From: Bacteroidota bacterium | Lineage (GTDB): Bacteria; Bacteroidota; Bacteroidia; UKL13-3 | Direction of reading: 5' to 3' | Assembly: GCA_947507965.1 (NCBI GenBank) | Contig: CANNQU010000025.1 | Span: forward strand, 1-43,567 | DNA length: 43,567 nucleotides | Part shown: piece by piece, positions 1 to 43,567 of the stretch | Numbering within the stretch: the stretch's first letter is position 1 | How the letters are laid out: each line of letters opens with the position of its first letter | Program-made: the position numbers and the translations under genes | Notes under the pieces: generated by a model | What the model saw: the letters and a program-made list of their open reading frames with translations, nothing else | What the model was told of the DNA's origin: nothing | Databases searched by the model: none

Positions 1-1144
1 AACCAACGGTATCATCATCGACAAAAAGCTTTTCACCAAAATTAAGAAAGATAAGCTAACAAAAGATCAAGAAAAAGTAGTTACGTCTAAATTGGCGGAT
101 ACCCATGGAAAGAATCTCTATAAGTTAAAAGAGCGTTTGGTGGAGAAGTTAATGACGTTGCTGAATGGAAAAACGTCGCAGGGTGTATTCGATGTATATG
201 AGCAAGAATTAATCGGTAAAGGCGTTAAATTTACTCAGAAGGCATTATTTGAGTTGGATTATGATTTAACCAACCCTACCGCTTGGACTACCGATAAAGA
301 TAAAAATACCCTGATACGTGATATCTTGGTGAACTATCGTCGTGCAGCACATGATTTAGTTGGAAAATACCGCCGTGAAGAATTTGCCTTGACCGTAGGC
401 GATGAATTACCAACGGGCATTGTACAGATGGCGAAAGTTTATATCGCTACCAAACGTAAGTTGAAAGTAGGTGATAAAATGGCTGGCCGTCACGGTAACA
501 AGGGTGTTGTAGCCCGTATCGTTGCGCGCGAAGACATGCCTTTCTTAGAAGATGGCACACCGGTAGATATCGTATTGAATCCATTAGGTGTACCAAGTCG
601 TATGAACTTAGGACAAATTTATGAAACCATGTTGGGCTGGGCTGGTGAAGTGTTGGGAACAAAATTTGCAACGCCTATTTTCGACGGTGCTTCTCAAGAG
701 CAAATAGCCGAATATATTGTAAAAGCAGGTTTACCTGAAAATTGCCAAACCTATTTAACCGACGGACAAACCGGTGAACGTTTCGAGCAGAAAACTACCG
801 TAGGTATCATTTACATGTTGAAATTAGGACATATGGTTGACGATAAGTTACACGCTCGTTCGATAGGACCATACTCGTTAATTACACAACAACCGTTGGG
901 TGGTAAGGCACAATTTGGAGGACAACGTTTTGGTGAGATGGAGGTTTGGGCCTTAGAAGCATTTGGTGCATCTAATATTCTACAAGAAGTTTTAACGATT
1001 AAGAGTGATGATATTATCGGTCGTGCCAAATCGTATGAGGCAATTGTAAAAGGTGAGCCTATGCCAACGCCACAACTGCCGGAGTCGTTTAATGTATTAA
1101 TACACGAGTTACGTGGCTTAGGATTGGATGTATCTGCCGAATAA
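1..1144 (+). CDS. rpoB: RNA polymerase beta subunit, C-terminal part (partial, 5' end outside window)
   Basis: This is the 3' end of the gene for the beta subunit of RNA polymerase, the core transcription enzyme. The frame is open from base 2, so the gene enters from the left and about 380 C-terminal residues are present. Diagnostic RpoB segments are visible: [51 protein letters not shown], and a C-terminal tail ending [18 protein letters not shown]. The gene ends in TAA and is followed 21 bases later by a strong intrinsic terminator and then by convergent genes. That is odd, because rpoC is normally the next gene in the same operon. Identification is secure. Confidence 0.98.
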
Positions 1145-1165
1145 GCAATAGCACAAACTATAGTT

Positions 1166-1198
1166 AAAGCCCTGGTCGAATAGATCGGGGCTTTTTTT
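1166..1198 (+). terminator. Rho-independent terminator after rpoB
   Basis: A 12-bp stem (AAAGCCCTGGTC / GATCGGGGCTTT, with two G-U pairs in RNA) encloses a GAATA loop. The 3' arm runs into a T tract ending at 1198. It lies 21 bases past the rpoB stop and points in the rpoB direction. The opposite direction lacks a good U tract, so it is probably not an efficient terminator for the convergent heme operon. Confidence 0.85.
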
Positions 1199-1263
1199 AT
1201 GAGGTATTGAAAAGTGGAAATGGGGCGCTTTCCTAGTTGGCGATGCCATGTTACGGTTGGAAA

Positions 1264-2253
1264 TTACAACTTTTGATATTCGAACTTAGGAAAGCCTTTG
1301 ATCGCTCCAGTGTAAAAATCAATGAAACGAAGTTTGTAATAATACCCTTCTGCATCTTTAATAATATACGTATTGATGATGTTATTGGTATTCGTAATCG
1401 TATATATGCCGGTAGCAAAATCGTACGTCTTCCAGTCGAAACCAATAGCATCTTGTTTTGATGATAACGGGAATCGTAAGGTGTCATTCAGTGTTAATGC
1501 TTCGTATGGAATACCTTTGATTTTACTCACCAACACATTGGAATGATTAATAAGCACCCCTTGAACCAGGTATGGCAGATACGTCGGCTGGTCGAATACA
1601 AAGGTATATTGAGTGAACTCCAAATCGTAGGCTTCTTTGCGCGCACCAACACCGGTTTGTAAGAAATTTTTTGCCATTGAAAAATGAAGATAATTGTAAT
1701 TATTGTCTTTCGAAAATTCGATGGCATGGAAATTACTGCCATCTAAATTAGCATATTGGATTTTAAACTTCGTCATGGTGTTTTCTACGAACTGTAATTT
1801 CTTCAATCCAATGGGTTTATTGTCTTCATCAACACCTAAATCGATGATATAAACACTGCTATTATTTTCGAAAATGCCAATCACACTGGAGTCGATAGTA
1901 GAAGGCCGATCGCATTGTTTTGTGGATGAAAAGCCGATGGTGTCTAAGATAGAAATACCGGAAAAGTTTTGCTTATGCGTGTTCGAGGCAAACATAAACT
2001 TCGCCGAATTTAATAATACATGATTGCCTTTTTCTCCCGATTCGAAGGCTAAATCCCAATCACTACGGCTGTTTTTTGAGATAATTTTATTGCCATTAAG
2101 TTTAAACCAAATTTGATTGCTGTAGTTTTTCCCTAAATCGAAGCTCGTTGTGATGGCGGCTCCACGGTCGGCTTTGGGCACCGGCAACTCGGCCTTCTGG
2201 CATGCCGAAAGTAGGAGTAAGATACTGCTGAATAAAAGAATGAATCGTTTCAT
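1264..2253 (-). CDS. HmuY-family heme-binding-like lipoprotein
   Basis: This 329-aa protein has a lipoprotein signal peptide with lipobox LLSAC (lipidated Cys18), so it should be anchored in the outer membrane or exposed at the surface. After the signal it carries the HmuY-like pattern: NYSNQIWFKLN, then SDWDLAFESG, then LLNSAKFMFAS. HmuY proteins of Bacteroidota capture heme and hand it to a TonB-dependent receptor. The start ATG overlaps the stop of the upstream TonB receptor gene (ATGA, 4 bases), so the two are translationally coupled. I cannot assign the heme-ligating His residues without an alignment. Binding of another metal complex is possible. Confidence 0.8.
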   Translation of the reverse strand: MKRFILLFSSILLLLSACQKAELPVPKADRGAAITTSFDLGKNYSNQIWFKLNGNKIISKNSRSDWDLAFESGEKGNHVLLNSAKFMFASNTHKQNFSGISILDTIGFSSTKQCDRPSTIDSSVIGIFENNSSVYIIDLGVDEDNKPIGLKKLQFVENTMTKFKIQYANLDGSNFHAIEFSKDNNYNYLHFSMAKNFLQTGVGARKEAYDLEFTQYTFVFDQPTYLPYLVQGVLINHSNVLVSKIKGIPYEALTLNDTLRFPLSSKQDAIGFDWKTYDFATGIYTITNTNNIINTYIIKDAEGYYYKLRFIDFYTGAIKGFPKFEYQKL

Positions 2254-4469
2254 TTTTGAATGGAATAGTTGATGTTTAAAAAATAAAATCTCCCTGCACC
2301 AATGGGCATTTGGTTTCCGGTTTGATGAAAACCTCCATCCCCCGTGGTGGTAATATTTTGAAGATTAAAGATGTTTTTTATTCCGGTGGAGACGGATATA
2401 TTTTTGTAAAATATTTTGGTGATGGAAGCATCAGCCCAATGATAGCTGGCAATATTTTGAAGTATAATGTTTTTGTTCCCATCCAGTATATAGCTTGGCA
2501 GTTTTCCATTGAACTTATAAAACAAGTTCACTTGTGTTTTAAATTTGGTGAAAAAATAGCTTACGGAAGAAATGTATTCGGGGCTGAAACTAAACGAAGC
2601 CACCTGTTGTGAAGGCGACAACTGATTGTATCGTCCTACATAATTTATGCCGAAATTAAATTTAAGGTTTTCGAAAGCAAAGTCGGTATTGGCCTGTATT
2701 CCGGTGGTCTTATACCTTCCTATATTGATATAGGTATAACTTAAGCCTTGCAGCTGTGCGAGTGTAATTAAGTTGTTAATTTGGTTGTAAAATGTTTTGA
2801 GTTCCATTTTAAAGAACGTTTTTCCAACCATGGTTACATAGTTGTATTGGAGGTTAATACTTTTCGATGTTTCGGCTTTTAGGTTGGTATTGCCAACGAT
2901 ATTATGATTAAAATCAACAAAGTAGAAATACAATTCTTTTAAGGATGGAGCTTTAAAGCCTTCGGCATAACTTAGGCGAAGAATATTCCGGGAGTTAATA
3001 TACCATTTGGCATTTAAAGAAGGAAGTATAGGTGCATGGTAGTTGGTGTTATAGGCTCCGCGAAGGCCACCACGAAAGGTTAAGGCACTTGAAGCTTGAT
3101 ATTCGCTAACGGCAAAAAGTGCAATATCGCTTAGTGGATGCATGTTTGGTAAGAGTCGCAATCCTGAAGCTCGCTCTACATTGAGGTCGGCTCCTATTTC
3201 ATAATCTATTTTTTTGTAGCTTGCGATATACGACGATCGAAGATTTAATAAATCAAATTTTGAGGTGTCTTGATCTTCCCGGTTGGACGTGAGCTTTTTG
3301 TTCAGCGTTGTTAAATCGGTGCAATACGTGTTTTTCTCGCGCCGGTAATTATTGTATGACACTTGTGTATTGAAAGATTGCCCAACCACCTTTGCGTAAT
3401 TGAATAGCACGGAATGGTCGAATCGCTGCGTTTTATAGGTGTCGTCGTAGGCCTCTTCAAAGTAGGGTGCGCGAGGCATTCCACGGTTTATGATCATCTC
3501 TTGGAAAGAACTTATTTTGTATTTAATATTCCAATATTTAAACTGGTAACCCAAATTGAGCCCGGCATTGTATTGTGTTTTTGGCTTCCAAGTGGTAAAT
3601 CTATTGGTGTCGGCCGGATGGCTTTTAGGAAAGGCCTCATATTGGTCGTTGGTATTCCATCCATCAAAAAAATTGCGTGAGGCCGTAAGCTGTAACGTTA
3701 ATTTCTTTAGATGGGTATTGGCCACCACCCCCAAATTATAGGTTCCAATTGTTTCGTAATACGTTTTTACAGCCAATGTTTGTTTTTGTGTACTTCCTTT
3801 TTTTGTGATGATGTTAATTACACCACCCAAGGCATTGGTGCCATAGTTAACGCTCATGGGGCCTTCCACAATTTCAATACGTTCGATATTGCTCATATCA
3901 ATCTGCGATAAATCGATATTGCCATTTTGTCGGCCGATGATGGGTACGCCGTCAATTAATATCTTTACATTTTCGCCACTGATACCTTGTACACTAATAC
4001 TACTGCCTAAAATCATATCCTCACTTATGCGTATGCCACTTTCATTGGTGAGCACATCACGTAAGTTTTGGGCACTTAGCAGCGCAATTTTTTTGCTGTC
4101 GATCACTTTAATCGGTATCACTGAGTTTTTGGGTGTTTTATTTCCTATTTCTCCCGTCACCACAATATCGTCCATGAGGGTAACAGATGATATTAAGATG
4201 ATTTTTACCGACTGTTTATCTTCTATGGTAAGGGTTTGGTTGTAATCTTCGAATCCGATGGCGTGAACACGAATTTTATAGGTGCCTTTAGCAGGTAATA
4301 CAAATACGCCCTCAACCGTTATTCCTTTTGTTTTTTTATTATCGTCAATACGGGTGGCATCTACCTTTGCAACGATTGCAGTGGCTGTGGAATCCATAAT
4401 CAATAGCTGCTGTGCCGGAAGTGTAACCTTCAGTAATACGATGAGTAGTAAGCACAAGCATTGCTTCAT
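2250..4469 (-). CDS. TonB-dependent outer-membrane receptor (heme/siderophore type)
   Basis: This 739-aa outer-membrane transporter has a signal peptide ending near LPAQQ. A carboxypeptidase-D-like regulatory domain follows (about residues 25-105). The plug domain (about 115-225) includes LRDVLTNESGIRISED, ILIDGVPI, IERIEIVEGPMSVNYG and ALGGVINIITKK. The rest is a C-terminal 22-strand barrel ending in an aromatic-rich strand (FYFLNINYSIQK). These proteins import ferric chelates, heme or similar ligands using TonB energy. It lies between two HmuY-like genes, 15 bases after the upstream one and overlapping the downstream one by 4 bases. This context makes heme or an iron chelate the likeliest substrate, which is an inference from neighbours. 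Confidence 0.92.
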   Translation of the reverse strand: MKQCLCLLLIVLLKVTLPAQQLLIMDSTATAIVAKVDATRIDDNKKTKGITVEGVFVLPAKGTYKIRVHAIGFEDYNQTLTIEDKQSVKIILISSVTLMDDIVVTGEIGNKTPKNSVIPIKVIDSKKIALLSAQNLRDVLTNESGIRISEDMILGSSISVQGISGENVKILIDGVPIIGRQNGNIDLSQIDMSNIERIEIVEGPMSVNYGTNALGGVINIITKKGSTQKQTLAVKTYYETIGTYNLGVVANTHLKKLTLQLTASRNFFDGWNTNDQYEAFPKSHPADTNRFTTWKPKTQYNAGLNLGYQFKYWNIKYKISSFQEMIINRGMPRAPYFEEAYDDTYKTQRFDHSVLFNYAKVVGQSFNTQVSYNNYRREKNTYCTDLTTLNKKLTSNREDQDTSKFDLLNLRSSYIASYKKIDYEIGADLNVERASGLRLLPNMHPLSDIALFAVSEYQASSALTFRGGLRGAYNTNYHAPILPSLNAKWYINSRNILRLSYAEGFKAPSLKELYFYFVDFNHNIVGNTNLKAETSKSINLQYNYVTMVGKTFFKMELKTFYNQINNLITLAQLQGLSYTYINIGRYKTTGIQANTDFAFENLKFNFGINYVGRYNQLSPSQQVASFSFSPEYISSVSYFFTKFKTQVNLFYKFNGKLPSYILDGNKNIILQNIASYHWADASITKIFYKNISVSTGIKNIFNLQNITTTGDGGFHQTGNQMPIGAGRFYFLNINYSIQK

Positions 4470-4484
4470 GATGGTATGGGTGGC

Positions 4485-5723
4485 TTAGCGGTTTACCATT
4501 AATTTTTGAGTGGTTAAGCCTTCGTTACTTTGCATTTGTACGAGATAGGTACCATTACCCAAGGTGCACGTATTAATGGTACATTCATTAAAGCCTTGCT
4601 GGGCTGTTATAGGTTCAGTTAATACTAGCCGGCCGTTCAAATCACTTACGATAAGGGTGAGCGGTTGGCTTTTGTTGGCGTAAAAATTAAATTGGCTACT
4701 TGTTTTTGATGGATTGGGATAAAGTCCAAGGGGCGTCACCGCGGTTTCATTAATGCCTGAAGCGAATGCTGTTTTGGTGAAATACATTCTACCGGTGCTG
4801 CCTCCTGCAAAGCCGGTGAACACCATCCGCCATAACTTCGTGCCACTAATATCCTGCACGAAATAAACGGTAGAGTCTTCTATCGACCACTTGCTTAGAT
4901 TTACGTCGTAGGCTTTCCAGTCTCTACCCACAGTGGAAATATTTTTCGACAACAAAATACCACTGGCAGTGGCTGTATTTACATCATTTACTGGATATAC
5001 CTTTTTTGCTTTTACATTTCTGTTTAATTGCACCCCGGTAACTTTATAATAGGATGGAATTTCCTCTTCGTATTGGTGGAAAATTAAGTCGTATGACGGG
5101 TACGATGGCTCACGGTCGAGTATCGTTTGGGTAACCAATGAGTAGTAAATGAAATTCTTTTTCGAATAATCTGCTTTTCTGATGCGGGCCGAAACTTCGT
5201 TGGTTCCATCGAGGTTAGCATAACGAAAATAGTAGGTGTAATTAACATCGTGCTTGCTAATGATTATTTTTTTCCATAGGTTCACTCCGTAATTGATGAA
5301 GTAAATTTTATTCGCATATATTTCATGGGTAGTCGAATTATAGGTTCCCCAGCCATATTCGAAGCTACCGGCGAGTACTTCCCTGTTGAAAGCACCAAAA
5401 AGCCAGCTACTATCGCTATTATGGTATTGTTTTACACTTTTAATGGTGGTGTCGAGGCTATTCCATTGGTTGGTATCATTACTTGCAAGGTATAACTTCA
5501 CATCTCTTTTGCTGTTTACAAAAATAGAGGCTTCTTTGTTATCGGCATGAAAAGCGAGATCCCAGTTACTATTATCGATACTTAATACCGTACCGGTGGT
5601 TAAACTGTAAAAGGTTTGGTTGCTGTAATTGGCTCCAATAGAAGCCGAATCGTTGACGGTGGTTTGAGCGTAGGTACTTAAACTAAAAAGAGTAATAAAA
5701 AGTGACGTGAAGCGAATTCTCAT
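4485..5723 (-). CDS. T9SS-secreted HmuY-like protein
   Basis: This 412-aa protein starts with a type I signal peptide (ending STYAQ). An N-terminal region resembles the lipoprotein two genes downstream: NYSNQTFYSLTTG followed by SNWDLAFHADN and FVNSKRDVKLYLAS, the HmuY-like pattern. The C-terminal ~80 residues are a type A T9SS sorting domain, with LYPNPS, LIVSDLNGRLV, GTYLVQM and a terminal KLMVNR. It is therefore predicted to cross the outer membrane through T9SS and be released or attached at the surface. It is the first gene of the three-gene operon, 15 bases before the TonB receptor. A secreted hemophore-like role is inferred from similarity and context. Confidence 0.82.
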   Translation of the reverse strand: MRIRFTSLFITLFSLSTYAQTTVNDSASIGANYSNQTFYSLTTGTVLSIDNSNWDLAFHADNKEASIFVNSKRDVKLYLASNDTNQWNSLDTTIKSVKQYHNSDSSWLFGAFNREVLAGSFEYGWGTYNSTTHEIYANKIYFINYGVNLWKKIIISKHDVNYTYYFRYANLDGTNEVSARIRKADYSKKNFIYYSLVTQTILDREPSYPSYDLIFHQYEEEIPSYYKVTGVQLNRNVKAKKVYPVNDVNTATASGILLSKNISTVGRDWKAYDVNLSKWSIEDSTVYFVQDISGTKLWRMVFTGFAGGSTGRMYFTKTAFASGINETAVTPLGLYPNPSKTSSQFNFYANKSQPLTLIVSDLNGRLVLTEPITAQQGFNECTINTCTLGNGTYLVQMQSNEGLTTQKLMVNR

Positions 5724-5752
5724 GAGCGATAAAAGAGGTTAATTTTTAGGCA

Positions 5753-5760
5753 CAAAGATA
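5753..5760 (-). promoter_or_regulatory. Promoter -7 box of the HmuY/TonB operon
   Basis: Read on the minus strand, TATCTTTG matches the Bacteroidota -7 consensus TAnnTTTG exactly. It sits 29 bases before the start codon of the T9SS HmuY-like gene. I see no clear -33 TTTG at the usual spacing and no convincing Fur-like operator. Confidence 0.5.
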
Positions 5761-5907
5761 ACCTCACAAGCCTTTAGAAGTGGCTCGAACACAGAATATG
5801 ACCGTATTTTTACAAAGGTGTTTTTGGTGCTATAATCACCTGAAAACTGATTATAAACAACCCAAAAAATGATTTCAAATAGTTCGAAAACTGACGAATA
5901 TCATTGC

Positions 5908-6492
5908 TTATGTGAATAAATTAGGTAATGCCTTGTCCGGATAGAAGTTCAGAAGTTCCTTCACCAATCGCGAAAGCGGCATTCCCATGACATTATAATA
6001 GCACCCTATAATTTTTTCAACCCCTATATATCCAATCCATTCCTGAATTCCATAAGCTCCTGCCTTATCATACGGACTATTTTGTATGATATACCGTTCA
6101 ATTTCGATGCTGGTTAAGGGTTTGAAATAAACTTCGGTTCGCTCATAGAAACTTTTATACTCGTTATTATAACATAAGGTAATACCGGTATAAACCTCGT
6201 GCATGCGGCCCGAAAGATGGCTAAGCATGGCATAAGCCTCATCAAAATCGGCAGGTTTGTTTAACACGCTATCGTCAATACACACAATGGTATCGGCACA
6301 GAGAAGTATCGCATCACCTAATGGTTTGGCATACGCTTTTGCTTTTTTACGACTCAAATAAATAGCGATCTCCTCCTTTTGAAGTGATTCGGGGTAGGAT
6401 TCTTCTACATCAAAATGTTCCACCGTAAAGGCTAATCCACTTTCTTGCAGTAGCTGTTTTCTTCTGGGCGACTTGGATCCTAAAATTATCAT
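5908..6492 (-). CDS. maf: Maf family nucleoside triphosphate pyrophosphatase
   Basis: This 194-aa cytoplasmic protein has all the Maf landmarks. These are GSKSPRR at residues 5-11, the ADTIV segment with its catalytic Asp, HEVYTG, the YDKAGAYGIQ motif, and YYNVMGMPLSRL near the C-terminus. Maf proteins hydrolyse canonical or modified (d)NTPs, the YhdE branch mainly dTTP/UTP, and act as house-cleaning enzymes. The DKAGAYGIQ form suggests the YhdE-like branch. It starts 20 bases after the UbiA gene stops and is probably the last gene of the QueD/FolE/UbiA/Maf cluster. Confidence 0.93.
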   Translation of the reverse strand: MIILGSKSPRRKQLLQESGLAFTVEHFDVEESYPESLQKEEIAIYLSRKKAKAYAKPLGDAILLCADTIVCIDDSVLNKPADFDEAYAMLSHLSGRMHEVYTGITLCYNNEYKSFYERTEVYFKPLTSIEIERYIIQNSPYDKAGAYGIQEWIGYIGVEKIIGCYYNVMGMPLSRLVKELLNFYPDKALPNLFT

Positions 6493-6512
6493 ATTAACGG
6501 GTTCAAAGATAT

Positions 6513-7367
6513 CTAACTGAGGAGAATGGAGAAAATACCAAGTAGGATTATTTTTTTTAGAAGTTGGCTTAAATAGGTGAAATCGTTTTTTTTGTCGGCT
6601 TTTTTTAGCTTAAAAGTAAATAAAAGTAAGGGTAACGCTACGCCAAAATACAAGAATAGGGTATAGGTCCAAAAATACAAATCAGGCATCACCAATAGTT
6701 GCTTTATCATAATGGGGTAAAAGAGCACCCCTGCGAGTAATAGAATGGTGGTTATAAAGATTATTTTCTTTGTCTTTCGTAATCCCAAATTTACCGCTAA
6801 CGAGTTACTTAGAAAAAGGGCATCACCTTTCTCATCTTCTACATCTTTAATAATTTCGCGAAGAAATGTACTCCATCCGGCGAAAATACTGTAGGCCATA
6901 ACTTTTACCGGATCAAGATCATTACAATACGCTTTACAGATGAACACACTTAAGGCAGCAAGAAGAGCTACGATAAGATTGCCAATTAAAAATTGTTTTT
7001 TAAAGGAAGTGGAGTAAAGATAAAGTAATACAGCACAAAACAAGGCAATTCCAAGGGTTTTAAGGTTTACCTGCCATGCCAGAAACAACCCCAGCAGGGA
7101 TGCTGTTAAGTGCAGTATAATAGCCCACCGGCGAGCAATGATGGAGCCGATAAATACTTTTTGAGGCTTGTTGATGAGGTCGATTTTTACATCGAAATAA
7201 TCATTGATAATATACCCACCAGCGGCAATAAGCGAGGTAGAGAGCAAGAGTGCAATGGTTTTCGAAGGGTTGGATAATAGGTAATTATATTCACCCAGGT
7301 TATATAGGGCAAAGCATTGAAGCAATAGGATGAGAAACAGGTTGGCAGGACGTATGATTCGCAACAT
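6513..7367 (-). CDS. UbiA-family polyprenyl transferase (GGGP-geranylgeranyltransferase-like)
   Basis: This 284-aa polytopic membrane protein has about eight hydrophobic segments. The first Asp-rich UbiA motif is NDYFDVKID (N55, D56, D59, D63) and the second is DVEDEKGD in the middle of the protein. UbiA enzymes transfer an isoprenoid diphosphate to an acceptor on the inner membrane. In Bacteroidota this subgroup next to maf is usually annotated geranylgeranylglycerol-phosphate geranylgeranyltransferase, but the acceptor cannot be read from sequence. It lies 30 bases after folE and 20 bases before maf, consistent with co-transcription. Confidence 0.85.
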   Translation of the reverse strand: MLRIIRPANLFLILLLQCFALYNLGEYNYLLSNPSKTIALLLSTSLIAAGGYIINDYFDVKIDLINKPQKVFIGSIIARRWAIILHLTASLLGLFLAWQVNLKTLGIALFCAVLLYLYSTSFKKQFLIGNLIVALLAALSVFICKAYCNDLDPVKVMAYSIFAGWSTFLREIIKDVEDEKGDALFLSNSLAVNLGLRKTKKIIFITTILLLAGVLFYPIMIKQLLVMPDLYFWTYTLFLYFGVALPLLLFTFKLKKADKKNDFTYLSQLLKKIILLGIFSILLS

Positions 7368-7397
7368 TTCAATAGACGGCGCTATACTTTACGGTAA

Positions 7398-8090
7398 TTA
7401 TTTTGCGATATAAGTAAAAAACTCCGTTCTGCATTTGTCATCATCTTTAAATTTACCACTAAACTCGGAGGTGGTGGTGCTGCTTTGGATGTCGCGAATT
7501 CCACGTGAAGAAACACAATGATGATGGGCATCAATTACCACCGCTACATCTTCTGTTTGTAGCGCTTGCTTTAACTCTTTTAAAATTTGCAAGGTCATCC
7601 GTTCTTGTACCTGAGGCCGGGCGGCAATGTATTGAACGATACGATTTATTTTAGATAAACCGATAACATGGCCATTGGCAATATACGCTACGTGAGCAAC
7701 GCCCCAAATAGGTACAAAATGATGTTCACAGTTACTGTAAAATGTAATATTCTTTTCCACCAGCATTTGCCCGTAATTGTATTTGTTTTCAAATAGTTTG
7801 GTATCGGGTTTGTTTAATGGGTTTAATCCTTTGAATATTTCATCCACATACATTTTAGCGACACGGCGTGGAGTGCCTTGAAGGCTGTCATCATTTAAAT
7901 CCAATCCCAGAATAATCATTATTTCTCTGAAGTGTTTTTCAATCAACTCCTTCTTTTGGGTATCATCCAGGTGAAAGGCATCGGCACGCAATGGCGTATC
8001 GGTGTTGGTACCGATATGGTTGTCGCCAAGTTCGTCGGCCATTTTTTTAATTAATTCCATCGTACTCGACGTAGTTATTGGGAGTTTCAT
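7398..8090 (-). CDS. folE: GTP cyclohydrolase I
   Basis: This type I GTP cyclohydrolase converts GTP to 7,8-dihydroneopterin triphosphate, the entry step to folate and other pterins. The zinc ligands are C121, H124 (in CEHHFVPI) and C192 (in HHHCVSSRGIRD). Also visible are LQGTPRRVAKM and the substrate-binding GLSKINRIV and RPQVQERMT segments. The product of the longest frame is 230 aa, normal for the family. That start overlaps the upstream PTPS-like gene by 44 bases. An ATG at 8042 would avoid the overlap and give 214 aa, and Met11 is another option. The variable N-terminus does not settle it. Confidence 0.96.
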   Translation of the reverse strand: MKLPITTSSTMELIKKMADELGDNHIGTNTDTPLRADAFHLDDTQKKELIEKHFREIMIILGLDLNDDSLQGTPRRVAKMYVDEIFKGLNPLNKPDTKLFENKYNYGQMLVEKNITFYSNCEHHFVPIWGVAHVAYIANGHVIGLSKINRIVQYIAARPQVQERMTLQILKELKQALQTEDVAVVIDAHHHCVSSRGIRDIQSSTTTSEFSGKFKDDDKCRTEFFTYIAK

Positions 8091-8460
8091 AAAGGGTTAC
8101 GTGCAGTTTTAAGTGGGTTGCAATCTTCAAGCGAAGGATATTCCAAATAACAACACAAATATTTTCAGCTGTTGGATTAAGGTTTTTAAATTCGGCCGTG
8201 TCGAGGTTTAGGTTCTTATGGTCAAAACGGTTTTCGATTTCTAATTTGATTACTTCCTTCAAAATTTTAAGGTCATATAAATAACCTGTTTCCGGGTCCA
8301 CTTCCCCGGTGAGCTTTACAATTAAATCATAGTTATGCCCGTGGTAGTTTGGATTGTTGCAGAGTCCAAAAACAGAATGGTTTCTTTCCTCTGTCCATTT
8401 TGGGTTGTTTAAGCGATGTGCGGCATTAAAATGAGCCTTGCGGCATACGGTTATTATCAT
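8047..8460 (-). CDS. 6-pyruvoyl-tetrahydropterin synthase / QueD family protein
   Basis: The family converts dihydroneopterin triphosphate, the FolE product, to 6-pyruvoyl- or 6-carboxy-tetrahydropterin. Zinc ligands are H15, H40 and H42 (FNAAHRL; YHGHNY) and the catalytic Cys is C34. The CNNPNYHGHNY spacing is like the animal-type PTPS signature rather than the shorter QueD CxxxHGH. DHKNLN and PTAEN motifs follow. I chose the ATG at 8460 (137 aa). The frame is open to 8550, but homology begins at this Met and a near-consensus -7 box (TTACTTTG, 8481-8488) lies inside the longer version. It is directly upstream of folE. Whether it serves queuosine or biopterin-like synthesis is open. Confidence 0.88.
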   Translation of the reverse strand: MIITVCRKAHFNAAHRLNNPKWTEERNHSVFGLCNNPNYHGHNYDLIVKLTGEVDPETGYLYDLKILKEVIKLEIENRFDHKNLNLDTAEFKNLNPTAENICVVIWNILRLKIATHLKLHVTLYETPNNYVEYDGIN

Positions 8461-8480
8461 TATCTTTTGAAAAGGAATCA

Positions 8481-8488
8481 CAAAGTAA
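8481..8488 (-). promoter_or_regulatory. Probable -7 promoter box of the PTPS/folE/ubiA/maf cluster
   Basis: On the minus strand TTACTTTG matches TAnnTTTG except at position 2. It lies 20 bases before the ATG at 8460, so transcripts starting about 7 bases downstream could not use the in-frame ATG at 8550. No clear -33 box is seen. Confidence 0.35.
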
Positions 8489-8590
8489 CGGAAAATAAGT
8501 TTTCTAGGTACATTTTTTTTATTTTGAGCATGAAGTTCTCCAGGCTTCAACCAATATGTTTAACCATAATCTATTATATTCGCAAGCAAT

Positions 8591-9133
8591 ATGAGAAAGT
8601 TATTTTTTACTTTACTGGTAATCGGGTTTGCGCTGCTTTCATCCTGTACGAATAAAAACCGCAACAAAATGGTGGATGAAATTACCCTAATGGAAAAGAA
8701 TGGTGATGAATATAACACGCAACACCTGGATACATTGAATGTTTTATACGACAAATTTGTGGCAGCCTATCCAAAAGATACCTTAGCGGTAAGGTATCTA
8801 TTAAGTTCGGCCCAGAGTTCATACACCCGTGGGACGGAAGATGCAAGATATTTAGAGGCAGCGATTCAAAAGTTTTCCTCGATCATTGCGAATTATGGTG
8901 AGAGTAAGGAAGTGGAAATGGCCATTTTTTTATTGGGTAGTATTTATGAGAATAAAGGTGATACCGTAAAGGCACGGGAGTTTTACGAGCAATATGTTAA
9001 AAAATATCCAGCGGGTTCTTATGCCGAGTCGGTGCGAAGTATTTTAGATGGAAATGTCGGTTTGAGTGCCGAGGAGTGGATGAAGAAATTTCAATTGGAA
9101 GGAAAAATCGATAGTCTTCCCAAGGTAAAATAG
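8591..9133 (+). CDS. TPR-like outer-membrane lipoprotein
   Basis: This 180-aa protein has a lipoprotein signal peptide (lipobox ALLSSC, Cys19). Helical repeats of the tetratricopeptide type follow: LDTLNVLYDKFVAAYPKD, AIQKFSSIIANY and AREFYEQYVKKYPAGSYAE. The pattern resembles the TPR part of BamD/YbgF-like lipoproteins, which act as envelope scaffolds, but it is too short to be BamD and no specific role can be assigned. It is divergent from the PTPS gene and 20 bases upstream of the potassium transporter gene, so the two may share a transcript. Confidence 0.75.
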   Translation: MRKLFFTLLVIGFALLSSCTNKNRNKMVDEITLMEKNGDEYNTQHLDTLNVLYDKFVAAYPKDTLAVRYLLSSAQSSYTRGTEDARYLEAAIQKFSSIIANYGESKEVEMAIFLLGSIYENKGDTVKAREFYEQYVKKYPAGSYAESVRSILDGNVGLSAEEWMKKFQLEGKIDSLPKVK

Positions 9134-9153
9134 GAAGTTAAATACAATAAATA

Positions 9154-10962
9154 TTGGCTCATTCAAAACCATCCAGTCTTGCTATATTTATTTATAAGTA
9201 TCGTCAGCCGATACTTTCTTCACTGCGATTTTTAATTTTCATCGTCTCTATTTTAAGTGTCAGCACCTTCGTGTTTTATCATGGTTTTACGCATGATGAA
9301 TTAGAGAAGGAATGGCTGCGAAATACGAATCGGCTGATCTTTCTGGCTTTCATTATTAATTATATTGTTCGGCTATTTCTTCATCGAAATATAGCAAGAT
9401 TTACCAATGATACTTGGATTGAGGCAATTTTGCTCAGCGTTATCCTCTATGATATGATCAGCGAATGGCTGTTTGGATTTCGATTGCTGGAACGTTTTTT
9501 CGACCATGTTAAACTGCCGTATCTAATTAATTTCTATACGGCATTAATACAATTGTATTTGCTTTTTTTGGTTGGTAAAGAACTCATCAAAGCCGTAAGC
9601 CGAAGTTTTAGTGCGTTAAAGTTAAGGCCTGCAACCTTATTTATTACCGCTTATATTCTCATGATTCTTATTGGCAGCATTCTTTTAATGCTTCCCGGCA
9701 TGAATAAAACAGGTCTTCCTTTAAATTATCTCGACTCGCTATTTACGAGTGTGAGTGCAAGTTGTGTGTGTGGGTTACAGGTTCAAAATATCGCTACTTT
9801 TTTTAATACAAAAGGCCAGCTCATTATTCTGGCACTCATTCAACTCGGCGGAATAGGGATCATTTCTTTTGCTACTTTTTTTGCTTCTTTTATTCGTAAA
9901 GGAATGAGCTTAAAACACCAGTCGGTATTGAAGTCGGTATTCGACAGCGAAAGCCTGGAAGGGTCATCTTTTCAATGGAAACAAATCATTTTAGTTACTT
10001 TAGTGATCGAGTTTCTGGCGGCCTTGATGCTCTTTGTTTTATGGCAAAAAGTGCCCTGGACTTCCACGGCGCAGCACCTGTATTATTCGGTATTTCATGC
10101 CGTTAGTGGTTTTTGTAATGCCAGCTTTAGTTTGTTTCCTGATAATTTCCGCGACGATACGGTTCAATCGCTTTATATTGTTCATTTGGCCATGGCAACG
10201 GTCGTTTTTTTTGGAGCCCTCGGCTTTCCCGCCATTAGGGATATTTTCTCGATTAAAAATTTGCGCACCCGAGCAATCCTTCCTTGGAAGAAATGGAAGA
10301 TATCAACGCAGATTGCGCTGAATTCTTCACTTATAATCATACTTTTGGGTAGCATTGTATTTTATTTCTCGGAAGAATCCAATTTGCTTCTTGGTTTAAA
10401 TAGAATGGAAGGCGTGATCACCTCTTTATTTCAGATTGTAAATGCCCGAACGGGTGGGTTTACGACGGTAAATTTAGAACAGGCAACCTATCCTACTCTT
10501 ATCCTTATTTGTTTCATCATGTTTGTCGGGGCGTCATCCGGAGGTACCGGTGGAGGTATTAAAACGTCTTCGGTTGCTGTGCTGGTAAATACAGTACTGG
10601 CAGGATTGCGTAATCGTAAATCAATCACGATCGCTAAACGAAATATCAATCAACATTTAATTTTAAAGGCATTTACCATTTATGTTATTGCTTCTCTTGT
10701 TGTGTTTTTAAGTGTTTTTATATTACAGATATGGGAGCCGCTAACCCCTACATTTGAATTGCTTTTTGAGGAGATTTCTGCATTTAGCAATGTTGGCTTT
10801 AGTATGGGTATAACACGTTCTCTCTGCGATGCTTCAAAAATTACCTTAATGATTAGTATGTTTATCGGCAGGGTAGGTATTCTTACGGTTGCGTATGCTT
10901 TGAGTGTGACGAAAGAAGAAGCTAATTTCACCTATCCTGATACTCATATAATGATTGGATAG
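9154..10962 (+). CDS. TrkH/KtrB-type potassium uptake transporter, membrane subunit
   Basis: This 602-aa polytopic protein of the TrkH/KtrB/HKT superfamily should move K+ (possibly with Na+) across the inner membrane. The four pore-loop repeats are visible. P1 has SCVCGL (G207), P2 SGFCNASF, P3 RTGGF (G435) and P4 SAFSNVGFS (G548). The P2 filter position that is normally Gly (family NAGF) is Ser324, codon AGC at 10123-10125. An extra N-terminal hydrophobic region (about residues 20-150) precedes the core. The only in-frame start before the first membrane segments is TTG at 9154, right after stops. No TrkA/KtrA-type regulatory subunit is in the window. A universal stress protein gene follows 136 bases later. 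Confidence 0.9.
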   Translation: MAHSKPSSLAIFIYKYRQPILSSLRFLIFIVSILSVSTFVFYHGFTHDELEKEWLRNTNRLIFLAFIINYIVRLFLHRNIARFTNDTWIEAILLSVILYDMISEWLFGFRLLERFFDHVKLPYLINFYTALIQLYLLFLVGKELIKAVSRSFSALKLRPATLFITAYILMILIGSILLMLPGMNKTGLPLNYLDSLFTSVSASCVCGLQVQNIATFFNTKGQLIILALIQLGGIGIISFATFFASFIRKGMSLKHQSVLKSVFDSESLEGSSFQWKQIILVTLVIEFLAALMLFVLWQKVPWTSTAQHLYYSVFHAVSGFCNASFSLFPDNFRDDTVQSLYIVHLAMATVVFFGALGFPAIRDIFSIKNLRTRAILPWKKWKISTQIALNSSLIIILLGSIVFYFSEESNLLLGLNRMEGVITSLFQIVNARTGGFTTVNLEQATYPTLILICFIMFVGASSGGTGGGIKTSSVAVLVNTVLAGLRNRKSITIAKRNINQHLILKAFTIYVIASLVVFLSVFILQIWEPLTPTFELLFEEISAFSNVGFSMGITRSLCDASKITLMISMFIGRVGILTVAYALSVTKEEANFTYPDTHIMIG

Positions 10963-11049
10963 CGGGTAGTTGCCTAATTTGAATTAAAGAATTTCCGGCT
11001 TTTGTTCATAATCTCGTTAGAATGTCATATTTTATAGTGGAAAAGTATT

Positions 11050-11057
11050 TAACTTTG
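11050..11057 (+). promoter_or_regulatory. Promoter -7 box of the UspA gene
   Basis: TAACTTTG is an exact match to TAnnTTTG and lies 41 bases before the UspA start codon, in a 136-base intergenic stretch. This suggests the gene has its own promoter besides any read-through from the transporter. The -33 region is AT-rich but lacks a clean TTTG. Confidence 0.5.
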
Positions 11058-11098
11058 CCGCGATTTAAAATTTCATTTTATCATTAATTCGAACCGCT

Positions 11099-11995
11099 AT
11101 GAGTTACAAAATTGAACGTATCTTGGTACCTGTTGATTTCTCCGAAACATCAGAGTTTGCAATCTATACCGCTGCTGCGATGGCGATGCTTTTTAAGTCG
11201 GAATTGAGTTTTATTCACGTGGTAAAACATAATGAATCAAGCCCGGCTGCACTAAACGATGTATCTGTGCCAGTGAAGACCGATTTGGTTGAACAAGCAA
11301 ATATTAAACTGCACGATTTACAAAATAAAATTAAGGTGTATTCCGGTATTCAAGCGAATATATTAGTAACTACCGGTAATGTTCAAAAGGGTATTCGTAA
11401 ATATGCCGAGTCGGAACAGGCGAGTTTAATTATTATGGGAACGCACGGTATCTCTGGTTATCAGGAGTATTTTATTGGAAGTAATGCGCAACGCGTGGTA
11501 ACACTTTCTAGCATTCCAGTGCTTACCCTTCGTAAGGAAAAGGATATACTCGGGTTTAAAAATATATTAATGGCTTTCGATAATTCATTATATAGTCGTA
11601 CGAAAGTTAATTTAGCCATTGAAATAGCTGATGTGTATGGTGCTAACGTTCATATCTTAGGTGTTCTTGATAGTAAAGATAAGGTTGAGAAAAACAAATT
11701 TAATGTGAAAGTAAATCAAGTCGAAGGTCTCATTAGAGCACGAAACTTGCATTGTGAAGTAGAGGTTATTTTTGGCGATAATATTGCTAAGGCAGCCATG
11801 GCTTATGCTGAGGAACATAAATGCGACCTGATGGTGATTAACACGGGACACGAATCGAAGATTACCGGTATTTTTTTAGGGGCTTTTGCACAACAAGTGG
11901 TAAACCACTCCACCATTCCGGTGCTTAGTATTAAACCAAGCGAAACCAATTATTCGGGCTCAGGTTCGGGCTCTAATTCCGGCTCAGCCATTTAA
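11099..11995 (+). CDS. Tandem universal stress protein (two UspA domains)
   Basis: This 298-aa cytoplasmic protein is made of two Usp domains (about residues 1-147 and 150-280). Each starts with the typical beta strand (ILVPVDFSETSE; ILMAFDNS). The first has a nucleotide-binding signature, GTHGISGYQEYFIGSNAQRV, of the GxxGx9GS type. The second, TGHESKITGIFLGAFAQQVV, has Ala instead of Ser and may bind nucleotide less well. The C-terminus is a short Ser/Gly-rich tail (SGSGSGSNSGSAI) unusual for the family and probably flexible. Its position beside a K+ transporter suggests an ATP- or stress-linked regulatory role, which is inference only. Confidence 0.92.
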   Translation: MSYKIERILVPVDFSETSEFAIYTAAAMAMLFKSELSFIHVVKHNESSPAALNDVSVPVKTDLVEQANIKLHDLQNKIKVYSGIQANILVTTGNVQKGIRKYAESEQASLIIMGTHGISGYQEYFIGSNAQRVVTLSSIPVLTLRKEKDILGFKNILMAFDNSLYSRTKVNLAIEIADVYGANVHILGVLDSKDKVEKNKFNVKVNQVEGLIRARNLHCEVEVIFGDNIAKAAMAYAEEHKCDLMVINTGHESKITGIFLGAFAQQVVNHSTIPVLSIKPSETNYSGSGSGSNSGSAI

Positions 11996-12070
11996 ACGCA
12001 GTTTTTTTCTGGTTCGTGAACCAATGTAATTAGTACAAATCCTATTTGTTGTTCTGTGTTCTTTCGAACG

Positions 12071-13912
12071 TTATAAAACGCTCTCTACAAAGTACATTTC
12101 AATCATGCCTTTGTGTTTGGCTTCTATCTTACCTCGAGGAGTGAATTTAAATTTGTCAGATACCAAAGTATAGGTAGTCTCACTTATATTTATTTTACCG
12201 GCCTCACTATGATTCTCCATTCGGCTTGCTGTATTTACGGTGTCGCCCCAAATATCGTATGCGAATTTCTTTACCCCTACAATGCCTGCTACCACTGGTC
12301 CTGAATGAACGCCGATACGCAATTGAAATTTACTCTTGTGCATGTTCATATACTCTTGCAGGTCGAGTGCTGCTAGGAGCACCCGTTTGGCATGGTCGGG
12401 CGTTTCGTGTGGCAGGCCGCACACCGCAAGATAGGCGTCGCCAATGGTTTTTATTTTTTCTAGCCCGTGCTTCTCTATGATGGCATCAAAAGCAGTGAAG
12501 TTTTTATTTATTTCGTGCACCAATTCTGTCGGACTCATCTGTTCGCTGATGCCGGTAAAATTTACGAAATCAGTGAAAAGTACGGTTACATGGTTATATT
12601 GTTTTGCCACCGAGGCGCCGGTTTTTTTTAGTTCACTGGCCACTTCCGATGGCAGTATATTTAAAAGCAATGCTTCTGTTTTTCTTTTCTCGCCAGCTGT
12701 TTTAACAAGGCCCATGAAAATGGCTCCTGCCAACAACAAAAATAAGATTGTACCGGCAATAAAAAAATTACGTTGAATGGATTTGGTGTTGTTTTGCTCA
12801 TGCAGTAAAACAATTTGATGTTCTTTATTTTCACTCTCATACTTCGTGCGCATGTTTTCAATCTGCGTAATTTTCTCCTTGTTTAAAAGCGAATCGTTGA
12901 GCTCGGAAAATTGAACATGGTAGTTATATGCTTTAACATAATCGCCTTTTATGGCGTATATTTTGGCGAGCAATTCGTAGCATTCCGATACCCTCTTTAA
13001 GTCGGCTGTTTGCCGAGCTATTGGCAATGCTTTATGCGCGTAATATTCACTGCTATCGGATTGCTTGAGGGTGTTATACATGCAGCCAAGGTTATAATAG
13101 CATAACGACAAATCGTTCATCATGCCTAGGCCGGTAAATGCCTCGATGGCTTCTTGGTAATACCTCTTGGCTTCTGGGTATTTTAGCAGCTTCTCGTTGC
13201 ATAAAGCGAGGTTAATTAAGTTTTGAGCCGTTGAAACCACCTCGCCGACGAGTCGAAATAGCGAATCGTTGATTTCAAAATAATAGCGTGCTTTTTCAAA
13301 CTCCTTATTTTTAAAATAATAATTGCCTAGGCCATCGTTCGCCAGTGAAATTCCATTGGAATATTGCATGGCCTCCGATAGTTTCAGTGCTATTAAATAA
13401 TTTTCCAGTGCTGCTTGATGTTCTCCATAATCGGCACTTAGATTCCCCAATGTAATATAGGTTTGTACCAAATTTATGGAATCTTTGGCTTCACTGTTTA
13501 ATCGAAGCGCTTCATAGAGTGCAGCGAATGCCGAGTCTTGTTTTCCTTTCGATTCATAAATATAACTTAGTAAGATGCACGCCCCTGCAGCGCCTTTGGT
13601 ATCATGAATGGATTTGCGTATGCTTAAAGCTTGCTGTACAATGCTTAACGCGGTGTCATATTTGCCTTCTGTGTAAAGTAAAGAGCCTATTCGAATGAGT
13701 GCACCACTCAGGCCCTTTTTGTAGTCTTGTATTTTTGATAGTCGATACGCTTCCTGAGCCAAAAGAAGAGATGAATCCTGATGGGTACGTTGTAGAAGCC
13801 TTGACTTCAATAGCAACGCATTGATTTGTAGGGTATCGCTACTTGTGGTGGTACCGGCGGTGGCTGCCGATACACAAAAAAGATACACCCATATCAAGCA
13901 TATTCTTATCAT
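12071..13912 (-). CDS. TPR-containing class III adenylate cyclase
   Basis: This 613-aa protein begins with a signal peptide. About seven tetratricopeptide repeats follow (residues 30-345, predicted periplasmic), then a coiled stretch, one membrane helix (383-403) and a cytoplasmic class III cyclase domain (about 435-605). Catalytic residues are intact: metal-binding D448 (FTDF) and D492 (TIGDAY), and transition-state N560 and R564 (DTVNTASRM). Substrate-selecting residues are K488 (KIKTIGD) and D553 (AYDIWGD), the pair expected for ATP rather than GTP, so it should make cAMP. It follows the unknown 242-aa gene by 13 bases and is probably co-transcribed with it. The ligand of the TPR sensor is unknown. 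Confidence 0.93.
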   Translation of the reverse strand: MIRICLIWVYLFCVSAATAGTTTSSDTLQINALLLKSRLLQRTHQDSSLLLAQEAYRLSKIQDYKKGLSGALIRIGSLLYTEGKYDTALSIVQQALSIRKSIHDTKGAAGACILLSYIYESKGKQDSAFAALYEALRLNSEAKDSINLVQTYITLGNLSADYGEHQAALENYLIALKLSEAMQYSNGISLANDGLGNYYFKNKEFEKARYYFEINDSLFRLVGEVVSTAQNLINLALCNEKLLKYPEAKRYYQEAIEAFTGLGMMNDLSLCYYNLGCMYNTLKQSDSSEYYAHKALPIARQTADLKRVSECYELLAKIYAIKGDYVKAYNYHVQFSELNDSLLNKEKITQIENMRTKYESENKEHQIVLLHEQNNTKSIQRNFFIAGTILFLLLAGAIFMGLVKTAGEKRKTEALLLNILPSEVASELKKTGASVAKQYNHVTVLFTDFVNFTGISEQMSPTELVHEINKNFTAFDAIIEKHGLEKIKTIGDAYLAVCGLPHETPDHAKRVLLAALDLQEYMNMHKSKFQLRIGVHSGPVVAGIVGVKKFAYDIWGDTVNTASRMENHSEAGKINISETTYTLVSDKFKFTPRGKIEAKHKGMIEMYFVESVL

Positions 13913-13925
13913 GAAGGCGTAATTT

Positions 13926-14654
13926 TTATAACGTAATAGGCCAGTTTATAGGCACCGCTGCCGATGGAATAAAAATATCACCTTGCATATAACACACCAT
14001 TACACTTTGACATGCTTTACTTCCGGTGCTTGAAAAGGCCCCTATTGCAGCAACGGGGATACCCGTTTTGGAAAGGTCATTGGTAAGCATACATAGTTGA
14101 GCATTGAGCGGAAGCAATGGGTCATAGCTTGTGTTTCCCAACATTGGAGGAAACGTGCTTATCAAATTTGAAAACCCACCATTGGTGCCGGTGTTAACAG
14201 CCAGCACAACAAAATATTGATCGGCATTCGTTGCACTGTTAATCGTAAAGGTGTTGGCAATGCCCACGCCTTGCGAGACCGGTTGGTTTGCAAAGGCCAC
14301 TAACCACTCAATGATGGGTGGGTGTAATCGGTTCGGGTCGCCTTGATACGTCAGCCCTAGTTGTTGGTCGGAGATGGTAATGGCATTAACTAAAGGGGTT
14401 GAGCCCGTTGCTTTAATCACAAAAATAGGCAGCATATAGGTTGTTGTAGGCGTTTCCGGTGTAGGCAATGAAGGGAACCCGCCCTCTAGTTGAAAGGCAA
14501 GGGTAGAGCCGGTTAATACACCTTCTGTAAAAGTAGGAGCCGGGTATATGCTTGGCAAATCGATTAAACACAAATAATATTGAATCCATTCTTTTGTTCC
14601 GGGTTCAATCGTCAATCCTCTTAAATTAAATGGGTTGCTGGGAGTTGCTGCCAT
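13926..14654 (-). CDS. Conserved-looking protein of unknown function upstream of the adenylate cyclase
   Basis: I do not recognise this protein. From the ATG at 14654 it has 242 residues and no signal peptide or membrane helix. It is rich in Pro, Thr, Ala and Gly, with many short hydrophobic beta-like stretches (QYYLCLIDLPSIYP, YFVVLAVNTGTNGGF). The frame is open to an ATG at 14693, but an exact -7 box (TAATTTTG) overlaps that codon, so 14654 is the likelier start. The stop is 13 bases before the TPR cyclase gene, suggesting one transcript. It may be a partner of the cyclase. An all-beta soluble or exported protein is as far as the sequence goes. Confidence 0.6.
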   Translation of the reverse strand: MAATPSNPFNLRGLTIEPGTKEWIQYYLCLIDLPSIYPAPTFTEGVLTGSTLAFQLEGGFPSLPTPETPTTTYMLPIFVIKATGSTPLVNAITISDQQLGLTYQGDPNRLHPPIIEWLVAFANQPVSQGVGIANTFTINSATNADQYFVVLAVNTGTNGGFSNLISTFPPMLGNTSYDPLLPLNAQLCMLTNDLSKTGIPVAAIGAFSSTGSKACQSVMVCYMQGDIFIPSAAVPINWPITL

Positions 14655-14690
14655 GTTTTTTTTTGATTTAGAATTTGTTAAAAGTGGGAG

Positions 14691-14698
14691 CAAAATTA
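14691..14698 (-). promoter_or_regulatory. Promoter -7 box for the unknown gene and adenylate cyclase
   Basis: On the minus strand TAATTTTG matches TAnnTTTG exactly, 36 bases upstream of the chosen start (14654). It overlaps the alternative ATG at 14693 and so argues against that start. Confidence 0.45.
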
Positions 14699-14866
14699 AC
14701 CATATTCACATCGTTAGAGTATAAGAATACGTGGTAATGCTATAAGAAATTTTACATCAACGAAGTATTACAAGTTGATGCTCGGCTCACGAGGTTTCAT
14801 GAGCGTCAGAGTGCTTTAGATTAAATATTTCAATAAGAAACTAAAGTCAAGAATGGTACTTTAATC

Positions 14867-17068
14867 TTATTTTTTCCATTTTAATCTCAGGCTATTACCC
14901 ACCACACTCACACTACTAAGGGCCATGGCAGCACCGGCGAGCATAGGGTCTAGCAAAAATCCGTTGACCGGATAGAGCACTCCGGCAGCAATAGGGATAC
15001 CAATAATATTATAGATGAACGCCCAGAAAAGATTCTGACGTATGGTGGTAACCGTTTGCTTTGAAAGTTTGATGGCCGTTGAAATCTTCATCAAGTCGGA
15101 AGAGATAATGGTCATCTTCGCAACTTCTATCGCGAGGTCGCTGCCTTTGCCCATAGCAATACTTAAGTCGGCTTGAGCCAAGGCCGCACCATCGTTAAGG
15201 CCATCGCCTACCATGGCAACGATTTCTCCTTCCAATTGTAGTTGTTTAATAAAGGCTGCTTTTTGAATGGGCAATACCTCTGCTTTATAGTTCGAAATAC
15301 CTGTTTTATTGGCGATGAATTTTGCCGCCGTATCTTGGTCTCCGGTGAGCATATATACTTTGATGCCTGACTTTTTTAGGCTGGTAATGGCGGCTTCCGA
15401 TGTGGGCTTAATTTTATCAGCGATAGCGAAAACGGCTAAGGCTCTTTTAGCGTTGCCAAACCAAATCACTGTTTTTGCTTCATTATCCCATTCAACCGAT
15501 TTTTGGAGTAGCTCATCCGACATTGCAATTGCATTCTCTGTCATTAGTTTTTTGGTCCCTGCAATCCAATATTCGCCTGCTATTTCCGCTTTCACTCCTT
15601 GCCCTGTCATACTCTCAAAATGTGCCACGGGGCGGGTGGGTATGTTTAGGTAATGTCGAACGATCGCCTCTGCAAGTGGATGCTCCGATTGTTTTTCTAA
15701 GTTATAAAGGAATATTTTATGTGACGCCTCATCGTCGATCCAGAAGCTATCGGTAACCACTGGCTTACCTTCGGTAATGGTACCGGTTTTATCGAGTACT
15801 AAGGCGGTAATATTTTTGGCAATCTCTAAACTTTCGGCATCTTTAATTAAAATGCCATTCTCGGCACCTTTGCCTACCCCTACCATAATGGCCGTTGGCG
15901 TAGCTAAACCTAGGGCGCACGGACAGGCGATGACAAGTACCGTAACAAAAGCCATGAGGCCGAAGGTGAAACCATTTTCTCCTCCCAGTAGTAGCCATAC
16001 CATAAAGGTTAGTATGGCTATTGCAACCACTGTAGGAACAAATACCCCCGCTACTTTATCCACTAGTTTTTGTATCGGTGCTTTGCTTCCTTGAGCATCC
16101 TTTACGGTTTTAATAATATGAGCAAGCATCGTTTCCGAACCTACCTTTTCTGCTTGGTATTGAAAACTTCCTTTTTGATTTAACGTGCCGGCAAAAACTT
16201 TTTCTTTGGCTTCTTTTAAAACGCCCATGGGCTCACCCGTTAACATGCTTTCATCGACATAGGACCGGCCATTGATAACCACCCCGTCAACCGCTATTTT
16301 CTCTCCGGGTTTCACCAGAAGCACATTTCCTGGAAATACGTTCTCCACCGGAATGATCTGTTGCTCGCCGCTCGTTGTTACGACAGTAACTGTTTTCGGT
16401 TGCAATCCAATCAATTTTTTAATGGCAGAGGCTGTGTTCCCTTTCGCTCGCTCTTCTAAAAGTCGCCCAAGCAGAACGAATGCAATGACAACCCCAACGG
16501 CTTCAAAATAAACATGAGGATGTAACCCTTTATTCTCCCAGTAGGATGGGTGCAGGGTATTGAATACACTGAAAGCATAGGCCACCCCCGTACTCATGGC
16601 CACCAAGGTATCCATATTAGCTGAACGATGTTGTATTTGTTTCCAAGCAATGATGAAAAAATCTTTGCCATGCCAAAAAATAATAGGAGTGGAGAGAGCC
16701 CAAAGAAGTAGGTTGGCATAGGCATTATTCATAAAGAACATACCAATAACCACTAATGGTATGGCGAGTACCATGGCGCCAATGGTTTGCCTTTGCAGCT
16801 GTTTTAATTTCCGGTCTTGAATTTCTGCTAAGGTTTCATGTTCTTCGGCGTCTTCTAAATATAAATCATAGCCAACCGATTGCACCGCTTTCTTTAACTC
16901 CTTTAGGGTAATAATTTTTGGGTTGTATTCTATGGTTACGGTACCGGTGGCGAAATTAACCGCCGCATTTAATACACCGGATTGTGTGTTCAATGTGCTT
17001 TCCACACTTACAGCACAAGACGCACAACTCATCTGCAATACGGGGATTATTTTTTTTTCTGTTGCCAT
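14867..17068 (-). CDS. copA: Copper-exporting P1B-type ATPase
   Basis: This 733-aa inner-membrane ATPase pumps Cu+ (or Ag+) out of the cytoplasm. It has one N-terminal heavy-metal-associated domain with MSCASC (C15, C18) and eight predicted membrane helices. The CPC ion-site motif is at 382-384, the actuator TGEP at 277-280, the phosphorylated D426 lies in DKTGT, and an SEHPLA nucleotide-domain motif and GDGLND are present. The last helices carry FIYNIIG and MALSSVSVVGNSLRL, matching the Cu+-transport signature of the CopA subgroup. The gene stands alone, 76 bases after a PepSY-like gene. A short palindrome (17085-17095) precedes its start. Length and motifs are normal. Confidence 0.95.
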   Translation of the reverse strand: MATEKKIIPVLQMSCASCAVSVESTLNTQSGVLNAAVNFATGTVTIEYNPKIITLKELKKAVQSVGYDLYLEDAEEHETLAEIQDRKLKQLQRQTIGAMVLAIPLVVIGMFFMNNAYANLLLWALSTPIIFWHGKDFFIIAWKQIQHRSANMDTLVAMSTGVAYAFSVFNTLHPSYWENKGLHPHVYFEAVGVVIAFVLLGRLLEERAKGNTASAIKKLIGLQPKTVTVVTTSGEQQIIPVENVFPGNVLLVKPGEKIAVDGVVINGRSYVDESMLTGEPMGVLKEAKEKVFAGTLNQKGSFQYQAEKVGSETMLAHIIKTVKDAQGSKAPIQKLVDKVAGVFVPTVVAIAILTFMVWLLLGGENGFTFGLMAFVTVLVIACPCALGLATPTAIMVGVGKGAENGILIKDAESLEIAKNITALVLDKTGTITEGKPVVTDSFWIDDEASHKIFLYNLEKQSEHPLAEAIVRHYLNIPTRPVAHFESMTGQGVKAEIAGEYWIAGTKKLMTENAIAMSDELLQKSVEWDNEAKTVIWFGNAKRALAVFAIADKIKPTSEAAITSLKKSGIKVYMLTGDQDTAAKFIANKTGISNYKAEVLPIQKAAFIKQLQLEGEIVAMVGDGLNDGAALAQADLSIAMGKGSDLAIEVAKMTIISSDLMKISTAIKLSKQTVTTIRQNLFWAFIYNIIGIPIAAGVLYPVNGFLLDPMLAGAAMALSSVSVVGNSLRLKWKK

Positions 17069-17084
17069 TTGATATTGAATACTA

Positions 17085-17095
17085 GCGTCTGACGC
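17085..17095. promoter_or_regulatory. Short perfect palindrome upstream of copA
   Basis: GCGTC-T-GACGC is a 5-bp inverted repeat with a one-base centre, 17 bases upstream of the copA start codon and within the 76-base gap to the preceding gene. It could be an operator for a metal-responsive regulator. It is short enough to be chance, and no regulator gene is adjacent. Confidence 0.2.
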
Positions 17096-17144
17096 ACGAT
17101 TATCAAGTTTTTAGAAGCCGCTTTATGGGCGAAATTTTATGAAT

Positions 17145-17567
17145 CTATTCTTTTAATTCCATGCCGGTTTCAGTATAAAAAAGCTCCACCGTCTTGAAAC
17201 CTTTCTTCATCTCAATCTCGTATTTTAATACACCTTGTGATGTCTCGATTTTTGCTACTGCTTTAATTTTTGCTGCTTGATGTGACGCCAAAAAAGTACG
17301 CTGCACGTTTATGGGGAGTTGGTTAAATTCGATCATGCATTCGGTTTCAAGCCAGGTTCCAAGATCACTGAAATTACTTGAATAGGAGAACCCCTGCCAT
17401 GTAAACGAAGCCTCATATTCGTGGGTGTTTTCTTTCACCCATTTCACCTCTAATGCATGGGGGAACTTTTGTTCGAGGGCTTTTTTAACTTCAGCCGGAG
17501 GATCGGCGGCAAATAGGTTCCCCGTAAAAAATAAGATGCAAATGCTCATTAGGATTGTTTTGGCCAT
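17145..17567 (-). CDS. PepSY-like (DUF2874-type) periplasmic protein
   Basis: This 140-aa protein has a cleavable signal peptide ending GNLFAADP. Two repeats of the PepSY-like/beta-lactamase-inhibitor-like fold common in Bacteroidota follow: VKKALEQKFPHALEVKWVKE with YEASF, and a second unit AKIKAVAKIETSQGVLKYEIE. Such proteins are periplasmic and of unknown function. It lies directly upstream of copA in the same direction, so an envelope role in metal stress is possible but unproven. It has its own -7 box 37 bases upstream. Confidence 0.75.
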   Translation of the reverse strand: MAKTILMSICILFFTGNLFAADPPAEVKKALEQKFPHALEVKWVKENTHEYEASFTWQGFSYSSNFSDLGTWLETECMIEFNQLPINVQRTFLASHQAAKIKAVAKIETSQGVLKYEIEMKKGFKTVELFYTETGMELKE

Positions 17568-17603
17568 GATTTTTGGGTTACGTTAGCAAATATGAATTGT
17601 TTC

Positions 17604-17611
17604 CAAAGATA
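17604..17611 (-). promoter_or_regulatory. Promoter -7 box of the PepSY-like gene
   Basis: On the minus strand TATCTTTG is an exact TAnnTTTG match, 36 bases before the start codon and just beyond the stop of the preceding gene. It probably drives the PepSY-like gene and perhaps copA. A weaker CATATTTG lies closer at 17587-17594. No clear -33 box is seen. Confidence 0.5.
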
Positions 17612-17627
17612 AATAAAACCATCGGGT

Positions 17628-18515
17628 CTATTTCAGTTCTCCCGTTTTTAAAAGATACTTCATTAGAAAATAAAGTATGGACCCCAACGCCAACTGTTCG
17701 GCTAGGAACACAGCAATTAACCACTCCCCTTTATACCCGCTTCTCTGTTCATACGCAAAGGTAGGTGCTTTGAAAAAATAATTACAAGTGCTACTCGAAT
17801 ATTTACTAGAATTGTGAGCGGCCATCTCGAAGTTTTTATAGTCAAAGTCATGCTCGAGCGCTTCCAGGTAATTCGATGAGTTTACATTGCGCTTTTCAAA
17901 GTCAGTGATGGATTCTTGCCAAAAGCCCTCTTCTCTATTTGAAATAGTGCTTTCATCAAAAGCACCAAAGTTTTTATAATAGTGCATGGTAAGCCAGCAG
18001 GTGTAGTAAGGCTGTAAAGTGTCTTCAGGGTTCAGTAATATAGGGCAGGCAATAAAAATAGTATAATCAAAACTTCTTCTGTTGGATGTTTCGCATGAAA
18101 AGCTACCACTATAGTACTTGTCGACATAGTAAGTATTAAGTTTATAATATTTTGTTGTAGGGTGTTGGTTTATTTCGTTGATGTTCTCAAGGGTTGTGAG
18201 TTTTCCTGTGGCCGTTTTTATATCGTGCTGTGCGATGATTACTGCGGGGCTTATTCCTGCAGTGGCGGTTAAGCCAATAAGAATTAAATTGCCTATGGCA
18301 GGTTGAACTGCTCGTAACATAAAATAAAAGACAATAAAAATAAGTAGAGGAGGTAATATAAAAGGAAACCAAAAATCGCTCAAATCGGTGGCTATAAAGT
18401 GTGCCTGAGGTTTAATAAGGAAATGCCAATTTAGAAACGTATAGCCACAAACGAATACTATATTTGTGATTAGATACGCAAAAAAGTAGGGGGCTATTTT
18501 CTTTATTAATTGCAT
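17628..18515 (-). CDS. Integral membrane protein of unknown function
   Basis: This 295-aa protein is not one I recognise. Three hydrophobic segments lie in the first ~95 residues (about 10-30, 48-67, 74-95). A polar loop of ~160 residues, rich in Tyr, Asn and Ser, follows (about 100-262), and a last membrane helix lies near the C-terminus (about 264-284). The loop holds several Cys residues and acidic/aromatic clusters (TKYYKLNTYYVDKYYSG, FEKRNVNSSNYLEALEHDF) and is probably extracytoplasmic. It stands between a T9SS cargo gene (50-base gap) and the PepSY-like gene, all in one direction. No catalytic motif is evident. Confidence 0.65.
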   Translation of the reverse strand: MQLIKKIAPYFFAYLITNIVFVCGYTFLNWHFLIKPQAHFIATDLSDFWFPFILPPLLIFIVFYFMLRAVQPAIGNLILIGLTATAGISPAVIIAQHDIKTATGKLTTLENINEINQHPTTKYYKLNTYYVDKYYSGSFSCETSNRRSFDYTIFIACPILLNPEDTLQPYYTCWLTMHYYKNFGAFDESTISNREEGFWQESITDFEKRNVNSSNYLEALEHDFDYKNFEMAAHNSSKYSSSTCNYFFKAPTFAYEQRSGYKGEWLIAVFLAEQLALGSILYFLMKYLLKTGELK

Positions 18516-18565
18516 CAGCTATTGATCCCAGGATATTATAAAGAATTTCTGATCGGGGAAACTTT

Positions 18566-20638
18566 CTATTGGATAACGAGTTTCCCTTTTTCTTTCACGA
18601 TATGGTTCACTATGATTTTATAATAATATAATCCACTTTGTAATTCATCTCTGCTGACCCTGATAATTTCATTAGAAGTTGAACGTGTTCTTCTCACTTC
18701 ATTGCCATTAAGATCGAAAATTGCAATTGTAATTTCACCGGGAGTACCGAATTTTCTACAATCGAAATCTACGCTAACATGAAAAGGATTGGGATAAGGA
18801 GAAAGGGTTTCACCGGCAGAAGAAGTATTGTTAGGCAGGCCTAACAAATTGTTAATGCTTCTTGTCCATACGGTGCCGGCATACATCGACGCAAATAGGG
18901 TGTTACCACTAATTATCATGGCTCGGATATCAATTGTGGCAATGCCATCGATGCCGGTGTTTGAGTAGGTCCAACTGGTTCCAGTATCTTTTGAAAAAAA
19001 GAACCCTGACCCTGTGCCGGCAAAAACCAAATTGCCAGTGCCAGTGATGGAATAGGTATATATATTAAACGGACCATTGCTCAAAGCCGTCCAGTTTAAT
19101 CCATGATTGGTTGATACAAAAACGCCTTTGGCTGTGCCAATGAATAGTGCCTTTGATGTGGCATAAATGGTGTTAACCGTGAGGTCGGTTAAGCCGGTAT
19201 TGCTCGCCGTCCACGTGTTGGCGGTATCGTTATAACGATAGAAACCACCACCGCCTGTGCCGGCATAAAGGCCTACGCTATCAAAAGCGAGGGCCCTAAC
19301 CGATTTATTAACCAGGCCAGTGGAGATATCCAACCAACTCACGGCTCGGTTGCTGGTGATGAATACCCCATAATTAGTGCCTGCGTATACTTTGGTTCCT
19401 TTTGTAAGGAGCGAGTTGCAATAAAAATAGGGGGTAGGGAAACCACTATCGCATGGCACCCAGTTTTTTCCGAAATCGTGCGAAATAATATTTCCCCCTC
19501 CATCCGACCCTGCAATTAAAGTAGAATCGAGATGTGTTATTGCCCGTATCGTACGATTGGAAATTCCATTGTATAATGGGGTCCACGAATTTCCAAGGTC
19601 GGTGGTTACATGTACACCATAGTTTCCCCAAACACCCGCAAACACACTGTTGCCAACGCTTGTAAAAGAGATGGTGGATGCCGCTTGCAAGCCGCAGAGA
19701 TTCCATTGCAATCCTGTATCTTGCGATAAAAAAACGCCTCCGTCGTTGGTGCCGGCAAAGAGTATGGAGCCATTAAACGCTAACGAAAGCACATCCCGAT
19801 TTAGCAAGCCGTTATTGATGATGGTCCAGGAAGCACCTTTATTATCCGACATACAGACTCCTCCCGAAAACGTTCCTGCAAAAACTTTGGATCCAAACGT
19901 AGTTACACATCGTACCCAGTTATTGCTTAGTCCATTTAATGTTGCATTTGATTCGGTCCAGTTGGCTCCTTTCGAACTCGAAACAAATACCCCTTTATTG
20001 CCACTCCCTGCATAAATCGTTGAATTGGAATACGCAAGCGAGTAAATATAATTACTGGTGACACCGGTATTTACCGCCACCCAACTATTATTCGTGAGGC
20101 CCGATCGAAATATTCCTCCTCCGTAGGTAGCTGCGAAAATAAAAGTGTCGCAAATAACCAGCGACCGCACGTCAATAGTTGTTAATCCTGTGCTGTAGTT
20201 GGTCCAGTTAATACCATTATTGGTACTTACAAAAACGCCACCCATGGTGCCGGCATATACTTTATTATTGATGACATCGGTAATGATGCCCCCAACATAG
20301 AAATTGGTTAAGCCGGTGCTAACATTTGTCCAGAGGTCGCCATTCGTAGTTGATACAAAAACGCCTCCACCATCGGTGCCGGCATATATCGTACTGCCAT
20401 TAAGAGATAAGGTTCCAGGTGTAAAATTACTAAGGCCTTTGTTCACCGGTTTCCAGGTAACGCCATTATTAGAGGAGCGATAGATACCACCACCCGAGGA
20501 TGCAACAAAGATATCCGTGCCTTTGAAGAGCATAGCCCTCTGAAGGCCGCCATAAGGGCCATTGCATAGTTTCCATTGGGCCAATGAAGAAAATGAAAAG
20601 AATAGGAAAACAAGAAAGGAGTAGCGCTTTATTTTCAT
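18566..20638 (-). CDS. T9SS-secreted beta-propeller protein (BNR/sortilin-like repeats)
   Basis: This 690-aa exported protein has a signal peptide (ending SSLAQ) and about 13 repeats of roughly 44 residues. Each repeat carries a GxxGGVFxSxxxGxxWxxxxxGL pattern, for example GTMGGVFVSTNNGINWTN and GTAKGVFVSTNHGLNWTALS. This is the Asp-box/BNR-like repeat that forms beta-propeller blades. The number suggests two propellers or one large assembly. The C-terminal ~80 residues are a T9SS type A sorting domain (SPYPNPF, IAIFDLNGNEV, GLYYYKI). It is probably a surface or secreted protein. No enzyme active site is recognisable, and binding or photosystem-stability-factor-like folds are alternatives. 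It follows the next cargo gene (20691-21596) by 52 bases. Confidence 0.88.
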   Translation of the reverse strand: MKIKRYSFLVFLFFSFSSLAQWKLCNGPYGGLQRAMLFKGTDIFVASSGGGIYRSSNNGVTWKPVNKGLSNFTPGTLSLNGSTIYAGTDGGGVFVSTTNGDLWTNVSTGLTNFYVGGIITDVINNKVYAGTMGGVFVSTNNGINWTNYSTGLTTIDVRSLVICDTFIFAATYGGGIFRSGLTNNSWVAVNTGVTSNYIYSLAYSNSTIYAGSGNKGVFVSSSKGANWTESNATLNGLSNNWVRCVTTFGSKVFAGTFSGGVCMSDNKGASWTIINNGLLNRDVLSLAFNGSILFAGTNDGGVFLSQDTGLQWNLCGLQAASTISFTSVGNSVFAGVWGNYGVHVTTDLGNSWTPLYNGISNRTIRAITHLDSTLIAGSDGGGNIISHDFGKNWVPCDSGFPTPYFYCNSLLTKGTKVYAGTNYGVFITSNRAVSWLDISTGLVNKSVRALAFDSVGLYAGTGGGGFYRYNDTANTWTASNTGLTDLTVNTIYATSKALFIGTAKGVFVSTNHGLNWTALSNGPFNIYTYSITGTGNLVFAGTGSGFFFSKDTGTSWTYSNTGIDGIATIDIRAMIISGNTLFASMYAGTVWTRSINNLLGLPNNTSSAGETLSPYPNPFHVSVDFDCRKFGTPGEITIAIFDLNGNEVRRTRSTSNEIIRVSRDELQSGLYYYKIIVNHIVKEKGKLVIQ

Positions 20639-20690
20639 CGTGAGAAAGTTTAGGGTTGTTTTTTGTGGGTTGTGCTGGAAATAATAATGA

Positions 20691-21596
20691 TTATTGCTTT
20701 ACCAATTTTTCAATGCGAAGGTTATTGCCTTGCCAAACTTTCAGGAAATATATTCCTTTCGGTAATTCAATGAGGTTGAGCTCCAATGTATTTTTTGGTT
20801 CGTTAAGGTTGAAAAGGAATACCGGTTCGCCGAGCAGGCTATAAATTTCAACCTTGCTGATGTTTTCTATACTTTGTATTTTCACTTTTTCGTTAATGGG
20901 ATTCGGAAAAACACGTAGGATGTTTTTAATTTCGTTGGGCTTGTTGATGCCCGTAGGAAAAGTGAGTGCGATATCGTCAACGAAAAAAATATTGCCGGGC
21001 ATGATGGTGCCACCGGGACCTACGTCGCCGGCCATAATTTTAATATCGAGGGTATCGGGCTGTATGGGTAGGCTATAGGTAAACGGCACCGATACCGAAG
21101 TGTAGGCTGCGATAGAATTCGTCATATTATAAACGGCTAACGCCACCTGATCTCTAACTTTGGTCACGCTGTTCCATTTTCTAAGCGTTGCAATAATCAT
21201 GGCGTTGCCACCGGCAACGATGGTTCCTTTTACATAGGCCTGTATGGCTATGGGGCGATAGGTATAGGCGATTCCAGGATTATTCATGTCGAAGGCACCC
21301 AGAAATACAAAGCCGGCGAGTGTATCTAATGTATTTGATCCTAAGGGCGGAGGTACTATAGCCGTTTGGCTTACGAGTTTGACCGCACTCGTACCCAGAT
21401 GAAATTCGGATGTTTTAAATGACATTTCTGGAACGCCGTAGCTAAAGAAGTTGTTGAATGACGACCAACCGGTAGGGTTTTGAGCGGTATTGATGGTAAC
21501 CCAACTTTCAAACCCTGTATTGGGTGGTTGTTGTGCGTTAACACTGATGGTAAGGATGCTTGCCAATAATTGAATGACGATGCTTTTTGATTTCAT
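20691..21596 (-). CDS. T9SS-secreted protein with PCMD/carbohydrate-binding-like N-terminal domain
   Basis: This 301-aa exported protein has a signal peptide ending ISVNAQQ. A beta-sandwich-like domain opening with GFESWVTINTAQNPTGW follows, a pattern shared by many Bacteroidota secreted proteins with jelly-roll or carbohydrate-binding-like folds. FFVDDIALTF closes it. A type A T9SS sorting domain is at the C-terminus (RVFPNPINEK, VEIYSLLGEPVF, GIYFLKVWQGN). The binding partner is unknown. It sits 52 bases upstream of the propeller-protein gene in the same direction, suggesting a two-gene surface-protein operon with its promoter near 21650. Confidence 0.82.
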   Translation of the reverse strand: MKSKSIVIQLLASILTISVNAQQPPNTGFESWVTINTAQNPTGWSSFNNFFSYGVPEMSFKTSEFHLGTSAVKLVSQTAIVPPPLGSNTLDTLAGFVFLGAFDMNNPGIAYTYRPIAIQAYVKGTIVAGGNAMIIATLRKWNSVTKVRDQVALAVYNMTNSIAAYTSVSVPFTYSLPIQPDTLDIKIMAGDVGPGGTIMPGNIFFVDDIALTFPTGINKPNEIKNILRVFPNPINEKVKIQSIENISKVEIYSLLGEPVFLFNLNEPKNTLELNLIELPKGIYFLKVWQGNNLRIEKLVKQ

Positions 21597-21644
21597 ACTT
21601 ATCGTATTAATTTGTCTAGTACTTCAAAACCATTTGAATAATTA

Positions 21645-21652
21645 CAAATTTA
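21645..21652 (-). promoter_or_regulatory. Promoter -7 box of the two T9SS cargo genes
   Basis: On the minus strand TAAATTTG matches TAnnTTTG exactly, 48 bases upstream of the start of the 301-aa protein. A TTG element lies only about 14 bases farther upstream, which is too close to be a normal -33. Confidence 0.4.
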
Positions 21653-21752
21653 AGTCTAAACAGATGCAATAAATATGATACAGGTCAGTTTTTTGGGCTG
21701 TCTAATTTTATCTCAATAATATAACCTCTAGCTTTAAAATTGAATAGCTCCA

Positions 21753-23354
21753 TTACATCCCGCCAAAAGCGAAATACTTATTCAGCAATTCGGAGAGTGG
21801 TGCTTTCAAAACGGGTTTGGTGATGTAGTCGTTACATCCTGCTTTCAATGCCGTTTCTCTAAATTCCATTTGTCCGAAAGCGGTTTGAGCTATAATGATT
21901 ACGTCTTTATTAAAATGCCTGATTTGTTTCGTGGCTTCGTAGCCATTCATTTCCGGCATTCGAATATCCATCATAATTAAATCGATATCGGGGTTATTCC
22001 TACACACTTCTACCGCTTCTACTCCTGTTCTTGCTTTCAATGTTTCCTTGCTATAAATAGCAATGGCTTTCGTTATTAATAGCTCCGATATTTCATCGTC
22101 TTCGGCAATTAAGATTTTTATTTTTTGTAGGGTATTCATAATGGGTGGTGAATTATTGATGGTAAGGGGTTGGTTATTTTCTTTATTCGATGGAATAATA
22201 GGTAGGGTAAAATGAAAGGTACTTCCTTTTCCTAGTTCACTTTCTACCCATATTTTTCCGTTTATTTTTTTAATGAATTCTCTGCAAATGAGAAGTCCAA
22301 GGCCACTACCCGGTTCTCCATCGGTGCCTTTTTTGCTGTTGGGCAGCTCTAAACGGAAAAGGTTGTTTATGGTTTCTTGGTCCATACCAATTCCGGTATC
22401 GTTTATACTTATCTCAATAAAATAGGGGTCGAATGGTTTTGCCGATATGGTTATTATCCCTTTTTTGGGAGTAAATTTTATCGCATTGAATAATAAATTG
22501 CGTATCAAACTCCCAAAGCTTTTGCCACTCACCTCAACGATGACATCTGGAGAAATGTGACGGTGTATTTCAATTTGCTTTTCTTGCGCTTTGAATTGAA
22601 TCAATTCGAGGTTGGTTTCAAACTCATGCAATAAATTTAATGACTCTTGTTTCGGCGGTACGATGCCACGTTCTAAAATCGACCATTCCAATAAATTTTC
22701 GAGTAGATGGTAAAGTTTATCGGCCGATTTCCTCATAAGCGTAACCATTTTTTGCAATTCGACGGGAGTGAGTGTCGACAATTTTTCTTCCATCGCTTTG
22801 GAAAGCTCTAGATACCCACTGAAAGGACCTCGTAAGTCGTGAGAAATAATGGAGAAAAACTTACTCTTTGTGGCTTCTAGTTGTTTGAGTTCCTGGTTGG
22901 CTTCATTCAACTCCATGATGGTGTTCGCCAAATCATGTTTTTCTTTTATTAGCTGTCGTTGTAAATTACCTATCTGCTGATTCAGTTCATGCATGGATGC
23001 ATTTTGCAAAAGTAGTGCAGGGCTATCGATACCTCCAACAACGAGTAATTTAGTGTCGCGTAAAAAAACTTGCCCCCAAATGGAGCTATTCACGCTGGTA
23101 TAGTCGCCAATGGTAATTTCACCCTCAAAAATTAAGGCATCCGTACCCTTTAAAGATAATAGCTTCTCAAAGCTTGGATTAATAAAGCTTTTAGAGGCAT
23201 CTCCTTTAAATAAGGAATGCATGGCAGGAGAGGCGAAAAGCAAGGTTGAATCGATAGAAAATAAGGCAACAAAAAGAGATTTTGTTTTGGTCAGAGAGGT
23301 CATCAAGTCGTCCGACCATTCTGTGAGAATTTGATTGAGCCCTTGATTTTGCAT
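21753..23354 (-). CDS. PAS hybrid histidine kinase of the B12 sensor module
   Basis: This 533-aa soluble kinase has an N-terminal PAS-like sensor (about 20-110) with an IFEGEITIGD...NSSIWGQVF signature. A coiled coil (115-165), a HisKA dimerisation domain with phospho-acceptor H172 (ISHDLRGP) and an ATPase domain follow. The ATPase domain has N290, D319 in NDTGIGM and the GSGLGL lid at 349-354. A C-terminal receiver has acidic pair D419/D420, phospho-acceptor D463, T491 and K513. It should autophosphorylate and pass phosphate to its own receiver. It is the last of four tightly packed genes, 3 bases after the 153-aa protein gene. The two upstream small proteins are likely inputs. No HPt domain is fused. 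Confidence 0.93.
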   Translation of the reverse strand: MQNQGLNQILTEWSDDLMTSLTKTKSLFVALFSIDSTLLFASPAMHSLFKGDASKSFINPSFEKLLSLKGTDALIFEGEITIGDYTSVNSSIWGQVFLRDTKLLVVGGIDSPALLLQNASMHELNQQIGNLQRQLIKEKHDLANTIMELNEANQELKQLEATKSKFFSIISHDLRGPFSGYLELSKAMEEKLSTLTPVELQKMVTLMRKSADKLYHLLENLLEWSILERGIVPPKQESLNLLHEFETNLELIQFKAQEKQIEIHRHISPDVIVEVSGKSFGSLIRNLLFNAIKFTPKKGIITISAKPFDPYFIEISINDTGIGMDQETINNLFRLELPNSKKGTDGEPGSGLGLLICREFIKKINGKIWVESELGKGSTFHFTLPIIPSNKENNQPLTINNSPPIMNTLQKIKILIAEDDEISELLITKAIAIYSKETLKARTGVEAVEVCRNNPDIDLIMMDIRMPEMNGYEATKQIRHFNKDVIIIAQTAFGQMEFRETALKAGCNDYITKPVLKAPLSELLNKYFAFGGM

Positions 23355-23357
23355 GGT

Positions 23358-23819
23358 TTAATTCAGTGCATCCGGGGCCTCCAGTTTTTCATCGGATAGC
23401 TTTACAAAAATCGGGATATTAATGAGCATCCACTCATAATAGGGAGTCACTTCTTTTCCGGTCTCCTCGGAGAGTACGTCTTTTAATAAAGGTATCCATG
23501 TGCTTAGTTGGCTTGACCAATAATTAGTGGAAAAGCCATGACTTCGATAGGCTCTAAAAACCCATAACACGGTATCGACCAGAACCTCCGCGTTGTAATT
23601 TAAAAATACGGAAATCATAAATCGGGCATGGTTGGCATGATTGTCCTTCATCATGTTTAAATTGTTTACACCAACCAAGCTCTCGATTTCAGGTCGTTCG
23701 AGCATTAACAAATTCATTTCTGCAACCAATACGTCTGCTTTCCGCTGATACTCTTCGGCTGCCTTGGGGCTTACCTGTTGCAGCTTGTTGGCCGATTTTA
23801 AAATAAAAGCTTTGTCCAT
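23358..23819 (-). CDS. Uncharacterised all-helical protein between B12 sensor and kinase
   Basis: I cannot give this 153-aa soluble protein a family name. It appears fully alpha-helical, without signal or membrane segments. Notable blocks are MMKDNHANHARFM (56-68, with H61 and H64), LVDTVLWVFRAYRSHGF (80-96, with H94) and YWSSQLSTWIPLL (100-112), then PYYEWMLINIPIFVKLSD near the C-terminus. The dense aromatic and His content would suit a small-molecule or cofactor pocket or a globin-like/four-helix sensor fold, but that is inference. It starts 1 base after the cobalamin-binding gene stops and ends 3 bases before the kinase gene, so it is very probably a functional partner of both. Confidence 0.7.
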   Translation of the reverse strand: MDKAFILKSANKLQQVSPKAAEEYQRKADVLVAEMNLLMLERPEIESLVGVNNLNMMKDNHANHARFMISVFLNYNAEVLVDTVLWVFRAYRSHGFSTNYWSSQLSTWIPLLKDVLSEETGKEVTPYYEWMLINIPIFVKLSDEKLEAPDALN

Positions 23820-23820
23820 A

Positions 23821-24468
23821 TTAAAGAACGTTTTTTATATATTGTTGCGTGCTCTCCAAGTTGGGTTGGTAAACTACATTTTGGTATTTTAAAAGCACCT
23901 CTTGTCCGCCGTGAGTAAATGCTTGCCCACCTACCAGAATTGGAATGGTGGGGAATTCGATTTGCGTTTTTTGGATCGTTTTTTCCAATGCAGGTAGGTT
24001 AAAATACAGGCTTAATGAAAAAGCAAAGATATTCGGTTTTTTTGTTTTTGCAAATTGGAATAATTCATCGGTAGGCGTATTTGCACCGAGGAAAAATGTA
24101 TTCCATTCGTTCATTTCAAAAACATCGCCAATCATTTTTATTCCTATTTGATGACTTTCGTTTTCCACGCAAGCAAGGATGGCTGCTTTATTATTTTTCT
24201 TATCCGAAATCAAATTAAAATGCAACTCATTTAGTATCGATTCAACGATAGCGGATGCCAAATGTTCGGTAGCCACACTAATTTTGTTATACTCCCAAAG
24301 CTCCCCAATTTTATACAGTGAAGTTTTTAGTACATTTTCATAAATATCGGGTATTGATAGACCGTAAGTTTGAAGCAATTGTATTTTCTGTGAGCAGGAT
24401 ATACGATCGCCCATAAGTAAGGAGCCGAAAAAATCCTTATACTGATATTGCGTTAATGTGTCTTTCAT
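23821..24468 (-). CDS. Stand-alone cobalamin (B12)-binding sensor protein, CarH-like
   Basis: This 215-aa soluble protein contains the two cobalamin-sensing domains of CarH-like regulators but no MerR DNA-binding domain. The helical cap (about 10-88) has the Wx9EH signature: W58, then nine residues, then E68-H69. The Rossmann-like domain (about 92-215) has ExHxxG (E104, H106, G109), where the His is the lower cobalt ligand, plus SLSL (151-154) and VGG (179-181). The residue after W58 is Glu59, not the His that CarH uses as the light-induced second cobalt ligand. It overlaps the 797-aa kinase gene by 4 bases (ATGA), so input to the kinases is the natural inference. A corrinoid methyltransferase role is less likely, as no methyltransferase is nearby. 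Confidence 0.88.
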   Translation of the reverse strand: MKDTLTQYQYKDFFGSLLMGDRISCSQKIQLLQTYGLSIPDIYENVLKTSLYKIGELWEYNKISVATEHLASAIVESILNELHFNLISDKKNNKAAILACVENESHQIGIKMIGDVFEMNEWNTFFLGANTPTDELFQFAKTKKPNIFAFSLSLYFNLPALEKTIQKTQIEFPTIPILVGGQAFTHGGQEVLLKYQNVVYQPNLESTQQYIKNVL

Positions 24469-26858
24469 GGCATTTTTAAAGGAAAATGCTTATTTAATAA
24501 TTCGGTGAATATTGCTTTTTGCATTGGTTTCGTGAAGTAATCATTGCAGCCTGCCTGTAGCGCCTTCTCTTTATCTTCTTCCATTGCGTAAGCGGTTTGT
24601 GCTATGATAATTATTTTGGTATTAAACGCTCGAATTTGTTTGGTGGCTTCATACCCCGACATTACGGGCATCTTCACATCCATCAAAATGAGATCGAGAT
24701 CCGGGTTGTTTCTGCAAATTTCCACGGCTTCCAATCCTGTTTGAGCTATTAAAATTTCACGGCTATAATTTTTCACCGCCATCGTCATTAACAGTTGAGA
24801 TATTTCGTCGTCTTCGGCGATTAAAATCTTCAAATTTTTAATTTTATTCTCCTTCTCTGTTTCGGAAGCTGCCGAGCTCGACATCGCTATTTCTTTTGTT
24901 GCGGGGTTGATGAGTATCGTGAAATGAAATTCAGAACCTTTTCCTAGCTCACTCTTTACCCAAATTTGGCCACCCATCATTTCTACATAGGCCTTTGAAA
25001 TGGATAACCCCAACCCGGCACCTTCATAGTTTCTGGTGAGCGACTCATTACCTTGCCTAAATCGTTCGAAAATAAGATCTTTCTGCTCATCATGAATTCC
25101 TACCCCGCTATCTTTAACGTAGAAATTTAGGTGTGTATCATTCGTTTGAACTCCAATTTCGATACTACCTTGAAAGGTAAATTTGATCGCATTTTTAACC
25201 AAATTCGTTAGAATGGCATCTAGCTTTTCTCTGTCAACCAATACAACGGCATTCTTTTCGTCTATTTTTTTATCGAATATTATCGATACCCCTTTTTTCT
25301 CGATTTCCGGTTTAAAAAAATTAGAAATATAATTAATCGATTCATTGATATTCGTCTCTTGTAATAAAACATCCTTTTGCCCAGCCTCTACTTTTGAAAT
25401 GGTAATAATATCGTTGATGGTTGTCAGCATCCTCTTCCCGCTTTTCTCAATAATACGGATGTATTCCTGTTGTTCTTTCCCCGATAAATGGGGTTCTTTA
25501 AGTAGTTCGGTGAAACCAAGAATACCATTCATAGGCGTTCTGATTTCGTGGCTCATATTGGCCAGGAATGCTGTTTTGAGCCGGTCGCTTTCTTCGGCAT
25601 GTTCTTTGGCTTCGCGAAGTTCCAGTTCTCTCTTTTTTCTGGAAGTGATATCGCGAAAGGTAATAACGGCACCAGTAATTAAGCCATTTTCTACGATCGG
25701 TAAACTACTAAATTCGGCATGAAATCCGGTTCCGTTTTTCCTGATAAAATATTCTTCTCCACGATGCTTTTTGCCATCCCTTAGCGTTTCGTAAATCGGA
25801 CATTTTTCTTCCGGATAGGGTGTGCCATCGGGGTATGAATGATGAAAAGTTGAATGGCTATGTTTTCCAATCATCTCCGGTGCCAAATGCCCTAGCATTA
25901 TTGCTGCCATTGGATTTACAAATGTGTGCCTCCCTTCTTTATCGAGGCCTATAATGCCTTCGTCGGCTACCTCTAAAATGATTCGTAATTCATTATTTGA
26001 TTGGGCTAATAACGCCTCTGCTTTTTTTCGTTTGGTAATGTCGGATGCTAAGCTAAGTATGGCTTCTTTTTCTTGCCATTGAATGCGTTTTGCCGTTACC
26101 GAGAGTGGAAATTTCGACCCATCTTTACGATAATGCTCTACTTCGAATAGGGCCTCCCCCTGGTCTTTTATTTGTTTTACCCTCGACTCGAAAAGTTCTC
26201 TGCTCACCGGCACATCAATTCCTTTAACGCCAATCGAAAAAAGCTCCTGTTCGGTGTAGCCATGGTATTGTAATGTTTTCTTATTAAACCACAGAAAGTT
26301 GCCTTCGAAATCATGGATGGTAACCGATGCGGGAGTGGCGTCGAGAATATTTGCTAGCAACTGAATTTGTTCCTTTTCTTTTTTCTTCCGACGGGAACTA
26401 TAGTCCCATGCTTTTTTGTTAATTAGCAGGAATGAAAGCCCAAAAAGCATTAAAAGAAGAGCGCTCGTCGGCTCCATTTGCTCGTTGTGGTTTGCTCCTT
26501 CAGGCAGCTTATGGTCATTAATAAACAGCTCCTCTAAGCCAATGGAAAAGTTAAACAGATATTCAGAGAACGAGATGGCACTAATGAGAAAAACGGCAAA
26601 TGACGAGAAATAGGAAAAACCAATTCTCTTTTTTGAGATCATATCCTGGTTTTTCGGGTAAACTAAAATTAACGCAATTCCGGAAAGAAAAAAACAAATA
26701 GCCGTAATCACTTTCATACTCACCCATATTGGAAAAAGACTTTTTAACGGGATGCTATCAACCCCCCATCCAACCAGAACAAGAATGCCGATGGATGCCA
26801 TAAGATAGCCTAAAGCCAGTGCTAGAATTTTGAAGTTATTTGTCTTTAATGATGCCAT
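24465..26858 (-). CDS. Membrane PAS-PAS hybrid histidine kinase
   Basis: This 797-aa inner-membrane kinase has four predicted membrane helices (about 10-30, 45-67, 80-98, 130-147). Two PAS domains follow (165-280 and 288-408), then HisKA with H437 (NMSHEIRTPMNG), an ATPase domain (about 545-650, VKDSGVGI and GAGLGLS) and a C-terminal receiver (676-795) with phospho-acceptor D727 and K777. The second PAS domain has a His/Pro-rich loop (HSHSTFHHSYPDG). It is the first gene of the four-gene unit and its stop overlaps the B12-protein start. The kinase core is closely similar to those of the 756-, 869- and 1179-aa proteins. No exact -7 box was found in the 223 bases upstream. Confidence 0.93.
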   Translation of the reverse strand: MASLKTNNFKILALALGYLMASIGILVLVGWGVDSIPLKSLFPIWVSMKVITAICFFLSGIALILVYPKNQDMISKKRIGFSYFSSFAVFLISAISFSEYLFNFSIGLEELFINDHKLPEGANHNEQMEPTSALLLMLFGLSFLLINKKAWDYSSRRKKKEKEQIQLLANILDATPASVTIHDFEGNFLWFNKKTLQYHGYTEQELFSIGVKGIDVPVSRELFESRVKQIKDQGEALFEVEHYRKDGSKFPLSVTAKRIQWQEKEAILSLASDITKRKKAEALLAQSNNELRIILEVADEGIIGLDKEGRHTFVNPMAAIMLGHLAPEMIGKHSHSTFHHSYPDGTPYPEEKCPIYETLRDGKKHRGEEYFIRKNGTGFHAEFSSLPIVENGLITGAVITFRDITSRKKRELELREAKEHAEESDRLKTAFLANMSHEIRTPMNGILGFTELLKEPHLSGKEQQEYIRIIEKSGKRMLTTINDIITISKVEAGQKDVLLQETNINESINYISNFFKPEIEKKGVSIIFDKKIDEKNAVVLVDREKLDAILTNLVKNAIKFTFQGSIEIGVQTNDTHLNFYVKDSGVGIHDEQKDLIFERFRQGNESLTRNYEGAGLGLSISKAYVEMMGGQIWVKSELGKGSEFHFTILINPATKEIAMSSSAASETEKENKIKNLKILIAEDDEISQLLMTMAVKNYSREILIAQTGLEAVEICRNNPDLDLILMDVKMPVMSGYEATKQIRAFNTKIIIIAQTAYAMEEDKEKALQAGCNDYFTKPMQKAIFTELLNKHFPLKMP

Positions 26859-27081
26859 TTTTTTATCGATAACCTTTCTTTTTAGCTTATTTATAACCGT
26901 TTATTGCGGCATCATGATTTTTTTTAAACTTTAGAACCAGAAGTGTTGGTATAATCTTGTAAAAATATTGAACTGAAAGGCTACTAAAAATGACGCTTGT
27001 CAGTTTGTAATATGATTTATGTTATACCCGTTAGCACAGATTGGAAATGGGTAGGCTATGGTGGGGGATTAGCAGTGGAAG

Positions 27082-29352
27082 CTAGAAACGAGTGTAGGGA
27101 ATGGTGAAATAAAATATAGAGCCTTTCCCCAATTGGCTTTCCACCCATATTTCCCCACCCAATAATTCCACATACGCTTTCGATATCGACAAGCCCAATC
27201 CTGCTCCTTCATAGTTACGTGTGATGGATTCGCTCCCTTGCCGAAACCTTTCGAAGATAAATTCCTTCTGATGCGAAGGGATGCCATCGCCGGTATCTTT
27301 TACAAAAAACTCGAGAAACGCCCCTTTTATATTACAACCTATTTCGATGCATCCTTTAGACGTGAATTTAATGGCATTCCTTACGATGTTATTTACTATG
27401 ATCGAAAGTTTTTCCTTGTCGGTTTTTAGTATAATATCTGTTTTTAAGAGCGGCATTTTACATTCGAGGGATATGCCTTTTTTCGTCGTCTCTGATTTAT
27501 AGTTGGCACATAATATTTTAAGTTCAACGTTTACATTAATATGAGAAAGATCAAGGCTCATATCTCCCGATTCTACTTTTGAAATAGTTACAATATCGTT
27601 AATAATGGAAAGCATTCGGGTGCAGCTCTCTTCAATAGTTTGAATGTATTCGCTCTGTTCTTCCTTGGAGAGCCGGGGTTGTTTCATTAGCTCTGCAAAT
27701 CCGAGAATGCCATTCATGGGTGTTCGAATTTCATGACTCATATTACTAAGGAACGCCGATTTCAAACGGTCGCTTTCTTGGGCTCGCTCTTTGGCATGAA
27801 TGAGCTCTTTCTCGGTTCTTTTACGTTCCGAAATATCTTCCTTAACTCCCAAATAATGGGTTATGATGCCATTGGAATCAAAGATGGGTGCAATGATGGC
27901 CAACTCCCAATAGAGCTCTCCATTTTTTTTACGGTTAAGAAACTCTCCACTCCATTCTTTTCCTCCGGTAATATTATGCCAAAGCTGCCTGTATTCTTCT
28001 TTGGTTGTATGCCCCGACTTGAGCATCCGTGGGTTTTTGCCAATAATTTCTTCGATTCGGTATCCGGTGGTATCGATAAACTTCTGATTTGCATATTGAA
28101 TATTACCATTGATGTCGGTAATAAGCGTTGATGCAGGACTTTGTTCAACGGCTTGCGACAATTGGATTAGCTTTGCCTCCGCTAAGTTTCTTAGCGTAAT
28201 ATCACGAATAATTAATTGCACTGCCGGCTTGTTTTCATGTTGTATGGCAATGGCTATAACCTCTACCTCCACGGTGGAGCCATCGAGTCGAATGAATTTT
28301 TCTTTCTCTATGGGTAAGGGCTTCACATCAATGGCAATTTTTTTCATGCGTTCAATTACCCGAGCCCGATTTTCTTCACTTACAAATTGAATGACCGACT
28401 TGCCAAGGAGCTCTTCTTTCGTTTTTGCGGCCATTAATTTAAGGCATTCGTTGTTTACAAAAGTAATTCGGCCATCCACGTAAATTACAATGGAATCGGG
28501 AGAATTCTCCACTAACTCCCGATATTTCTCTTCACTCTCTCGTAATTTATTTTCGGCCTGTTTTCTTGAAGTTATGTCGCGAGCGGAGCTTCTAATAGCA
28601 GGTTCACCATCATAAATGATACTCGACCCTTGAATTTCTACTTCAATCTCTTGTCCATCCAATCGAATGAACTTGGCTTCAATTAAGGGTAAGATATTTC
28701 CTATTTTGGTGATCTTTTCTATTTTGCTTGCAATAATATGATGGTAGTTGGGGTGGGTTAAATCGAGTACGTTTCTCCCCACTAAGTCATTCGCTTCTAC
28801 GGCACCCAACATTCGAATGGCAGCAGGATTAACGAAAAGTAATTTTCCATCACGATGCACCACAATGGCCACGGGCGAAGTGTCAATTAGAGAGCGATAA
28901 CGTTCTTCACTTTCTACGATGGCCTTCTCTGCCATCTTTTGGTTGGTGAGGTCGCGAATGGAGGTAACCCGTACCATTTTGCCATCTAATGGAATCATCT
29001 TCCCATTGATTCTACAAGGAAATTTGGTGCCATCTTTACGCAAGGCCATGGCTTCATACGGTTTTTCAAAGCCGGTAAGAATGTTAGCCATTACTTTTTC
29101 TCGGTCTTCAAAGGCAATAAAATCGGTTCCTTTTTTTTCAGTTGCTTCCTTGTTGGTGTAGCCAAACATTTTTTCGGCAGCGTGGTTTTGCTCAATACAG
29201 TAACCGTTTGAGCTAATAAAGAGGGCTTCAAAAGAGGCCTCACTAAGCCTTAAATACTTCGCTTCTAAAGTTTCAAGTTCGCTATTCTTTGCTTCTAGCG
29301 TTTTAACTTTTTGTTGTAGAATTTCAATCTCAGTCTGATTCCTTGGCTTCAT
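27082..29352 (-). CDS. Soluble four-PAS histidine kinase without receiver
   Basis: This 756-aa protein has a short N-terminal coiled coil and four PAS domains (about 35-140, 148-265, 272-388, 398-512). HisKA with H540 (NMSHEIRTPMNG) and a C-terminal ATPase domain ending in GAGLGLSISKAYVELLGG and FYFTIP follow. Unlike its neighbours it has no receiver domain. It could therefore phosphorylate a separate receiver, for example on the 563-aa protein or one of the hybrids. No membrane segment or signal peptide is visible, so it senses a cytoplasmic signal. It lies 133 bases from the upstream kinase gene and 223 from the downstream one, so it may be transcribed separately. Confidence 0.92.
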   Translation of the reverse strand: MKPRNQTEIEILQQKVKTLEAKNSELETLEAKYLRLSEASFEALFISSNGYCIEQNHAAEKMFGYTNKEATEKKGTDFIAFEDREKVMANILTGFEKPYEAMALRKDGTKFPCRINGKMIPLDGKMVRVTSIRDLTNQKMAEKAIVESEERYRSLIDTSPVAIVVHRDGKLLFVNPAAIRMLGAVEANDLVGRNVLDLTHPNYHHIIASKIEKITKIGNILPLIEAKFIRLDGQEIEVEIQGSSIIYDGEPAIRSSARDITSRKQAENKLRESEEKYRELVENSPDSIVIYVDGRITFVNNECLKLMAAKTKEELLGKSVIQFVSEENRARVIERMKKIAIDVKPLPIEKEKFIRLDGSTVEVEVIAIAIQHENKPAVQLIIRDITLRNLAEAKLIQLSQAVEQSPASTLITDINGNIQYANQKFIDTTGYRIEEIIGKNPRMLKSGHTTKEEYRQLWHNITGGKEWSGEFLNRKKNGELYWELAIIAPIFDSNGIITHYLGVKEDISERKRTEKELIHAKERAQESDRLKSAFLSNMSHEIRTPMNGILGFAELMKQPRLSKEEQSEYIQTIEESCTRMLSIINDIVTISKVESGDMSLDLSHINVNVELKILCANYKSETTKKGISLECKMPLLKTDIILKTDKEKLSIIVNNIVRNAIKFTSKGCIEIGCNIKGAFLEFFVKDTGDGIPSHQKEFIFERFRQGSESITRNYEGAGLGLSISKAYVELLGGEIWVESQLGKGSIFYFTIPYTRF

Positions 29353-29485
29353 AAATTGATGCGTCGAATTTTATTTGCGCTTTGGTTAGCTATTGTATCT
29401 TGTTTTCATATTTTTATTCATGCTATCTAGTCGGTCTGAAATTATTAGTGAAGCAAGATATTCTTTTTTTTGTGGGATGCTATTT

Positions 29486-32095
29486 TTATTTTTTAAAGTA
29501 TTGACGAATAAGGTTGAGTAGCATTTCTGTTTTAATGGGTTTAGCAATATAGTCAGTGCATCCTGCAGCCAAAGAAAGCTCTTGATCACCCTTTAAGGCA
29601 AAGGCGGTTTGAGCAATAATAACGATGGTTTTATTAAACTTCCTTATTTGCCGGGTGGCTTCATACCCATCCATTTCCGGCATTCTCATGTCCATCAAAA
29701 TTAAATCTAGATCTAGGTTGTTACGGCAAAGTTCAACCGCTTCCATTCCGGTACGAGCAATGCGTATTTTTGAGCCGATGTTCTTGACCATTCTGGTAAT
29801 CAATAGTTCCGACATCTCATCGTCTTCTGCAATTAAGATGTTGATTTTTTTGAGTTCTGATACCTCTCGATGGAGAGCCACTAAATCATTCGTTTGACGT
29901 GTTACAGCGTTTGCTGATTCTTCGTCTTGGGATGGCAACGTAAAATAAAAAGTAGAACCCATTCCAACCGTGCTCTCTAACCAAATTTTACCGCCCAACA
30001 TTTCTACATAAGCCTTTGTAATGGCTAACCCCAATCCGGCCCCTTCATAATTTCGGGTTAGCGATTCGCTTCCTTGCCTGAATCGATCGAAGATGAATTC
30101 CATCTGCTCCGGCGCAATTCCATTTCCGGTATCTTTGATGAAGAACTCGATCCATGGCCCCTTTTTAACACACCCCATTTCAATACTACCCTGTGATGTA
30201 AATTTTATCGCATTTTTTACCAAATTGGTTAATATGGCATACACTTTTTCTTTATCGGTATGATGTATTGCTTCGGCAGGCTTCAACTTCACATCGAAAA
30301 TTGTTTTAATCCCTTTTTTTGCGGCCTCATATTGGAAGAAGGTATAAATATATTGTATTTGATCATTCATATTGGAGTTGGTTAAATGAATTTCCATTTG
30401 ACCGGATTCGAGTTTTGAAATACTCATAATATCGTTGATGATATTCAACATTCGTTCACCACTTTTTTCTATAATTTGAATGTAATCTTGCTGGTCTTCA
30501 CCACTTAGGTGAGGCTCCTTAAGTAATTCGGCGAACCCCAAAATGCCGTTCATGGGTGTTCTTATTTCATGGCTCATATTGGCCAGAAAGGCCGATTTTA
30601 AACGATCGCTTTCTTCGGCATGTTCCTTGGCTTTGAGCAGTTCTTGCTCTGATTTTTTACGTTCGGTAATATCTTCCTTTATGGCGAGGTAATTGGTTAT
30701 CTCCCCTTTTTTGTTTTTAATGGGAGAAATGTTCGCCGACTCCCAAAAGAGCTCCCCATTTTTTTTCTTATTGTGAAATTCCCCCGACCATTCTCCACCA
30801 TTAGATATCAATTGCCACATTCGTTTGTATTCTTCTAACGACGTTTCACCCGACTTTAAAATTCTAGGATTTTCTCCCAGTACTTCATTTAAGGTGTAGC
30901 CGGTAACGTCAAGAAATTTAGGGTTCACGTATTCAATAATACCTTCCGTAGAGGTAATTACAATGGAAACCGGACATTGTTCCACCGCTTGCGAAATTTT
31001 ATGAAGCGACTGTTCAGCTGAAATACGCTCTTTTAAAGCAATCTCATACTCGAGTGCATAGGATATGTTGGCCGATATTTTTTCAAGCAAGATGATTTCT
31101 TCTTCTGATGAAAAAAAGTTTGTGTTGCCGCTGTATAATGTGAAGGCACCGATGACCGCTCCGCGAAGTTTTAGGGGAAGTGCAATGGATGAATGGAATC
31201 CTCTTTTTAATCCTTCCTGTCGCCAAGGAATCATTTGCATATCGGTTGAAAAATCGTTCGAAAAGCACACCCTGTTTTCTCGCATAGCAGTTCCTGTAGG
31301 GCCTCTGCCTTCAGGTATATTGGCGATGGATATTTTTGGAATTACACTTAAATATCCGTCTTCAATTCCAGCCCAACACGTTGGCGTTAGCGTTTGTGTT
31401 GCCTCATCAAGCAACCCAATCCAGCTCATACGGAACTTACCCGCTTCCACCACAATACGGCATAATTCCTGAAATAGAAATTGACGATTATTATTAAAAA
31501 GTATTAATTCATTAATTTGACTATAAATTGAATGAATTCGATTTAGTTTGGATAGTTCGTCTTCGTTCGCCTTTCTGGAAATATTGTCATTCTGAAGATC
31601 CTCCAACATATTCAGCGCAGCAATATTGGCCTCCTTTAGTTCTTGCGTTTGTTTCTCAATTTTATGAGAAAGATAACTGTTTATATCCCGCTTTTCGAGA
31701 TTTGAAGTTCTGATTTTTATCATCGTTCGTATTTGAACCATGAGTTCGAATGGGTCGATGGGTTTCGTGAGAAAGGCCTCTCCACCCACTTCCAAGGCTT
31801 GCAGCCGGCTTTCACGGTCGTCTTGATTAGCGGTAATGAAAATAACGGGTATGTCAAATAGTTTTTTGTCGGCTTTTAGTTTTTTGCAAACCATTAAACC
31901 ATCCATCTCAGGCATTACGATGTCGAGCAATATAACATCCGGCTCTTCAGCTTTTATAATCGTCATAGCGGAAGCACCGCTGGTAGCCGAAAATAATTGA
32001 GCATCGGGGAACGATTCCATTAAAATGGCTTGAAGACTAATAAGATTATCCATATTATCGTCTATGGATATTATTTTAATTATTCTGTTTTCCAT
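29486..32095 (-). CDS. REC-GAF-PAS hybrid histidine kinase
   Basis: This 869-aa soluble protein starts with a receiver domain (1-125; DD12-13, D58, K111) and a coiled coil. A GAF domain (about 185-350, with GRGPTGTAMRENRV), a PAS domain (365-480), HisKA with H509, an ATPase domain (about 610-725) and a second receiver at the C-terminus (about 745-867; MDMRMPEMDG) follow. With a receiver at each end it could accept phosphate from another kinase and relay it onward. Its gene overlaps the end of the upstream kinase gene by 20 bases, which indicates co-expression. The kinase core is nearly the same as in the 1179-aa protein. Confidence 0.93.
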   Translation of the reverse strand: MENRIIKIISIDDNMDNLISLQAILMESFPDAQLFSATSGASAMTIIKAEEPDVILLDIVMPEMDGLMVCKKLKADKKLFDIPVIFITANQDDRESRLQALEVGGEAFLTKPIDPFELMVQIRTMIKIRTSNLEKRDINSYLSHKIEKQTQELKEANIAALNMLEDLQNDNISRKANEDELSKLNRIHSIYSQINELILFNNNRQFLFQELCRIVVEAGKFRMSWIGLLDEATQTLTPTCWAGIEDGYLSVIPKISIANIPEGRGPTGTAMRENRVCFSNDFSTDMQMIPWRQEGLKRGFHSSIALPLKLRGAVIGAFTLYSGNTNFFSSEEEIILLEKISANISYALEYEIALKERISAEQSLHKISQAVEQCPVSIVITSTEGIIEYVNPKFLDVTGYTLNEVLGENPRILKSGETSLEEYKRMWQLISNGGEWSGEFHNKKKNGELFWESANISPIKNKKGEITNYLAIKEDITERKKSEQELLKAKEHAEESDRLKSAFLANMSHEIRTPMNGILGFAELLKEPHLSGEDQQDYIQIIEKSGERMLNIINDIMSISKLESGQMEIHLTNSNMNDQIQYIYTFFQYEAAKKGIKTIFDVKLKPAEAIHHTDKEKVYAILTNLVKNAIKFTSQGSIEMGCVKKGPWIEFFIKDTGNGIAPEQMEFIFDRFRQGSESLTRNYEGAGLGLAITKAYVEMLGGKIWLESTVGMGSTFYFTLPSQDEESANAVTRQTNDLVALHREVSELKKINILIAEDDEMSELLITRMVKNIGSKIRIARTGMEAVELCRNNLDLDLILMDMRMPEMDGYEATRQIRKFNKTIVIIAQTAFALKGDQELSLAAGCTDYIAKPIKTEMLLNLIRQYFKK

Positions 32096-35057
32096 AAAGT
32101 AAATAATTTATTGTTTCCAAAAGTAATGGGGCATCCAAGGGTTTGGATATATAGCCATCAAAGCCTTGCGAGAGAATTGTTTCTTGGTCATGTTGCAGAG
32201 CACTTGCACTTACAGCCACTATGGGTATGTTTTTTAGTGTATCATCGCTCCTGATTTCCTTTAGGGCTTCGATGCCATCGATACCGGGTAATGCAATATC
32301 CATGAGAACGAGGTTCGGTTGGTGTTTTTTGATGAGGGCTAATCCTTCTAATCCATCGGTATCCTCTAAAAGTATAAAATCATGGGCTAGCAATGCTTTC
32401 ATCGTAATCATATTGTCTGTATTGTCTTCTACAATCAATAAGGTTGGTTTGCCATCAATTTTTTGCAGTGTTTTCTGGTCATGCGTTGGTTCCATTACGT
32501 TCTCATCCACCATAGCATTTACAGCCTGAAGCAATTCTTTTAAATTGACATCGCCTTTCTGTATATATTGATGGATATGGTTACGACTCAAAAAGGATAG
32601 CTCTTCTTTGGTAATATGCTTTGCTGTTAAAATCAATACGGGGATATCGCCCGTGTCTCTGTTGCTACGTATGGTTTTAAGCACTTCAAAGCCATCCATT
32701 CCAGGCATCATCAGATCCAGTATAATGGCATCGGGCATCGTGTTATTGATGGTGTCAAGTGCTTCCTTCCCGTTACGAGCGATAAGCACCTGATACCCAT
32801 TTTCATCCAAAACATCATTCAGTTGAATGATGGCAGGTTCGCTATCTTCCACTAATAAAATAGTTTTAAGCGTAGCGTTTATGGCCTTTTTTGGAGCTGT
32901 TATTGGATTGGAATACGGACGATATTTATTGGTTACGGGTTGGATTATCTCGTTTGCATTGGCCGGCCTTAAGGGCACGATAAGCTCGAATTCAGAGCCA
33001 TAGCCGAGGGTGCTCTTCGCATTAATTTCTCCGCCTAAGAGGGTGGCATATTTTTTAGCTATGGCTAATCCCAAACCACTACCACCAAATTTTCTGGAGG
33101 TGCTGCCATCGGCTTGCCTAAACTCATCGAAAATATGGGGAATACTATCTTCAGAAATACCAATGCCCGTATCGGTTATTTTAATACGTACCTTATTCTC
33201 GGTAGCGGTTATGCTCACCTCCACTTTCCCAACTTCGGTGAATTTTACGGCGTTTCCAATTAAATTTTGTAAAATATGACGGAGCTTACTTGAATCAGAG
33301 ATCATTAAAATTGGCGAATCGGGTATATTATACACTAACTGAATGTTTTGCTGCATGGCCTGTGGTTGAATCATACTCACCATATCGGCAATCAAGGAGT
33401 TTATATTGATTTCTGTCAGCATCATTTCTTCTTTGCCCGATTCAATTCGAGAAAGATCAAGGATGTCGTTGATCAACGACAGCAGATGTTTGCCATTGCG
33501 CTCAATAACTTCCAGATAGCTGTATTCATCTTCTGGTATCTTTTTCACGAGCCGTCGGCCAAGAACTCCCGATAAGGCGATAACCGAATTTAATGGCGTT
33601 CGAAGTTCGTGACTCATATTGGACAAGAAATTTGTTTTTAGACGGCTTACTTCTTGTACTTGTTTTTTTTGGTGTTCCAATAAAGTATTCTGTGCCAATA
33701 ATTCGGTTGCCAGCGTGTGTAACTCTGCTTCTTTGGTTTCTAATTCTTGATTCTGTATCGCTAATGTTTTGGTCAGGTTAATCATTTTATTAGCGGCTGA
33801 AATGCCTTCGATTCGTGCCGATAAGGTAAACAGAATGTGATTAATCAGTTCGATCGATTCCTTGGTAAAGCTTCCAAGATTGGCAAGCGAAATGATCGCA
33901 ATGGTTTCCTCCTGCGCAATAATTGGAATGGTAAGAATCTCCTGTGGAATAAAGGCGCCTGTAACGGAATGAAAAATGAAACGCGAATTCGTTGGAATGT
34001 TTTTAATATGTTGTATTTCTTTTTTTATGAGTACGGCGCCAAATTCTCCCTCTAAATTTTCTGCCGAAAAAGATTGCCGAGCTTGCTGGTCTAGTCCTAT
34101 GGATACAAAATGATGGTATGTTTTCTTCGTGTCGTCTAACCTATAAACAGCTGCGTTGGCAGCGTTGGTATTGGATGCCAGCGCCAGAAGTATTTCACGA
34201 AAAAACTCCTTTATTTCATAATTACCTAGCATTAAATCAGCCAACGAAGCAAGTTTTTTTTCTTGTTCCATATTGCTTTGTAAACTATGGTTGAGTGCAT
34301 TTATTGAATCCGACAATACACCATATTCATTACCTGAGCGATAACTACTTCGAGCGCTCCAATCGCCATCTTTAAAACGCTGTGTTGTTTCGATAAGTAC
34401 GGTTAATGGATTGCGAATGTTTCGGATTAAAATGATACTTATCATAATCGAAAGAAGCAAGATGGCAAGGAGTGTCAACCCTAATTGTAGCTTTGTTTGA
34501 GTGTGAATGTTTATAGAATTTCGCTGAAATTCTTCTGCCTTTTTTATAGCAAATTGGTCTATTTTACCTAGGACTGCTACTAATCGGTCTCGGTTTATTT
34601 TTACTGTTCCATTTACACCTATATCCTTCTTTGCTAGTTCTGGTTTTCCTGCTTGTATTGATTTGATGGTTTCATCTCGTGAGGTTTTCCATTGTATAAA
34701 TGCCGACTGTGCGTCATCAATATCATCAGAATGCCCTAGATAACTTGTCTTTAATAATTCAAACTGTTGTTGCGCCTCCATAGTCGCGGTCTCCATGGTT
34801 TGAATACATTCCAATTTATCCTTCTCCTTATTGGCCAGTATCAAATCTCGCAGGGCAATTTGCATGACATCAATCTTTAATCGGAGTTTGCCAATATTAT
34901 TTCTCGTACTATAGGGGTGCCCATAGAAATCTTCCGATAGTTGTTGGAGCTTGCCGCTTTGAAGGTAAGCCAGTGTGCCTTGCATTGCAACGAATAAAAC
35001 AATGGTTGTGAGTGCTACTTTTAGTTGCGTGCTAATTTTTAAATCGTTTAACTTCAT
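32076..35057 (-). CDS. 4HB-MCP/HAMP/GAF hybrid histidine kinase with two receivers
   Basis: From the ATG at 35057 the product is 993 aa. The frame is open to 35126, but that would overlap the CheR gene by 55 bases and lacks homology. A first membrane helix, a ~160-residue periplasmic four-helix bundle like chemoreceptor sensors and a second membrane helix (near 195-212) open the protein. HAMP (LIRNIRNPLTVLI), GAF, a coiled coil, HisKA with H483 (NMSHELRTPLNS), ATPase (ITDTGIGI, GGSGLGLAI) and two tandem receivers (LDLMMPGMDG; MDIALPGIDG) follow. It belongs to a different kinase subgroup (HELRTP) from its neighbours. It lies 14 bases after the CheR-like gene, so its chemoreceptor-like sensor may matter for CheR. 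Confidence 0.92.
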   Translation of the reverse strand: MKLNDLKISTQLKVALTTIVLFVAMQGTLAYLQSGKLQQLSEDFYGHPYSTRNNIGKLRLKIDVMQIALRDLILANKEKDKLECIQTMETATMEAQQQFELLKTSYLGHSDDIDDAQSAFIQWKTSRDETIKSIQAGKPELAKKDIGVNGTVKINRDRLVAVLGKIDQFAIKKAEEFQRNSINIHTQTKLQLGLTLLAILLLSIMISIILIRNIRNPLTVLIETTQRFKDGDWSARSSYRSGNEYGVLSDSINALNHSLQSNMEQEKKLASLADLMLGNYEIKEFFREILLALASNTNAANAAVYRLDDTKKTYHHFVSIGLDQQARQSFSAENLEGEFGAVLIKKEIQHIKNIPTNSRFIFHSVTGAFIPQEILTIPIIAQEETIAIISLANLGSFTKESIELINHILFTLSARIEGISAANKMINLTKTLAIQNQELETKEAELHTLATELLAQNTLLEHQKKQVQEVSRLKTNFLSNMSHELRTPLNSVIALSGVLGRRLVKKIPEDEYSYLEVIERNGKHLLSLINDILDLSRIESGKEEMMLTEININSLIADMVSMIQPQAMQQNIQLVYNIPDSPILMISDSSKLRHILQNLIGNAVKFTEVGKVEVSITATENKVRIKITDTGIGISEDSIPHIFDEFRQADGSTSRKFGGSGLGLAIAKKYATLLGGEINAKSTLGYGSEFELIVPLRPANANEIIQPVTNKYRPYSNPITAPKKAINATLKTILLVEDSEPAIIQLNDVLDENGYQVLIARNGKEALDTINNTMPDAIILDLMMPGMDGFEVLKTIRSNRDTGDIPVLILTAKHITKEELSFLSRNHIHQYIQKGDVNLKELLQAVNAMVDENVMEPTHDQKTLQKIDGKPTLLIVEDNTDNMITMKALLAHDFILLEDTDGLEGLALIKKHQPNLVLMDIALPGIDGIEALKEIRSDDTLKNIPIVAVSASALQHDQETILSQGFDGYISKPLDAPLLLETINYLLYGKQNN

Positions 35058-35071
35058 ACCGTTTAAAATAA

Positions 35072-35902
35072 TTAGTTGTGTTTTTCTTTTATTTGAAATA
35101 GGGCAGAGGAAGGAAAAACTTCGCAAAAATCAGCGTTGGCAAGTATTTCACGTTCTGTTTCACCGGTCACCAAAAAGCCCTGGTTAACCAAACTCTTACG
35201 TACTTTGGAAAGTATTTTCATTCTAAATTCAGGCTTGTAATAGAAGAGAAGGTTGGCGCAAAATACCAAGTCGAAGCTGCCAAAAATACTTGCCGATGGT
35301 ACGCTTAATTTCTTATCAAATAAATCGAAGGTAGAGAATGCTATGTTTTTTCTTAAAGCCGAATCAATCGTGTAGGTATCTCCATGCTTTACAAACCAAT
35401 CGTTGCCTCGTTTAATGCTTACCTTACTCACGGCCGATGCTTCATAATGCCCTTGGATGGCTTTATCAATTTGAACGCTGCATTGGTCGGTTGCATATAT
35501 AGCGTACTTTAAGTCTTTCGCCATCTTTCGTTTTAATTCTTCCATTAGTATCGCTAAACTATAGGCTTCTTGTCCTGCGGCGCATGCGGTACACCAAATT
35601 CTGATTTCTTTTTTTTGAAGGGCTAACAAGGGTAATACGATTTGTTCTATTACCGAAAAAGTAAGCGGGTTACGAAAGAATTCGCTGTAGTTGTTATGAA
35701 GTACGCTTTCAAAATACAACGCCTCCGCTTTGTTTTGTTTGGTAAATTGGCTATAGCTATTGGTGGTTTTAAAATTCATATTTATACTTCTTTTCACCAA
35801 AGCGGAGTGAAGAAAAGTAGGGTCGTATTTTGAGATATCTATCTCATGAGCGCTCCAAAGGGCTTCCGCGATATCATTGTTTTCCAGGTTCATTATCTTC
35901 AC
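35072..35902 (-). CDS. CheR-type protein methyltransferase-like protein
   Basis: This 276-aa cytoplasmic protein has the CheR layout. An N-terminal helical part is followed by FFRNPLTF (75-82), SAM-binding IWCTACAAGQEAYSLA (102-117), YATDQ (136-140), FCANLLFYY (214-222) and GFLVTGETE (242-250). CheR enzymes methylate glutamates on chemoreceptors using S-adenosylmethionine. Two usually conserved positions differ. The family GEE is GQE here, and FCRN is FCAN (Ala instead of Arg at 216), so activity is uncertain. No CheB, CheA, CheW or true chemoreceptor signalling domain is in the window. Its direct neighbour is a kinase with a chemoreceptor-like sensor. Confidence 0.85.
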   Translation of the reverse strand: MKIMNLENNDIAEALWSAHEIDISKYDPTFLHSALVKRSINMNFKTTNSYSQFTKQNKAEALYFESVLHNNYSEFFRNPLTFSVIEQIVLPLLALQKKEIRIWCTACAAGQEAYSLAILMEELKRKMAKDLKYAIYATDQCSVQIDKAIQGHYEASAVSKVSIKRGNDWFVKHGDTYTIDSALRKNIAFSTFDLFDKKLSVPSASIFGSFDLVFCANLLFYYKPEFRMKILSKVRKSLVNQGFLVTGETEREILANADFCEVFPSSALFQIKEKHN

Positions 35903-35922
35903 TTTTGGTTTTTAACTATGGC

Positions 35923-37614
35923 TCAGGCTACAATCGTGTATTTTTTCTTTTGGTTCGCTTTCTCTAACAGTTCATTCACTTCTTTTTTTAGTTCAATCAT
36001 CGTTAGTTCTCTTCCAACAGTAAGCTTTTGGAATTGCTGCAATTTACGCAACTGATCGGAAAGGGTTTCTTCTAATTTTTTTCGCTTTCCAATATCTCTT
36101 ATGGTAATGAGAATAGCACGTTCGTTCGAAAAAGTAATTTTCACCCCTTGAGCTTCGGCAATGATTATTGATCCATCTAACTTAATTAATTTGCATTCAC
36201 CCATTTCTTTCTCTGCTCCGTCGGCAAGTATTTCTTTCATTCGCTTCGTAACGGCATTTAGCGATTCGGGGTGTACTCTTTCTAAGCTCGATTGGCCTAA
36301 TAATTCTTGCTCCGTTCGGGCTCCAAACATCTGTAAGGCCGCAAGGTTGGCGTATGCAATTTTTCCATTACTATTTACGATAATGGGTTCAGGAGAGCAT
36401 TCGGAAAGTGAACGATAACGTGTCTCACTCTCCAACAATTCATCGGCTATTTTTTTTCGAAAGGAATTGTCACGTACAATTAACTGTACGGCTTGCTTAC
36501 CTTCGAAATGAATGAGCATGGATTTTACCTCTACGTCAACAACGGAGCCATCGAGTCGAATAAATTTTTCTTCGACAACATCCATGCTTCCTCCTGTTTG
36601 GACTAATTTTCTCATCCGTTCCAAAACCAATGCCAACGAATTGGGATGCACGAAAGAAAGTACTTGTTTCCCAATTAATTCTGATTCCTCTTTGGCTGCC
36701 ATAAGGCACAAACATTCGTTGTTCACAAAAACAACTTTACCTTCAATGTAAATGGCAATGGCATCGGGTGAGTTTTCTACCAGGCTCTGATATTTAGAAA
36801 TGCTATCTTTGAGTTGAGTCTCTATTTTCTTTCTAGCGTTAATGTCGGTTAGCATGGCAAACGACTCCTTGAGCTGTCCGTTCGAATCGAGAATCGCGGT
36901 AGTCGAAACTAATGCGCAGAAAGGCTCACCATCCTTTTTTATCAAGCATCGTTCATATTTTGTATTGACTCCATTTCGTCGAATTTTCATTTGAGTTAAA
37001 TGATCATTCATATCTTCTAATGCGATGAACTTTTCAATCTTTTGGCCTATCATCTCATCTACCGTATACCCAAGAGAAGAGGCTATTTGGGCATTGCAAA
37101 AAGTAATGACGGTATCGCGGTTCATGAAAATGATACCTTCGTTAGCGATTTCAACGATGAGTCGATATTTTCTTTCTGTTTCGTCATTGGATTGTTCTCT
37201 ATTTCTTCGCTCCATCGAATATTTTATTGTTTTCTCTAACAGGGAGCAATTCAAATCTCGTTTTAGAATATAATCGTAAGCTCCTTCTTTTATTAGCGCA
37301 GTGGCTAGTGCTACATCCTCTAATCCACTTACTAAAACGACCGGAACGGTATTGGCAATTTTCATTACACAATCGAACGTGTGTTTCCCTTCACTATCGG
37401 GCAGTCCGAGATCGAGCAGTACCAAATCAAATTCATGATGCAATATTTCTTCGCATCCGTTTTTCAAGGTCGTTGTGGTATGAAGCTGGAAATGAAAGGA
37501 GGTTATCTCCACCAACATTTGTTTTATCAATGCCATGTACGAAAGATTGTCTTCTATCAGAAGAATTCGATATTCAAAAAGGTCTTTTGATGGATTCGGT
37601 TTTTTTTGTTGCAT
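35923..37614 (-). CDS. REC-PAS-PAS-PAS signalling protein without kinase domain
   Basis: This 563-aa soluble protein has an N-terminal receiver (about 15-135; E21-D22, phospho-acceptor D68, K118) and three PAS domains (145-265, 270-388, 395-512). It ends in a basic coiled coil (512-556) with VGRELTMIELKKEVNELL. No HisKA, ATPase or output domain is present, so it can receive phosphate and sense through PAS but needs a partner to signal. The receiver is very like the N-terminal one of the 1179-aa kinase, pointing to local duplication. It lies 55 bases after that gene and 20 bases before the CheR-like gene. Confidence 0.9.
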   Translation of the reverse strand: MQQKKPNPSKDLFEYRILLIEDNLSYMALIKQMLVEITSFHFQLHTTTTLKNGCEEILHHEFDLVLLDLGLPDSEGKHTFDCVMKIANTVPVVLVSGLEDVALATALIKEGAYDYILKRDLNCSLLEKTIKYSMERRNREQSNDETERKYRLIVEIANEGIIFMNRDTVITFCNAQIASSLGYTVDEMIGQKIEKFIALEDMNDHLTQMKIRRNGVNTKYERCLIKKDGEPFCALVSTTAILDSNGQLKESFAMLTDINARKKIETQLKDSISKYQSLVENSPDAIAIYIEGKVVFVNNECLCLMAAKEESELIGKQVLSFVHPNSLALVLERMRKLVQTGGSMDVVEEKFIRLDGSVVDVEVKSMLIHFEGKQAVQLIVRDNSFRKKIADELLESETRYRSLSECSPEPIIVNSNGKIAYANLAALQMFGARTEQELLGQSSLERVHPESLNAVTKRMKEILADGAEKEMGECKLIKLDGSIIIAEAQGVKITFSNERAILITIRDIGKRKKLEETLSDQLRKLQQFQKLTVGRELTMIELKKEVNELLEKANQKKKYTIVA

Positions 37615-37669
37615 AACGATGGTTTAGCGTTAAGGTATTATGGTTATCGAGCATTGATCGTAAAATGTT

Positions 37670-40600
37670 TTAGTTGGCAGATGCAGGAAAATGCTTTTTA
37701 ATGAGTTGATTTAGCATTTCTGCTTTTATCGGCTTATATATATAGTCGTTGCATCCGGCTGCTAGTGCTAGTTCTAAATCGCCTTTAAGGGCAAAAGCGG
37801 TTTGGGCGATGATAATGATCTTTGGGTTAAATTGGCGTATTTGCCGGGTTGCTTCATAGCCGTCCATCTCTGGCATTTTAATGTCCATCAATACCATATC
37901 TAAATCCGGGTGGTTGCGACAGGTATTCACGGCATCGATTCCGGTGCGCACCACCATAATTTTTGAAACATGTTGGGTCATGATTTTTTTCATCAGTAAT
38001 TCTGATGTCTCATCATCTTCTGCAAGCAACATCTTAAGCGTTTTAGGGTTCTTTAATTGAACCTCTGCTTCTGATGGACGTATTTCATTTAAGATTTCCT
38101 TTTCTTCCACTATAGGGTCATAAGGCAATGTGAAGTAGAAGGTGGAGCCTATTCCAATCTCGCTTTCTACCCAAATTTTTCCGCCCAACATCTCTACGTA
38201 TGCTTTAGAAATGGATAAGCCCAAGCCTGCTCCTTCATAATTTCGTGTGAGTGATTCGCTGCCTTGCCTAAACCGTTCAAAAATGAGTTCAATTTGTTCT
38301 GATTGGATACCGCTACCGGTATCTCTTACAGAAAATTCAACGATATTATCCTTTCGTTCATATCCAATTTCAATAAACCCCGTGGAGGTAAACTTGATGG
38401 CATTTTTTACCAAGTTGGTCAAAATAGCATATACCTTTTCCTTATCGGTCATGATGAGGGCTTCATGGTTAGGCAACCTTCTTTTGGAGATAATTTTCAT
38501 TCCTTTTTTCTCAATCTCGAGTTTAAAAAAGGCGTGAATGAACTGCATTTGTTCGTTTATATTGGTGGGCGATAAATGTATTTCCATCTGCCTCGATTCA
38601 ACCTTCGAAATACTAATAATATCGTTGATGATATTCAACATACGAATTCCACTCTTCTCAATAATGTCAATATATTGTTCCTGCTCCTGCTTACTTAACT
38701 TGGGTTCTTTTAGCAGTTCAGCAAAGCCCAAAATGCCATTCATCGGTGTGCGAATTTCATGGCTCATATTGGCCAGAAAAGCCGATTTTAAGCGGTCGCT
38801 TTCTTCGGCATGTTCTTTTTCTTTAATGAGCGCGATTTCTAACAAAGTCTGTATCGTGATGTCGGTGATGGTGCCAATCATCGAAATTAGTTCGTTGTTC
38901 TCGTTAAATATAAGTTTGCCAATGTCATGCACCCATCGTTCTTCTTGATTGTTTTTGCGAATAATTTTATAAACTTTGTCAAATTCTTTTTTCTGTCCTA
39001 TCACATCATGGGTAAGATAATCGGTCATCGTTTGCTGCCAATGAGGATGTATAATGGAAATCCATCCATCGGTCGAACGATCAAATTCAGCATCAATACC
39101 AAATATGATATCCATGATTGGAGAACTCACCCATCGACCCGTTTTAAAATCTAATGAATAGGTTCCAAGTTGGGCTATCATTTGCGTTTCTTTCAAATAA
39201 TGTTCGCTCTTTTTCAAGGCTTCTTTTGCCAGTTTGTTCTCCGTAAAATCTCTATTTACACCAATTATACCGATGATATTTCCTTCATTATCTTTAATGG
39301 GTACTTTGGTTGTATTATTATACCTTAACATTTGGGTGTTGATATTGATGCATGCTTCTTCCTGATTTATCAGGGGGATGCCGGTATTCATAATCGACTG
39401 TTCATCGTCGTAATATTTTTGTGCCAGCTCGGGAAGAAAGAAATCAAAATCGGTTTTATTAATAACTTGATTAATGTCACTTTCTCCGCAGTTCTCAGCT
39501 ACCGCTTGGTTGCATAATATAAAACGGCTCTCTCTATCTTTATAATAAACTTGATCGGGAATATTTCTCAAGATGGTATGCAACAAATTTTTTTCTTTCA
39601 ATAGCTTTTCCTCCATCTGCTTGCGCTCGGTAATATCTTGAAGTGTTCCAGACATTAACAGAAGCTTGCCATCAATATCCCATGCATTGGTTCTACCCTT
39701 ATCCAGAACCCATATCCAATGACCATTTTTGTGCTTCATTCGCACTTCGCACGCATAATCTTGGGTATGGCCAAGGAAATGATCTTTAATTAACGTTTCC
39801 GATTTTTTTAAGTCATCGGGATGGCTGAATCCACGCCATGTTTCTATATCTACCGGTGCAATTTCAGCTAATGTATAGCCTATTATTTCGGCCCATCGTT
39901 CATTAAAAATGGTTTCGCCTGTTTGAATATTCCATTCCCAAGTGCCCGCCCCGGTGCCAATAAGAATCATGGCCAGCCGTCGCTTCTCACTCTCCAATTC
40001 AATTTCCGCATTTTTTCGATCGGTAATGTCCAATGCAAATACCGCTACACCGATAACCTTATTATTGGTATCGAAGATGGGGTTATGAACCACTTCCACG
40101 TAGATTCGTTTTAATCCCGGTACGCCCGAGAAAGCCGACGCTACAAATTGCTCTCCTTGGAGGGCGCGATCTAAATTTAGTTTTGATATCACCCAATCAT
40201 CCGTATTTTTTTGATAGTCTATGATGCTTTTTCCGATTTCAATCGGAGCGCCATAAATTTGTTTCATCAAGGCAGCATGGGGTTTATTAAAGCTGGTATA
40301 ACAATATTCGGTGTCAATCGAGAAAATGCTGGTCACCGGACTCTCAATAATGGCATTTAACATGGCATGTTGAACAGTGAATTTATTCTCAGCAAATTTT
40401 AGTTCGGTTATATCTTGAATAACGCCAAATAAAATTTGGTTGGTGGTGTCATACTCCGTTCGAGATAAAATGTCGATGATTTTTCCATCACTTTTCCGTT
40501 TTATTTTATACTCTATTTGAGTAGGCTCCTGCTTGTTTATCAAAGTGTTTAATGCCTCATCAAGCATCTCGTTATACTCCGGCATACGATAGCTTTTTAA

Positions 40601-41209
40601 CTCGTTCAGCGTCATGCAATTCGTGCTGGCTCCGTAGATGCTTCTGGCTCCGTCGGAAAAATAAATGACTTTTTCCGGCAATTTCATCTTCCAATTTCCC
40701 AATTTAGCAACTAGCTCGGCTCGTTTCAAGCGGTCCTTATTTTCGCGCATTTCGAGCTCCCACTTCTTTCTCTCAATGGAATATAAAATTGTTTTTTCAA
40801 GAAGGGAAACATTCAAGTCGCTTTTTAATACATAATCTTGAGCTCCTTCTCGTATTAGAGATAGCGTTAATTCCACGTCCTCCAATGCACTCACCAATAC
40901 CACGGGAACGAAGGGGATTAATTTTATTAAGGTGTCGAACGTGTTTTTCCCATCACTGTCGGGCAAGCCCAAATCGAGTAATACAATATCAATGGTTTCC
41001 TTCTGAGATTTTTCGCAGCCTTCGTGAAGGGTGAGTGCCGTGACGAGATGAAATTTAAAAGAAGTAATTTCCTTTAGGAGCTGCTTTACCAATACGGTAG
41101 ATATGGAGTCATCCTCAATAAGTAGGATACGATATTCAGGAATGATAGTTACGTGAAGCGCTGATTTTTGGTCAACAGCAGCGGCTAAAGAAGTCTTTAC
41201 TTTTTTCAT
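37670..41209 (-). CDS. REC-(PAS)5 hybrid histidine kinase, first gene of the kinase block
   Basis: This 1179-aa soluble kinase starts with a receiver domain (about 24-145; D79, K129) and has five PAS domains (about 160-275, 280-400, 405-530, 540-660, 670-785). HisKA with H817 (NMSHEIRTPMNG), an ATPase domain (about 925-1035, GAGLGLS) and a C-terminal receiver (1058-1175, phospho-acceptor D1109 in MDIKMPEMDG) follow. Five stacked PAS domains imply several cytoplasmic inputs. It is the most upstream gene of the block, with a -7 promoter box (TACTTTTG) 51 bases before its start and a doubled 10-base repeat between them. The 563-aa gene follows after 55 bases. Confidence 0.93.
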   Translation of the reverse strand: MKKVKTSLAAAVDQKSALHVTIIPEYRILLIEDDSISTVLVKQLLKEITSFKFHLVTALTLHEGCEKSQKETIDIVLLDLGLPDSDGKNTFDTLIKLIPFVPVVLVSALEDVELTLSLIREGAQDYVLKSDLNVSLLEKTILYSIERKKWELEMRENKDRLKRAELVAKLGNWKMKLPEKVIYFSDGARSIYGASTNCMTLNELKSYRMPEYNEMLDEALNTLINKQEPTQIEYKIKRKSDGKIIDILSRTEYDTTNQILFGVIQDITELKFAENKFTVQHAMLNAIIESPVTSIFSIDTEYCYTSFNKPHAALMKQIYGAPIEIGKSIIDYQKNTDDWVISKLNLDRALQGEQFVASAFSGVPGLKRIYVEVVHNPIFDTNNKVIGVAVFALDITDRKNAEIELESEKRRLAMILIGTGAGTWEWNIQTGETIFNERWAEIIGYTLAEIAPVDIETWRGFSHPDDLKKSETLIKDHFLGHTQDYACEVRMKHKNGHWIWVLDKGRTNAWDIDGKLLLMSGTLQDITERKQMEEKLLKEKNLLHTILRNIPDQVYYKDRESRFILCNQAVAENCGESDINQVINKTDFDFFLPELAQKYYDDEQSIMNTGIPLINQEEACININTQMLRYNNTTKVPIKDNEGNIIGIIGVNRDFTENKLAKEALKKSEHYLKETQMIAQLGTYSLDFKTGRWVSSPIMDIIFGIDAEFDRSTDGWISIIHPHWQQTMTDYLTHDVIGQKKEFDKVYKIIRKNNQEERWVHDIGKLIFNENNELISMIGTITDITIQTLLEIALIKEKEHAEESDRLKSAFLANMSHEIRTPMNGILGFAELLKEPKLSKQEQEQYIDIIEKSGIRMLNIINDIISISKVESRQMEIHLSPTNINEQMQFIHAFFKLEIEKKGMKIISKRRLPNHEALIMTDKEKVYAILTNLVKNAIKFTSTGFIEIGYERKDNIVEFSVRDTGSGIQSEQIELIFERFRQGSESLTRNYEGAGLGLSISKAYVEMLGGKIWVESEIGIGSTFYFTLPYDPIVEEKEILNEIRPSEAEVQLKNPKTLKMLLAEDDETSELLMKKIMTQHVSKIMVVRTGIDAVNTCRNHPDLDMVLMDIKMPEMDGYEATRQIRQFNPKIIIIAQTAFALKGDLELALAAGCNDYIYKPIKAEMLNQLIKKHFPASAN

Positions 41210-41210
41210 G

Positions 41211-41230
41211 TTTATTAATGTTTATTAATG
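41211..41230. repeat. Perfect tandem 10-base direct repeat in the 5' leader of the kinase block
   Basis: TTTATTAATG occurs twice in a row directly before the start codon of the 1179-aa kinase gene. On the coding strand this is CATTAATAAA repeated. It occupies the ribosome-binding region and may be a replication-slippage tract that alters leader length. No purine-rich Shine-Dalgarno motif is visible, as is common in Bacteroidota. Confidence 0.6.
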
Positions 41231-41259
41231 TATCGGAATGAATTAAATTCAGATAGTTT

Positions 41260-41267
41260 CAAAAGTA
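41260..41267 (-). promoter_or_regulatory. Promoter -7 box of the kinase block
   Basis: On the minus strand TACTTTTG matches TAnnTTTG exactly, 50 bases upstream of the start of the 1179-aa kinase. The -33 region shows no clear TTTG. Confidence 0.45.
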
Positions 41268-41401
41268 ATAGGAGATACCCATAATAAGTATGATTAAAGT
41301 CATATTAATTGTTCGACGCTTCACCGGTTATGAATTACTCTACGTATAACTCCGACGGGGTTAAACCTTGGTGCTATTAGCGAAGATATTTCTCATTCGC
41401 C

Positions 41402-41557
41402 TCGTCATGCAGAGGGGCATTTTGCGAAGGAGTGGGCGTTGGGAAATGCTCCATGGCAGCAGCTTGTTCTTTATTGAAACTTTGTACTGTATTTTAGCCG
41501 ATGCCACGGAGCGCCTGCCACGTGTTAGGCCATTTCTTGCGCTCCTCTGCTTGACGA
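41402..41557. repeat. Imperfect inverted-repeat element in intergenic region
   Basis: The 492-base gap between the divergent kinase and T9SS genes holds this element. The outer arms TCGTCATGCAGAGG (41402-41415) and CCTCTGCTTGACGA (41544-41557) pair at 13 of 14 positions. An inner pair, GCTCCATGGCA and TGCCACGGAGC near 41448-41458 and 41501-41511, pairs at 10 of 11 positions. The whole could fold as a long hairpin. Frames of ordinary-looking composition cross it, including a minus-strand 36-codon frame at 41494-41604 ending KKWPNTWQALRGIG, but I do not recognise a protein. A dispersed non-autonomous repeat or mobile-element remnant is the best guess. No other copy is in the window. Confidence 0.5.
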
Positions 41558-41653
41558 ATTACAGTCAAGGCCGCTACGTTAATGGGGATTAAATTCCAGT
41601 ACATCAAATTCAGAATAACCCAGAATAACGCCTCTTATTCCATCAACTTTACC

Positions 41654-41683
41654 TTTGATGATGATAAAAGAATATTACATTTG
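41654..41683 (+). promoter_or_regulatory. Promoter of the T9SS surface protein gene (-33 and -7 boxes)
   Basis: TTTG (41654-41657), an 18-base spacer and TACATTTG (41676-41683) match the Bacteroidota TTTG/TAnnTTTG promoter. The start codon is at 41702, giving a leader of about 12 bases. A second exact -7-like box, TACCTTTG at 41650-41657, overlaps the -33 element, so two start sites are possible. This is the best promoter in the window. Confidence 0.65.
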
Positions 41684-41701
41684 TAAAAGTCAAACATCAT
41701 C

Positions 41702-43369
41702 ATGAAAAAAATAATTCCTGTTTTTAGCTTCTTTTTATTGTTGTGGTGTACTCCACTTAAGGCAACCCACATTATGGGAATGGATCTGCAATGGAAGTCA
41801 CTGGGTAGTGATACCTATAATATTACCGTGGTCATCTATCGCCGTTGCACCGATGGGGCTGCTCTTATGAATAATCCGGGTTTACTGATTACGAGTGATT
41901 CTTGTGCCACGACATATAACGTGCTAACGGGTGCACCCATTTCATATATCGTTGAGGATATTACACCTACCTGTGTAATACAGCAGAAGCCGTGCCCAAT
42001 TTCAGGAGGAAACGCGCAATCAACCGTCGGCATTCCCGCAGGAATTGAGCGGCATACATGGGTTTATAAGGTTTTCTTGGGCGGTAGCTATGCCAACTGC
42101 TGCTGGTATAAAATGAGATGGCAGCTTTGTTGTCGTAATAGTAATATAACCATTGGTTTAGCCGATGCTGATTTTTACTCCGAATCTTGGCTTAACCGAT
42201 GTCTCAATGTTGCCGATAATAGTCCGGTGTTTGCCTATCCGCCAATTGAAATTCGTTGTGCAGGGCAAGATGTGGTATATAATCATGGCGTGTTTGATGT
42301 TGATGGCGACTCGCTTTCATTTAATATGTCGCCTCCACTCGGAGGGAATTATTTGTCACCGTGGAGTTATGACTACCCTCTTACTTGTTTAGGTGGAAAC
42401 AATCCAAACCAAAATGCGAATCCACCAACAGGCTTTAATTTGAATTCATCGACGGGAGACCTCAGTTTTAGACCGATGCAAGTGCAAATAACGGTATTGA
42501 AAACCATGGTAACCGAGTGGCGAAAAGATAATAATGGAAATTATAAGGTCATCGGAAAAACAGCGCGCGACATGCAGTTTATTATTATGCAAAACTGTAA
42601 TAATAAATTACCTACCCTGTTGGGTCCGTATGTAAAAGAAGTATGCGTTGGTAACCAAGTGTGTTTCACGGTTAATTCGAATGATTTAGACCTCACGGAT
42701 TCAACGCGTATTTACTGGAATAAAGCAATACCTGCCGGAACATGGCTTGATAGCAACGGCACATCGAAAAACTCGAGTGGCACTTTTTGCTGGACACCAA
42801 CCCTTGCTGACGCTAGTGTTCTGCCTTATTTTATTACCGTTTTAGCCGAAGACAATCATTGTCCGCTGATTGGCAAGGCGAGTCGTTCGTATAGCATAAA
42901 AGTAATCGCTCCGGTGAAGCCAACGATTTCCAAAAATGGCCTATTATTGACAAGCAGCGTAGCGAACAGCTATCAATGGTATTTAAATAATGTACTTCTT
43001 AATGGGGCAATAAATCAAACGTATAATGCCACACAACCGGGTTATTATAAGGTAAAAACCACACAAGGCGGATGCTCTATGACTTCCGATTCGATGTTGC
43101 AAACCGTTGGTATTAAAATCAATAGTTTACGTGCCAAGGTAAGTATAGCACCGAATCCATTTCAAAACCAGCTCCATATTTCTCTTTTAAATTTCGATAA
43201 GCCGCTATTAATTTCCTTGTACGATTTGCAAGGCAAGTTAATCTTGCGGCAGAATTCAGTAGGCAAGACAACGATTGTTTTAAGCACTACATCATTGAAT
43301 GCAGGAGTTTACCTACTTGAATTATCGTCGGCTGATGAGAGCGTTTCCTATAAGGTTGAAAAACAATAA
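41702..43369 (+). CDS. T9SS-secreted surface protein (adhesin-like)
   Basis: This 555-aa exported protein has a signal peptide (cleaved near PLKATHI). An N-terminal region with the pattern ATHIMGMDLQW...YNITVVIYRRC follows, which begins many large Bacteroidota surface and gliding-associated proteins (ASHIxGG...VYRDC). Many Cys residues lie in the first 330 residues. Cadherin/Ig-like beta domains follow, including an Ig-like segment SYQWYLNNVLLNG...GYYKVKTTQGGC (about 420-460). The last ~80 residues are a T9SS type A sorting domain (SIAPNPFQNQ, ISLYDLQGKLI, AGVYLLELSS). It is probably an adhesin or surface-layer component; the ligand is unknown. It is much shorter than typical giant adhesins of this type. 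The final 198 bases of the window after it show no recognisable gene. Confidence 0.85.
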   Translation: MKKIIPVFSFFLLLWCTPLKATHIMGMDLQWKSLGSDTYNITVVIYRRCTDGAALMNNPGLLITSDSCATTYNVLTGAPISYIVEDITPTCVIQQKPCPISGGNAQSTVGIPAGIERHTWVYKVFLGGSYANCCWYKMRWQLCCRNSNITIGLADADFYSESWLNRCLNVADNSPVFAYPPIEIRCAGQDVVYNHGVFDVDGDSLSFNMSPPLGGNYLSPWSYDYPLTCLGGNNPNQNANPPTGFNLNSSTGDLSFRPMQVQITVLKTMVTEWRKDNNGNYKVIGKTARDMQFIIMQNCNNKLPTLLGPYVKEVCVGNQVCFTVNSNDLDLTDSTRIYWNKAIPAGTWLDSNGTSKNSSGTFCWTPTLADASVLPYFITVLAEDNHCPLIGKASRSYSIKVIAPVKPTISKNGLLLTSSVANSYQWYLNNVLLNGAINQTYNATQPGYYKVKTTQGGCSMTSDSMLQTVGIKINSLRAKVSIAPNPFQNQLHISLLNFDKPLLISLYDLQGKLILRQNSVGKTTIVLSTTSLNAGVYLLELSSADESVSYKVEKQ

Positions 43370-43567
43370 ATAGTAAATGCTACGGGGCATTTCACATGCT
43401 TGACTCAACGCAAATTATGGGTATTTCCATTTTTGATGTGCTGGGCTGGAATTATTCTCCATAATTCGCCTCTTTTCGAATGATTGGAATTATTTGAATC
43501 CTTACAAATACCGTTCATCAGAATCCATCAACACCCTCATGAAGCGACGGAAAACTTGATTCATAGA

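Follow-up and report, generated by a model that had tools for sequence, protein, structure and literature searches.

Gene organisation of the locus

The window, by which we mean the whole stretch of 43,567 nt analysed here, carries on its minus strand a cluster in which the genes of a 797-aa kinase, a 215-aa B12 protein, a 153-aa predicted globin (the third gene) and a 533-aa kinase follow one another. The features of this cluster are listed below in the order of transcription, together with the evidence for each.

24465..26858, minus strand: 797-aa PAS-PAS-HisKA-HATPase_c-receiver hybrid kinase, first gene of the cluster (ORF, Pfam)
23821..24468, minus strand: 215-aa cobalamin-binding protein with B12-binding_2 and B12-binding domains, CarH/photocobilin type (Pfam, PDB relatives, motifs)
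23358..23819, minus strand: 153-aa globin-fold protein, a predicted photoglobin-like subunit (ORF, AlphaFold2, fold matches)
23616..23645, minus strand: DNHANHARFM, residues 59–68, in predicted helix 54–73 (conservation, alignment, AlphaFold2)
23532..23576, minus strand: DTVLWVFRAYRSHGF, residues 82–96, predicted helix 77–92 (conservation, alignment with SasPcob)
23505..23525, minus strand: NYWSSQL, residues 99–105, start of predicted helix 98–115 (conservation, AlphaFold2)
21753..23354, minus strand: 533-aa hybrid kinase with a PAS-like domain, a long helix (111–164), HisKA, HATPase_c and a receiver (Pfam, AlphaFold2)
22860..23354, minus strand: kinase input region HKN (PAS plus helix), the N-terminus of the 533-aa kinase (recurs next to the globin in further genomes)

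The 153-aa ORF runs from an ATG at 23819 to a TAA at 23358 on the minus strand, and the plus-strand reading of 23358–23819 contains 10 stops. The genes of the 797-aa kinase and the B12 protein share 4 nt, and gaps of 1 nt and 3 nt separate the globin gene from the B12 gene and the 533-aa kinase gene, respectively, which confirms the position between a B12 protein and a kinase given in the preliminary description. Differences between the globin gene and its relatives at codon positions 1/2/3 number 47/20/78 for L003, 39/21/89 for L004 and 49/29/92 for L006. Together with the relatives described below, these counts show the 153-aa protein to be real and under selection. Promoter-like sites are fewer than in shuffled sequences (10 vs 17.4), and terminator-like sites are somewhat more frequent (10 vs 5.7).

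A long one-strand run of signalling genes surrounds the B12–globin pair (21753–41209, minus strand). It comprises hybrid kinases of 533, 797, 869 and 1179 aa and a 756-aa PAS kinase, as well as a CheR-domain protein (35072–35902) and a PAS/receiver protein (35923–37614), both on the minus strand. The same strand encodes a 613-aa protein that combines TPRs with the catalytic domain of a class III adenylate/guanylate cyclase (12071–13912) and a 690-aa short-repeat protein (18566–20638), whose tail, read by eye, resembles a Bacteroidota sorting signal and which adjoins a 301-aa Por_Secre_tail protein.

Distribution and conserved residues of the family

The 153-aa protein has no match in Pfam or in NCBIfam, the latter searched with the window member alone. 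As its AlphaFold2 model is all helical, the earlier description as a short helical protein without family assignment stands. A PDB sequence search with the protein and with the family profile returned nothing at E ≤ 10, and comparison of the family profiles with the PDB gave no globin at E ≤ 10. One further profile search produced two PDB rows at E of about 1, both entitled 'Fusion glycoprotein F0', which we attribute to chance; the scattered single-member Pfam hits among the relatives also look like chance.

A profile search for homologs and their neighbours, as proposed in the preliminary description, was performed in one scan of a genome contig collection. It yielded 28 relatives of 40–69% identity, mostly full length, with a conserved linkage that is described below. 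Their record titles include Bacteroidetes/Bacteroidales, Prolixibacteraceae, Ignavibacteriae, Desulfobacteraceae/Desulfobulbaceae, Magnetococcales, Competibacteraceae, Thiohalocapsa, Chitinispirillum and Aminicenantes, among others. L013 is titled Desulfobulbaceae, but by sequence it belongs with the members of the Bacteroidota type, possibly reflecting a binning error. The host genome of the window contains a single globin copy; one further fragment matches at E 0.19, which we attribute to chance. The distribution is patchy: the globin is found in 1 of 64 genomes of the family of the host, in 5 of 395 genomes of a sample of its phylum, taken to be Bacteroidota (the host included), and in 12 of 297 genomes of a phylum draw around Desulforhopalus (the centre included), which we take to represent Desulfobacterota. 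The chance-like L031 and L032 from the family of the host (101-aa ORFs, E 0.005–0.007) were left out of all counts, and the doubtful G737 (E 9e-4, two stops), one of the 12 in the Desulforhopalus draw, was dropped.

Conservation was examined in a main alignment of 29 members (28 relatives plus the window protein) and in an extended alignment of 39 rows, fused proteins included, which represents 38 distinct sequences as L053 repeats L021 from the same genome. Eighteen residues are invariant in the main alignment: R42, G50, D59, N60, N63, F67, V81, D82, T83, L85, W86, V87, F88, Y91, F96, Y100, Y128 and F138. Nine of them, G50, N60, F67, W86, V87, Y91, F96, Y100 and Y128, are invariant in all 38 distinct sequences, while D59 is kept in 34 of the 38 and is otherwise replaced by Glu (2), Ala (1) or Asn (1). 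The three blocks that had been described as strongly conserved therefore do form the conserved core, but their histidines vary: H61 is retained in 23/29, H64 in 24/29 and H94 in 16/29, with Arg in place of H94 in the other 13. A cofactor pocket over H61, H64 and H94, as the preliminary description had envisaged, is not supported, because none of the three is invariant and five members (L021, L024, L025, L027 and L028) have substituted both H61 and H64. The window protein lacks Cys, as do 16 of the 29 members.

Linkage, natural fusions and correlated divergence

Gene neighbourhoods were compared across 32 loci without near-duplicates, 28 from the contig scan and four from the phylum sample. A B12 gene is present in 31 of the 32, in 28 of them no more than 200 nt away and in the same orientation. 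Matches to the kinase input region occur in 29 (the whole domain in 24), as counted with a profile whose iterative construction drew on the same loci. Homologs lacking B12 or kinase neighbours, which the preliminary description would count against its idea, were looked for in this set, and the cases found are marginal. The 5.9-kb contig of L029 is devoid of a B12 gene, and the kinase region is absent in L007, L027 and L029, the L007 contig ending 304 nt past the globin gene. Given this conserved linkage to the B12 protein and the kinase input region, a coupling factor or sensor subunit, the role first suggested for the 153-aa protein, is its best reading.

The gene order varies among the loci. 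The kinase sits between the B12 gene and the globin in L023, L028 and L037, and the globin precedes the B12 gene in L021, L024 and L025. Six genomes from the Desulforhopalus draw (L056, L057, L058, L060, L061 and L062) encode a single protein in which the globin is followed by the B12 domain, and the same arrangement is found in Ilyobacter polytropus (WP_013388897.1). Further globin–B12 copies (L066, L068 in G552, and L065/L069 in G739:C56) are apparently truncated or else spread over different frames or contig ends. In L027 (Desulfofustis glycolicus), the B12 partner is only a 117-aa ORF (5253–5606) that overlaps an extended globin ORF in another frame, which suggests a broken or frameshifted copy.

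The three parts diverge in parallel. The correlation of divergence is 0.87 between globin and B12 protein (27 loci), 0.86 between globin and kinase region (21 loci) and 0.89 between B12 protein and kinase region (21 loci), and for each pair 0 of 2000 permutations reached the observed value. This pattern fits co-inheritance of the three parts as a unit and may stem from joint transfer of the cluster, not from binding.

Kinase input region

Above the Pfam cut-offs, the 533-aa kinase contains HisKA, HATPase_c and Response_reg and no PAS domain. In the AlphaFold2 model of residues 1–165 (pLDDT 88.5, pTM 0.65), a PAS-like domain leads into a long helix. The best match of this model is the PAS domain of PpsR at Z 9.4 (rmsd 3.7 over 100), and the listed rows are mostly PAS or LOV by title. 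The N-terminus is thus predicted to adopt a PAS fold, and the label of PAS kinase given to this protein earlier finds its basis in the model rather than in Pfam. The helix part alone is matched in L021, L023, L024, L028 and L037; helices of this kind may be generic signalling helices. In L022, a GGDEF-motif protein takes the place of the kinase as carrier of the input region, and the annotated GGDEF protein that directly follows the Ilyobacter fusion downstream begins with a weak relative of the input region (E 3.7e-5). Since kinase and GGDEF are exchanged in this way, the constant element appears to consist of the B12 protein, the globin and the input region, with a variable output.

B12 partner protein

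The 215-aa partner contains W58-x9-E68-H69, E-x-H106 and GANTP at 128, and Pfam detects no DNA-binding domain in it. Its best PDB relatives are 8jbs and the photocobilins 8j2y, 8j2x and 8j2w, with CarH further down. W-x9-EH together with E/DxH is present in 30/30 full-length stand-alone partners (window included) and in 6/6 fused B12 domains counted; outside these six, W-x9-EH was seen by eye in the fused Ilyobacter domain. According to PMC10979010, W-x9-EH keeps the adenosyl group in place in CarH and photocobilins, and photolysis of this group serves as the signal. The corresponding residues are replaced in the alignment with methionine synthase (8ssd). The SignatureFinder signature of light-responsive cobalamin-binding domains, as summarised in PMC11796333, combines GxxW, EH, GxxH and GxxxP. 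Among the 30 stand-alone partners, GxxW and EH are each kept in 30/30 and GxxxP in 28/30, while only two of the 30 retain the G of GxxH. The window partner has NxxH in place of GxxH and fails the four-motif signature, which may be why our literature search found no paper naming the clade.

Predicted fold of the 153-aa protein

AlphaFold2 on the 29-member alignment gave a confident model (pLDDT 93.5, pTM 0.87). The best 50 of 668 Foldseek rows at E ≤ 10 without exception bear titles of globins or phycobiliproteins, with a best E of 0.035 and none below 0.001. With VIA-align, the best match is smURFP (Z 13.5, rmsd 2.7 Å, 128 aligned); further matches include the globin domain of DosC (Z 12.9), the B. 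pertussis globin-coupled sensor (Z 12.8) and allophycocyanins (about 12). The photocobilin SasPcob scores Z 11.6 as 8j2x (2.8 Å, 118 aligned) and 11.4 as 8j2w. The protein is thus likely to have a globin/phycobiliprotein fold, although this assignment is not proven, since helical models may reach Z of about 13–14 from helix arrangement alone. Nor do the Z values single out the photocobilin branch, as the photocobilins score no better than heme globins. The structure prediction of the protein alone, which the preliminary description had called for, provided a globin-like fold.

Profile comparisons with known photocobilin-type globins are not significant. Against plasmid-borne members, hhalign gave P of 0.002–0.29 (probability 0.2–14%). 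The extended family profile gave P of 0.0065 against five Streptomyces/Nonomuraea plasmid globins, which served as a stand-in for the original photoglobin alignment. The known-type groups themselves, the plasmid Streptomyces/Nonomuraea and the Azospirillum/Skermanella globins, match each other at a probability of 96.7%. The weak profile alignment is in register around W86, which falls on Trp296 of SasPcob and is invariant in 38/38; Asp270 of SasPcob lies opposite N60 if no gap is allowed and opposite D59 if one gap is allowed. SasPcob was tied in via a further alignment, and the numbering of Trp296 and Asp270 follows our own count. Residues 56–59 read MMKD, and the 153-aa protein contains neither the CXQD motif of photoglobins nor the RGMC motif of BBAG-2 globins. 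The predicted helix 77–92, taken as F by helix order, carries no conserved His, which makes binding of the heme-globin type unlikely.

Ligand supply in the host genomes

The search for a bilin source covered heme oxygenase (PF01126), HugZ and HutW. PF01126 is present in 2 of 43 host genomes (2/33, then 0 of 10 more), of which completeness was given for five, many of the others being MAGs. Compared with the background of 43/395 in the sample of the host's phylum, the globin hosts are therefore not enriched in heme oxygenase. In both positive hosts, the gene lies about 1.0–1.1 kb from a phytochrome PHY domain, and this nearby phytochrome would explain its presence. HugZ scored above the cut-off in 0/43 hosts and in none of 14 control genomes either. 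All 33 genomes searched for HutW match the model at E ≤ 1e-20, and 1/33 passes the cut-off; the sub-cut-off matches are presumably kin of HemN/HemW, and an anaerobic route to a linear tetrapyrrole via HutW is unsupported. In contrast to the bilin enzymes, an AdoCbl-making adenosyltransferase was found in 30/33 hosts (PF01923 in 23/33 and PF02572 in 7 of the remaining 10), including the host of the window. This genome, 99.93% complete, has one adenosyltransferase, no heme oxygenase and no PHY domain. Named isolates without a heme oxygenase match include Alkaliflexus imshenetskii, Puteibacter caeruleilacunae, Desulforhopalus vacuolatus and Desulfofustis glycolicus, which are anaerobic or facultative.

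Because nearly all searched hosts are without heme oxygenase, the clade is somewhat more likely to be independent of self-made biliverdin than not, and its globin would be bilin-free or carry another ligand. Bilin binding by the 153-aa globin is suggested by the modelled fold and made doubtful by the missing heme oxygenase; biliverdin scavenged from outside or supplied by an unrecognised enzyme is a possible source.

Relation to known B12 and globin systems

Photocobilins are a recent photoreceptor class in which a B12 domain is fused to a bilin-binding globin. SasPcob (8J2W/8J2X) and AbDPcob (8J2Y) share with the window module a CarH-type B12 domain (W-x9-EH, E/DxH) and a helical globin, predicted in our case, as well as the B12-then-globin order and the link to a signalling output. 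In the portions of PMC10979010 on SasPcob, Asp270 contacts three coplanar biliverdin rings, Trp296 contacts the D ring and the corrin, no Cys linkage is involved, and the dimer becomes a monomer in light. For AbDPcob, the same portions describe repression of the fused cyclase by AdoCbl in the dark and a more than 10-fold increase of apparent turnover in light. The differences are substantial: photocobilins are one polypeptide, whereas the window has two separate genes and its fused relatives are reversed (globin then B12); the window globin is too divergent for the sequence searches made; the output is a PAS hybrid kinase; and nearly all hosts are without heme oxygenase. The window module was not classed as a photocobilin, since the single-polypeptide architecture is lacking and since membership of its globin in the photoglobin/phycobiliprotein type, predicted from the fold but unlinked by sequence profiles, and bilin binding are both no more than candidate features. 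By analogy, it nevertheless probably works like one.

Photocobilin-type proteins with the reverse order of SasPcob, an N-terminal globin and a C-terminal B12 domain, were also observed in L042 (Azospirillum thermophilum plasmid), L045 and L047–L049. A histidine kinase ORF beside the A. thermophilum protein has a weak 29-position match to the input-region helix (E 5e-4). On Streptomyces plasmids (L041, L043, L050 and L052), photocobilin-type genes lie beside PP2C or SpoIIE phosphatase genes, with STAS genes as well in L041, L043 and L050.

Schneider et al. 2022 (CSBJ 20:261-273) reportedly described the photoglobin family as non-heme globins associated with B12 domains and signalling genes. The window protein shares this association, with at best MMKD where photoglobins have CXQD. 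Our literature search found no paper naming this clade, and the Schneider 2022 set may already include some of its members. In the relevant passages of PMC10151467, BBAG-2 globins of Myxococcales and others are associated with B12-binding proteins in hosts that have heme oxygenase, and two of them were shown to bind biliverdin as photoinert holoproteins. The same passages assign CXRD/CXQD to bilin globins, CXQD to photoglobins and RGMC to BBAG-2. The window clade shares the B12-protein association of BBAG-2, whereas the window protein has neither RGMC nor Cys and nearly all hosts of the clade are without heme oxygenase. CarH/LitR photoreceptors have the AdoCbl pocket motifs in common with the window partner, which differs in having no DNA-binding domain and a kinase as its neighbour. 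Although smURFP is the best fold match, the window protein differs from it and from phycobiliproteins in the absence of a Cys for covalent bilin attachment, of a sequence match and of a light-harvesting context. RsbR is a non-heme globin in signalling; with it and with heme globin-coupled sensors, the window protein would share the globin fold as a sensor or scaffold, while differing in the absence of a conserved proximal His and in being a separate gene tied to a B12 protein.

Proposed mechanism and alternatives

Our preferred account, with a probability of about 0.6, is a photocobilin-like light receptor in split form: the 153-aa protein would serve as its globin subunit, bind to the B12 domain and pass the state of that domain on to a dedicated kinase. 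The gene, the conservation of its product, the three-gene linkage, the correlated divergence, the natural fusions and the AdoCbl-pocket motifs of the partner are all observed, as is the globin fold in the predicted model. From these we infer a globin–B12 complex with AdoCbl and light as its input; the direction and sign of signalling and the ligand of the globin would follow the photocobilin analogy. In this mechanism, the 215-aa protein would bind AdoCbl in a CarH-type pocket, and the globin would dock on it like the C-terminal globin of photocobilins, covering the corrin edge. In the dark, the assembly of AdoCbl-loaded B12 protein and globin may keep the PAS-helix kinase in one state. Light would break the Co–C bond with loss of the adenosyl group, or AdoCbl occupancy would shift, and the assembly would be reshaped. 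This change would be read by the PAS-plus-helix region at the input end of the neighbouring kinase, or of a GGDEF protein in a few relatives. Several points weigh against this account: the sequence searches made do not link the globin to known photoglobins, its fold match depends on a predicted model, GxxH has lost its G in most partners, the helix of the kinase region may be generic, the correlated divergence may stem from joint transfer, and several hosts are anaerobic sediment bacteria, for which light is no obvious signal.

Among the alternatives, a module that senses the AdoCbl level or the redox or ligation state of B12 instead of light, with the globin as a structural transducer, is a serious but distinctly less probable account. 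Several named hosts are anaerobes, most hosts encode an adenosyltransferase, and GxxH of the light signature is altered in most partners. Against it, W-x9-EH, which sections of PMC10979010 describe as adenosyl-holding in CarH and photocobilins, is kept in 30/30 partners, and its residues are replaced in the aligned methionine synthase (8ssd).

It is likewise unlikely, to a slightly greater degree, that the module is a two-chromophore split photocobilin whose globin binds biliverdin, scavenged or from an unrecognised enzyme, and so adds red-light sensitivity. The nearest folds, smURFP and allophycocyanin, are bilin-binding; D59 ends MMKD, a possible counterpart of the CXRD/CXQD given for bilin globins in passages of PMC10151467; W86 aligns with Trp296 of SasPcob in the weak profile alignment; and the B12-associated BBAG-2 globins bind biliverdin, though the same passages report their holoproteins to be photoinert. 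This account is opposed by the scarcity of heme oxygenase (both cases beside a phytochrome) and by the HugZ and HutW results, by the lack of Cys in the window protein and in many members, and by D59 itself, which is Glu, Ala or Asn in 4/38 and gives way to N60 rather than an Asp facing Asp270 in the gapless alignment.

We consider it rather improbable that the protein is a new helical adaptor for the B12 protein and kinase whose globin likeness is a chance helix arrangement. This would agree with the lack of any sequence-level match and with a Foldseek E of 0.035 at best, but not with the uniform titles of the best 50 Foldseek rows, with a partner B12 domain of the type known to pair with such globins, or with a B12–globin gene order in the window that mirrors the arrangement of domains in SasPcob. 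It is very improbable that the protein is a heme or gas sensor of the globin-coupled-sensor type: heme sensors (DosC, B. pertussis) are among the best fold matches, but none of the 18 residues invariant in the 29 members is a His, the predicted helix 77–92 has no conserved one, and H94 is Arg in 13/29.

Implications

Returning to the split photocobilin-like receptor, what appear to be the parts of a photocobilin occur here as separate genes, are fused elsewhere in reverse order, and are tied to one kinase input region. As a tentative extension, to which we give somewhat less than even odds, the relatives from Bacteroidota, sulfate-reducer-type, Fusobacteriota and other genomes would form a distinct clade of B12-coupled globins that work without biliverdin made by heme oxygenase, either as a lid and transducer on a B12 light switch, in which the globin has lost its chromophore or never had one, or with a linear or other tetrapyrrole made without oxygen. 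These findings raise the questions of whether a B12 light switch operates in anaerobes and whether a bilin-type globin can function without a bilin. If this extension holds, anaerobes would possess a B12 photoreceptor module served by its own PAS kinase, and the module would offer a living model for the origin of bilin-binding globins. A three-part split receptor would, moreover, be a useful kit for light control.
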